Shown here in pieces: positions 1-64,000 of a stretch of 64,000 nt of DNA. The DNA comes from Ilex aquifolium (taxonomy: Eukaryota > Streptophyta > Magnoliopsida > Aquifoliales > Aquifoliaceae): contig OX637393.1 of NCBI GenBank assembly GCA_951799425.1, positions 21,989,744-22,053,743 of the forward strand, given 5' to 3'. A program made the translations under genes and the position numbers. Position 1 is the first letter of the stretch; every line of letters starts with the position of its first letter. The notes under the pieces were generated by a model. It was not told the origin of the DNA, did no database searches, and saw only the letters and a list, made by a program, of their open reading frames with translations.

Positions 1-132
1 AGGAACCTCTCACCCTCAAGGCATCACAAACTCAAGCATCCTTATAAGGAACCTCTTGAGGGAAATCACATACTCTTCTCTCTTGGCATGAGCATCCTTA
101 TAAGGAACCTCTCACCCTCAAGGCATCACAAA
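1..132. repeat. short direct repeats at window edge
   Basis: The first 30 bases recur at 103-132, and a 22-base segment starting AGCATCCTTATAAGG at 35-56 recurs at 91-112. This is a local tandem rearrangement of roughly 100-bp units. I see no coding content in it. Confidence 0.8.
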
Positions 133-679
133 CAACCCAACCAAGCATACCATTCCAATATTTATATCATTTTACAAGCATCTCTCCAAAATCCCCAAGA
201 TATATTATGTAACAATTCCCCAACCAACAAGGAAAATACATGAGATCACAATAACATCATTTTTCTACCCCACACAAACAACTACGGTTTTCGAAGTTCA
301 TAATAAAGAAGCATTTAAGAAGAAATACATCATTCTCCCAAAAACTAGGGTTTTAAAGCTAGAAAAGAGATTTAATGGGTATTAAACCCTAGCAATGTAA
401 TCTTTGCAAAAAGCCTAAGAGATGATGATTCTATAGCATATATATACCATTGATAGCAAAAACATACATATATAAATACCCTAGCCTCAATGTAAGTGAG
501 TGAGAGAAAACCCCTACCTTGATGTTCTTGAAAAAATTAGGGCTTTGATCTTGAATCAACCCTTCAATCTCTTGTTTTCTCTTGATCTTGTGTTTCTCTC
601 TTTCTCTCTTTCTCTCTTCCTCTCTTATGTTTTCTAGGGTTTGGAGTGGTGTAATGAAGGCTAAGGAGGTGACAAAATG

Positions 680-794
680 TATTTATAGTGGAGGAAATGG
701 AGAAAGACCTGCAGTCGGATCGGGCTGGATTTATCGGGCGTACCAGTACGCGTACTGGTACGGTTGAGCTACTGGAGTTCGGCGTACCGGTACG
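680..794 (-). promoter_or_regulatory. CGTACCGGTACG palindromes upstream of a TATA box
   Basis: A perfect 24-nt palindrome spans 739-762 (two CGTACCAGTACG-type halves back to back) and a 12-nt palindrome CGTACCGGTACG spans 783-794. They are separated by a spacer containing GCTACTGGAG. On the minus strand a TATAAATA box lies at 687-680, about 50 bp downstream of the palindromes. This matches a core promoter with an upstream symmetric element; activity is inferred. Confidence 0.55.
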
Positions 795-1344
795 GTTTGA
801 CTGCCAGATTTTTGTTTCAACTTCCAATACAGTTTTGACCCATTTAGAGGTCGAATTGAAAAAATTTCATGAGACATACTTTTGTAGCCCTAGATGTCTA
901 CTATCTACTGTAAAAATTTCAGATCAATTGGACTTAAGGATAAAAAGTTATCGCCAAAACACTAAGTAGTGTTCAATACCCATTTTTACCCAAATTCTCG
1001 CTAAAGTGTATTTTAACTCCGGGACACTTCCTAACTTCCAATACATCCATATTACCACTCCCAATGTTTTTCGACCTTCCGGATTCAATGTAAATCAATA
1101 TTTTGACCTACAAACTTTTAGAAACTTGTCTAATCACCCTTTCCAAGTTTAAACATCTTCGACACGTAACTTCCCAATCAAATTGTCTCCATAGCATTTA
1201 TTCCTACGGTTTATTCTTATGTCACTACATATATCTACATCTTTACAAATATTATTTACTATATATATATCTCTATAAATATATAAAAGAAAATTCGTGG
1301 GGTTACAAAGAAGGACGCCAAGCCCAGACTCTTGAGATGGATAC

Positions 1345-2812
1345 TCTTGCTCCAAGAGTTTATCTTGTCATCAAGGACAAGAAAGGTGTGGAGAATGTGG
1401 TGGCAGATTATCTGTCCAGATTAACATATGAATTTTGTGAGGATGGACTGCCAATCAATGAGAAATTCCCCGATGAACAACTGTTCATGATTGATAAGAC
1501 ATCATGGTACGCAGATATTGCTAACTATCTTGCTACTGGTACCTTCCCTCCATCCTTTATCATGATGGACAAAAAGAAATTTCTGAGGGAGGTTCGTAAC
1601 TTCTTTTGGGAGGATCCCTACGTATTCAAGTACTGTAAGGATCAAATCATAAGACGTTGCATCCCCGCTCATGAAAGCAACCAGGTAATAAAATTTTGTC
1701 ATTCTGAAGCATGTGGTGGCCATTTTTCATCAAGAAAAACCGCTGCAAAAATATTGCAGTGTGGATTTTACTGGCCCACACTTTTCAAAGATGTCCATGC
1801 CTTTTGTTTAACTTGTGATAGATGCCAAAGGTTGGGAAGCATTTCTAAAAGAAATATGATGCCCTTAAACCCCATTCTGATAATTGAAATTTTTGACTGT
1901 TGGGGCATCGATTTTATGGGACCATTTCCTCCTTCCTTTGGCTATCTGTACATTTTAGTGGCTGTAAACTATGTATCCAAATGGGTTGAAACAATTCCAT
2001 GCCGAAACAATGATCACCAAACAGTGATCAAGTTTTTGAAAGAAAATATTTTGTCCCGGTTTGGAATTCCGAAATCAATCATAAGTGATGGGGGTGCTCA
2101 TTTTTGCAATCGTCCCTTTTGGAATTTGATGAAAAAATACTTGATTTTTCACAAAATTGTAACCCCTTATCATCCACAGACCAGTGGACAAGCTAAGTTA
2201 GCCAATCGGGAGATCAAATTAATTTTGGAAAAAACGGTGAATCCAGACCGCAAAGATTGGTCGTTAAGACTAACTGATGCACTCTGGGCGTACCGTACTG
2301 CTTTTAAAACAATTTTAGGCATGTCTCATTATCGATTAGTCTATGGAAAGCCATGTCACTTGCCTGTAGAATTGGAACATAGGACATACTGGGCCATTAA
2401 AGTAAGGAATTTTAACTTGGACAAGGCTGAACTAGCAAGGAAACTTCAGATAAATGAATTGGAGGAATTGAGAAATGAAGCATATGAAAATGATAAGATT
2501 GCTAAAACCAGGATGAAAATTTTTCATGACAAAAACATTGTGCGGAAATCTTTTGAGCTTTCTCAAAAAGTCTTGTTATTTAATTCAAGACTCCGCCTCT
2601 TTCCTGGTAAATTGAAGTCAAGATGGACTGGGCCTTACATTGTTAAAAAGGTGTTTGGACATGGAGCAGTTGAAGTGGAAAATCCATCAAACGGTAATAT
2701 CTTTACTGTTAATGGTCAACGGTTGAAACCATTTTTGGAGGATTTTGTTAAAAATGTGGAAACCATTCTTTTAATGGAACTAGAATACTCCTCCGAGAAT
2801 CGTGCCTGCTGA
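1345..2812 (+). pseudogene. Ty3/gypsy RNase H end and integrase remnant
   Basis: A long open frame preserves the last part of RNase H ([15 protein letters not shown]) and then integrase. It shows an HHCC zinc-binding region ending CDRCQR, the catalytic core with aspartates at 1,910-1,912 (GIDFMGPF) and 2,087-2,089 (ISDGG), HPQTSGQA, and a C-terminal domain with [10 protein letters not shown]. Integrase joins retroelement cDNA to host DNA. The third catalytic residue, expected 35 residues after the second Asp, is Lys (AAG, 2,195-2,197) instead of Glu, so the enzyme should be inactive. The frame opens upstream to 1,103, but that part shows no family similarity and looks fortuitous. Everything upstream of RNase H is gone, so this is a fossil even though the frame is open. 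Confidence 0.88.
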
Positions 2813-3455
2813 CACTTAAGTGGATCGGGTCAGGAAAAATCTAACCCAACCCGACCCACTAGGCTGCCTTTATAAGGCACCCACTTTTTCTCCCAGCCGC
2901 CGCTGTTGCCCCCCCCCCCAATTTTCTTCTTCTTCTTCTTCTTCTTCTCTTCTTCTGTTTCTGTTCTTCTTCTTCGTTTTCTCTGTTTTTTTTTACACAT
3001 AACCCATGACCACACACTCCACAAACACAATCTTTTGCTTCATGTTTTGCATTTTAATCTTATATTTGCTCATGGGTATCATTCTCTTGTTCGCACTCAC
3101 ACACAAGGATTTTCAGCCTACCCGAAACCCAGATCTGCGCACAAACGAGTAATTTATGTATTTTTATTTGTAGGTCTCAGCAGATGAACATATCTCTACC
3201 ATTCAACCTCATCTCCAAGATCCGTGAACTGGTAAATTCGAAACATTTGGGACAATGTTCAGTTTAGGTTGGGGGGTGTGAGAATACAGTTCATATTTGT
3301 CCGTAAATTTTAAAAATTTTTGCTGTTGTTGTTCTGATCATTTTATATACATTGTCTTGTATAAATTGATGATTATGTTTGTGAGTCAGCTTCAATCGTC
3401 TTTGTGACTGGCAGACGTTAAAGAACCAGATAGTGAGTCTTAAAGCTTAGAAATC
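2813..3455 (+). other. non-coding internal retrotransposon spacer
   Basis: Follows the integrase stop. It holds a possible TATA (TTTATAAGG near 2,870), a C-run and (TTC)n tract (about 2,910-2,985) and a polypurine-like GGTTGGGGGGTGTGAG at about 3,266-3,281 resembling the tract before the LTRs. No gene is supported. Confidence 0.5.
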
Positions 3456-3755
3456 ATGGATGTTAAACTTTTCTGGTTTAGTCTAGGAGTTATACGCACT
3501 TTTCCATCTGATGTGCATACTGTAATCATGAGAAAAGCAAGACTAGTAAGGAAGACTGAAATCCAAGAAAAACAAGCAAAACCCCTATGTGGCAGAAGCA
3601 GTTTTGCCAAACGGCATCGTGCCAAAAGACTTGGTGCTTGTAAACAGTGTGGCAGAGTCTTTCACGAGAAAAGATACAACCAGTGTTCTGAACCAATCTC
3701 CGGTCGCGTACTCGATCGATTAGACTGGATAGTGAATGGGCTGAGTAAGGATTAA
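3456..3755 (+). CDS. small Cys-rich ORF with zinc-knuckle-like motif
   Basis: A 99-residue open frame inside the Athila-like element, between pol and the env-like ORF. The middle is very basic (KRHRAKRLGACKQC). C62, C65, H70 and C77 form CX2CX4HX6C, close to the retroviral nucleocapsid knuckle (CX2CX4HX4C) but with two extra residues in the last gap. A metal- or RNA-binding role is therefore conceivable. I do not recognise the family. No promoter or splice signal specifically supports translation, and it may be a chance frame in decayed internal sequence. Confidence 0.3.
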   Translation: MDVKLFWFSLGVIRTFPSDVHTVIMRKARLVRKTEIQEKQAKPLCGRSSFAKRHRAKRLGACKQCGRVFHEKRYNQCSEPISGRVLDRLDWIVNGLSKD

Positions 3756-4132
3756 CCTGATACGCCATGCTATTCCGGTACTTTGCTTAACCGGTTTGTG
3801 AGAGATGAAGTTGGGAGAGTCACTGGTTGTCCGTTCTACACAGACACAGAGGGAGACTCAGATTAGGTAATTTTCTGTAGGAATGTGTACTTTTGTTGGG
3901 AGTGAAAGCCAATGGTCCGAATTTTTTTTTGTAAAAAGTGTAAAAATCTTTTTGTATAAACACTTTTTGACTAGAATGAAAATATGGGCCGAGTAAGGAA
4001 TGTCCCAAAATACCAACCTGAAGCGTGGGTAGGGGCTTATCCTGAGACGCCATAGGTTTTTGATTTAAAATTGTGTGTTTGGCCTTCTTTGATTGTGTAT
4101 AGTGTAGAGAAAAATTTTAATTTTTGGTTCAA

Positions 4133-4416
4133 CGTTCGAACGCCAGATGACGTTCGAACGTCATCTGCTTACAGTACTCAGCCTCTGATGAAGCTTCTGA
4201 TGAAACTTAAAAGTACTGGGAGTTCAGTCCGTTCGAACGCCAATAGACTGTTCGAACGAGATTAATGTTCAAACGCCAATAGAACGTTCGAACGAAGAGA
4301 ACCTACAGTACTTTGGCCTCTGACAAAACTCAAAAGTACTGAGAGCTCACCACATTCGAACGATCTGTTTAAAATCCTTCTACACACGTTCGAACGTCAC
4401 ACCTCAGGCTATAAAA
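4133..4416 (+). promoter_or_regulatory. CGTTCGAACG palindrome cluster and TATA box of env-like ORF
   Basis: Perfect CGTTCGAACG decamers lie at 4,133-4,142, 4,151-4,160 (inside a 24-nt perfect palindrome, 4,144-4,167), 4,230-4,239, 4,285-4,294 and 4,387-4,396. Degenerate copies lie near 4,250, 4,266 and 4,355. A TATAAAA box follows at 4,410-4,416, only 13 bp after the last palindrome, and the env-like ATG is about 210 bp further on. This looks like an internal promoter dedicated to the downstream ORF, with the palindromes as upstream element. Function is inferred. Confidence 0.6.
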
Positions 4417-4623
4417 GCCTGGTTCATCTTCTTCATTTCAAAACCCTCCAAACTCCTTGAAAAACTGAAAAACCCTTGGTGACTCTTCACTACCCAGCAC
4501 CCAAAACGCTTACCATTCTCCATTTTCAAACATCCAAAGCCCATTCCCACTTAAAGAATCCCCATTCTCACCAAGAAACCAAAAATTTCAACACCTTCAC
4601 AAACTCAAAACCCAAAAATCACA

Positions 4624-5717
4624 ATGCCTAGAGTTAAACTACCTGCCAGGCGAAACCTGATAAATCAGGAGCCTAATTTTGTAGAATAGGTGATTGAAGA
4701 GAGGGAAGGGAGACCAGTGGTGAAAAGATTTGATCGAACACGATTCCCCAATGCTCTCAAGGCAGAAAGGTATGAAAACTTCTTCCAAAATCATGCAGTA
4801 GTTTGTGAAAGGGATGTTGTGATTACTGATTTTGCGGAATTGGGAATATTGGCGGAGATGGAGAGGAGGAATTGGGTGTGGTTTTTGCGAAACGGGGGAG
4901 ATACCGTTGTTGACTTGGTGTGGGAGTTTTACTCCAACGCCGAGATCATCAATAGCGCAATCCGAACATACGTAAGGGGAGCCCACATTGATGTGAGTGA
5001 AGAGTATATTAAGGAAATAAGGCAAGAAGTGCCTCGGGTACAAAATCCGACATACCCTCCAAGGAAGAATGAACCATTGAATAGGGTTGGGAGAGAATTG
5101 ACAGGAATGACTAAGTTTTCATAGGATAGGTGGAGGTTTTTAAAACAAGGGGAGCTCACCGATAAATACAAGATGCTAAACTTAATTGCAGTGTCTAATC
5201 TCGCTCCCATAGGACGAAGGAGTGAGATTTTACCCGACATGGCCCGTCTACTTTATGTAATTGGCAAAGGACATAGCATCGACCTCCCCTCTCTCATCCT
5301 GAATGAAATGAAGAAGGGGTGTGATGTAAAAAGGAATGCACTCCCTTTTGCTACTTTGGTGACTGAAATGTGCACGGAAAATGGGATTAAGGTGAAGCCG
5401 GAGATGGAAATCCAAAAGCCGATGGGGCCACTAAACAAGGCATCCTTCAGGAGGAGCCAAGGTCATAGTGGCGGCCCAGCGGCAAGACAAGAAGAGCCCC
5501 CTGCCCACGGAGTGGATGAGGTACTAGAGAAGCTTGATGAGATGGAGGAGAGAGAGAGAGAGATCAGCCACAGGAGGCAGGTCCCAGCACCAGTAGTCGG
5601 AGATCACTGAGAGACATTATGATTGGCATCGAGGCCAACCAAGACAAGATTCTCCGACAGCAGGAGGAGATCCTTGGACTTCTGAGAGGTGGAGCTAGTA
5701 GAGATGGAGGAGAGTGA
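4624..5717 (+). pseudogene. Athila env-like / plant transposon protein ORF, broken
   Basis: The frame starts at ATG 4,624 (MPRVKLPARR) and is interrupted by in-frame TAG at 4,687-4,689 and again at 5,122-5,124. It closes at 5,608-5,610, but the next frame continues with a plausible Gln/Glu-rich C-terminus (IMIGIEANQDKILRQQEEIL) to TGA at 5,715-5,717, so a frameshift lies near 5,580-5,610. The body (RYENFF, NWVWFLRNGGDTVVDLVWEF, SIDLPSLILNEM) resembles the 'putative plant transposon protein' domain found after pol in Athila-type elements. No signal peptide or transmembrane segment is visible in the surviving part. The biochemical function of this family is unknown to me. Two stops plus a frameshift make it a pseudogene. 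Confidence 0.72.
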
Positions 5718-7555
5718 GAGAGAGAGAGATCCCTGTCCCTGTTCTTGTTCTTGTTTTTTTGTTTGTTTAAAGTGCTTCTTTTTATAAACTTCTTCTTTGA
5801 TAGCTGTAAGTTTTTCTTGTGTGATTGTGAATGAATCGAACCGTTGATATTAAAAGATGATATTTTGAGAAATGAATGGTTCCATTTATCACTTTTATTT
5901 GTTTTAATGCATATGTAGATTTAGCTTAAAATTAAAATATGATGGAACGAATGTGGATGTTAAGAATGTTTGCTAGAGTAAATACGCACATGATCGGTTT
6001 GACACCTCAACTTATCAACCAAAACTTAAAACCACATCTCTTGGACAATTGGTATTTTTTCTATGCTTAAATTATCAAATGTGCATCGATATCTGTTATT
6101 TTCAAAGTACAGGATGATCTGACTCGAAAATGGAATCGGTATATAACCGACATCCCCTGGAAAACCCAACATAACTAGTGGAGATAACAAAGAATATCAT
6201 GGTGAGTCTCGAGCCTTACGATGCTTTCGAGAGACAATCGATGTTTACTCAAGTAAAGTCTTTCACTCTCAATTTTTGAATAATCTCATTAATCTTGCTT
6301 TGATTGACGCAATTAAAAGCGATCTATTGACATATCCCACAGGAAACCTTCACATACTACACATACATGTGCACATACTTGAGAAATAATTTTAGGCCAT
6401 CTTTGAATTGATATTGAGCCTTAGCCATTTCTTTTACAAAATTATTTCCCTAGTCATCCATGGTTGAGACCTCAATGTATGATTTCTTCTTCGATAAACC
6501 CAAATGATTACCAAGCCACAAGAAAACATACTGGACACACCATTGCTATCTAATTTTCTTGCACCCTCTTATAAATCAATATGACACAAAAATGCAAGGA
6601 AATAGGGAAGACTGTGGAGGCTACTTTTCGATGACAAGAAGAATCAATGAGAACAATTGAAACAGAAAAGAAGCAAAAAGGCAAGAAATTGCCAAGAAAT
6701 TGAAAAATGAGAAAAACCAAAGAAAGAAATGTCATCTCTAGGCAAAATATCAAAAAGTTAGAAAAATGTGTGCTACACTACATAAACAAAAGATAGCTTT
6801 TGAAAATCTCTGACGTCGTTTCGTTAGCCACTGACCTCTGACCACGCTACAACCTATGAAAAGCCCTAATTGATCTCAAGTCTGTTACATGCGTGTGCTG
6901 TTAATCAAAATTGGGATATGGTAAGTAGCTTTTCTTTAAATTACGTGAATATTCTTTCATGAGATTATGCCAAACATAAGTAGTTGCTTCCTTAAAATTT
7001 CACTCCTTTCCTAATTGTGCATGTGATTTGTCGATTGGTCAACCTCTGATCACATGATCTGTGAGCAACAAGTCACTATAATCGGAGCGAACTTTTACTG
7101 AGAGCATTCTACGAGAGGTTTGTGGAATCGAAGCTATACATGGAAGGTGAAAAAGGGAGTGTTTGTTATGTAACAATTCCTGTGGCGTGAATGATCATTC
7201 CTACTACATTGGGAATTCCAAATGCCAATGTAACAGATGCTAATTTTTGTATAGAATAAATACCTATGAAAGAGGGACATGCGAGATATAAGTCAAAATT
7301 GAGAGTTGAGTGCCTCAACGACCATGATGCTAATTCACTTTAATTAGCAATCTCACATACACACCTGTTCGACTGAAGTTTGTGGTTAGCTTCACTGGAA
7401 ACCCTCACGAGACAACACTCGTCCGCTAGGGTAAACCTAGTGGTTCAACGGCTTGTTGCATAAGCTAAATGCAACCGGATGACCTACGAAAATGGCATTA
7501 GGAGTAGATTTGTTTTTGTATTACTAGAGACTAGCAATATTTAAGTTGGGGAGTG
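5718..7555 (+). other. 3' untranslated internal region and polypurine tract
   Basis: No gene is seen. Stretches here (for example TTTTAGGCCATCTTTGA near 6,391 and CTCACGAGACAACACTCGTC near 7,405) recur in the interior of the 29-34.7 kb element at about 31,631 and 32,652, showing common ancestry of the two families. The segment ends in a purine-rich AAGTTGGGGAGTG immediately before the LTR, the expected plus-strand primer. Confidence 0.6.
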
Positions 7556-9493
7556 TGATTAGCACTTAAAGTTAGCATGTTACTATGTCATTTTAAGACT
7601 AATTGTACTTTGATGGAGTTTAAGTGATGCCATTTCAGGCCCTAAACTGAACAAGGACTCAAGAACAACAAGTACCACACTTGGATGCAACACCAGCACA
7701 TTAGAGCCCAAAATTGGAGAAGCTTGGAGCACAGCCAGAACGATCGAACCCCAACTCACGTTCGAACGTCCATATTGCACTGTAGCAGACTCAACTGCTA
7801 AGAGAAGACGTGTTACAGTTAGGAAAGAAGACTGAAGCTCTGAGGCACTTGAGTGTCACGTTCGAACGCCAACTCACGTTCAAACGTGCACTTGAGTTGA
7901 TTGAAGACCAGACTACTGCGTAGAGTTGGAACTGAACTTTACAGAAGACCAACAGATCACTCGAGTGAAAGGGACAGAACACATCTGGCGTTCGAACGCC
8001 CTTAGTGCAAAAACAGAAGAAACGTTCGAACGGCAGTCAACGTTCGAACGACCATAAAGCAAAAACAAAAACAACGTTCGAACGCCAACTCACGTTCAAA
8101 CGTTCTCCATAGACTGGCAGCAGAGTGGTTGGCTTTTCACTTGGACTTGGGCGGCATACACTATTCATTTACCTCCTCTTGTCTCCTCCTCTTGCCTATA
8201 AATACTCCCCTTGTTGGAGAGCTAAGGGAGCCAAGTAGAAGGGTTGATGGAGGCTTAGACTCTCACTCACATTGTAGATTTAAGCTTATGTTTTCCTTGT
8301 ATAAAGTCTTTATTTTAGAGATTAGTTTGGCTTAGTCCAACATCTCCTTGTTTGTTATAAGAGTAGTTTTATGTTTATGCTTTCATTTACATGCATAGAA
8401 GGGAATTAGTTCATCTTTTGGTTGAGGAAGCCACCCTCCATTTCTTGGTTGAGGAAGCCACCCTCCAAATGTGAATAGCTTTCTTCTACTTTTATTGTTT
8501 ATGTACTTCACTTCCATTGCTTGAGCTTCTTTCTTTCTTAGATGAGTGAAACTCTTCCACTTTTCTAGAGCTTTACCAAAGCCGTGAAGGGTGGAACGTG
8601 ATTCACTCAATCTTTGTTAAAGATTGGCTCCTTGTTCATTGTTATTTTATCTTTTAAGTCTTCTACTTGGAGGGATGAGCATCACTCATTTTTCTAGCTT
8701 TACCAAAGCCATGAAGAGTGAGTAGTTTCTCATTCACTCTTTAGTAAGAGGAGAAGGGCATGTATAAGTTATCCGGGAATTATATTTGTGCTCTGTTCTA
8801 ATGCTTAACGTTTATTTCTCTTTGTTTATTGGATGATTGATTGCATCTAGCAAAGCTAAGATACTTTGTATAATCGTGGGTTCTTTCTATGACATGGATG
8901 ACTCTTGCATAGAAAGACTCATCGGTTCAAGGCAAGCACCCCGGCTAGATCTTCAGGACTACCCTTCAATCCTCCCCCTTATTGTGCTTCATTTAAAGAA
9001 AGGAATATTAATGTCATGATTGGATGTCTTGTAGAAACACTTGCTTGTTTGTAGACGGGTTAAGTCTCGGTACAGGCAATTCTTGTAAACTTATAGAAAG
9101 ACATCGGAATCATGTTCTTAATTCTCACAATCCATCTTTATCTTCTGATTAACTTGTTGTTGACACGGGGGTTAATTGAGTTATCAAGCACAAGTATAAT
9201 AAACCGGATAATTAACTACATGTCCAGATCTTTGAACTAAAGAGTGACCCTTTTTCATTAGCATTTATCTCCTCTTTTGTTAAGAAAATTCTCTTGGAAA
9301 GAATCTTATATTCTGTCCAGGAAATCTCACCTCTCTCAACAAATCTCAAAGGTCACAAACGATAGGTCTCCACCACTGTTTATCTCAAAAAACACCAACA
9401 TAAGTTCCCTGTGGATTCGACTCCGGACTCAAACCGGATTATTACTACAGCTTGACCGCCTGCACTTGGGTGTACACATTTCGGATCAAGTCA
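7556..9493 (+). repeat. 3' LTR, CGTTCGAACG family
   Basis: Begins TGATTAGCAC after the polypurine tract and ends GATCAAGTCA. It is homologous along its length to the solo LTR at 37,888-39,674 (for example TCGACTCCGGACTC and the TG...CA ends). It holds a palindrome cluster (7,758-8,103) and TATAAATA at 8,197-8,204. Length is about 1.94 kb. No gene lies inside. Confidence 0.82.
7758..8204 (+). promoter_or_regulatory. LTR promoter: CGTTCGAACG palindromes and TATA
   Basis: Palindromes at 7,758-7,769, 7,859-7,868, 7,987-8,000 (GGCGTTCGAACGCC, perfect), 8,023-8,032, 8,041-8,050 and 8,075-8,084, with near-copies ACGTTCAAACGT at 7,876 and 8,092. TATAAATA at 8,197-8,204 lies about 93 bp past the last copy. 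The near-copies differ by one G-to-A change at the central CpG, as expected from deamination of methylcytosine. Confidence 0.6.
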
Positions 9494-10085
9494 TTCATCA
9501 TATCTTAAGCATATAATGAACATATCATTTTCCACAAGCAATCCCAAACATGTTACATGTGATATCAATCTAACTAACATACTTGAATTCATAAGCATTT
9601 CATCAAACAATTAATAGGCAAAATTATGTAAACACATAGCATGCCCAAAACATCATATTCTTCATGAAATTCAAAACCAAGAAATTTCATCAAACCCAAA
9701 TCATACAAGAATTGGTTTTAACATATTTTTATACCCATTTTTTATATTCTAACAACCATAGGCATGTGTTATACATGAGAATTTATCTCTAACACCCTAC
9801 CCATTTTATATTTCAATCTTGGATTGGAAATAAACCTAGTTAGGAAAGGAACTCTACCTCTTGTAATGTATATCTGCGTAGAAGAAGCCTCAAAGACCCC
9901 CAATCAAGCTTCCAAAGCTTTATCCCGAAACTTCCGTCTTCGAGATTTTGGCGAAATTCATGATCTTTGATATGATTTTGTAGGTCTCGTCACGTAGAAC
10001 AACTTTAATTCTTGGCCTAAAGTAATCAAACGGTTGGATCTTCGTAGATCGGAAGAGGAAGCTTGAAGAACTTTGAGATTTCTCT

Positions 10086-10141
<56 letters not shown>

Positions 10142-10592
10142 CTGGAAGTGTTTGGCTGAACAATGGGGAAGAAAATCTAATTTTCTTCCCCTTCTATACT
10201 CCTCAAACACTTGACCCTCGTTGCTCCACGCGTCTCACTTTGCTTGGTCCAATTTTATTCCAAATCAATTAAATCTCGTCTCGTGTTAAGTTTCGTACAT
10301 TTTTATTGAACTAACTTTAAATTATTTTTTGGGTTTCGCAAATAAAATCTGATCGCCTTTATTTTACTTGTGCGATACCCAATCGCCTCGTAAAACGCAA
10401 AAATTCAATTGTCTCAGAATTCAACGAAAATTGACTAGGTAGTTAGATTTTGCAATACGAATCCAAAAGTGAGGTCCGTTTCGTCATCCGAGTTCTAGAA
10501 AAATTCGAGTTTTCAACCTGCACTATAACGTCTAATTACCATTTTACCCTTTTTAATAAAATTTTAATTTTTCCCGGGTTTTATAGTTTACA
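9494..10592 (-). mobile_element. fragment of B-family LTR, minus orientation
   Basis: Matches the solo LTR at 26,100-28,508 over its start-proximal part: the AAGCATATAAT stretch near 9,512, the splice-donor-like CTCTACCTCTTG near 9,852, the CTGAACAATGGGGAA leader near 10,155, and the terminal ...GGGTTTTATAGTTTACA at about 10,576-10,592. The 3' half of the LTR (including any palindrome zone) is absent, cut at the junction with the Athila-like 3' LTR. Confidence 0.65.
10096..10138. repeat. (CT)n microsatellite
   Basis: About 21 uninterrupted CT dinucleotides following a C-run, in the transcribed-leader part of the B-type LTR fragment. Confidence 0.95.
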
Positions 10593-11867
10593 CCCAAATA
10601 ATAAAAGATTTAGAGGTGACACGTAGCAAGGTCCAACGACCATGATCAAGTCAACAAAAATTCAAGGGAGATAAGATAGATACGATAAAAATGGTCTTCA
10701 TGGATCTCAAATAATGAAGAGACGTGACATTATGAGCCAATGGTTACAAACGGTTTGATGTACGATGGATTACTTCCCTCATGATCGAAAAAGATGGCTC
10801 CGACGGTTAATAGTCACCACCGGCCTAGGATACAAAGAAGGGGTCTCTCAACCACACACAATATACCATAGCCTTCATCTGCTCTGTTTAAGCTTAGTTT
10901 TACTTCTTTTACATTGTAATCGTCACTCTAGTGATCTCTTTTCTATTTTATGTCAAGTATAGTAGTAGTTCATTGAGAAATTCTTTTATGTCTCTTACAT
11001 TACTCTATTTTTTCCAAGTTATTTCAAACTTTGAATTCATTTGCTCACTACTAAGGAAATTGTTTAAGTCATTGATCTTCAAGGCAAAGAAAAACAATCT
11101 AGAAGTTGTCTTACGCTTCGTTTCAATCACCTGAATAATCACGATTTTAGAACCTCATGTCAGTTCAAATAGGTAAGGTCGTAAGTATTTGAAAACTAAG
11201 TCCTCTAGGACTTTGGCGCGCTCGCAATCCAAAATACGTCAAAAAAATACTAACATATATCTCACTATAGAAATCTATATTGAAAAGAGTTTTTTGTGAG
11301 ATGAGTAAAAGAAACCCTAGAATATAAAAAGATTTACAAATTAGAGGGATGTGTATAGCATGGGATAGACTTAGTTACTAGGGTGGGTGTAGATTGGGTG
11401 AGCTTAGTAGTTTGATAATAAAGATATAGATGGAGTAGGAATGAATATTTGTAGGGTAGAAATAGCTCAACCCTTCCATAAATTGGACACTAAAATATTC
11501 AATTTTTCTCCAGTAAGAATTTCACACTGATAAACACATTTTTTGTAATTGCATAAACATATATTTGATGGCTCCAGCTTGTTGAGCGCCTACCAAACCT
11601 TGGTCAAATTCTATCATTTAAACATTTTTTAATTAATGTTCAATAAAAAAAATAATTTCCAGTTTCCTAGTGAAAAATTGATCTAAAAATACAAAATCCT
11701 CCATGCATTTTCATTAAGAAGAAAAAGGTGGCAAAGTGAAAACTCATCTGCTAGAGTTTTTTAATTTAGCCAGAAAGATGGCAAACCTATTTTATAGCCA
11801 AGTAGATAACCTTGGTCAAGAATCAAATCAACCTTACCCAGTTTACAAGTTTTTTTTTTTTTTTAAC
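10593..11867. other. no gene seen
   Basis: AT-rich intergenic DNA between the LTR fragment and the 3' end of the homeobox gene. Short open frames lack any recognisable domain. Confidence 0.5.
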
Positions 11868-11873
11868 TTTATT
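11868..11873 (-). terminator. candidate poly(A) signal of the HAT3.1-like gene
   Basis: AATAAA on the minus strand about 320 nt downstream of the stop codon, followed at once by an A-rich run (plus-strand T-run 11,851-11,864). Position suits a normal plant 3' UTR, but other A-rich hexamers are nearby. Confidence 0.4.
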
Positions 11874-12195
11874 CAAGAACTGAAAAAAGGGGAAAAGTTA
11901 TGGTAATTTTGAGAATTTTAGAAGTGTTATAAATCCACAGAAATATAGGCATGGTTGCTGAAACTTGAAAGCTATTGGAACACCCATCCAAACTTCTACA
12001 ATATGGTTTACATACCATGTATTGATTTTCTATTATAATTTCAGATAAGTCCAAGGCATTTTCAATATTAAGTATTTGCACAAAATCAACTTCGGTATAT
12101 ATGTACACCAAAAGATACTGACAGAGAAAACCAAAAAAAGTTCGGCTGTAGCAAAACAGAATCATAAGGTGGTGCAGCAAACAGATTACTCAAAA

Positions 12196-15100
12196 TCATC
12201 TTTTCTCCCTTACATCAGCAACGGGGACATACACAACGGAAATTTCAGTCAATGTGGGTGCATCTCCTTTATTAGATCTATCATTTGCAAGTCCCAGTAA
12301 AACCCGCTGGAGTTTTTCTACCTTGCCCTTGATTTTGCAGATCCTCTCCATTTCAGCCTCTGCTTCTTGTACACCGCCTTTGGTCATGAAGTTAATTACC
12401 CTCTTTTTCTGTCTCTTAGCCTTTTCTCTTATAAGTTTCAAGGTCACATCATCGTCAAAACCCACAGCAGCCTGAATATAAAAAAATTCCAAAATGAAAA
12501 GAAGAGTATGGAAACAAGCATATTGCAGTGTGTAGACAACTACCGCTACAAACATACTTATTCGAGTAAATGACTTCAAAAATCCTTTTATTTTGGTGAA
12601 ACCACCAACCTCTCAACCTTGATCCAACCTGGTCCAACTTTGACATCTTGAAACCGACAAACAGGAAAGCCCAATCAAATCAAACTAGCAGTCTGTCTAA
12701 AGTTGGGTTGACCCACACTTGGAATGATCTTGAAATTCATAGAATTGCTTAGACAAGTCCATTATGACAGATCGTTACTGATTTTTTATAGAGCCTACCT
12801 AATGGTTAGACAGCAGATAGTATATATCTCAACAGGATTTAAACTTAGCTGCAATAATAATTCAAACTCATTACTGACTTCTAGTATAGGCTACCTAAAG
12901 GTTAGGCAGCAGACAATATATATAGCTGAACAGGAGTTAAACTTGGCTGCACAAACAATTTGACAAGCTCAATCCTGATGGTCATTGGGTGGTCTGAACA
13001 AATCAAAACCAGAATTAAATAATACCTTGTTATTGGCTGAGGACTGGAATAAAGCTTTCTTGTATTGCTTTCTCTTCAAAGGGATGGCTAGTAATGATGG
13101 GTTCTTTCTCCTTCGGAACTTTTTCAAACTCGTATGTGTCCCAACCACATTTGCTAATGACATAACGTTGGATGCCCTTCGATCAGCAGGTTTATCCTTT
13201 CCAATTTCTGACCTGGAATTCTTTAACATTTTGGAATCAATAGTATGAAATGGTATTGCTTTCCCTGCCTGCCAATTTCCGAGAGACACAATTACATTAA
13301 AACTCAAGTTTGAGTAGACTATCCTAGTAAAAAGCAGTAACTAGTTGTACGTCTGCCTCTAATTTTGAAGAACCTCCCGGAACATTCAAGTAGATAGATG
13401 CTGCTGTAATATAAGCTACTACCTTGATGTAAAGAACTCATAAGTAACTGAGTTTTAATCCATATGTTGCATTTCAGAATTCCATAACACCAGCCAAAAT
13501 AAAGCAGCGATAGTTTGTAAATAATATAGGCCAAGTAGCTTGCAATCATGAGGTGTTGGTAAAATTAGAGGACAGTTAACTTCATGCAAAATTGCAAATA
13601 GTACCGAAGATTATGCCAGTACCCCATCAACCCTCTCAACACCTTCGATTAATGGGGACCAAATTGGGCAATCGGTCCGGGGCCCCCGTCTGGTTCGGTG
13701 CTAGATAGGTGCAATGTTGTTCAGAATTAACTTCATATGGATCCCATCCTTTTTTACATCTTAAATGAACATTTACCAGAAACATTAAACCAACTGAGAG
13801 ACCAAGATGCTAAATAGGAGAAGTGTGTGGAAAACAATTGGGACAGATTAATGCAGCCCAGAAGATTTTGAAAGCATACAAGTGCAGGACTGGAATTCAA
13901 AGACAGAATAAGACCAAATATTAGTTTGTGATTAATTTATTACGTTTAGGTAATCTTTCATTGTTTTTATGCTTTCGCTGCTTGATTTTTGGTGATTTAA
14001 CCTGCTTTTCCTGGATTCCCTGCTAGCCTATCATCTGTTTTTCTTATCTGTTTACTTAGCTGAACCACAAGTCTAGTAACGAATCCGAAAATATGCACTT
14101 TGGAAAATCTGTCGACCACCACCTTACCTTTCTAGCTCTGAGTGCTAGGTAGCGCGCATTCTTGAACCATTTGCTAACCTGAAAAAAAGGAAATGCAAGC
14201 ATAATATAAGCAGGTACAGGAGATATGTCTGCAATAAACTATGAAATAATAATTTTGGTGACATCCATTGTGGATCTGCACTTTTTTCCTTGTTCATCCT
14301 CCAGTGCACTACCAGAAGCTGGATCCCATGTCCCAACAAACCTGAATGCCTCATACATAGCCCTATCTTCCATCAAATCAATTCTACCAATGCTCCATTA
14401 CCATTTTTCTGAAGCTAACGTTGGTGTGCTACAGAGTGAAAGAAAGGCTATTACTGAAACAGCATGGGGCAAGCCGTTTTTGGTAAGAACAACTTTTGCA
14501 CATGTCCAAAAATAAACAAGTCTGTTTCCTCGACTACAATATGTTGCTAATTTGAAGGAAGTACAAGCTTTAATGTTATTGTCGATGTCTTTTCTTCTTC
14601 CCTTCTTTTTTTCCTGTATTTTTCTTCCCTTTTTCAATCTGATTGTATTACCTTCCCAGATTCAAGACCTAATTGTTTGGAAAGGTTCTCCTTGACAGCT
14701 CTAGAGGGAAGTTCATTATCAGCAAATGCAAGACGAAGCTTCTGTAAATTACACAAGAAACCAAAGAGTAAGCACAGCAATTAACTAAGAACTTTTTAAT
14801 ATAACAATCTCAAAAGAGGTTCTTCTCCAAACTACCTCAACAGCACTCGGGGGAATTCTGAAACACGGCCTTTTGGTTTCTTTGCTTGAAGGTATCTTTT
14901 CTGATTCTCTGTTTTTCACATTGCATTTTTCGTCATTTTCACAGAGAGTCATAAGGGTGCTTGCCGCATCAGACTCCTTTTCTCTCCGCTTTCTTTTAGT
15001 AGGACCCCAATCTTCATCTTCACTAATTTGTTCATTGGCAGGAGCATCCTTTCCAAACATTTCCTGTGAAAAGAATAAACAAATCATATGAGATTATGAA

Positions 15101-18100
15101 GTAAAAATATGAATTTCCTCTCAAAAGAAATAGTTCCAAAACTAAAAAGCAAAAAAAAAAAAAAGAATGAATATTTTAGTGCTTATACCACAAAATAATT
15201 TATTTCCAACTCAGTACACAAGTGCATTGTAGGATTACAATGTGGCTAGCCACATATCATTAATTATACTAGGAAGCAACTTGAAAGAAAACTGCTAATG
15301 ACCTATGATTAATTTTGAGTTTTGAATCTCAAGGCCGCAACCTCTACAGTACTCACGTCATATAATTTCTTATAGTCAACTGCTAGTCGTTGCCTTCGGC
15401 CACATAATATTTCACAAGCCGTTGTCTCATCAGAATCTGCTCCACCAATTAACTCAGCTGAGGGATTTTGGGGGCCCTTGCTCCTCTTGTCTAACCTTTC
15501 AGAGCCAGAAAATACTTCACCCTTGAGTGACCAGATACCACTTGAGCTGCCTGCATCATCAGAAGCATCATCTTCAGAGTCAACTCTGTTGTAACTGGAG
15601 CTATTCTCAAAATTTTCAGGATCGTAGTCATCATCTGCGGAATCATCAGACGGCCATTCTTGTTCTGGAGACAACAAAGTATCCCCACCATCGGGTAAAG
15701 CAGCTTCTTCCTTGAAGATATCCTGTTTTGATTCCATAGAAATAAGCCTTTTTTAAAAAGTAATGAATCAGCAAAACCATGTAAAGAGGGAGGATAATGA
15801 GTTGCTAATGTGATAAACCTGCCAATTGCTATCTGAGGAGAAGTGTGTCCCAATATGAGCATTCATTGCTTCTAATATTTCTATCTTACAATCACAAAAT
15901 TTGCATAACCAGCCTTGGTCTCCTGGAGGAACTGGATAATTATGAATTACACTAGAAGTAAGTTTCAAGATGAACAATAAGCAACCATCTTACAAAATCA
16001 TGCTTACAATCAGACACCCCCAACACACCCCCACCCACCCACGCCCACTCACAGGGTTTCCAACAGGAAAAATAATGGGATGAGGAACTTACTATTTTCA
16101 GTTGACAATGGAGGATCAAGACACTTTTGGTGAAAAGCACAATTGCATGTTCCATCACAAAGTATGATATCATTATCAGGGGAAGCTTCACGTAACTTGC
16201 ATTTTGCACAGAATATCTGGACAGAAGACATAAAAATCATAAATGGATAAGTCCAGACTGTGAAATAACAACAAACCATTGTGGTAGTGAGAGTCCTCAG
16301 AGGCACAAATCAATTGTACTTTTTATTCAGCTAGCATGAATAACAAAAAAATTGTTATTTGGCACTCAGAAATTTCATCAAATAGTGTAATAGGAAAGGA
16401 AACAGAAATGGGTTATTTTGAAATAGTTAATTGTCAGTCATGTGCCACGCAGGCTTCTCAGAACATTTAAGGCCAATCTGCACAATCCAACCTCCGAACA
16501 GTTGGAACTTGGAACCAATTTTTGCAATTCCAGACACCCCGTCAATTAATCCTTTTGTAACAGCCTAACAGGAGATGCTTTTGTTCAATAGATTAACCAA
16601 AGAATGAACTAACTAGTGTTGCACGCTTACATGTTCATGATATACAGATCCATCAGGAGCAATTGCAGAGTCATCAATCTGTCCAACAGACCCAAGCAAA
16701 TCCAGCTGGCGGATGGCATCACGAATCCCAAGTTTACATTTCAATATCTGCTTCTTGGCTCTTTTCAGTTCATTTTCTGGCTTGATTTTTTCGCGACTGT
16801 GGAATAAATTAGCAGGGAATGCTGATATATGCAAACAGTTTACATACGAACAGGCAAAAATTTTGACAAAGAAAAGCCTCTATAAGGAAAACCAATATAA
16901 CTACAATAATGATGGAAAAACTATACAAGTTCTCTCAACAACACTCTAATTTTTAGAGTTTATTTTATGCTTCATATATTATCTTTAATTCTTAGTCTTT
17001 TTATACTTGTTTTGATTAGTGGCATCCACACAAAAAGAAAAAGTTAGAAAGGAAACCCAAAGCATTTATCGTTGCAGAACTCATATTTAGTATCAAGAAC
17101 AAATAAATAAAAGTTCAAATTGTAAGCTACAAGGAATCGAAAAGTCTCCATGTCCACTATACTTGACATCTGGCCTACCGTGCTAGTATTTCCTTCCCTT
17201 CCATTCCAGGATCATGAGATTGAGACATTCGTTCATCAGATATATAATATTTTAATTATCTCCTGTTAAACACATCCTTTTTGAGTCTTCATACATCACC
17301 AGCTATATGTTATTACAGCCCTAATAATTTGATGACACTTTCTGTTTAGTAGTCTGTAGGTCACTTTTTCGCTATTCAAATCAAAAGAAGTTTAGTCATC
17401 TGCTACAGTAGTGTAATTGACAATCAAATGAGAACAAGTTCACCTGGTACTTTTTTCCTTTTATTACTTTGAGTAGTATATTCTATCTTGCATCTATCTA
17501 CCCCATATATAATATGGTAATCATCCCCTGTTCAACATATGCTTTTTGAGGCTTTATATATCACCATCAAACTAATTTCTGATATCCATTATTCTATGAA
17601 AATTTTGAAGATCTATATAATAAATCAGCTAGCAGTTTGAAAGTATATCCCCTTCATATTTTCCCCCTCAAATCCATCACATCACCCGCTCTTCTCTCTC
17701 ACCCATTCCCTCACAATCTCTTACCCATCACTCAATCACTGATAGAGCCGGGACGCCACTCCCTTCACCTCCCCCTTCTCTGCCCTCTCCGTCTCTCTCC
17801 CTCCCTCTGTTCAACACCACTTCTCTCTCTCGCACATCCCCACCCATAGCCACATACGTTGCACTAGACTGTCAAAATCCGACACGACACGATTAACCGA
17901 CACGAATATACACGAATTAAACGGGTTTGGGTGATAAACGGGTTGACACGCCAAACACGTTTAATAAACGGGTCGTGTTCGGGTGAGACCTGTCAAACCG
18001 TTTTTCACACGTTTACCCGTTTAAATAAAATTAATATAATAATAAATTAATAATTATTTTAAAAAAATTAGCAAGAAAAAAGAAGTAAAGAAATCAATAC

Positions 18101-20464
18101 CAAAAAAAAAAAAGTAAAGTAGTAGTTCAAAAACAAAGGAGGGGAGATGGGGAACACTTCAAAGATAAAGGCAAACCAATGCCTTTTGTTTTTGTCCCAC
18201 ATTGAAAAATGAGAGGAGAGGGGGAGGATTGAGTTGCCTATAAAAAGGCAATGGCCTCTTGCCTTTTTTTTAAGCCTTCAAGTCTAATTTTTTATGAAAT
18301 TTGGCTAAAAATTCCTCTTTTTTGAGGTAAGTACATTTGAAACTAAAAAAAAAATAAAGTATTAAAATTTGTTGATATAATTATTTTAAAATTAAATGGG
18401 TTAAACGAGTCGTGTCGTGTTACCTGTTTATTAAACGGGTCGTGTTCGTATTGAGATTTTTCACCCGTTTATTAAACGTGTCGTGTACGGGTTTACATAT
18501 TTTTCACCCGTTACCCGTTTAACCCGACACGTAACCGTTTAACCCGACACGTTTGACACTCCTACGTTACACCGAAAGACTCACCGCAACAACTCTCTCT
18601 CTCGCACATCCCCACCCATAGCCACATACGTTGCACCGAAAGACTCACTGCAACAACTCCACTGCATCAGCACAACCAAGGTATTTGTTTCTATCTCCTC
18701 TCCCCCCTCCCCCTCTCCGTCCCTTGCTCCACTCACAAACGCAGGCACAACCCCCTCCCCTCTCCTCTATCTATCCCCTTCTCCAACACACAAACGCACA
18801 ATTTCTCCCCCTTCCCCCTCACCCCCAAACTATCTAGAAAACACAAAAACCCTCACCCCCAAAATCCCCCCAGAAACACACAAACCCTCTCCCCCAAACA
18901 CCACAACAAAGAGCCACACCCAGGTATATATCCCTCTACTTCCCCATCTTTGCTCCTTTCCTTTATCTCCCACTCTCTCCGTCAGATCTCCTCCTTCACC
19001 ACCACCACCACAACCCCACCCCATAATCCCAGCCCACGTCATCCCCAAAGGATCTAAAACTCATCACATGCACACACATAAGCACACTCACGCAACACTT
19101 CACACACCCATAGATTCCCCCCTTCTCTCTCTCATATGGGCATTATCAATGAGCGCCTATAAACTGTTCAACCAAATACCCCAAAGATTCTTGACACAAA
19201 CCATATTTTTCACACACAGGCACACACCTTTGCTATCAACCCACTACAAAATCTGCCACCACAGCTCCATCTCCTTCTTCCAACCCCCACCCCACACCCC
19301 AACTCCTCCACCCACCATATTCTACCACCAACCAGTTTTGGACATATTGTGCTAATTAATTTTGTTATTATTTGGGTGTTAAATTTGATATTTGGTGTTG
19401 CTTTGATATATTGTATTTCTACTTGGTTGATGGGGAAATCTATTAGTACTTAAGTTTTTCTATTATCTATTTAATTGGTTTTTGTTTTTATGCCATTTCA
19501 TGATGGCTTCATTCTTTGAAACCCGAGACCTTCAAAAATTGATTGTTATTGGTGTTTCTTGGGCAATTAGATTGCAATTGCTTAATAGTTGACAGCGGTA
19601 AGGTTTTTTGAGTTCATAACTATCTAAGTGTGTATGTATATACCAGACTTAGACTTTATGGTTTTTTAATCCTTTTTCATGTAAATAATTCTCAATTTTT
19701 TATTGATAATTGTTTATTTGTATGCCCATTGGTAATTTGGCATCATATTCTTACTTGAAAGATGAAAATTATAACTGAAATGCAGTTGCTTTTTCTATTC
19801 GTGAATTTAGATAGTTTTTCAATTATTAAGGCTCTTTCAAAATGCTAAATATAGAAATCAAAGTCCCATCAATTGCTGCCTAAGATTTATTTCATTAGAC
19901 ACTATCTATAATACATCTTTCAGGACATGTCATATTGTACCAGTCAAGTAAAAATAAAAACCAAATGAAAAATTTTTCATACCTCTGACCTTTCCAACCT
20001 TCCATGGAGTAAGCATCAATAAGGTTCTGCTCCAGCTTCATTTTTATCAGCAGGTACCTTGTCCTCCTTTGCAAGCGGGAAGCTTCATCAAGCTCCGCGT
20101 TATCCTTTGACCTCTTTCGTTTCCCCCTTTTCTTTAACTTTTCAGGTTTGAGATCCCCATTGTCATTCGCGTCAAAGACTATTATATGATATTTTTCATT
20201 TTGATGTTTCAAAGAAGACCGCTTCTTGGGGGACTTGGATTTATGCAGACTTGCTTTTTTGAGTACATTTCTTCTTGAGTTACTGTTCATGCCTTTGCTT
20301 ACATGGTCAATAGGTTTGTTCTTTGACAGGTTTGAACCGATAGTATGTCCATAAAATTTGCGTTTTAATTTGGGCTTCCCTCTGTTCGATTTCTTTGTAC
20401 AATTCTTTATATGCAAGGAGTTTCTAAACTTCTTGATATTTTGTTTCTTTCCAGCTCCAGCCAT
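12196..20464 (-). CDS. HAT3.1: PHD-finger homeodomain protein, HAT3.1-like
   Basis: Nuclear DNA/chromatin-binding transcription factor of the plant PHD-homeodomain family. Ten coding exons, all GT-AG: 20464-19983, 16796-16631, 16216-16093, 15931-15819, 15722-15357, 15063-14836, 14741-14652, 14178-14128, 13268-13026, 12471-12196. They sum to 2,139 nt (712 residues plus stop) with every phase matching. Layout: Lys/Arg-rich N-terminus (1-150); basic, Leu-rich helix (about 140-205) before the PHD finger; C4HC3 PHD finger with C219, C222, C236, C240, H245, C248, C267, C270; acidic Ser/Asp/Glu region (about 310-365); homeodomain about 480-540 with WFKNAR at 527-532; predicted coiled coil near 630-690. 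Length is close to Arabidopsis HAT3.1 (about 720, from memory). No stop or frameshift was seen. The start MAGAGKK is chosen because it follows a 5'-UTR splice acceptor; an upstream Met in the same frame (20,518) would lie in the intron. The PRHA-type paralogue is the main alternative. Confidence 0.93.
12774..12952. repeat. intronic tandem duplication
   Basis: In the last intron, a segment of roughly 80-95 bp (containing CTACCTAATGGTTAGACAGC, 12,796-12,815) is repeated imperfectly about 95 bp further on (CTACCTAAAGGTTAGGCAGC). Both copies run into TATATAT and a TTAAACTT(A/G)GCTGCA motif. No coding meaning is evident. Confidence 0.7.
17865..18562. mobile_element. non-autonomous DNA transposon (hAT- or MULE-like), 698 bp
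   Basis: Flanked by TACGTTGCAC (17,855-17,864) and TACGTTACAC (18,563-18,572), a 10-bp target duplication with one mismatch. The ends carry short inverted TGTCAAA motifs, and both subterminal zones are packed with ACACGA / TTAAACGGGTCGTGT repeats in opposing orientation. An empty-site copy of the target exists next door (18,594 onward), which supports the boundaries. No transposase frame. A 9-10-bp duplication favours MULE, 8 bp would favour hAT; I cannot decide. Confidence 0.75.
18194..18245 (+). promoter_or_regulatory. snRNA-promoter-like USE plus TATA inside the transposon
   Basis: GTCCCACATTG (18,194-18,204) matches 10 of 11 positions of the plant snRNA upstream sequence element RTCCCACATCG. 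TATAAAA begins at 18,239, leaving 34 bp between, the spacing known for Pol II-type plant snRNA genes. Downstream sequence is not an snRNA I recognise. It could be a chance or repeat-borne match. Confidence 0.4.
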
Positions 20465-21845
20465 ATTGATTTCACATATATCAAACTGAAAAATTACAGA
20501 AGGAAGAGAAGAAATCAATAACTTCTAATAGCGCGGGTAAAGAATTATCTAATCAGTGCAACTGTAATTGCAAGAGCATGGATTCACACTCTATGACCAA
20601 AGATATATGCTGGGATACTATAGCTTCCATTACTCCTATTTTAAGATCTAGCTGCAAGTATCATCAAAATTTACAAAAACATATCCTACAAGCCATGCCA
20701 ATGTGTATGGGTGTGTGTGTATGTCATTGACTAATGACTACTTAGTATAAATGAATCCCACTTGATCTCATGGAATTTTTTTTTTCTATTTGTCCGTAAC
20801 ATCTGCTAAGAGTACAATTGATGATACAACCCAAATGATCATGAATCAAACATTGACCAAGCATGGAGAACAAGGATAGAAACATAAAAATTATAGCAAT
20901 GGAAAAAGGCACATGTTTTGGACAGGACAGAGCTACTCTTGTAAAGACCAAAGGTCAGATCCCTGAGACAATTCGGCAATAAGAAAAAGGCTACACCTAG
21001 AAAATTGAGAACAATCATCAATTCAGACACGGACCACATTAACTACATGCACAGAATCTGGAACAACAACTAACCACAATGTCTTCCAGAGGCATAGGTG
21101 ATCATAAGAAATGCCCTCAAATATAACATTAGCCCCTGATTTATTATACTACGTTTGAAGAAAGAGAATTATTAAAAAAAAAGCTTCACTTATGAAAATC
21201 CAAGCAAAAAATCTGACCCTCTATTGAAAAATTGATATCATAAACGGAAGTGATTGATTTGAAAACTCCACCATTAAATAGGATGTAAAAAATCAAATAT
21301 TCAATGGTAAACTATTATAGACAAGTGAATGATAGCAAAATAACCCACGAAAATGGTTCAAAGAATAAGGGTTCTCATCATCACATTGCCTTTTCTTCTC
21401 AACTATGACAAACCCATTCTCATCAAAAAAAAGATTTACAGAGCCAAGAGATCAAAATAGGAACTTTTGTCCAAGCAAAGCTCAGATTCACCCACTCATA
21501 TACTCAGTTGTTGAACAAAATTCTGTTAAATACAGAGCAATCCACGAACCATGATTACCTAAAAAGAAGTGCAAAACAAGAACCCTCATGAAATAACATA
21601 ACATTCATCGTTTCAAGAAAGGAGCAGACAGCTGAAAAGCATTAATCTTTTTTCACATTGGTCTAAACAACATACAACCTAGGATCTTTAAAAAAGAAAT
21701 TCTACACACACCAGGGACAATTCAAGGACTAAATCTCAAGAAAACATAATAGAAACCAAGAATTTGCATGTCACCCCATATGCGTATATAGAATATACAA
21801 GGAAAATAAATCACCTGAAGGTATGGAGAGAAATAAAGATCTGGA
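20465..21845 (-). other. 5' UTR exon and leader intron of the HAT3.1-like gene
   Basis: A splice acceptor (TTTTTCAG) ends at 20,486, 21 nt before the start codon. A matching donor CTTCAG|GTGA is at 21,815/21,814, about 30 nt downstream of the transcription start expected from the TATA box. The model is a short leader exon (about 21,845-21,815), a 1.3-kb leader intron and then the first coding exon. The intron holds no gene that I can see. The model is inferred from motifs only. Confidence 0.5.
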
Positions 21846-21873
21846 GCTATAAGAAAAGCTCAATAGCCAATGC

Positions 21874-21881
21874 TATTTATA
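21874..21881 (-). promoter_or_regulatory. TATA box of the HAT3.1-like gene
   Basis: TATAAATA on the minus strand, placed correctly relative to the predicted leader exon. The next 140 bp upstream is comparatively GC-rich for the region. Confidence 0.5.
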
Positions 21882-22020
21882 CAGACATGTGAGGGTCAAT
21901 GGTGACGTGATCTAGATTAGGCGAGTCTTCAAATTCGTTTTTTGAAATAGTTTTCTGTCTTTTCGCAAGTCTCGTCAGTCTCTCGTCGCCGCTACTCTGC
22001 CTCCTCGTCTTCCCGGCCAT
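21877..22020 (-). CDS. small 47-residue ORF upstream of HAT3.1-like promoter
   Basis: ATG at 22,020 (MAGKTRRQSSGDERL...) to TAA at 21,879-21,877, just overlapping the TATA box. Base composition is more GC-rich and codon-like than its surroundings, and the product is basic then acidic. I recognise no family. It may be a remnant first exon, part of an alternative transcript, or chance. Confidence 0.2.
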   Translation of the reverse strand: MAGKTRRQSSGDERLTRLAKRQKTISKNEFEDSPNLDHVTIDPHMSV

Positions 22021-22185
22021 TATACGTATCTCAATGGACCAAATTTTAATCCGAGAGTATATTTAATCGGATATCGATTAATATTTTAATTTGTTTATTT
22101 GAATCTAATTAAATCTTTTAAATTGATTTATATTTCGATACATTTAAATTTGATTTGATAAAAATTTGATATATATATATATATA
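22021..22185. other. AT-rich spacer, no gene seen
   Basis: AT-rich DNA ending in an (AT)n run at about 22,168-22,186, into which the first Helitron is inserted. Confidence 0.5.
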
Positions 22186-22632
22186 TCTATATAATAAAGT
22201 AGCTTACAATTCAAATCTCAAAAGATAAACAAAATGACTTTTAATATTCGCGGTTGAGATCGCTTTAAATTTTACTTTAAAATTAATCTAACGGTTAATA
22301 TTAACACTCTAAATTTAACAGGAAAAATAGGCTCTTAAGGGTGTGTTTGGAGTGATTTTTTAAAATTACTTCTACAAATTATTTCTCACAAATACTTTAA
22401 AAAAAAAAAAATAATGTTTGAAATCGTCCCACCACTATCTCTACCACCACCACCACCACCACCACCACCACTACCTCTACCACCACCACCGTCACCGCCA
22501 CCATCGTCGTCACCACCGCCATCGCCGCCGTCGCCAAAAATAATTGTGATTTGATTTTGGATATGAATATAAATATGTTTATTGTTTACCATTTTTTATT
22601 ATTTTGTGCCTTCAGGCACAGGTAATAACTAG
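22186..22632 (+). mobile_element. non-autonomous Helitron, copy 1
   Basis: 5' end TCTATATAATAAAGTAG after an A. The 3' end has the hairpin GTGCC-TTCA-GGCAC (22,606-22,619) ten bases before CTAG (22,629-22,632). No Rep/helicase coding. The interior holds a (CCA/CCG)n tract. Confidence 0.8.
22433..22535. repeat. (CCN)n tract in Helitron copy 1
   Basis: CCA/CCG/TCA triplets for about 100 bp. Open frames on both strands here are artefacts of the triplet repeat. Confidence 0.9.
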
Positions 22633-23549
22633 TATATAATAAAGTAGCTTACAATTCAAATCTAAAAAGATAAACAAAATGACTTTTGCTATTCACGGTT
22701 GTGATCACTTTAAATTTTACTTTAAAGTTAATCTAACGGTTAATATTAACACCTTATATTTAATAGGAAAAATAGGTCCCTAAGGGTGTATTTGAAGTGA
22801 CTTTTTAAAAGTACTTCTACAAATTATTTTTCATAAGTATTTAAAAAAAAAATTGTGTTTGAAACCGCCCCACCACTACCTCTACCACCACCGCCGCCGC
22901 CTTCACCACCGCTGCAACCACCACCATTATTGTCGCCACCACCACTGTCGCCACCGCCACCACCGACGCCACCACCACCACTGTCGCTACCACCGCCCCA
23001 CCGTCGTCGTCGCCGCCGCCATCACCACTGCCGCCGCCACCACTGCCACCTCCACCGCCACCACCGACACTACCACCACCACTGTCGCCACCACCGCCCC
23101 ACCGTCGTCACTGCCGCCGCCATCACCACCACCGCCGCCGCCGCCACCACCACCACCGTCATCGCCTCCACCGCCACCGCCATCGCCTCCATCGCCACCA
23201 CCCCCCACCACCATTGCCGCCGTCACCACCACCACCACCGTCGCGGTCGCCGTCCCCACCACCGCGGCCACCGTCACTACCATCATCGTCACTCAAAACC
23301 CACCACCATCATCACCATTCCCACCCACGACTGCTACTACCACCACGGTCAGCGTCTTACCCACCACAACCATCACCGTCTCCCACCATTACCATTGTCG
23401 CCCACCACCGTTCACCCCCACTACAATCGATGCTTAAATTTTTTTATCTTTCTTCTATGTTTGCGATTTGATTTTGGGTGTGAATACAAATATGTTTATG
23501 TTGACATTTTTTTTATTACTTCGTGCCTTCAGGCACGAGAAATAACTAG
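22633..23549 (+). mobile_element. non-autonomous Helitron, copy 2, abutting copy 1
   Basis: Starts TATATAATAAAG directly at the CTAG of copy 1 and shares its first 230 bp (TAGCTTACAATTCAAATCT, CTAACGGTTAATATTAACAC). The 3' hairpin CGTGCCTTCAGGCACG (23,522-23,537) precedes CTAG (23,546-23,549). The triplet tract is expanded to about 550 bp. Confidence 0.8.
22868..23420. repeat. (CCN)n expansion in Helitron copy 2
   Basis: Nearly continuous CCA/CCG/TCG/TCA triplets. Three long overlapping frames of His/Pro/Thr repeats arise here and are not genes: no start context, no domain, and all frames are open because the period is three. Confidence 0.92.
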
Positions 23550-24112
23550 TATAAAATAAAGTAGCTTACAATTCAAATTTCAAAAGATAAACAAAATGAC
23601 TTTTGCTTTTCGCGGTTGAGATCGCTTTAAATTTTACTTTAAAGTTAATCTAACGGCTAATATTAACACCCTAAATTTAATAGGAAAAATAGGGTCCTAA
23701 GGGTGTCTTTGAAGTGATTTTTTAAAAGTACTTTTAGAAATTATTTCTCATAAATACTTTAAAAAAAAATAGTGTTTGAAACCGCCCCACCACTACCTCT
23801 ACCACTACCACCGCCCCCGCTACTGCCACCACCACCACTGCCGCCGTCGCCGCCACCACCACCATTGTCATCGCAGTCGCCGCCACCACCACCATCGCCA
23901 CTACCACCGCCCCCGCCCCCCGCCACCGCCACCGCCACCACCATTGTCATCGCCGCCGCCACCACCACCGCGGCCATCGCCACCACCACCATCGTCGTTG
24001 TCACCGCGGCCGCCGCCACCACCACCGTAGCCGCCGCCGCCACCACCTCTCACCCCCACTACAACTGATACTTAAATTCATTTCTCTCCTTTATGTTTGT
24101 GATTTGATTTTG
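23550..24112 (+). mobile_element. Helitron copy 3, 3'-truncated
   Basis: Begins at the CTAG of copy 2 with the same 5' region. It carries a (CCN)n tract (23,785-24,048) and the shared TTTGTGATTTGATTTTGG, then breaks off before any hairpin or CTAG. Confidence 0.7.
23785..24048. repeat. (CCN)n tract in Helitron copy 3
   Basis: Triplet tract of intermediate length, about 265 bp. The frames across it are repeat artefacts. Confidence 0.9.
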
Positions 24113-24337
24113 GATAAAGTAGTTAGTTTTGTTTGTCTTGAGTTTTTCGCGGCTCAGATCGTTTGAGAATTATTAATTCGACGATCCTAAATGGACTTTT
24201 ATTTCTTTTACAACTCTAAGGCTCTCATTTCTCATATAACTCTCCCTCTCTCTCTATATATCTCATACTGTATATAACTCTCTCTCTCACGTTTTAAACA
24301 CATTTTCACATCTCTCATATAACTCTATATAAATATA
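24113..24337 (+). mobile_element. Helitron 5' fragment, divergent copy
   Basis: ATAAAGTAG followed by a CGCGGCTCAGATCG motif like the other copies, then CT-rich TCTCTCATATAACTCTC repeats that also occur, reversed, near 35,520-35,590. Confidence 0.45.
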
Positions 24338-24363
24338 CTAGTAATTGTTCATGCCTAAAGGCA

Positions 24364-26095
24364 CTTTGAAACTTAAAAATATCACTCATAATCATAACTT
24401 TTCCTCCATTTGTTTTAATTAAAGACATTGAAATCAAATAAAAATATCAATCTCATAATAAAAATAAAACACACGAATCTGAAAACATTTCAAGTCTACT
24501 TGGTTTCTTGTTACAAATAAAAGCCAATTCTTAAGTTAACAAGAAAAACAAAAGATATAATCCATGACCCAAATAAGATTAAATCGAGTCCAACTAAATA
24601 TAGCAAAACTCATAAAAACAATATAAATTAGGTAGTGCTAGATTTTCTATAACAACGCTAGCAATATTAGTAAAATTGGGTTGGTGCATTGGGCTTTTTC
24701 ATATTTATTTCTCATCTTATCACACCCATATGATCATTATATGTCTATTCAAAAGCAAACTCTTCTTTCTTTTTTCCCATTAAATACCACAAATTGACAC
24801 CTTTTAAAGTGTTAACATAAAACCCAGAACTGGAATTTCATTTTCAAGCTTAGAGACCTTTAATCATAACATTGAAGAGATTGACCCATAATTGAAATTA
24901 ACTAAAGGCAAAGAAAGTACACACTTCTTAGCTATCTAAGCCCCAAACTTGATAGCTAGCTACATATTTATGCTTTCTACCTAAGATACTCAATGGCATG
25001 ATTAATACATACACAACTAATCACATTGAGACAAAGCCCGTGGATAGAGCACTTACCTTCAACATTTCGAAGCTTGGAATTTGTTAGCCATTTGTTTTAC
25101 TGCCATTAACCTACAACAAAATCCACTAAGAAAAAAGTCATATGGAGCATAATAACAGATAGTTAGTGGACAACACCAACAGGTGATTAAATTACACAAT
25201 TCAACAAAGCACAATAATCAAAAAAATACAAAAGAGAGGGAGAAAGAGAGAGAAATATATGTGTGTGTTGCAAACACCTCTGCTCCCTCATCAAAATCAA
25301 AGATGTGTGTGCGTGTTGAGGCGGTGGGATTTTGGGATGGAAAGAGGGTGAGAGCGAGAGATAGTTAGGAGCCAAAGGTAGTCTCTGTTTCTTAATCAAG
25401 CTCGTCGAAGCTTACATCAAAATTGTTAAATCGACAGAGTCAACTCATTGAAGCAATAACACAAACACTTGAGTGAACATCCAATCTTATAAACCTATTT
25501 CATAATTTTTTTTAAAAATGTGCTTTAAAGTTTGTGAAATTTTCAAACCTTGTTTAACACCCAAATTAAAAACCCAATTTGAAAACAAATTAGCCTACAA
25601 ATCTTATAGAATTCAATTAACACACAACATTCAATTAACACAAATCTTAATCTTAATCAAGACCCTATAAAACCTATTTCATACTAATTGACACACAATC
25701 ACTAAAATGATGGAAGTAAATTAAATTGACACACAATCTTAATATAAATAACCCTAACATTCATCAAATCAAGATACTATAAACCTATTTCATAATTAAA
25801 AAAAAATCAAATTGAAATTTCACAAACTCTATTCATCACCCAAATTGAAAATCCAATTTGAAAATAAATTAGCCTACAAATTTCACAAAAAAGAACACTC
25901 AATAATAATCAACTCAACATCCAAATGAACACTCAAGCTTAGCATTCTTGAATGTCATGACAGAAAACTTGGATCTTCTATATGGTTTAGCATTCTTGAA
26001 GCATATGAATGGCAAATTGCAAGGCATGAACCCTGAAGAGTTAAACCTCATGCATCTATTGTTCAAACTACTTTCTGTGACTCACCCAAGGAATT
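24364..26095. other. repeat-rich Helitron interior, no gene seen
   Basis: AT-rich DNA with several imperfect repeats of CAAATTGAAAACCCAATTTG type (25,550-25,900) and GA-rich microsatellite (25,230-25,255). No coding region is supported. Confidence 0.5.
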
Positions 26096-26099
26096 AAAT

Positions 26100-28508
26100 T
26101 GTGACGCCCCAATTTCCGGGGGTCCTTTATTAACCGTTGACCACCCGTCAACCCGCGGAAATACCCGTGGATGTCACTCAACCTAACACCGCGGTAGTAG
26201 TATCCCCTTAACCGGGATCTTAACTCACAATTGTTAACCGAATTCGATTATTCATTGGGTTCAACCAATATTCAATATACCATGATTTATACTCCATTAT
26301 AGTCCATTTATAACATTAGAAGGGAGGAAGGCATAGCCCAAGGGTTTGGCAAGAAAAAGAGAAAAAACTAAAATTTCAGAAAATTTGGAGGGCGTACCGG
26401 TACGCGTACCGGTACGCTATGCCCACTGGACCTCTGCGTACCGGTACGCTCTACCTTCTGGCCCTCTGCGTACCGGTACGCGTACCGGTACGATTCTGTC
26501 ACTTTTGCCTTTTTCCTTTGTTTTTCACTTCCAATCCATTCAACACACATCCTTTTCCATCCAACACATATTTAATGAAGTTTTTCCCATAAAACATGAT
26601 GCATATAAATTCTATTACAAACATTTATATGAATTTACATACCAAAACCAAGTTTTTATAATAATTTTACAAAAACTCAAAATAAAAGCCACATTCCGGC
26701 TTTCTTCAACCTTGGGGCTCGAAATGGGAGCCGTCCGTCGGTGTGAACCCAGCACCTGAAATATTTTTCCCACAAAGGGTGAGCCACGCTCAATAGGGTA
26801 TCTCCTAATGAGGCTACTCCCCAACCTATATGCATATGAAATGTTCACATGCCATAAAACATCAATTCATAACATCCCAAGCAAGGAAATCTATTCGATG
26901 ATGGAATTTGCAATGTCATGCTATGGAATGAGGTGAGACCCACTCATGCATATCAACCGAGCCCTTCCCGGCTCCTCTACACATGCAAGTGCCAATGTGT
27001 ACCAATCCGTCATTGATGTTGCACATCAAATGACCTTTCATTCTAGGGTCTTTCTTGGGGTGGATATTCATGGACTTCCACCAACGGTTCCGCGTACACC
27101 GACACATTTTATGGACTCTTATACCAACGGAGTGCGTATCCAATCACCGGGTCTCTCACCCGAGAGATAGTCTAGCCCTTCTTGCTACCCCAACCCTAAC
27201 AACCATGCAAACCGTGCGACTCGACTAGGTCATCGACCCGTCTTACCCGAGCCCACTCGTCATCCACCAAGCGTGGTGAAGACAACCACCATGCACACAC
27301 ACCCACTAAGTGCAATGCTCCCGTGCATATGAAATGTGATGTCTCATTTCAACAATATTATCATGTTCAATATGCTATGAGTAACACTTGAACATTCTAA
27401 TCATATTTCACATATTTCATGGCAAATTATATCATAAGCATATAATTCCCATCATTCCCTACAATGTCAATATATTACAAACATGTATATATATATCAAC
27501 ATTTTATCTTGGACAACACCCAAACATGTCATCACATAATCAAGTAATAACACACTTGAAGTCTCATGGCATAATATAAGCACATAGCATGCCCACAATT
27601 CACATGATCCAAGAATCACATTAGAACAATTTCATATACCCAATTCTAGAAATCTCTTGTAGAAACTTCTAACTACCGATCCAATTAGAATTGATCTTTA
27701 CCCAATTCCATATCCATTTTACCCAAATCAAACAAAAGGGGCAAGAGATACACAACCTATCATCCTACCCATTTCATTAAAACATTCTAGGTTTGGAATA
27801 AACCTTAGTAGGAGGAAACCCTACCTCTTGAAGCGTGAGGAACGACTGAGGGAAGTTCCAAGACCCGATTCAAGCAAAAACCCTCACTTCTCGAAAATTT
27901 CGTACCTTGATCTTCGGTAAAACTTGCGCTTTTTGGTATAGCCGCGTAGCCCTCGATGAGTAGAGCGACTTTAATTCTTGGCTTGCGTGAATTCGAGGTC
28001 CGTAGCACCGTAGATCGTAGAGAGAAGGTGAGTTTTCTCTCTTTTCTCCCTCTTTCTCTCTATCGGCTGAACAATCGGCTGAACAATGGGGAAAATCTAA
28101 TTTTTCCCCCTATTTATATTTTAGAATACTTGGCCCACAATTGGCCACATGTCCTACTTAATTTCGGGTCCGTTTTAATCCCGAAACGACTAAATTTCGC
28201 TCCGGTTCAAGTTCGAATTATTTTTATTTCAACTTGCCTCTACTATTTCCCAAAACTTTAAAATTTTATAAAAATTTCGTGAACGGGGTCACCCGAGGCC
28301 CGTTCGTCTCGTAAAACGCGAAAAATCCGACTATCTCGGAATTCAATGAAATTTGACAGAGTAACTAGTTTTCGCGAGACGAATCCAACGGTGAGGTCCG
28401 TTTCGTCATCCAAGTTCTAGAAAAATTCAGGTTTACAACCTGTACCGTAGTGGCAATTTACCGTTTTACCCTTTTTTCACAAAGGTTTAAATTTTCTCGG
28501 GTTTTACA
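26100..28508 (-). mobile_element. solo LTR, B family, minus orientation
   Basis: The plus-strand left end TGTGACGCCCC is the reverse of the B-element LTR 3' end, and the right end CGGGTTTTACA is the reverse of its 5' end. Internal blocks match the LTRs at 42,520 and 48,697 throughout (GTGAGCCACGCTCAATAGG, CTACCTCTTGAAGCG, the CTATTTATATTTTAG TATA region). No internal domain is attached, so it is a recombination product. Flanks share AAAT(T) at 26,096 and 28,509. It carries palindromes of the CGTACCGGTACG type, not the CCTTCCGGAAGG type of the 42-52 kb element. Confidence 0.8.
26392..26492 (-). promoter_or_regulatory. CGTACCGGTACG palindrome array in solo LTR
   Basis: Perfect palindromes at 26,392-26,417 (26 nt, two joined units), 26,436-26,449 (14 nt) and 26,469-26,492 (24 nt). 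The spacer after the first is ATGCCCACTGGACCTCT, containing GCCCACTGGA as in the other palindrome types. The array lies about 300-400 bp from the LTR 3' end, the same zone that holds CCTTCCGGAAGG copies in the related full element. Confidence 0.7.
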
Positions 28509-29220
28509 AAATTTCATGTCAAAATGTCTGAAACGTTTTTGTTTCTATAGAAATCGAAACAAATTATTGATTGAATATCAAAATTCCTATGTTTCGGTGT
28601 GTTTCGGTAGGTTTCAACCTATATTTCGTTTGTTTCGACCAATGTTTTGAAAATAAATTTTAAAATTTTTTCTTTGTCTTCAAAATATTACTGAAATGTT
28701 GATGTTTTCCAAACTCAATGAAACAAAATTTTGGTCCTTGCAATGGAAACATAACTGCTCCTAATCATAGGATACCTTGTTAATGCTCTCTTCTTTTCTT
28801 ACCACATGCAAAGGTATTGTACACATGCATATAGAAAAACAGAGACAAAATTAAGAAGAGCATAACTCACATAAACTTTCCAGGTCATGTTCTCAACCTT
28901 CACCTGCATATAACAAAAGCCAAAAACATAACTACAGAAGAACCAACAAAGAATTACAAATCAAGAGCAAGTAATAAAATAACAATACAATTGGAAAAGG
29001 GGAATAATGAATGCATGAGACCACATTCTCGGTGCCCGCACCAAACATCTATCTGAGAAGGGCCATGTTACTGGAAACATATCATGACATAGAGTCATTG
29101 ATCAATTCCATACCAAAAAGGTTAACGGCATTTGGATTTATGGGACTCAACCCATGCCCACCCAGATTCCTCTATGCAAATCCCTGGCGCCACACAACAC
29201 ACGGAGACACATATACATGC
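28509..29220. other. no gene seen
   Basis: Sequence between the solo LTR and the next element, with repeated GTTTC/GAAAC words (28,530-28,640). One 80-residue open frame at 29,011 shows no domain and runs into the LTR. Confidence 0.5.
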
Positions 29221-29225
29221 ATTCT

Positions 29226-31115
29226 TGATGAGAGCAAAATATTGCATATTTGATGGCCTCATTATATGCATTTTAACTCAATTTTTGCATTTAAGTACTT
29301 AGTGTTAGCCAAAGTTGTGAATAATGTTGATATTTTGATGTTGCATGTTTTGATAGCTTAAATGATGGATTTTAGGACTTTGCAACTATGTTGGATGTGA
29401 GGTGAAGTGGTGGACTCATGAAATGAGGATTGAGAGGCTTGGAAGGTAAAGAAATCAAGAAAAATGCATTTTGGATGAAGACCTTCCGGAAGGTTTATGA
29501 AGACCTTCCGGAAGGTTTAGCCCACTGGAATTTCGTAATTTTGACATTGTACCACTGTTTTTCTAAATTTTGACCATGATCTACTTCGAATTTGAAAAAG
29601 TGCAAAACATAAAAGTTGTAGATATGGATGTCCTTTTTATTGTGTCAAACTGTCAGCTCAATCCAACGGTTGGATCAAAATTTATTATTTTTCTACCAAA
29701 ACTGGTCCAGAGCTGTCACCAGATTCCAGTAGGTTAAACCTTCCGGAAGGTTGTCATCGTTCTTCCGGAAGGTCTTGCCCAGAATGCGAAAAACAGCCTG
29801 CAACTCAACTTTGCGGCTTGGGGGTCCCACCTAATCTTCTCCCACTTGCTCCCCAACATTATCTTACACAAGCACATGCTTCCCTTACACATTTGGAGGA
29901 CTTTGGAGGCTTTGCATTGAATAAGGCATGGGAGGGAAGTGGGCTACCATGGGGGTGTTGTCCTAGCTTGTCCAAGGCAATCAACTCAGCCCCTCTTTGG
30001 TGTAAGACCTGCACACACCTAGGGGGACCCTCCATGGACGAAATTCAAGGCTTTCACTCTCCATTATACATTCAACATTCAACACACAAGAAAAGGGGTT
30101 GGCTACCTAAGCTTAGGAGTAGATATAGAGAGAGAGTTCCAAGGTTGAAGATGATGAATAGTAATTTCGTTTTTGCATTTTCTTCATCCATGTCATTGCT
30201 GTAAGCTACATTCCTCTTGTAATCTTCATTTCTTACATTGTAATCCCCTTTATTTCAAGTATGTTGCAAGTTAATTACATGTTCTTCATTTCACCATTTA
30301 TGCTTTCAAGTTCTTCATTTTTAGTTTAAAATGGGTATTGAATGTTTTTGTTCATAGCTTTAGATTTCTTGTTGTAAGTTAATTTCCATGCTTCATGTCT
30401 TCATTATATGTCTTTACATTATGCTTGTCTTTCATTTTTATGTATGATTAGCTAGGATTTAAGTTGGTTAATCCAAGGGAAAATTCCTCTTGGGGATTCC
30501 ATTTCAACTCTTCTTCTTTCCTCCCTTTTGAGTCAAATGGTTCGGTTTGACGGGGTTGAGAGTGGATGAGTTGGTGAGCCTTTGATATTCCGTAGGCCTA
30601 GTCACGGTTTATGCTTAGATTACTCACCAATCTCGTCCCTAGCTTCTCCCGAATCAATCGTTCATTCATGCTCAATCGGAGGAAGGCTTTGAGTTGGCTT
30701 GACATTCCCATTGGAGTGAACCTTTGTGGTTAATCAACCCTTGCTTTATTTGCATTTTCATTCACAAACCAAACACAAAACTCAAATACAAGATTTTACA
30801 CTTTCTTTTCACTTTTGCAAAATCACTTTCACAAAACTCCCTTTCCTTCCCTGAGGAGACGACCTTGGAATATTTTCCAAGTAAAACACACGACCACAAA
30901 AGACTCCTTTCGATTGGGGAGCATTTTTGTGCACACCGCATCTCATTCCATCTATTTTGTTCATCACATTTCCATTCACATCCATTTTGTTGTTGTTTCC
31001 TATCTTCTTGCATCATCCGGAGGGAGAGTGACACTCCCCCATCACTATAAGCCACATACACACATTGAGGGTGAGGGTGATGTTACGAGGTTAGGAACGA
31101 CGTAATTACCAATCA
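29226..31115 (+). repeat. 5' LTR of the 29-34.7 kb element
   Basis: ACCTTCCGGAAGGT at 29,481-29,494 and 29,503-29,516, AACCTTCCGGAAGGTT at 29,737-29,752, and a shorter copy at 29,762-29,771. The second copy is followed by TTAGCCCACTGGAAT, the spacer also seen in the B-family array. A 128-residue frame at 29,818-30,204 is an LTR artefact: it is present in both LTRs with different lengths and has no domain. Confidence 0.85.
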
Positions 31116-32806
31116 GGTGCACCCTTTACATGTTCCGCCATTTTTTGTATAGAATAAGTTGGAAATGTGAAAATTTTTAAAAAAAAATTTGGAACATTTT
31201 TGTGAAAAATATTCAATATTGAACTATATTCCTCTATCTTAGTTGTTATGGGATTTGTGAATTGCTTGATCTTCATTTTGAACTTTGAATACATGAGCAC
31301 ATTATAGAAGTTTATCCTATTGCCAAGAGTATCACATATGTGTTTTCTTTCAAACTTAACCATAGTGCACCATGAACTTGTAATTTTGGTAATTTACGGA
31401 TTGAGTTCACATTTTAGTGCTTGACATGAATAGTGGAGATGAGTAAGAACCCATGTGAGCTTTAGTGCCAATTCTTGTTGGAGGGAACTTACATGTACTC
31501 AAGGAACAATTTTTCAAATTTCACATTTGTTCAATAATCTCATTATGCTTGTTTTGGTTAGGTGCATTTGTGTAGTTGATTGACTTTGTCTTGAAATGCA
31601 ATGTGCTCTCCCATGCCTATCTAGAAATGATCTTAGGCCATCTTTGATTTGCTTTGAGCCTTAGCCTTTTTCTTGTGAAAAATTTATCCCTAGTGCCATG
31701 GTTGAGCCTAATTGAATTCGTTTCTATGCCATACATTTGACCAAGCCAATGAAAATGATAAATATCTACCTTACCTTGGTTGTTCCTAGAGCTAAGTATG
31801 AGTAATCATAAAAGAGAAGGAAGTATGGTGTGGAAACTCAAACAAAAAGGATGAATGATGTTGGAACTCAAAGAGTTCAAACGGAAAAGAATGATAAAAT
31901 ACAAGAGAAGGAGAAAAATGGGTGAAAGAAGAAAAAAAGAAAAGAAAAGAAAAGAAACAAAGAATTGGTGATGGTGTGAGAATCAAAATCCCATGAAAAG
32001 AGAAGTGTTTGTCCAAGATTTAAAGTCTCTCACTCGGAACAACCCTCTTTGTTATCCTATACCCTTCATTTCACCTACCTAGATACCACCCCAAGGCCCC
32101 ATTATAACCCTTGAAAGTCCTAAATGATCTAGAGAAGCATGGGGAAGGCACACTTTTAAAGAAAAAGTAAAGTTAATTTTGCTATCTAATGCCCTAGCAT
32201 TCCTTTCATGAGATTATGCCAAGGTTGTTTCATTTGTATACATGTGCTTCATTTTTGGATTATATGTGAGCACTTTGTTTTGAGCATAAGATTCTATCTC
32301 ACATATACACATGGAGAGCATGCTAGGATAATCATGAGTGATTCATTGTTGAGAGAACACCCTTGGTGAGTTTTTGCATCGAAGCTTAATTTGGATAGCC
32401 ATGTGAATGTGAATTACGTTGAGTAAATGCTTAAATTACATGTTCATTCCACACACACACGAGTTTGAAAATGAATGTGTAGGTGAATACTCTAGAATAG
32501 CATTTAAAGATAATGTGTTTCATTTGTTTTTAGTTCGGGTGTTTTGAACAAAGCTATTTTTGAAATCCCATTGCTAGTTAAGATAGGGGAATATGCTTTA
32601 AATATTGGATATTAGCAAAAGAAGTTTGTAGGTACCTTCACTGGAAACCTTCACGAGACAAAACTCGTCCACTAGGGATCACCTAGGGGTTTAAAGGCTT
32701 ATTGCATATGCTAAATGCAATTTCGGAATTAGTATAGGTTTATTTTTTGTTTGCTTGCTTTTACATTTTGTTTGCTAGGGACTAGCAAAGCTTAAGTTGG
32801 GGGGTG
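31116..32806 (+). other. interior of the non-autonomous element
   Basis: No coding region. It shares TTTTAGGCCATCTTTGAT-type and CCTTCACGAGACAAAACTCG-type blocks with the Athila-like element and ends in AAGTTGGGGGGTG, a polypurine tract. Confidence 0.7.
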
Positions 32807-34692
32807 TGATGAGAGCAAAATATTGCATATTTGATGGCCTCATTATATGCATTTTAACTCAACTTTTGCATTTAAGTACTTAGTGTTAGCCAAAGTTGTG
32901 AATAATGTTGATATTTTGATGTTGCATGTTTTGATAGCTTAAATGATGGATTTTAGGACTTTGCAACTATGTTGGATGTGAGGTGAAGTGGTGGACTCAT
33001 GAAATGAGGATTGAGAGGCTTGGAAGGTAAAGAAATCAAGAAAAATGCATTTTGGATGAAGACCTTCCGGAAGGTTTATGAAGACCTTCCGGAAGGTTTA
33101 GCCCACTGGAATTTCGTAATTTTGACATTGTACCACTGTTTTTCTAAATTTTGACTATGATCTACTTCGAATTTGAAAAACTGCAAAACATAAAAGTTGT
33201 AGATATGGATGTCCTTTTTATTGTGTCAAAATGTCAGCTCAATCCAACGGTTGGATCAAAATTTATTATTTTTCTACCAAAACTGGTCCAGAGCTGTCAC
33301 CAGATTCCAGTAGGTTAAACCTTCCGGAAGGTTGTCATCGTTCTTCCGGAAGGTCTTGCCCAGAATGCGAAAAACAGTCTGCAACTCAACTTTGCGGCTT
33401 GGGGGTCCCACCTAATCTTCTCCCACTTGCTCCCCAACATTATCTTACACAAGCACATGCTTCCCTTACACATTTGGAGGACTTTGGAGGCTTTGCATTG
33501 AATAAGGCATGGGAGGGAAGTGGGCTACCATGGGGGTGTTGTCCTAGCTTGTCCAAGGCAATCAACTCAGCCCCTCTTTGGTGTAAGACCTGCACACACC
33601 TAGGGGGACCCTCCATGGACGAAATTCAAGGCTTTCACTCTCCATTATACATTCAACATTCAACACACAAGAAAAGGGGTTGGCTACCTAAGCTTAGGAG
33701 TAGATATAGAGAGAGAGTTCCAACGTTGAAGATGATGAATAGTAATTTCGTTTTTGCATTTTCTTCATCCATGTCATTGCTGTAAGCTACATTCCTCTTG
33801 TAATCTTCATTTCTTACATTGTAATCCCCTTTATTTCAAGTATGTTGCAAGTTAATTACATGTTCTTCATTTCACCATTTATGCTTTCAAGTTCTTCATT
33901 TTTAGCTTAAAATGGGTATTGAATGTTTTTGTTCATAGCTTTAGATTTCTTGCTTCAAGTTTAGTTTCATGCTTTAAAGCTTCATTTCTATACAATGTCT
34001 TTCATTTACATTATGCTTGTCTTTCCTTTATGCATTTTTAATATGAGTAGCTAGGATTTAAGTTGGTTAATCCAAGGGAAAATTCCTCTTGGGAATACCA
34101 TTTTCAACTCTTCTTCATTCCTCCCTTTTGAGTCGAATGGTTCGGTTTGACGGGGTTGAGAGTGGATGAGTTGGTGAGCCTTTGATATTCCGTAGGCCTA
34201 GTCACGGTTTATGCTTAGATACTCACCAATCTCGTCCCTAGCTTCCCCCGAATCAATTGTTCATTCATGCTCAATCGAAAGAAGGCTTTGAGTTGATTTG
34301 GTATTCCCATTGGAATGAACCCTTTGGATTAGCCAACACTTGCTTTATTTGCATTTTCATTTACAAACCACACACAAAACTCAAACAAAAGATTTTACAT
34401 TTTCTTTTCACTTTTGCAAAATCACTTTCACAAAACTCCCTTTCCTTCCCTGAGGAGACGACCTTGGAATACTCTTCCAAGTAAAACACCGACAACGAAA
34501 GACTCCTTGCGATTGGGGAGCACTTTTGTTCACACACACGCACTCATTTCACATCCATTTTGTTGTTGTTTCCTATCTTCTTGCATCATCCGGAGGGAGA
34601 GTGACACTCCCCCATCACTATAAGCCACATACACACATTGAGGGTGAGGGTGATGTTACGAGGTTAGGAACGACGTAATTATCAATCAATCA
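32807..34692 (+). repeat. 3' LTR of the 29-34.7 kb element
   Basis: The first ~1.15 kb is nearly identical to the 5' LTR, while 33,950-34,060 and the 3' third differ at many sites and by indels. Palindromes are at 33,062-33,075, 33,084-33,097 and 33,318-33,333. Confidence 0.85.
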
Positions 34693-34697
34693 ATTCT

Positions 34698-35534
34698 CCC
34701 ATCTTCTATACCTTTTAACAAATTTTTAGTGTTTAAGAGTGGGTAATTTGAGGTTCCAAAGAATTCTTTTGCAACACTCAAAGGTCATTTAAATTAGCCT
34801 ACAAATTTCACAAAATGAACACTCAATAATAATCAACTCAATATCCATTCCATCTTAACATTCAAAATAAACAAAAAAAACCCTATTTCATAATAAAAAA
34901 AATAAATTAAAATTTCGTAATAAACCTATTTCATAATTTCACAAACTCTATTCAACAACCAAATTAAAAACACAAACATTCAAAATCCCAAATTAATTTG
35001 ATGTTGTGTGTGTGTGTGCGCGTTGTGTGTGTGTGTGCATTATATGTGTGTTGTTTGTGAGTTTGACTGTGTGATGTGTGGTGGGATCGACTATGTGTGT
35101 GTGTGTGTCGTGTGAGATAGAGAGAGAGAGAAGGGTGTACCTGGGCGATGTGAGAGGAACCATGACAGAGAGAGGGAGGGTTGTGCTGCTGGTTTAGCTA
35201 TGGCAGACGAGAGAGAGAGAGAGAGAGAGAGAAGTCGCTGGTTACTGCTGGCATGTGTGTGTGTTATGGGGTGGCGTGTGTTGGGTTAAAATGGGCTGGA
35301 GAAAGTTTTGTGTTGGATGCATTGTGAACCTTTAGATTAAGTTGAAAGAATTGAGATGAAATTTTGTCCATTGAATTAAAAGTAGATTAAATCTGAGTCG
35401 TCCTTATACTTCCCAAATGAATTAAATTTGGATTAAATTTTAAAGTAAAAATAGATTCAAAATTAGTTCTATCTTATTAGTATAGATATAGAGAGAGATG
35501 AGATGAGATAGCGTGTTTAAAAGTCTAAGAGATA

Positions 35535-35566
<32 letters not shown>

Positions 35567-35735
35567 TTATATGAGAGATAAGAATGTTAGAGTTAAGTCC
35601 AATTATGATCGTCGGATCAGTATTTATGAGATGATCTGAACCGTCTTTTATGTTGGGATTACGTTGTTCGTTGGATGTGTTTATTTATTGTCTCAAAACG
35701 ATATGGACCTCTCTTTGTTTACAAAATTCAAACTC
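34698..35735. other. Helitron-like flank with microsatellites, no gene seen
   Basis: Contains (TG)n runs (35,004-35,060 and 35,094-35,107), (GA)n runs (35,118-35,231 and 35,530-35,566) and the AAATTAGCCTACAAAT repeat. No coding region is supported. Confidence 0.5.
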
Positions 35736-35756
35736 AGCTCTACTTTATTATATAGA

Positions 35757-36297
35757 TATATATATATTTATATATATATATCTCATACTCTCTCTCTCTT
35801 TTAGCATTGTTAGTCTTAACGATCCTAATTAAACTTTCATTCTATTGCTATATTTCTCTCTCTATCTCATACTCTATCTTTCTCTCTTAGCATTTTCATT
35901 GTTATTCTCGCAGTTACAAGCAGATTCGCTGAGCAATGTTAGTTCAGTTGGGTTTTTTTTTTTCTATTTTTTGAAAATTTGATTTGTTGTTCAATGTTGC
36001 TGATTCGTTTGATATTCTTTATTAAAACTAGATAGCCTATTCATTAGATTTAACCAGAGGTTGAAAAAATGAATACTTATTTAATGGAGAGAAGAGTCGC
36101 CATGAAGAAATGTATGACATGATAATTTCGTAATGGTGTTAGTTTAAGTTGATGGAAATTCTCGGATTGTGTTTATCTTATATGATTCTTCTTCATTTTA
36201 ACTCTTGAACTTATTTTATTTAAGACATTCTTGGATGTCCCATTTGCTTGGTGAGTTTTTTGTGTTAAGAGTGTCTTCAGGCACAGGTAATGACTAG
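35757..36297 (+). mobile_element. Helitron 3' portion
   Basis: Ends with hairpin GTGTCTTCAGGCAC (36,271-36,284) and CTAG (36,294-36,297). Its left end lies back to back with a minus-strand 5' terminus (35,756), forming an inverted pair. The exact 5' end is not clear. Confidence 0.5.
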
Positions 36298-36319
36298 TCT
36301 ATATAATAAAGTAGAGTTG

Positions 36320-37880
36320 AGTTTGAATTTTGGAGACAAAGAGAGGTCCAGATTGTTTTAAGACAAAACATAAACACATCCAGCGGACAACGTAACCCCA
36401 ACATAAAAGACGGTTCAGATCATCTCAAAAATTTTGATTTAACGGTCTGTAGTGAGTACTAAATTTTATTTTCCCGCCCAACTCAGGTCTCTCTCTCACG
36501 CGTCTCTCTCTCTCACGCAGCCCCACGTCAGACATCCCCAAATTAAATTTTTCAACCCAATGCAAACCTTAAATTAAGCTATCTCTCACTCTCCAACTCT
36601 GCTTCCCCCTCCCTCCCTCACTAGTGATGACATCTTCCCCAACCCAATCTAATCCAGCAATTAAGTAATCTCTCACTCTCCAACTCTGCCTCTCTCTCCC
36701 TAACTCACGAGTAATTAAATCTTTCAACGCCCATCCGTTATCCAATGGGCAGAATTCCAAATCCCATGTTTCACGCCAAATCCTTCTCCACAACCGTATA
36801 TACACAAACCTCCAAACTTTGTTTCCCCCCTCTCTCTGCCTCTCCAAACTTTGTTTCTCCTCTCTGATGTCCCTCTCTTCTAGAGACTACAGACGGCAAC
36901 GTGCCAGCGACCACCGCCCAGTGCTTTCTCTCTCTTCCTTCTATGCCTTCCATCCCTCTTCCTGCATCTTTTGTGTGTATGGAACATGGAGAGGCATTAA
37001 GCGAACAAGTTCACCAGAAAAATTTAGGCTTAATGCCTCGAATGATTGAGCAACAAATTTTTCTCTTAAATTTCTCTCTACCACTCTGTTAGTTCACTGA
37101 AAAAAATTTATCTCTCACACTCTGTTCACGATTTATTATATAGATTCTAGCCAGAATAATCGTGAACAGATTATTATATAGAACATGTTCCGGGGCTTGA
37201 ACATAATAAGCCAAAACTGCATCTCTCTCCCACTTTCTTATCCAAAAAGCTTGATTTCACTTGAATAACTGTGTATTTGGGTTTGAATCCAATAACATAT
37301 TATGAAACATTGTATGTACGCATGTTATGCATAATGTATTTGTGTTTCAAAATTGGAAAAATTGAATGATTAAGTGCTACGAATTTGGCTTGTGCATCCT
37401 GAAAATATCCTTGTTGGATTTGGAATTGATTGCATTTTGCTTGGTTGTCCTTTTATCAGTTGGTAGCTTGAACAAAATTCTGGCTGCGGAGCAAGCTACA
37501 CTGCATCAGTTGGATTTCGTTGTTGATTTCGACTACGCTTTTTGTTGCTGTCTTCTTGCGACACATTATCTCACTGCTCAGGTACATATATCTCTCCCTT
37601 CCCTCTCCCTCTCCCTCTATCTCTGTTCTTTCTCTTTGTGTTGCAGCCCATCCACCGACAGCGGCGTAGGAACCAATCGCCACTGCCACCACGCCACCAG
37701 CACTGCCTTGTCTTTGTGGTTTTCATTTACACTGAATCCATTATACTATTTTTGTTGCTAGGTGAATGGGTGTGCTAATTTTTCTAATTGTAGAAGTTGA
37801 AATATTTATGGACTTAATCAGATGCCTCCCTATCACTCTGCTCCACTCCATCCTCTTCTACACCAGAGCCAAACAATTGC
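36320..37880. other. Helitron interior, CT-rich, no gene supported
   Basis: CT-rich leader-like sequence (36,480-36,960), a 10-bp inverted repeat GTTCACGATT / AATCGTGAAC (37,124-37,133 and 37,158-37,167) around a TTATTATATAGA Helitron-like terminus, and a 131-residue frame (37,366-37,761) without a recognisable domain. Parts may be captured gene pieces, but I cannot identify a source. Confidence 0.4.
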
Positions 37881-37887
37881 CACCAAT

Positions 37888-39674
37888 TGATTAGTAGTTA
37901 AAATTAGCATATTACTATGCCCTTTTAAGACTAATTATACTTTGATGGAGTTTAAATGATGACATTTCAGGGCATAAATTGTACAAGGGACCAAAGGCGA
38001 TGGATATCAGACTTTCATGCAACACCATCATATTCTGGAAAAAAATTGAAAAAGCTTGGACCAAGGCAAGAACGTTCGAACGCCAATCAATGTTCGAACG
38101 TCCCTTGGAATCATGTGAAGACCAGACTGATGAGACATGACGTGTTGCAGCCAAGAACTGAGGTACTTGAGTACCACGTTCGAACGCCAACTCACATTCG
38201 AACGTCCCCTGGAATTAATTAAAGATCATGATGCTGCATGGAGTGTGGAAGTGAACTTCACAGAAGACCACAAGCCACTTGAGTGGGAAGGTCAGACCCC
38301 ATATGACGTTCGAACGCCCATCAAGTAAAGACAGAAACAACGTTCGAACGTCAGACAACGTTCGAATGTTGTCTGCAGACTGGCTGCAGAGTAGTTAGCT
38401 TTCACTTGGACTTGGGCGACCATGCACTATTCCTTCACCCCCTCTTGTCTCCTTCTCTTGGCCTATAAATACTCTCATTGTTGGAGAGTAAAGGAGGACT
38501 TGGAGAGTTGTTTTGGAGATTAGTTTGGCATTAGACCATCATCTCTTAGTTTGTATAGAATTAGTCTTAGGCTTATGGTTTTAATTCCATGTCTAGAAGA
38601 AGGATGGATCATCTTTTGGTTGTGGATCACCCTCCAAAAGTGACTACCTTTCTTCTACTTTTAATATGTGTTTCATTCACTTCCATTGCTTGAGCTTCTT
38701 TCTTCCCATAGAGGAGTGAAACTCTTCCACTTTTCTAGAGCTTCGCCAAAGCCGTGAAGGGTGGAATGTGATTCACTCATTCTTTGTTGAAGATTGGCTC
38801 CTTGATTATTGTGCCTTACCTTGTAACTTCTTTACTCGGAGGAATGAGCATCACTCACTTTTTTAGCTTTACCAAAGCCATGAAGAGTGAGTAGTTTCTC
38901 ATTCACTCTTTAGTGAGAGGTGATGGATGTGTATAAATTATCCGAAAGTTATATTTGTGCATTTTCGATTATGCTTAATGCTTTATATTTCCCTTGTTTA
39001 TTGAATGATTGATTGCATCTAGCAAAGCTAAGGTACTTTGTATAACCATAAGTTCTTTCTATAACACAGATAACTCTTACATAGAAAGACTCATTGGTTC
39101 AAAGCAAGTACCCCGGATAGATCTTCATGACTACCCTTCAATCTTCACCATTATTGTGCTTCAATTAAAGAATGGAAATGGAGCATTAATGTCATGATTG
39201 AATGTCTTGTAGAAACACTTGCTTGTTTGTAGACGGGTTGAGTCTCGGTACATGCAATTCTTGTAAACTTCTAGAAAGACATCGGAATCATGTTCTTAAT
39301 TCTCACAATCCACCTTTATCTTCTAATTAACCTGTTGTAGACACGGGGGTTAATTGAGTTATCAAGCACAAGTATAATAAACCGGATAATTAACTACATG
39401 TCAAAATCCTTGAACTAAAGAGTGACTCTTTTACATTAGAGCTTATCTCATATTTTGTTTAGAAAATTCTCTTGGAAAAAATTTTATATTCTATCCAGGA
39501 TATCCCATACATCACACAACTTCAAATCTCAAGGGTTACAATCACTAGGTCTCCACCACTGCTTATCTCAAAACACCAACAAGAGTTCCCTGTGGATTCG
39601 ACTCCGGACTCAAACCGGATTATTACTACAGTTTGACCGCCTGCACTTGGGTGTACACATTTCAGATCAAATCA
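37888..39674 (+). mobile_element. solo LTR, CGTTCGAACG family
   Basis: Full-length relative of the LTR at 7,556-9,493, starting TGATTAG and ending ATCAAATCA, with no interior attached. Flanking CCAAT (37,883-37,887) and CCAAC (39,675-39,679) fit a 5-bp duplication with one mismatch. TATAAATA at 38,464-38,471. Formed presumably by LTR-LTR recombination. Confidence 0.82.
38073..38471 (+). promoter_or_regulatory. CGTTCGAACG cluster and TATA in solo LTR
   Basis: Palindromes at 38,073-38,082, 38,177-38,186, 38,307-38,316 and 38,341-38,350, with partial copies at 38,092, 38,195 and 38,359. TATAAATA follows at 38,464-38,471. Same order as in the LTR at 7,556. Confidence 0.6.
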
Positions 39675-39679
39675 CCAAC

Positions 39680-41042
39680 CACCATAAGCCCCACTGTAAT
39701 CCACCACTGTGAGCCACCCACCAGTGTAAGCCAACCACAATAAGACACCACTGTAAGCCGTAAGTGACCAATTTATTGTGCCGTCATTAAATCATGCATT
39801 TTTGGTCATTGAATTGCTGAGCGAACCAGTGCCACCAACCACCATAAGTAACTACCCCATAGCCCCAAACTACTTAACGGTCGATTATTGCTCGAGTAAT
39901 TGGTTGATTTAGTCGTGGAATTGGTGAGTGATGAGTTTTGGGTGTTTGTATATGTGTGTGGAGAAAATGGGAGATAGCCTCCCCTTTTTCAATCCTCTCC
40001 TTTCTTTTGTTTTCTTTCTTACAGGATAATCACACACTTGGTTGATTTCTCAACCAATTTACAAGACACACAATGGTGGTTTGGACAAGTGTTAATTTGT
40101 CTTTCTTTAAGTTAATTTTTTTACCAAGCTTTAATGTTTTCCTTATCTCATTGATGGCTGGCCACCATTGCAAAAGCTTCCATGATCATTTTTTTTTCTT
40201 CATTATATCTATTTCCTATACATACACAAACCAACGGGCATTTGATCCAATTGTACTCCTTACCTTATGAAGGCTTTGCCCTCTTGAGGTTAAGGGTTCA
40301 AGTTCCCCCTCCCCCTCCCCCCAAAAAAAATAGAATAAAAAAAAAATACATACACAATAGCAAATGCCTCTTTTTCGTCTCTAACTGTTCATAATATAGG
40401 CAGACTTCTATTTTGTTCTATTTCTATACAAAAAATTTGGGTGCTGTCTTCATCGTGGTTCGACGACAAGGTGATCACTTCTAGGGATTTTTATATCAAT
40501 TTTGGTTTTACATCTGTGGGATGATCTGATGATCCTTTTGGATCGAATGGTTTTGATGTGTAAATTATTTATTTTCAAATCACTTCCTTTAGAAATTTTA
40601 TGAGAACTGCTATTAATTTCAATTTTTCCTTTGTTTTTTTTGGTTCGTTGTTTGTTTGAGTTCTATTTTTTACTTAATGACTTTTTGTGTTATAGAGTGC
40701 CTTCAGGCATGGGTCCATGCTGCCTTTGTAAAAATGTAAGGCAACACCCGCTCCTTCAAGCATGGGACCTTCTATTGTTCATGTGATTCTAACTTCTATT
40801 GCATCTTTATACCATCTCTTGATATTTGGAAATCATTTTCTTCTTTTTTTAATTATCTTTTCTTTCGGAATTGGACCTATATTTACTGTATACATTGAAG
40901 TTTTTTGTTACAATAACAGTTTGCTGCATGTAGTGTTTCAGAGAAACTTGGATTGCTTTACATTGCATCTTAGAATTCCTCTTAGATTTGTATTTTATTT
41001 TTTCGGTTGGGGTTGTTACGTAAATCTTCTAAAGATAATTGC

Positions 41043-41106
<64 letters not shown>

Positions 41107-42514
41107 AGGTTGGGATTTGCTTGATTTAATTCATACTGTAGTAGCAATAGGTGATTTTGTCAATCTAACACCATATCTCCAATTTCAATGGGTTAGCACA
41201 GTAATGTTACTGTTCATGACCATATAGAGGAAAATATGGACATTAATTAATACGTATATTAGTGTATTTATGTATGGACCAATCTTTTGGTTTAAGTATT
41301 TGAATGCTATCGTGGATGTTATATTTCAAGCATATTATTCATTCAATTGGTCGGTGAGCTTTGATTTTTATATTTTTGCTTTAACATTTGGTGAGCTTTG
41401 CTTTATTTTATCTCTTATTATACTTTCCTTGGATGCTTAAAGGGATGATAAAATGAGTGCGAATGTGGTTCTTGAACGCTGAAACATGTGAATATAATGT
41501 GTGGAAGAAAAGAGAAAAAGAAGGCTATGTATGAGAAAGTTGAATTTTCAATTTTTTAGAAATACATTTAAAACGAATTTGTTGATTGATAGTCTTAACT
41601 TTTTCAATGAAATCTCAAATGTTTTTATTGGGAATTTTTTTTGTGCTATGTAGTGCCTTCAGGCACAACATTTTAATATGAGTCCTTACGCTTCAATTTT
41701 TAATATGAAAGCATGAGATCCTGCTTTGGAACTATTATTTAAGATACTCAAGACGTGTGTAGCCGACATGCTCATAATAGTACATATTGTTTTTATAAAT
41801 GATTCATTCATTTGTTGGATGCACTTGCCTAATATTTTCTCTATTAGTTCCATGGCCAAATGTTGATTAACTAGAAGTGATGAAGACCAAAATGTGCCTA
41901 AACATGGCATGGAGGCCTCGAATTCAGGTTCAACGGTGAGTAATTCTCAAGTTGATTGTTTTTTCTTTATTTCATTTTTTTCCTTTCTTTTCATTTTCTG
42001 AGTTAGTTCCTTTGTTTTTTTTCTTCAATTTACTGCTGCATATTTAATTTCTTCGAGCCATTTTTTTATTTGGTATGGGTTTACCAAGTCACTTGCTATG
42101 ACTATGCCATGGATTTCGAATATAAGATGTTTTTTGCTGCCATGGTTAGTTGATTGGGTGTTGATAAAATTACTAGCCCTTTAGGATATGGTATTAAAAT
42201 ATACGTATTGTGTATACAAGCTGAAATTTTTATGGGATCCTATTTATGGTAAAATATATAGTGGGCAGTATTATGAATACTGAAATGAAACTGGGTTTTG
42301 AATTTGGTAGTTGAGATAGTCATGTTTTCAAAATGATAAAAAGGAAAGTGGGGTTCTAAATTTAGTGTTGCTTCAGTTTTGATTGTAATTATGTATTTTT
42401 ACCACTTCTAAATTGAATTTCTTGGTTATGGACCTATTTTTAAGCAAGATCTCATTTTTGTACGTATTGTTTGAAATTTTCTTGACCATTCTTTCCTTTG
42501 AGTTTTTTTGGGTT
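39680..42514. other. Helitron-derived spacer, no gene seen
   Basis: AT-rich DNA with decayed Helitron hairpins (TGCCTTCAGGCA at 40,698 and GTGCCTTCAGGCAC at 41,653) and a GA microsatellite. Open frames of 65-94 residues lack domains. Confidence 0.5.
41045..41102. repeat. (AG)29 microsatellite
   Basis: About 58 bp of uninterrupted AG dinucleotides. Confidence 0.97.
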
Positions 42515-42519
42515 CATTG

Positions 42520-45500
42520 TGTGAAACCCCGGAAAATTTAAACTTTGACGAACAAGGGCAATAAGTGAATTGCCACTTCAGTACTAGTTGAAAAACTGAA
42601 TTTTTCTAAATCTCGGATGACGAAACGGATTCCACCGTTGGATTCGTCTCGCGAAATCTAGTTACCACGTCAAATTTCGTTGAATTTCGAGATAGTCGGA
42701 TTTTTCACGTTTTACGAGACAAACGGGCCTCGGGTGACCCCGTGCACGAAATTTTTATAAAATTTTAAAGTTTGGGGAAATATTAGAGGCAAGTTGAAGT
42801 AAAAATAATTCGAACTTGAACCGGAGCGAAATTTAGTCGTTTCGGGATTAAAACGGACCCGAAATTAAATAGGACATGTGGCCAATTGTGGGCCAAGTAT
42901 CCTAAAAATATAAATAGGGGCCTAAAGTCTGAAAAATCAGACTTCTCCTTCACCATTCAGCCGGTTTCAGCCGAGAGAAAAGAAGAGAGGGAAAATGAGA
43001 GAAAACTCCACCTTCTCTCTACGATCTACTCCGTTCTAGCGCTCAAATCGATTCGGGCCAAGAACAAGAGTTGCTCTACGCGTCGAGGGCTACGCGTGGG
43101 TACCAAAAACGACGGTTTTCACCGAACGTTGGAGGGCCGAAAATTTGGAAGTGAAGGATTCAAGCTTGCTTTGAGTTCTAGGAGCTTCCCACGGCGATTC
43201 TACACGCTACAAGAGGTAGGGTTTTCTTCCTACTTAGGTTTATTTCCAACCTAGGAAGGTTATATGGAATGGGTAGGTGTATATATATATGTATCACTTG
43301 CCTATTGTGGTTATTTGGGTGAAATGGGTATTGAGAATGGGTAGCAAGATTTAAATCACATTCTCTAGTTTAATGTACCACTAATGCATTTCATGTGTGG
43401 GAAATGAGTACCAAATATGCTAAGCAAGGTTGGTATGAAATGGGTAAATAAATTTACTTGATGGGTAAATTTCATAAAGAAACTTGAAGTGTAGAAAATT
43501 GATATGGGAAATTGGGTAAAGTGAATTCCTAAATGAAATGGACAATTAGGAATGGTTGTTGATAATTTCCTGAGAAATTATGACATATGAGGTTATGTTA
43601 TGGGTAGAATGAATTCTATCTTGGTATAATTGTGTAGAAATCAATTAATATGATTTCTTGAGCTTTATGATGAATTTGAGTATATTATATGATTACATGC
43701 TTTGGGTGGTTCGAAGGTGTTGATTAAATGCCTTGGTGAAAATGTTGTATTGATGAGTTTGCTATGTTAATTGCATGCTTATGTGATAACATGTTTGAAA
43801 ATGGTTATTGGATGAAATGTTGATATATGCATGCTTGCTATATATTGACAATGTGTTAAATTATGGTGTTCATATGCTTATGATATGAAGTACCATGGAT
43901 ATGTGGATTTATTGTTGTGTTGTTCATATGGCATTCATACATATTGAACATGTGGAGAAGATGCAAGGGTACATTACATTGCATTCTCATGGGTACATCA
44001 CATTCATGGTTATAAGACATGAGTGTGTGTGGGTGAGTTGACATCGCATTCATGGGTCATAGGCATGAGTGTGGGTGTGTGCATGTGTTGTGGATCAAAC
44101 ACCAAATCTTGGTGGTTGGTATGTGAACTCGGGAAAGTCGGGATCGAAGATCCGACTGAGTTGCACGGTTGCATTGCATAAGGAAAACTTGTGTCGGGTA
44201 AAGCAAGTAGGGCTAGACACTCCCTCGGGTGAAAAACCCGGAACCACTTGGTTTAGTCATTTGACCGGCGGTGAAATTCCAGAAAAGTGGCATGGCCCAC
44301 GGAGCCAGTGGTGCGACTCCAAAATCCGTTGCCCAAGAAGACACAAGACTTTGTTATATAAAAACACCCATCCAATGGGTAGCCTCAAACAATGATTTGA
44401 TTTTTTTTAAAGACATAACTTTTATCTCAAACGATCATTGGGAGGGTTTTTCCGTCAATAGACGGGTTCATACACATTGGCTTTTGCATTGTGTGGTGTG
44501 AGTCGGGGAAGACTCGGGACAAGGTGCATGAGTGAGTTCCATCTCATATCATGGCATGACATGGTATAGCATGGTAGCTTTCTAACATTGAGGTGTATAT
44601 TCTTGTTAGATTGGTTGATGCTTGTTGATTTGTTGCATGTGCGCATTTCATATGCACTTAGGTTGGGGAGTAGCCTCTGTAGGAGGATATCCTATTGAGC
44701 GTGGCTCACCCTTCGTGGGACAACATTTCAGGTGCGGGGTTCACGCCGGCGGACGGCTCCCAATTCGAGCCCCAAAGTTGAAGAAAGCCGACTTGTGGCT
44801 TTTATGGTTATTTAGTAAAGTTTTGTAAGAATTCCATTTTGAGATGTAAATATATGGAATGAATTGTGATAGAGCTTGTATGAGTTGTGTATTATATGGA
44901 AAATCTCATTAAACATGTGTTGGATGAGTTTGGAGTGTATGGGGTAGCTTTAAGGATGGTTTGGAGGGGAAAGAAATCCATTATTTTTGCTCACAGTCTG
45001 AAAACCTACCGGAAGGTGTATGTCGGCCTTCCGGAAGGTTTTGCTAAAAACCCTGGATGCCTTGTTCACGGCTAATACCTTCCGGAAGGTTTTGCCCACT
45101 GGAATAAACCTTCCGGAGGATTTTAGCTACTGGAGTAAAACCTACCGGAAGGACTTGTCTACTGGAATGAACCTTCCGGAAGGTTTTGCCTTGGGTTTCT
45201 TTTTGACTGCCAAATTCTTCCGGAAGGTTTTGTTTTCTGGAATGAACCTTCCGGAAGGTTTTGGCTACTGGAATGGACCTTCCGGAAGGTTTTTGCTACT
45301 GATGTAGACCTTCCGGAAGTTCTTGAAATTGATCCTTTTCATTTAACTGTTCTTTCAGCGACCTTCCGGTAGGTGTATGTCGACCTTCCGGAAGGTTTTT
45401 CCAAAAACTTGAAATTTTCAAAATGCTTAGCCATGCTCTTGGGCTTTATTTTCTTTGGTTCCTATGACATAAATGGACATAAATTGAGATATCATTGACC

Positions 45501-45631
45501 TTGTGGATGGTAAATCCGGTTAAAAGCATGTGAATGACGTGGTGTCGGGTTATACGACTATCACGAGTATTTTCGCGGGTTGACGGATGGTCAACGGTTA
45601 ATAAAGGACCCCCGGGTTTTGGGGTGTCACA
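42520..45631 (+). repeat. 5' LTR of young gypsy element
   Basis: TATAAATA at 42,909-42,916, leader with CT-rich stretch, AG|GTAGGG donor-like motif at 43,214-43,220, and a palindrome array at 45,004-45,396. Open frames inside (such as 42,886-43,254) recur identically in the 3' LTR and have no domain. Confidence 0.92.
45004..45396 (+). promoter_or_regulatory. ACCTTCCGGAAGGT palindrome array (5' LTR)
   Basis: About twelve copies in 390 bp. Perfect 14-mers start at 45,077, 45,171, 45,246, 45,277 and 45,383; a perfect 12-mer lies at 45,027-45,038; imperfect copies lie near 45,004, 45,107, 45,140, 45,216, 45,308 and 45,361. Several are spaced 31 bp apart with a spacer of TTTTGCCCACTGGAAT / TAGCTACTGGAGT type. 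The array translates as repeated NLPEGF-like words, but arms and spacing, not frame, are conserved. Confidence 0.85.
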
Positions 45632-45634
45632 GCT

Positions 45635-45646
45635 TGGTATCAGAGC
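45635..45646 (+). other. primer-binding site, initiator tRNA-Met type
   Basis: TGGTATCAGAGC three bases after the 5' LTR end. This is the classical site complementary to the 3' end of plant initiator tRNA-Met, used to prime minus-strand cDNA synthesis. Confidence 0.95.
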
Positions 45647-46094
45647 TTAGGTTATAGATCTTATGTGGTCTTGTGGGAAATGAGTCTATCATCTTCCATT
45701 GCAAGAATGAAAGAGGTTTAGAGCTTAGGTTTACGATTCACCTAAGACTTGATGGGCATGGGTTTTAGACCATTTCATTCCATGTGCATCTCACGTTATG
45801 TGCTATATTTGCTACATGTTATGTACCCTACTTGGTACATGTTATGTGTTACTTGTTGTGTGACTTGTATGCATGATGAATGTGCATAGTGAAAAGTATG
45901 CTAACCCTAGTGTTTAGAGAACTTAACCTTGGGAGTGGGAAAACAAATGAACGGGAAAGTTCAAAGTGTAAGGGTCCACTATTGGAGGCATACGCCCTAC
46001 TAGTGAGACAGTGAGAAAGATTTGAACGTTTTAACTTTGGTCCCTATCTAGGGATACTAAGCCGTTGTACCATTGCTATTTGACATGTGTGTAG

Positions 46095-46865
46095 ATGTCA
46101 TATAGAGGAAGGGGACGTCTAGGCGGTGGACGGAACAACCAACCACTACCGGCTTTGGACCAACAAGCCTATATGGAGGCTATGAGTACGATGGCTGCTA
46201 ACCTAGCACAGGCAAGCGCCAATTTGAGCCAAGGGGCTCAAGCCATCCAAAGGAGTTTAAGTTCCATGGGCCATCAACGGCCATGGAAAAAGCAAAAGAC
46301 ATCGAGGCCACAAGAATCATCGGGGCAGGGCCGCGGCTATCAAGGCCAAGGCCAAGGGCAAACCTCCCAAAGTAGTGGGCACTTCAGGGTTCCCAGCCAA
46401 GCGGGGCAGGGGCCATGTTATCATTGTCGCCAAGTGGGGCATAAGAGGAGGGATTGTCCTCAGAGGCAGGGATCACAGGAGGGGGATCAAGCCCAAAATC
46501 TTTTGTCCCAAGGAGGGAAGAAATTCAAGGGAACGTTTCAAGGAGGCCAGAAGACATGTTTCTATTGTCGACAACCGGGCCATAGGAAGAAGGATTGCCC
46601 CCTGAGGCAAACCTCACAGAGTTCCGAGACTTCTCAATCCCAGTCGTCGGTGGGACTCACACAGGCACGTATTGTCCTTCCCTATTCCACTAAGGACCAG
46701 GGAAATCAGTCCCAACTACAGAGCGTTGTGCAAGTCCTTAGTACGCCGCGTGCGGAGACTCCGCAATCAGACCGGATGAGCCAAGGTATGGGCCAAGGCC
46801 AGGAACAAGACTCTGAAGCGACAACATTGGAGACCCAGGAGACGGTCTTTGACGTTGCACCATAG
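46095..46865 (+). CDS. gag remnant lacking capsid, two zinc knuckles
   Basis: A 256-residue open frame. Residues 1-58 resemble the N-terminus of Tekay/Del-type gag (MSYRGRGRLGGGRN). The usual capsid domain is missing, and the chain passes straight into a Gln/Gly/Ser-rich linker and nucleocapsid. Two CCHC knuckles are present: CYHCRQVGHKRRDC (about residues 108-121) and CFYCRQPGHRKKDC (about 155-168). Knuckles bind the element RNA; without capsid no particle is expected. A long Gln-rich tail (QSSETSQSQSSVG, GMGQGQEQDSE) follows. The ATG lies right after a splice-acceptor-like TGTGTGTAG. The frame is open and its start context good, so it could be translated, but function is doubtful. A second knuckle is uncommon in this lineage, to my knowledge. 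Confidence 0.75.
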   Translation: MSYRGRGRLGGGRNNQPLPALDQQAYMEAMSTMAANLAQASANLSQGAQAIQRSLSSMGHQRPWKKQKTSRPQESSGQGRGYQGQGQGQTSQSSGHFRVPSQAGQGPCYHCRQVGHKRRDCPQRQGSQEGDQAQNLLSQGGKKFKGTFQGGQKTCFYCRQPGHRKKDCPLRQTSQSSETSQSQSSVGLTQARIVLPYSTKDQGNQSQLQSVVQVLSTPRAETPQSDRMSQGMGQGQEQDSEATTLETQETVFDVAP

Positions 46866-46899
46866 AGTGAGTCGGGGGATCAGGCAGCGACCCACGGTA

Positions 46900-48640
46900 C
46901 ATTACTTATTCCTTATTTATGGGTACACGTGTTATTTGACTTGAGCGTGTCAAATACCGTTATTTTTCATGTTTTGTGCATGGTACAGTTTAAATATTAT
47001 AACCCTAGAAGAGTCCTCAGGGGTGAATTCCACCTTAGGGACTAGGGCCTGCATTGATCAGATATGACGGTTGTGAGTTAGAGATCTCGGGGACTCTACT
47101 CACTATGGACCTTAGGGTCGTGGACATGTCGGGTTTGATGTCATCCTGAGAATGGGTTGATTGACGGCACACCGCGTCGTCGTTGATTGTGATCGTAAGA
47201 GGATCACTGCTTACACACCGAATGGTGTTTGTTTCAAATTCCAGGGGGAAAAGCACGACTCTTTATCCCAAATCGTGTATGGTTTCCGTTGGCACGAATG
47301 GTTGATGGGTTGGCTTGCGAGCCTTATCTTGGAGGACGAGGTGAGACAAGAGTTGGGTCTACCTCGGGTTGTCTGTGAGTATGGGGATATTATTCGGATG
47401 AACTACCGGGATTACCTACAAATAGGAATGTAGAATTTACCATTGAGTTGCATCCCGGTACATCGTCCATTTCTATGACTCTGCATAGAATGAAACCAGT
47501 AGAGTTGTGAAAACTCTAGGTCCGAATACAAGAATTGTTGAACAAGGACTTCGTTAGACCAAATACTTCACCTTGGGGCGCTTTGGTACTAATGACCAAA
47601 ATTTATGGAGGAAGCTTACTTCACCTCTTATTCTAGTAGTTCCGGAGAGGGGACAGAAGTACACAGTGAATTGTGATGCTTCTAAGGACGGACATGGATG
47701 GGTATTAATGTAGTCCGCGAGAACGGTGGCTTATGGTTCTGGACAACTAAAGAACCACAAGCAAAATTATCTTATACGTGACATGGAGTTGGCGGCCATT
47801 ATCTTGCCTTGAAAGCTTGGCGCCACTACGTATATGGTGAGAAGTTTGAGGCGTTATCAGACCACAAAAGTCTGAGATATATCTTTACACAACGGGACCT
47901 CAACATGAGGCAACGCAGGTGGATGAAATAATTGGAGGGTTACGACTTCACTTTGCATTATCATCCTGGTAAGGCAAATGTGGTAACTAATGCACTTAGC
48001 CGGAAGTTACAGGAACTTGTGGCTAGTGTGGCTCACCGAGAGTGGCGGATGCTTGAGAGTGTGGGACAGTACGGGCTGTATTATCGGGGTCAGACTCAGG
48101 GTATTTTAGGGAGCTTGGTGACTATGCCTTCCCTACTGAGCAGAGTGATCGATTCCCACGAACAGGACCCAGATTTGTTATCTATCAAGGACCGAGTACG
48201 TCTAGGTGGCACGAAGATGTACCATAATCTTCATCACCAGTGTTACTGGAGTAGAATAAAGAGACACGTTGAAAACCTTGTCAGTAGATGTCTCACATGT
48301 CGACAGGTGAAGGCTGGGCACTAGAGACTAACAGAGCTGCTCTAGCCCTTGGAGGTGGCTGAGTGGAAGTGGGAACATGTCACAATGGGTTTTGTGACCC
48401 ACTTGCCACGGACATCGCGGGGACATGATGCGGTGTGAGTGAGAGTGGACCGGCTTACTAAGTCGGCACGCCTTTTGACAGTGCGGATGACCCTCACACA
48501 GGAGGAATTCTGCAGGTTGTATGCACGGGATATGTGGTGCCTTTACGGACGGACTTGGTTGCGTCTAGAACCTAGTCCGGGAGTGAGACGGATACATATG
48601 GGACAATTTAGATAGTATTGTTGTAACTTATGCATATAGT
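46900..48640 (+). pseudogene. degenerate gypsy pol (protease to integrase scraps)
   Basis: Recognisable pieces in order: protease tail and linker (LTAHRVVVDCDRKRITAYTPN region, 47,155-47,433; LEDEVRQELGLPRVV); RT start (LHPGT...RPNTSPWGAL, about 47,447-47,590); RNase H start (TVNCDASKDGHGWV, about 47,657-47,705); RNase H end and integrase zinc region in an open frame 47,932-48,324 (GYDFTLHYHPGKANVV, CLTCRQVKAGH). Stops and frameshifts separate them (for example TGA at 47,507 and TAG at 47,711). The RT core and integrase catalytic domain are deleted or scrambled. The HYHPGKANVV motif fits the chromovirus Tekay/Del group. Confidence 0.85.
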
Positions 48641-48683
48641 CGAATGTGCATGAGGGTGTGAATTTCGGGGACGAAATTCTTTT

Positions 48684-48696
48684 AAGGGGGGAAGAA
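48684..48696 (+). other. polypurine tract
   Basis: AAGGGGGGAAGAA directly before the 3' LTR; primes plus-strand synthesis. Confidence 0.85.
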
Positions 48697-51600
48697 TGTG
48701 AAACCCCGGAAAATTTAAACTTTGACGAACAAGGGCAATAAGTGAATTGCCACTTCGGTACTAGTTGAAAAACTGAATTTTTCTAAATCTCGGATGACGA
48801 AACGGATTCCACCGTTGGATTCGTCTCGCGAAATCTAGTTACCACGTCAAATTTCGTTGAATTCCGAGATAGTCGGATTTTTCACGTTTTACGAGACAAA
48901 CGGGCCTCGGGTGACCCCGTGCACGAAATTTTTATAAAATTTTAAAGTTTGGGGAAATATTAGAGGCAAGTTGAAGTAAAAATAATTCGAACTTGAACCG
49001 GAGCGAAATTTAGTCGTTTCGGGATTAAAACGGACCCGAAATTAAATAGGACATGTGGCCAATTGTGGGCCAAGTATCCTAAAAATATAAATAGGGGCCT
49101 AAAGTCTGAAAAATCAGACTTCTCCTTCACCATTCAGCCGGTTTCAGCCGAGAGAAAAGAAGAGAGGGAAAATGAGAGAAAACTCCACCTTCTCTCTACG
49201 ATCTACTCCGTTCTAGCGCTCAAATCGATTCGGGCCAAGAACAAGAGTTGCTCTACGCGTCGAGGGCTACGCGTGGGTACCAAAAACGACGGTTTTCACC
49301 GAACGTTGGAGGGCCGAAAATTTGGAAGTGAAGGATTCAAGCTTGCTTTGAGTTCTAGGAGCTTCCCACGGCGATTCTACACGCTACAAGAGGTAGGGTT
49401 TTCTTCCTACTTAGGTTTATTTCCAACCTAGGAAGGTTATATGGAATGGGTAGGTGTATATATATATGTATCACTTGCCTATTGTGGTTATTTGGGTGAA
49501 ATGGGTATTGAGAATGGGTAGCAAGATTTAAATCACATTCTCTAGTTTAATGTACCACTAATGCATTTCATGTGTGGGAAATGAGTACCAAATATGCTAA
49601 GCAAGGTTGGTATGAAATGGGTAAATAAATTTACTTGATGGGTAAATTTCATAAAGAAACTTGAAGTGTAGAAAATTGATATGGGAAATTGGGTAAAGTG
49701 AATTCCTAAATGAAATGGACAATTAGGAATGGTTGTTGATAATTTCCTGAGAAATTATGACATATGAGGTTATGTTATGGGTAGAATGAATTCTATCTTG
49801 GTATAATTGTGTAGAAATCAATTAATATGATTTCTTGAGCTTTATGATGAATTTGAGTATATTATATGATTACATGCTTTGGGTGGTTCGAAGGTGTTGA
49901 TTAAATGCCTTGGTGAAAATGTTGTATTGATGAGTTTGCTATGTTAATTGCATGCTTATGTGATAACATGTTTGAAAATGGTTATTGGATGAAATGTTGA
50001 TATATGCATGCTTGCTATATATTGACAATGTGTTAAATTATGGTGTTCATATGCTTATGATATGAAGTACCATGGATATGTGGATTTATTGTTGTGTTGT
50101 TCATATGACATTCATACATATTGAACATGTGGAGAAGATGCAAGGGTACATTACATTGCATTCTCATGGGTACATCACATTCATGGTTATAAGACATGAG
50201 TGTGTGTGGGTGAGTTGACATCGCATTCATGGGTCATAGGCATGAGTGTGGGTGTGTGCATGTGTTGTGGATCAAACACCAAATCTTGGTGGTTGGTATG
50301 TGAACTCGGGAAAGTCGGGATCGAAGATCCGACTGAGTTGCACGGTTGCATTGCATAAGGAAAACTTGTGTCGGGTAAAGCAAGTAGGGCTAGACACTCC
50401 CTCGGGTGAAAAACCCGGAACCACTTGGTTTAGTCATTTGACCGGCGGTGAAATTCCAGAAAAGTGGCATGGCCCACGGAGCCAGTGGTGCGACTCCAAA
50501 ATCCGTTGCCCAAGAAGACACAAGACTTTGTTATATAAAAACACCCATCCAATGGGTAGCCTCAAACAATGATTTGATTTTTTTTAAAGACATAACTTTT
50601 ATCTCAAACGATCATTGGGAGGGTTTTTCCGTCAATAGACGGGTTCATACACATTGGCTTTTGCATTGTGTGGTGTGAGTCGGGGAAGACTCGGGACAAG
50701 GTGCATGAGTGAGTTCCATCTCATATCATGGCATGACATGGTATAGCATGGTAGCTTTCTAACATTGAGGTGTATATTCTTGTTAGATTGGTTGATGCTT
50801 GTTGATTTGTTGCATGTGCGCATTTCATATGCACTTAGGTTGGGGAGTAGCCTCTGTAGGAGGATATCCTATTGAGCGTGGCTCACCCTTCGTGGGACAA
50901 CATTTCAGGTGCGGGGTTCACGCCGGCGGACGGCTCCCAATTCGAGCCCCAAAGTTGAAGAAAGCCGACTTGTGGCTTTTATGGTTATTTAGTAAAGTTT
51001 TGTAAGAATTCCATTTTGAGATGTAAATATATGGAATGAATTGTGATAGAGCTTGTATGAGTTGTGTATTATATGGAAAATCTCATTAAACATGTGTTGG
51101 ATGAGTTTGGAGTGTATGGGGTAGCTTTAAGGATGGTTTGGAGGGGAAAGAAATCCATTATTTTTGCTCACAGTCTGAAAACCTACCGGAAGGTGTATGT
51201 CGGCCTTCCGGAAGGTTTTGCTAAAAACCCTGGATGCCTTGTTCACGGCTAATACCTTCCGGAAGGTTTTGCCCACTGGAATAAACCTTCCGGAGGATTT
51301 TAGCTACTGGAGTAAAACCTACCGGAAGGACTTGTCTACTGGAATGAACCTTCCGGAAGGTTTTGCCTTGGGTTTCTTTTTGACTGCCAAATTCTTCCGG
51401 AAGGTTTTGTTTTCTGGAATGAACCTTCCGGAAGGTTTTGGCTACTGGAATGGACCTTCCGGAAGGTTTTTGCTACTGATGTAGACCTTCCGGAAGTTCT
51501 TGAAATTGATCCTTTTCATTTAACTGTTCTTTCAGCGACCTTCCGGTAGGTGTATGTCGACCTTCCGGAAGGTTTTTCCAAAAACTTGAAATTTTCAAAA

Positions 51601-51808
51601 TGCTTAGCCATGCTCTTGGGCTTTATTTTCTTTGGTTCCTATGACATAAATGGACATAAATTGAGATATCATTGACCTTGTGGATGGTAAATCCGGTTAA
51701 AAGCATGTGAATGACGTGGTGTCGGGTTATACGACTATCACGAGTATTTCCGCGGGTTGACGGATGGTCAACGGTTAATAAAGGACCCCCGGGTTTTGGG
51801 GTGTCACA
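48697..51808 (+). repeat. 3' LTR of young gypsy element
   Basis: Offset 6,177 from the 5' LTR, same length. The differences I can see are 42,580/48,757 (A/G), 42,687/48,864 (T/C), 43,931/50,108 (G/A) and 45,573/51,750 (T/C). TATAAATA at 49,086-49,093. Palindrome array at 51,181-51,573, identical to that in the 5' LTR. Confidence 0.93.
51181..51573 (+). promoter_or_regulatory. ACCTTCCGGAAGGT palindrome array (3' LTR)
   Basis: Exact counterpart of 45,004-45,396, with no base change between the two copies that I could find. Confidence 0.85.
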
Positions 51809-51813
51809 CATTG

Positions 51814-52885
51814 TTGATCTTTTGCTATTGTTATCCTATTTTATGGTGCTCAGATTTCATTAGTCTATTTTTTAGTAAATTTTTAGCAGTTTTCGCCAAG
51901 CTCTATTTCTTGGATGGCAAGTCGTCGATGGAAGAAACTCTATATGGCCGGTAACACGTTTGAGGATTTTATGGAGAAAATATGGGTGGTGTATTAACCT
52001 AAAAAAATGTAGATTTTGTGGGTTTCTATTGGCAAAAAAAGTTATGGATTATAAGGGTTGTAGTTTTTTGTGGAAGTTTTAAGGGTTGTAATTTTTTAGA
52101 ATTTCCTCTCCCAATATCTTTATGTGCAAAAAATTTATTAAATTATTCCTAAAAACCAACCAAACCTTTGGGAATGGAGGTGGGCTGGTTCAACAAAATT
52201 TGAAATAATAGAGATCTTCTCCTCACTATCATTTGTTGCGCAGTTAAGAAAATATTGCTTCACTCACCCACACGTTAACACGTGCGTGTAAGTATCATTC
52301 TGCAAATATGCAGTGACTGCAATATTATTTACTACAAGGACCAATCCAAAGGAATACTGAGTGTCTGCAAAATAATGCTTTACTAATATCATTTTGGCTT
52401 AATGATCTTTCTAATTTATATATGAAAGGAGTCCTAAAAATAGTATCATATGCCAATAGATTTTTTGGCACACAGTTGTTAGAATGGTGAAGCCTATCAT
52501 AGATGTGGTACTAAATATTTCTTTGTCATTTTCGGGTTTTCTTGATAAAGTTTGCAGTCTTTATTGGCCACCTTCACCACCTCCCCCACCAAACTTGAAA
52601 TTACAACTAATCATGAACCAAATGACAAATTTTGGACATTTCTATGAGTTAATAAAGGTGTTTCGTGACATTCTAAAAAAATAAATGGCCAATAAATATA
52701 CTTCAAATGCACAAAGTGTTCGATTTTAACAATTTTCAATATTTTTGGTTTCATAATGCTTTAAGGTACGGATTTTTTATTTTTTGTTATTCTTTAATAT
52801 CCTTAGCGCTCTTTTATTTGATATGTCTTTTGATTGAAAATAATTTTTTTGTTACTCGGTTCCTTCAGGCACAGGCAATTACTAG
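51814..52885. other. Helitron 3' segment, no gene seen
   Basis: AT-rich, ending CCTTCAGGCACAGGCAATTA then CTAG (52,882-52,885). No coding region. Confidence 0.5.
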
Positions 52886-54300
52886 TCTATATAATAAAGT
52901 AGAGCTGAGTTTGAATTTTGGAGATAAAGAGAGATTCAGATCATTTTGAGACAAAACATAAACACATCGAACGGACAACATAATCCCAACATAAAAGACA
53001 GTTCATATCATCTCAAAAATTTTGATCTAACAGTCTACAGTGAGTATTAAATTTTGTTTCCCGCCCAACAACATTTCCTTTTTTAATTATCAGTTCGTTT
53101 CAAAATTATCGATCTAACTATCAAAAATTTTATCCTGCCTAAACGTTTTTATTTTGAAATCCCCCCTCAATCACATTATTTTCTCACGAATCCAAACTTT
53201 TCTCTCTGTTTTACTCTCTATCCATCATTAACGCCCCAAATCTCTCTCTCACGCACATTCCTTCTCTCTCTGGTCCTTCAATCACGCCCAAACTCTTTCT
53301 CTTTCCCCCATTAACTGTCTCACCTCTCTCATTTTCTCACAAATCTTTGTCATCCTCCTCAGTCTCTCATCTCTCTCTTTGCAGACTCCGACGATGGACA
53401 TACCTTCTTCAGCAACGCATGACATAATCTGGAGACCCATTGGACTGACCCACTCCGACCATCCACTCTCTTCCATCAAAATTGTATTGGCGGTGACCTA
53501 ACCCCCGGAAGCACTCTCTCTAGTAATCTCTCCATCTCTCCCCCCAACCATCACGATAACCCCACCCCTTCCGCTCCTCTTCTTGTAATTTCTCTTGGCC
53601 ATGGGTTCAGAAGTTGATTTCTAAAAGCTCCTTTGCATTGATGAGGTACTCTTTTATGTTTGGTTGATTGATTTTGATTTTCTACTTATTTGTAATATTG
53701 TGTTCGACACTTCCTATGGGTTTTTTTTATTGTTTCTACCAATTACATTTTGTGCCCAACTAAAACTAGTAGTATTTTCAAATATTGTTCTATTGGCTTC
53801 TTGCATGCAAGTTGTTTGACAATATGCCTAACAGATCGTGTTTTGCCTTACTTTTTGAATTTCTCATTCATTGATTGCACAAATATTTGGCTTCTCCACG
53901 GCTAGCGCCCTCGAAATGGCTTGTCGACGAACTCAATCCCCGAAATGAAGATAAATTAGATCTTTACTGCTGTGGCCCGGCAAGACCAAGGTAAGGCTTG
54001 TCGCTCTGTATTAAAAAGTCTATTGTATTGTTTATTAATAAGTCTAAGGCTTCTCATTGATTTTGTTGCCAAACAGACTGAAGATCGTTGTTGATTTTGT
54101 TCTTCATTTTAGTGATTCGTTGTTCAGAGACATCCAACGGTTGCTCAGGTAATAAGAGCATTGGTGCTAATCCGGTGATAATAAGAGCATTGGCGAACAC
54201 AAGCTGCTAGAAGAATGTTGTTTGACAGAATATATCTTTGAGATTGAGACAGATTTTCAAATCATGGTGGAAATGATATAGGGAAAAGTTCAAGCCCAAT

Positions 54301-54465
54301 AGAACTTATTTGTGGAAAGAAATTTCAAGAATACTAAGAGCCCTTCTGTTTGAAATACACCATGTTTTTAGTGAAACAAATAGGGTGGCTGATTTATTGG
54401 CAAATAAAAGGGTGATGGAGAAGAGAAAATTTATCCCCATTTTCAAGATATGTCATATCAAGTGA
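54301..54465 (+). pseudogene. RNase H-like fragment inside Helitron
   Basis: An open stretch with residues FEIHHVFSETNRVADLLAN, matching the C-terminal motif (H-x-x-R/S-E-x-N-x-x-A-D-x-L-A) of the plant/LINE RNase H-like domain, then a stop at 54,463-54,465. It lacks a start and the catalytic front half. It was either carried by a LINE inserted in the Helitron or captured by it. Confidence 0.6.
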
Positions 54466-56882
54466 AAGAACTGATCTCGCAAGACTAGTGATGCTCCTCC
54501 CTCTTTGTGGGTTTGTTAATTGAAATCTGTGGGTTTTTTAGTTGTTGTTTCAGTGGGTTTCTTTTTATTATTTATTATAAGTTCGTTTAATGTTTGATCT
54601 ATTTTATGAGATTGGGATTTTGTATGCTTATTATACTTTTTACCAATGCCGTATGAAGTTATTTGCTTATGCATATTTTTATTTTCTGTAGGTTTTGTTG
54701 ATTGAATTCATTACTGATTCTTTAATTTTCAGATCTTGAAAAGTATACTACCATGCCACGCCACGCCTCTTTCCAGCGAAAGACCACTACCATCTATTAA
54801 GAAGTTTAGTTTTGTGTAAAGTCTTCATGCTTTAAGGGAGTTTCAAGTTATTGCTTTATCAGAATTTTGATTGGTGATGGAAGATGTGGACTATGAGTGG
54901 CTCAAAAAGGATGAGCTTATACATCCCTGCTAACTTGCAATGAAGGATGTGAGGTTTGGATGAAGTTACCCTGTTCTGTTGAAAATTAGAATCTTTTTCC
55001 AATACTTTAATGGTGGATGAATCTAAATAGATGGAATTTAGGTAACTCAATATATTATAGCGATCTGAATCCCTTAGACACTTTGGTATTAACTATTATC
55101 TTATTTTTCTGTCTCAAGAGTCATTTATGTAATTATTTATTGCATGAAACTATATGTTTATTGGTAGTTGTCTATTAAGTGTTTTTTTTCCATTGATTGT
55201 ATTGCATTCTATTATCATGTAAAAGTGAGTGTTAATCGGAATTCCTACTTGCTGTGCATATTACAAGTTAGATAGGTGCATATATGTAAGTGTATTTGGA
55301 GAGTTGAATTTGATTGAAGGAATTTGGTGGATATTTGGTTTCTAAATTTGAATTTGTGTGTTATCTCCTATACTTTAGAATGTTAGCTCCCTGAATTATG
55401 CACAATTCACTAGCTTTTACTTTGTATTATGTTTTGCTTGAATCATGTACAACATCTTCTTTTTTAATATATATATATATATATATTTTATTTCTTGGTT
55501 TGGTGAAGTTAGGATGTTATTATTTATGCCCATAGATATGTTGAATATATAGATTATTGTTTTGCTATTGTTCCTCGCTACAAGTTTGTAACTAATTGAT
55601 TTTAGTTTGAGTGGTGCGGGTCAAAAAGGCGATAAAGGCAAAAAACTAGAATTACATTTGCTAATGCTATACTAGGTGGTTGACGACAAACCTTCAAGCT
55701 GGAGTGTATCTGAGGCTCTTTAATGCTATACTTTTTTTAAGTTTGAATAGAGTTTTTAAATTCAGCTTATGTGGTTTTGCTTTAACTATTTTGATTTCTA
55801 TGTTGAAATATCTTTGTTTTTATTGGTGACTAAGAAATAGGTTGTGATTGGGTTGTGACTCATCCTCATGCCCCAAAGGTATCACTATGTTCTTTAATTT
55901 AATGCTTACGATATTCAAAGAAAATTAAAAATTTACTTTCGACTAATCCCATTACATACTGGGATTTTGGTTGATGTTTATTACACACATATCGTTTCAG
56001 ACTTACATTTGATGAATTCGAGAAAATGGATCATTGTTCATACTTCTTCTCAATCGGATCAACAAAGGCGAGATCAGCTCAGCTCACTTCCCAACTGACT
56101 CAATCCTAAACTTTGAAGTGGCAAGCAATAGAAAGAGAAAGTCCAACTTAGGTGTCAGGCTTGAGAAGTGTCATCGTTCTCGGTTGTTCTATGTTTGTTG
56201 TACTTTTGTAGGGGGAGCCCAACCCTGCTAACTCTGTACTAATTGGTAGGAAGAAAGGGATGAAGTTGACAAGTGGGAAAGAAATATTGCAAGCCACCCC
56301 AAATCACACAAGTTTCCCTTGAATATTTGTTTATTCATTCATGTGAACTATAGCCTATCATTAATGACTAATAATCTTGAACCTATGCTTGAAATGTTGA
56401 ACTCATGATGTCATTTAATGGAAAAATAGTGCTTTTAATTGGTGATTTTTTTTAATTTAACAAGTGCCTTCAAACACGAACATTTTTATTTATTATGGTT
56501 CATGCTCAATTGGTCCATATTCAGTTGCTTTGAATTTTTCTATTACAGTAGTTGATAAAAAGTGGTAATAGCAATACTAACGTGATGTGATGTGATTATT
56601 AATGCAAGTTAGTGTTTATTTACATAAATGTTTGATTATATAAGTTGTATACACGTGTTGACATTGCCCAGGGATCATGTTTTCAAATGAAATTTTGTCG
56701 ATTTAAAAAAAAAAAAAAATAGTTGGTTCATATCAACTATCGGAATTTTGTTTGTTACACCATTTATTTTAATTTGAATGTGCTATAGGTGGTGAATTTG
56801 TGGAAGATAATTATAAGAAACAACGAAACTATGGTGAATAGGTTACTCTTGGATCTCATGTTGAATTTCTCGCCAGATGGAC

Positions 56883-56998
56883 GTTAACTAATATGCACCA
56901 AGTTAGATGCAACTTGGTTTGTTGTTTGTCTAACTGGGCTGTTAACTAATATGCACCAAGTTGGATGCGACTTGGTTTGTTGTTTGTCTAACTGGGCC
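56883..56998. repeat. 58-bp tandem duplication
   Basis: Unit GTTAACTAATATGCACCAAG... occurs at 56,883-56,940 and 56,941-56,998 with two mismatches. Confidence 0.9.
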
Positions 56999-57417
56999 AT
57001 GTTGACTTGGGGCCAAGGCCACGTGTAATTAGGGCCGTTTCGAATTTTTGTACAATAGTGGATGTCATACAATTACACAACACACACAAACCGATGATGC
57101 ACTTTGGATTTTATCAGTTCTGCAAACTTGACAAAATTGTTAGAATTGTAAATTATTGATAGTTGACTTTATTTAAATTTTGGTATGGCAATCAAATACG
57201 AAGCGTGATGCAATAATCAGGTTTTTTTTTTTTTTTGTGTGTGTTCTTATGGGATAGGTAAATTCAACAATTATTATATGCATGATGATATATTCTTGAT
57301 TTTGCCTGTATATACATTGCATTTTATTTTTTCGAAAAAATTAGGCATGTATATTATTGAATTTTTTGTAATTTTTTTGCGAGTAACATAGTGCCTTCAG
57401 ACACGGACAATTACTAG

Positions 57418-58490
57418 TATATATATAAAATAAAGTATGAGCAATGCTATGCTTACCAAATTATTTGTCAAATTTTATATTTCAAATCAGTGTGCGTGGT
57501 TGGATCAGTGGAGTTTACTAACTCTACCAAACATTCAATGCATAGAATTTTGACACACCATTTAAGATAAAAGATTTGATAAACAAATTTGGACAACACA
57601 ATTTATTCCTAAAGTATAAAGATTGAACACATAAAAAATGATTTTTACTTTTTTTTGGTTGAAATTATTTAATTTTTTTTAAAGTTCTCCTCAAATTTAA
57701 TAAAAAAAATAGACCCCTAAGAGTGTATTTATGGTGACTTTTCAAAAGTGCTTATATGACTTCTTACTTCTCATAAGTACTTTAAAAAAAATAGTGCTTA
57801 GAACAACTTATTTTAATTACTTCCAAATAAGTCAAAAGTAGTTTTACCTCTTAAATAAGTAAGTAAGTAAAAATTAAGTATCAAAAAAAATAAGTAAGTA
57901 AAAGTTAAAAAAAAAAAAATAACTTCTACGTCTTTAAAATCACTTCTTTGCAAAACACTTCACTGCCGCTATCACCCCACCAGCACCACCACCATCACCT
58001 AACACTACCTCCATCACCACTACAAAACCTTCCATTGTCCCACCACTGTCCCACCACCGTCAACACCAATACCACCCCCACCACCATTGCTACCGCCGCC
58101 ACCACCACCGCTAACACCACTGCCACCCTACCACCACCACTACTGTCATCACCCACCACCGATTGCTACCACCGCCGCCTACGGCCATCATCCACCATAA
58201 TGATCATCTCATTCTTATATTTATTACCACTACCACCATCATCTCACTACCATCGTCGCTCACCACCACCATCGCTGCCACCACCAGCACTCACCACCAC
58301 ACACTACTATAGCCCACCACCACCCGTCGTCACCCACCATCGCCGTCACTAGCTGTCACCTACCCCCACCACACCTACCACCGCCATTGCCATTCGCTAC
58401 CACCCACCACCATCATCGCTTACAAGCATCCGTCGTCTCCCACCACCACTATTCGCTAATACAATTCCAATATATATATATATATAATAG
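57418..58490 (+). mobile_element. Helitron 5' end with CAC-rich tract
   Basis: TATATATATAAAATAAAGTA begins at the previous CTAG. The interior AAAAAAAATAGTGCTT and a (CAC/CCA)-rich tract at 57,960-58,450 parallel the copies at 22-24 kb. No 3' end was found. The 134-residue frame at 57,948 is a triplet-repeat artefact. Confidence 0.45.
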
Positions 58491-60837
58491 TACGATCATG
58501 AAAATTCTGCACTATAACCTCTGGTAGAAATTTTTTATGTAAACCATTGGATCACAATCCAATAGTTAGTAATCGAAGTTAACCAAAATTTAATGCAAAT
58601 ACCTACTATGTTTGGCTCTTAACTAAAAAAGAAATCTCAATAGCATATTAATTATCATATAATCCTATTAGGAAAGTCTATTTAATCTTTTCAAAATTAA
58701 ATCTTTTGAAGATAGTAATTTTTTTTTTAATCTTATTGAATAGTATCATGTCAATGAGAAAATGAGCAAACAAAATTTCTAGATTACATAAACTACGCCA
58801 AGAACCACGATGACTAAAACCATAATAAGCAAATTTGCATGTATGTGTCCTGGTTAATCTATATTTAACGAAATACATATAACCACCAAATATTGATGAG
58901 GTCAATAGAATGAAAGTTTAACACTTTTAAATGCAAGCCCAAAATATAAAAATATGCCCAAATACTCAATTTTGGAATTGCATCTGATGATGCACAAAAT
59001 AGTATCGTGCAAGATCAACAGTCGAGTGTGTGATAAGGTGTAATTAATGGATAATAAATAAAATAATCAATGACAATAATGTAAATATTGAGTAAACACA
59101 CAGATATATAGTGGTTCAGTCCGGGTGACCTACTCCACTTTGGGAAATGGCAACGGTGGTCGGGGGTCTTCATTGATGAAGTAAGGTAAATGAGAGAGTA
59201 ATGGTTAACTCCGAGAGAGATACAATAGCTAGGAGAGAGAGAGAATCTATGTGTGTATGGAGAGGTGTAGAGGTAGATCTCAATGTGTAGTCAGATCCCC
59301 TCTCAATGGAGAGTGCTTACAATTTATAGGCATGGTGATGCGGTGACGTGAGTGTGAGGGCACTAATTCTTCGGGGAGGATAGTTAAAAAAGGTAAGTAC
59401 AATTGAGATAACATTGATCTTCGAGAGCGGGTATCTCGATAATCTCTCTCCCATATGCTCTTATCTTCCTGGGCTCCTTGAATTATGAACTGGGTCGAAT
59501 TTGCGAACTGGGCTCGACCTGCCTTTTAGTTGACTTGGGCTTGCTAGATTTCCTGACCCAGTTAGATTTGGGCTCATCAGCATTAGTGAACAAAATCCCT
59601 AATAGGATGACAGAATAAAAAATAAAGTTATGTGGGTAATTCATGAAAACACAACAATTTTCAAACAGAAGACACATCAAAATGTATAGTTTCAAGTACC
59701 ATAAGAACCGAATGTTATAATTCTTTAATTAAAGATAAGAAACAAATAACTAAACAATATCTAGCAATCTCAATTCGAAGTATGAAGAATATTAGGATAC
59801 ATCTAGTAGTACTATTAGCACTTCAACATAAACTAACGAAGTATTGCATATGACAAATTTTTTAGAGCAATCCATCTGATTCTATTTTGTAAGAGTAAAA
59901 GAAAACTATAAACTTTAAAAGTTTTAATTTTAAAAAAAATGTAACATACATTCCTAATAGGACTAGAATTACCATTAATATGTTATTGATATTTCCTTTT
60001 TAATTAAGAGCCAAATATGATAGATCTTTTATTAAATTTTGGCCTTTTTTGATTAGAAGTTGTTAGATCAAAATCTAACGGTTTACGTAAAAAATGCCAC
60101 TAGAAATTATGATTCAAAGTTTCTATAATCGTGCTAATATAGGTTTCTTTGATAACACTACTTAAGGTTTGAATACTTTAAGCACTTAATGAATTAAACT
60201 CGTTTGGTAATCTAAAAGGCTAAAACTTATATCACTTAATAATTTAAACTCTTCTTAAAAATAGATTAAAATTTTAAGTAATAAGTCACCTACTTATTAG
60301 TTAATATTGAAAATGTTAGTTAGTAAGAGTTTTATAAATTCCTCATAATGGATAAATATATCCTCAATACATTTTACACTCCTAACTTTTCAATACCAAC
60401 CATCCACCACCACCACCACCACCACCACCACGATTGTGTCACCGCAACCACCACCATTGTGCTGCCACCATTATCCCTCCGCTACCACCCCTACCATTGT
60501 CACAATGGTGATGGTGGTAGTAGGAATAAGGTAGTTACAGTGAGATAGTTAAAAATAAGGATAAAATTAGAATAATAAAAATTTTCAAACTTTACCTCCT
60601 TATATTTGTCAACAGTTTGATTCAATTCAATACTTAAATTTTAGTGGATACCAAACAGTTTACGAATTAAAAAATTCAGCATTCAACACTTAAAATTCAA
60701 CATTTAGTTTTTAGTATTCAGCTTTTAATTTTATCAAACACTACCTTAGTTAGATTATTAATGAAATTGACATAGAAATTATTAAATAGAATCATTGGTC
60801 GATTAAATTAGATTGAAAGTTAACTTAAATTTAGTAA
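58491..60837. other. AT-rich repeat debris, no gene seen
   Basis: A possible old LTR scrap (59,030-59,600, with TATAGTGGTTCAGTCCGGGT) and a (CCA)n run (60,403-60,429). No coding region is supported. Confidence 0.4.
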
Positions 60838-61062
60838 AAATCCCAAGTGGTAGTTCAAGTGATAACATGAACGAGCTGTAAACTCAGATGTCCTAAGTTC
60901 AAAACTTGGCAATCATTTGGTGGCAGGCCATGATGGATTCTTCCCTTATGAATACCCTAGTTTGCATGAGTGGATGGTCTGACTTTAATCGGATAAGAGA
61001 GCAGATTAGCTGAGACGAACGTAAGCTAGCCCCGACACTCCTAACCGTTGAACCAAAAAAAA
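60838..61062 (+). mobile_element. tRNA-derived SINE
   Basis: About 225 bp with an A-box-like TGGTAGTTCAAGTG (60,848 onward) and a B box GTTCAAAAC (60,897-60,905), ending in CCAAAAAAAA. Flanked by TTAGTAA at 60,831-60,837 and 61,063-61,069, a 7-bp target duplication. No protein coding. Confidence 0.7.
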
Positions 61063-61069
61063 TTAGTAA

Positions 61070-61506
61070 TTTTTTTTTTGAAATTTTGTAGGGATTCAAA
61101 TTCAGATCAAATTGGGTAATCGAATATCCGATTATTAAAGGATGCGGATATGAATTAAGTTTTTAAAATACGTTGGATAAAAGGATCAGATTTGAAAGTC
61201 AAATTTTTTATCGGATTCAAATCTAGACAGATCAAGGTTAGATACATATTCGATCTGTTGACAACCCTACTTATGTACATGTGTCACACAAACAGTGTTT
61301 GCGAAGGAAGAAAAAAAACAGTAAATTTCATCAACACCACTGTAGATTAGTGTAGTTACAAGGACTTCCTCTATATTTTCTAAAATTATATTGACACCCC
61401 TTGTCAAGTTTTGTCAATAATGGAATGAACGAAAATTGTATTTTGAAAGAATTACCCTCAACTGAGAGTGATTTTTGCTCTTTTTATCCTTAGTTTGTGG
61501 TGTGTA
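61070..61506. other. no gene seen
   Basis: AT-rich intergenic DNA. Confidence 0.5.
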
Positions 61507-61678
61507 TCTATAATATAAAACAGGGTATGCTTCAATAAGTCCATCCGACGATCTCAAATAGACTTATCCAACGATCACTAACATTCCTCTCAAAACCATT
61601 CGTATTGAATTTTTTCACCTCCAAATCCATTACTTCTCACTTAGGTTGCATCGTACCTTCAGACACGGATTACCCTAG
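61507..61678 (+). mobile_element. mini-Helitron, 172 bp
   Basis: 5' TCTATAATATAAAA after an A, 3' CCTTCAGACACGGATTACC then CTAG (61,675-61,678) followed by T. All termini are present in 172 bp, so this is the smallest complete-looking copy in the window. Confidence 0.6.
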
Positions 61679-61802
61679 TGTAAATATATAAGATGTCAAC
61701 CTCTCTCCTGAGCTTTTGATCAAAGCCAGCCCCCACCCAAAATTTATTCCCAAACCCTGTCAATTTTAAACTTATTTTCCAAACCCACTCCCTTTTTAAA
61801 AA

Positions 61803-62045
61803 GTCATTTTAAATGACGCCTTCATGGTTTAAAACGTCATTTAAAATGACATTTTTGATCTTGAAAAAACTAAACAAAGACTGTGATAATTAAGGAATAA
61901 AACGTTATTTAAAGCGACGCCTTTTAAAAATGTCAGGTTGAATGATGTTTTTAAATTACTATTTTAAACAGCTTGGTAACAACATTATGTGAAACTTAAA
62001 AATGTCATTTGGAATGATTACTCTAAAGGTGTCATTCCAAATGAC
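61803..62045. repeat. GTCATTTNAAATGAC palindrome cluster
   Basis: Perfect or odd-centred palindromes at 61,803-61,817, 61,836-61,850 and 62,031-62,045, with degenerate copies near 61,902 and 62,004. This is a different, AT-rich core from the CpG-centred palindromes in LTRs. It lies between a mini-Helitron and an LTR. Function unknown. Confidence 0.6.
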
Positions 62046-62284
62046 GATTTACATGAATAAAATCAAACGACTTTCCCAAATCACAGAAGGCTTTGGTCAA
62101 TTTTTTTTTAAAAAAAAATCCACCCTCTCTTAGATCCCTTTCTCAGATTGTTCTCTCCTCTCCTCCAATACCCACCATCTTCTTCGACGAAGACCACTCC
62201 GACGAGGAAGACCACTCCAACGAAGAAGACCACTCTAGTGAAGCAGCTTAACTTCGGCAACACATATTTTCTCCGGTGGTGCTC

Positions 62285-63890
62285 TGATTAGCACAAAATA
62301 GTGTATATTCTTGTGTGCTAATCATCTCACTTCATTTGCTTTTGCAGTTTAAATGATGCGAATTGTGTTGGTTGAAGTAGTAACGATGCTATTTGATGTT
62401 TGCAGTTGCAAGGCCCTAAATAAAGCTTCTTAAGGCCTTCCCAAATGCATTGGGATGTTTGGGGGCGAAGGAAATGATAAAGTAAAGCTCAGAAGTTGAA
62501 AAAAATCAGAAAGAAACAGAGAAACCGTACCGGTATGCAGTACCGGTACGCAGAAGCTACTGGTGTTCGAAGTACCGGTACTGTCTGCTGAGTTTGCCCC
62601 GAATCTCTGCATTTCAAGATCTGCTGCTCTGAGGGTCCCACCATCAGTTCTCCCTGACACGCCCACAATACTATTCACCACTTTTACACTTTTGCTTGGA
62701 TGTTGGAGGCTTGGGTGATGAATGAAGAGAGAGAAGAGAGGATCAGCTGGGTGTGCAGACAAGCTCTGCACTCCCCTGACAAGCTATCCCTGCTGCACCC
62801 TACTGATGGGGGTCACTTCAGGGAGCTACAGGACCGCTCCAGGCACGTTGGTGGGGAGGCCAAGCTCTCCAATGTTCAACATATTCCAGAGTATTGAGGA
62901 GGATATAGAGAGAGAAGCTCCAGGCATAGAAGAAGATGAATAGTAGTTTTAGAGAGAGAAAGTTCTGATTTTTGCATTTCTTCTACTGCATTGTCTTGTA
63001 ATCAAGGGAATGAATCTTTAGAATTTCATTGGATGTCATTAATGCTATTTACCTTCATGTTCCTGGCTAGTTAATGCTCTTCTAAAGTTTCTACCATTAA
63101 TGCTTCAAGTCTTTCATTGTCTTAGTTGTAAAAAAATGGGTTTGAAATGCTTTCACTCTTAGCTGTGTTTTATTGAATTTAGTGATCCGAGAACTTCATA
63201 TTTTTGCAATGCATTCTCTTTACATTGTCACTTTTATTTCAAGTATGAGTAGCTAAATCCTTTAGTTGGCAAGACCAAGGGGAATCTCCCTTTGGGTATA
63301 CCATTTCAACTCCTTCTCCTCCCTCCTTTTAGAGTCCAATGGTTCGGTTTGACTAGATTGAAGGTGGATGATTCGGTGAGTCTTTGATAATCCGTAGGCC
63401 TAGTCACGGTTTATGCTTAGATACTCACCGACATCATGCTCGGCTTTCTATGAATCAATCGTTCATTCATGCTCAATCGGAGGAGTGATTTGAGTTGAGA
63501 TGGTATACCTATTGGAGTGACCTCTTGGAATTGCCAACACTTGCTTTCTCATTTCATTTTCACCAAAACACATTTCACCAAACAACTTTCCACCACAAGA
63601 ATTTTTACACTTTCTTTTCCCAAAATCACTTTCAAATTGGTTTACTTCCTTCCCCGTGGAAATGACCTTGGAATACCACCAAGTAAAACAAGACCCACGA
63701 AAGTCTCCTTGCGATTGGGGAGCATTTTTGTGCATTCATGTATCACATTTCCACCAACCTATTTCCTTTCCCCTTGCCCTTTCTTTTGACACTATCCCAA
63801 GGGAGAGTGACACTCCCTTTCGTTCATACACTTTGGCTTCTAAGGGATAGTATTTAAGGGGTTAGGAATAACACCGTTTTTGCTCAATCA
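62285..63890 (+). repeat. 5' LTR of an Athila-like element
   Basis: TGATTAGCAC ... CTCAATCA, 1,606 bp. The 3' half is homologous to the LTR at 29,226 (AATGGTTCGGTTTGAC, CCGTAGGCCTAGTCACGG), but the palindromes are of the TACCGGTA type: 62,528-62,535, GTACCGGTAC at 62,540-62,549 and AGTACCGGTACT at 62,571-62,582, with spacer AAGCTACTGGTGTTCGA. Minus-strand frames inside are not genes. Confidence 0.85.
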
Positions 63891-63893
63891 TTT

Positions 63894-63911
63894 TGGCGCC
63901 GTTGCCGGGGA
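63894..63911 (+). other. primer-binding site, Asp-tRNA type
   Basis: TTGGCGCCGTTGCCGGGG shortly after the LTR end, the site type known from Athila/Calypso elements (tRNA-Asp). The element continues beyond 64,000; only leader sequence is visible. Confidence 0.75.
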
Positions 63912-64000
63912 AGGCAAGTGTCAAACCAAGGAGGTGATTTCCGAACAACGGAGGTAAGTCCCATGATCTTCATCACGGGCTGAGGTACGTTGTCTCGTGT

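Follow-up and report, generated by a model that had tools for sequence, protein, structure and literature searches.

VANDALs are DNA transposons and Tnt1 is a Ty1/copia retrotransposon; both share features with the arrays of palindromic words described here. A close parallel is offered by the Sireviruses, Ty1/copia elements in which arrays of element-specific palindromes (repeated motifs, RMs) are found ahead of the TATA box in the LTR and once more ahead of env (PMC2829016). In the cited passages of that paper, Bousios et al. 2010 present the RM as Sirevirus specific and absent from classic retrotransposons, and describe nearly identical words in some unrelated elements (PMC2829016). In the VANC/VANDAL system, motif diversification is matched to a factor: short motifs in tandem arrays differ between related elements and are read by an element-encoded binding protein, palindromes being unmentioned in the main text (PMC5735166). 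The BII boxes of Tnt1 are promoter boxes that bind defence-induced factors, and its subfamilies are regulated differentially; swapped palindromic words, as found in our arrays, are not described in the cited sections (PMC3316501). The original prediction knew of no such system in print, a view that is not supported, given the palindrome arrays of Sireviruses and the motif-factor diversification of VANC/VANDAL (PMC2829016, PMC5735166).

The single 64-kb stretch of DNA that was analyzed (the window) holds eight independent arrays (a1 to a8). Judging from their sequence, we lean toward the view that they serve LTR retrotransposon promoters as cis-regulatory modules, with palindromes as putative dimeric-factor sites and word turnover by array exchange. 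The arrays are built from three words, P1 (CCTTCCGGAAGG), P2 (CGTACCGGTACG), and P3 (ACGTTCGAACGT), each a perfect palindrome at the consensus level, with CCGG or TTCGAA as the core; two compensated base-pair differences separate P1 from P2. The 51 independent units, a count that leaves out 16 units of second LTR copies, fall into compact arrays with one word per array, words never being mixed (≤2 mismatches), and the words do not occur elsewhere in the window at ≤2 mismatches. Indeed, all 64 12-mers that differ from one of the three words by at most 2 mismatches lie in arrays, compared with about 2.8 per sequence in five Markov sequences. Perfect palindromes of at least 12 bp number 82, A/T runs included, against a mean of 19 and a maximum of 29 in 20 first-order Markov sequences. 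P3 was absent from the words listed in the original prediction. An Rfam scan of the window gave no matches at gathering thresholds, pattern scans of viral contigs for doubled P2 and doubled P1 found none, and one translated frame of a7, used as a protein query, yielded no candidate.

P1 and P2 are each found in two LTR types, and LTRs of Ty3/gypsy type that are related to one another differ in the word they carry. The Ty3 assignment is based on an integrase (rve, H2C2) at 1094-2812 that matches sequences named Ty3-I and, in element B, on an iMet-type PBS, CCHC, and H2C2, the other LTRs being typed by LTR similarity or PBS alone. The hosts assigned in this way differ from the Ty1/copia hosts of Sirevirus RMs, as do the cores: all RMs but that of Tnd-1 have a CGG-CCG signature, which the CCGG and TTCGAA cores lack, while the Tnd-1 RM (ACAATCGATTGT) has a TCGA core, like P3 (cited passages of PMC2829016). 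Also unlike the RMs as described there, our arrays have a motif at a fixed offset (motif S, below) and different words in related LTRs (PMC2829016). Sirevirus RMs are defined in the cited text by at least 8 copies of high identity per element, a number of copies reached by a7 (12 units), a3 (9), and a2 (8); a1 (3), a4 (5), a5 (4), a6 (7), and a8 (3) stay below it, most elements being incomplete.

The integrase ORF (1094..2812, plus strand), a2, and a3 probably belong to one Athila-like element. Array a2 (4132..4397, plus strand, 8 units) is internal and ends 12 bp before a TATA box at 4410; downstream lies an ORF with in-frame stops (4624..5610, plus strand), of which the stretch 5125-5607 gives a match to PF20167 (Putative plant transposon protein). 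We take this ORF, located between the integrase and the 3′ LTR, to be a candidate env-like gene. Array a3 (7740..8103, plus strand, 9 units) sits in the U3 of an LTR that starts at about 7556 and has its TATA box at 8197. P3 is therefore present both in the LTR and before the internal ORF of what looks like one element, and if the element is indeed one, the position of a2 would resemble that of Sirevirus RMs, which in the cited text occur in the linker before env. Self-blastn of the a2 stretch against the a3 LTR found no match of at least 90 bp. The third P3 array, a6 (38072..38369, plus strand, 7 units), is followed by a TATA box at 38464 and lies in an LTR 71 to 84% identical to the a3 LTR. 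In these two related LTRs, seven P3 site pairs show 89.3% identity versus 75.8% for the remaining U3; 4 of 571 circular shifts do as well as the sites. Beyond the TATA box the LTRs are 86.9% identical (1195 columns), which is close to the value for the P3 sites. Two of the nine a3 units fall opposite a gap in the a6 LTR.

Element A has its 5′ LTR at 29226..31115 (plus strand) and its 3′ LTR from 32807 to about 34692, with ATTCT, identified by eye, as the flanking repeat. The 5′ LTR contains a5 (29482..29772, plus strand), with four P1 units laid out as P-22-P-S and then, inverted, as S-P-22-P; identical units stand in the 3′ LTR (33063-33353). The LTR at 62285..63891 (plus strand) is that of an Athila-like element with a PBS (TGGCGCCGTTGC) at 63894 and its remainder outside the window, and carries a8 (62526..62582, plus strand; three P2 units and one S). 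As the original prediction had it, these two LTRs are related in the 3′ half, where about 0.65 kb is 73 to 75% identical; their 5′ halves, arrays included, align poorly.

A solo Tekay-type LTR (26100..28508, minus strand, 4-bp flanking repeat ATTT) bears a4 (26392..26492, minus strand), which consists of five perfect P2 units with two S inverted relative to the LTR, one a CCACTGG and one a TTCTGG variant. Element B, a recent Tekay-type insertion, has LTRs at 42520..45631 and 48697..51808 (both plus strand) with 4 differences in 3112 bp, an iMet-type PBS at 45635, and the flanking repeat CATTG. Its array a7 (45005..45395, plus strand; repeated alike at 51182-51572 in the 3′ LTR) comprises 12 P1 units, of which 6 are perfect and 3 have P1/P2 hybrid cores, and 6 S, 4 with ACTGG and 2 variants. 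The end-to-end homology that had been proposed for the 26100 and B LTRs holds for both ends, which are related; the middle aligns poorly and the array zones (about 26216-26557 versus 44927-45515) not reliably. Because alignments are unreliable there, those across the array zones of both LTR pairs (B/26100 and A/62285) were kept out of all counts.

The spacer of the original prediction corresponds to motif S (GCYACTGGA), which stands at a fixed offset beside both P1 and P2. Its words occur where they had been reported, GCCCACTGGA at 26421, 29520, and 45094, GCTACTGGAG at 768 and 45126, and GCTACTGGTG at 62556, with second LTR copies at 33101 and 51271 for the first and at 51303 for the second. 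Among ACTGG words directly adjoining a P1 or P2 unit, the offset is 20 in 9 of 9, in arrays of either word. Since S keeps this offset beside P1 and P2 alike, the idea of a core swapped while the spacer is kept holds. Arrays that differ in word and lineage share S at a mean identity of 0.76 over 11 nucleotides (18 pairs), and different-word pairs within the Tekay or Athila type at only 0.58 (14 pairs); the remaining 42 P1/P2 flanks give 0.29 over 16 nucleotides. The spacer is not fixed relative to the LTR, as either orientation occurs: S reads in the sense direction in B and in the LTR at 62285, lies inverted in the LTR at 26100 and at the a1 promoter, and takes each direction once in element A. 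Within the window the spacer points the same way in the two Tekay-type LTRs although these are on opposite strands, hence its inversion in the 26100 copy. We considered whether S might merely be a decayed P unit, and CpG loss is seen in a1 (739..794, minus strand; three P2 units and one S), where the units at 739 and 751, two of the three, have lost the central CpG; however, the fixed offset and the common 3′ part of S speak for a separate motif.

Symmetry belongs to the word of an array and is not strictly kept site by site. Over the 51 independent units, pair positions have changed on one arm in 35 cases, on both arms with pairing retained in 2, and on both without pairing in 2; with the outermost P3 pair left out, one-arm changes outnumber paired ones by 23 to 1. 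Between the a3 and a6 LTRs, all nine differences in the seven homologous P3 site pairs are on one arm. An excess of paired over one-arm changes, the sign of selection for symmetry, is thus found neither within arrays nor between homologous P3 sites. In B, the youngest element, 6 of 12 units are one-armed variants that were already there at transposition. The original prediction had both arms changing together while symmetry stayed perfect, and had named independent arm divergence as evidence against itself; such divergence is what we see, both within arrays and between homologous sites.

Read in one orientation, five of the eight arrays are followed by a TATAAA[TA] box at no more than 100 bp, against a mean of 0.70 under random placement (P = 0.0002 for five or more in 5000 random trials, pattern and distance having been picked after looking). 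These five include the internal a2 and also a1, which has no assigned LTR and a minus-strand TATAAAT at 687, 52 bp away; in a4, minus-strand TATA boxes lie at 26312 and 26291. Arrays a5, a7, and a8 have no TATAAA[TA] within 150 bp. The relation to the promoter is uncertain in the Tekay-type LTRs, a4 included, because these share a TATA-like box far upstream of the array (at 42908, 2.1 kb before a7, and at 28119, 1.6 kb before a4).

Could the arrays act in RNA? Hairpins in the U3/R/U5 transcript ends might give rise to small RNAs and silencing, or serve in genomic-RNA dimerization or packaging. We regard this as rather unlikely, although predicted folding is far above that of shuffles in the three arrays tested (z = −11.6 for a7, −6.8 for a4, and −5.8 for a3) and the LTR palindromes of maize Sireviruses are small-RNA hotspots according to Bousios et al. 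2016, as cited (PMC5311732, PMC10760457). There too, in the parts cited, the LTRs have a palindrome-rich, fast-evolving cis-regulatory region with strong folding (PMC5311732, PMC10760457); however, those hotspots are in Ty1/copia elements, maize Ty3/RLG elements being generally described as without an obvious structure peak (PMC10760457). The z-scores do not discriminate, because any palindrome folds well. An S that acts in RNA would hardly tolerate both orientations to the element, which are compatible with DNA-level enhancer sites, and P3 additionally precedes an internal TATA box. That the arrays have no function seems unlikely in much the same degree: repeats would be spread by slippage and template switching, quasi-palindrome correction, in which one arm serves as template for the other, would keep them symmetric, and recombination would carry them between LTR families. 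Arrays do gain and lose units, as the two a3 units opposite a gap indicate, the P1 arrays of two LTR types have 22-bp pairs and near-identical P-S stretches in common, and the conservation of P3 sites barely exceeds that of the LTR sequence past the TATA box. Correction, however, should erase one-armed variants, which prevail over paired ones and make up half of the units in the youngest element; the U3 around P3 sites changes faster than the sites themselves, and the proximity to TATA boxes and the sharing of one word by LTR and internal DNA would stay unexplained.

More doubtful still is the diversifying recognition system that had been proposed, in which an element-encoded DNA-binding protein would diversify together with its motif, as in VANC/VANDAL. 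One word per array, with words differing among related elements, would suit it, as would tandem arrays in noncoding DNA, like the VANC targets in the cited text (PMC5735166). The interiors of A and B speak against it, with no candidate gene: a Pfam scan of 3 of the 12 listed ORFs in B gave two matches, a zinc knuckle and H2C2, and no binding-protein candidate, and the ORF listing of A has no ORF longer than 95 amino acids. Moreover, the recurrence of the same two words in two LTR types is unlike private element-factor pairs and suits host factors no less than an element-encoded one.

Exchangeable on-switches are the most likely reading because related elements differ in the word, keep the neighboring motif, and resemble described retrotransposons. 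Most likely, each palindrome would be bound by a DNA-binding protein in the form of a symmetric dimer. S would be a further site, asymmetric and at a fixed phase (P, 7-nucleotide linker, YACTGGA), for a partner common to P1 and P2 elements; the word would determine which factor drives, and presumably activates, the element. Arrays may expand, shrink, and swap between elements via slippage and template switching in reverse transcription. Through such turnover a new word would displace the old one across the whole array, with no pair-by-pair repair of arms. LOB-domain, heat-shock, and SPL factors were weighed as readers of the words, and we claim none of them; among the literature matches listed, no source reports a factor that binds P1, P2, or P3. 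Papers matching the array words in full text were on other subjects, judged by titles and abstract starts; among matches on Athila/gypsy LTR palindromes, only the Sirevirus paper combines "palindrom" and "repeated motif," and no title listed describes palindrome arrays in Ty3/gypsy elements. The Ty3/gypsy hosts, the word swaps between related LTRs, and the bipartite P+S site appear to be new. If the on-switch reading is right, plant Ty3/gypsy-type retrotransposons bear exchangeable, word-coded promoter modules akin to those of Sireviruses, with the word switched between related elements inside one genome. Whether elements rewire to new host factors via whole-array swaps, and which factors read them, becomes a testable question, for which the P+S layout offers concrete probes for protein finding.

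A further possibility, to which we give little weight, concerns the origin of the words: P1 and P2 may both have arisen by symmetrizing a single asymmetric ancestor, TACCGGAA, which would survive in hybrids and in S. Copying its left arm would give TACCGGTA (P2) and copying its right arm TTCCGGAA (P1), while S (TACTGGAA) would be the ancestral site with a deaminated CpG. An element could then pick the half-site to duplicate and so switch between two homodimeric factors or the halves of a heterodimer. The hybrid cores of the B array are TACCGGAA at 45005 and 45141 and TTCCGGTA at 45362, and all three position-4 variants in this array carry the P2 letter.

The palindrome arrays of this window are best read as putative sites, often promoter-proximal, for a dimeric factor, and the accompanying motif GCYACTGGA (S, the "spacer") as the putative site of a shared partner. 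The window holds 82 perfect palindromes of at least 12 bp (A/T runs included), versus a mean of 19 in 20 Markov sequences. All 64 of its 12-mers with at most 2 mismatches from the words P1 (CCTTCCGGAAGG), P2 (CGTACCGGTACG) or P3 (ACGTTCGAACGT) fall inside arrays, the Markov control giving about 2.8 per sequence (5 sequences); the 24 matches outside arrays each carry 3 mismatches. With limits drawn by eye around the palindromes, and leaving out 16 units (word occurrences) in the second LTR copies of elements A and B, we count 8 independent arrays and 51 units, including 3 that differ from their word by 3 mismatches. P1 forms a5 (29482-29772, plus strand) and a7 (45005-45395, plus; 16 units together); P2 forms a1 (739-794, minus), a4 (26392-26492, minus) and a8 (62526-62582, plus; 11 units); and P3 forms a2 (4132-4397), a3 (7740-8103) and a6 (38072-38369; all plus, 24 units). 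None of the 8 arrays mixes words. Each word is itself perfectly symmetric, and the two base pairs that distinguish P1 from P2 both show compensated changes. The sample is one window with 8 arrays, and some of the lineage names are provisional.

At 739-762 in a1, a perfect 24-bp palindrome, CGTACCAGTACGCGTACTGGTACG, consists of two adjoining P2 units, both without the central CpG, which was lost on opposite strands. CpG observed/expected in arrays versus other LTR parts is 1.32 versus 0.37 for the a3 region (7735-8115), 0.73 versus 0.35 for a5 (29470-29790) and 1.43 versus 0.94 for a4 (26380-26505), and is reversed for a7 (44990-45410; 0.73 versus 0.85).

Judged by sequence, the window is plant DNA. 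The 120 matches listed, of 6965, in a protein search with the integrase ORF at 1094-2812 are mostly nameless; the organisms named among them are flowering plants (Xanthoceras, Melia, Vitis, Malus, and others), with the single exception of an entry labelled Modestobacter. Six LTRs or LTR pairs bear the palindromes. The LTRs of element B (42520-45631 and 48697-51808) show 4 differences in 3112 bp, with a CATTG flanking repeat and an iMet-type primer site at 45635. The interior has zinc-knuckle and H2C2 matches and, by eye, an RNase H-like stretch; at 3.1 kb with pol remnants (45632-48696), it looks internally deleted, yet the LTRs are 99.87% identical, so the element was probably mobilised in trans. 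A relative of its LTR lies on the minus strand at 26100-28508, with a 4-bp flanking repeat; from LTR ends and primer site, we take both to be Tekay type. Element A (29226 to about 34692) shares a TGAT start and part of its LTR 3' half with the LTR at 62285-63891, which is followed by a primer site, TGGCGCCGTTGC, that we take to be Athila's. Another Athila-like LTR, preceded by a purine tract, begins at about 7556, with a relative at about 37888-39674. Array a2 is internal rather than in an LTR, and a1 has no assigned element.

The original prediction held that symmetry stayed perfect, with both arms changing together; the differences contradict this. Relative to the array word, pair positions in the 51 units show 35 one-arm changes, 2 both-arm changes still paired and 2 unpaired; without the outermost P3 pair, which hardly belongs to the palindrome, 23 one-arm changes stand against 1 paired. 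Array a7 has 6 imperfect units among its 12, and since all 4 LTR-LTR differences of element B fall outside the array, the imperfect units were already in the RNA that transposed. All 5 units of a4 are perfect. Between the LTRs carrying a3 and a6, 7 a3 sites have an aligned counterpart site and the other 2 of the 9 face a gap. The aligned sites are 89.3% identical (84 columns), as high a value arising in 4 of 571 circular mask shifts, versus 75.8% for the other U3 (488 columns) and 86.9% beyond the TATA box (1195 columns); P3 sites thus change more slowly than the surrounding U3, and hardly more slowly than the remaining LTR. By inspection, all 9 differences among the 7 aligned pairs are one-arm. 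Given this prevalence of one-arm changes, pair-by-pair enforcement of symmetry is absent. In element A, none of 70 LTR-LTR differences falls within the 48 unit columns; about 2 were expected, so this says little.

A P1 pair recurs in direct orientation at 45005-45038 and 45362-45395, both times with the linker TGTATGTCG. The two copies share a one-base variant that sits on one arm in one copy and on the other arm in its counterpart (CCTACCGGAAGG and CCTTCCGGTAGG), as though the palindrome had been turned around.

The claim that the spacer is kept while cores differ holds, in that S is common to P1 and P2 at a fixed offset; relative to the LTR, the composite points in either direction. Beside P1/P2, 9 ACTGG begin 20 nt from the start of the unit, and near matches at this offset (TTCTGG twice, TACTGA once) bring the P+S composites to 12 among 27 P1/P2 units. 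Five other ACTGG in these flanks comprise 2 that are the CpG-lost P2 unit of a1 and 3 that are S viewed from a farther unit; beside P3, two occur at offset 21 and two at 39. In all 12 composites S follows its palindrome in one direction. Identity of S over 11 nt is 0.76 where the arrays differ in both word and lineage (18 pairs) and 0.58 where only the word differs (14 pairs); it is 0.74 where the word is shared, whether across lineages (17 pairs) or within one (17 pairs). The 42 flanks lacking S reach 0.29 over 16 nt. Because composites were selected for having S, its conservation is partly by construction, which does not apply to the fixed offset. YACTGG hits number 12 in the 2048 bp of arrays, compared with 25 in 61210 bp outside them (counted on both strands, without the second LTR copies; Fisher 1e-9, although hits sharing an array are not independent). 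Two of the 12 are a1 P2 units, and the P3 array a2 contributes another. A bolder and rather improbable reading takes S for a deaminated P1/P2 hybrid site. At 7 of 8 positions, 3 of 12 S flanks match the hybrid core and 1 matches P1, versus 0.3% of 20000 random 16-mers from outside arrays matching P1, P2 or hybrid cores. The hybrid is the best match for 8 of the 12, and not for the other 4.

Five of the 8 arrays (a1, a2, a3, a4, and a6) are followed, in one orientation, by TATAAA[TA] at no more than 100 bp, versus a mean of 0.70 on random placement of the same spans (at least 5 in 0.02% of 5000 trials), with pattern and distance picked after viewing the sequence. None occurs within 150 bp of a5, a7 or a8. 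In the Tekay-type LTRs, a common TATA-like box lies 2.1 kb (B, 42908) and 1.6 kb (26100 LTR, 28119) upstream of the array, which may thus sit downstream of the start. Array a2 lies 12 bp before a TATA at 4410 and precedes a broken ORF that matches PF20167, and a3, with the same word, sits in the following LTR; from order and orientation, we infer that a2 and a3 belong to one element.

The palindromes could instead act in RNA, in a small-RNA or packaging role, as the predicted folding of three tested arrays, far beyond shuffles, would allow; against this speaks the orientation of S, which is free relative to the LTR. On the preferred reading, a dimeric factor would bind the palindrome units and S would take a partner common to P1 and P2 elements. 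P1 and P2 each recur in Tekay- and Athila-type LTRs, as would fit a pair of host factors serving unrelated elements. Words would probably change through replacement of arrays, which gets some support from unit spacing: 22-bp pairs occur in both P1 arrays, though their LTR types differ, and 12-13-bp pairs in all three P2 arrays. P1 and P2 share a 31-32-bp step, to which a7 adds steps of 44, 51 and 53.

PMC2829016 describes palindromic repeated motifs in 13 Sireviruses, different from element to element, that lie upstream of the LTR TATA box and, where env is present, upstream of that gene as well. The present arrays would work in a similar way but are not members, since element type and core signature differ. 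They add Ty3/gypsy-type hosts, word swaps between related LTRs and a bipartite P+S site, none of which was described among the literature matches listed. Elsewhere in the window, 22188-24059 is a long degenerate tandem-repeat run with steps of 9, 15, 18 and 21 bp and overlapping low-complexity frames.
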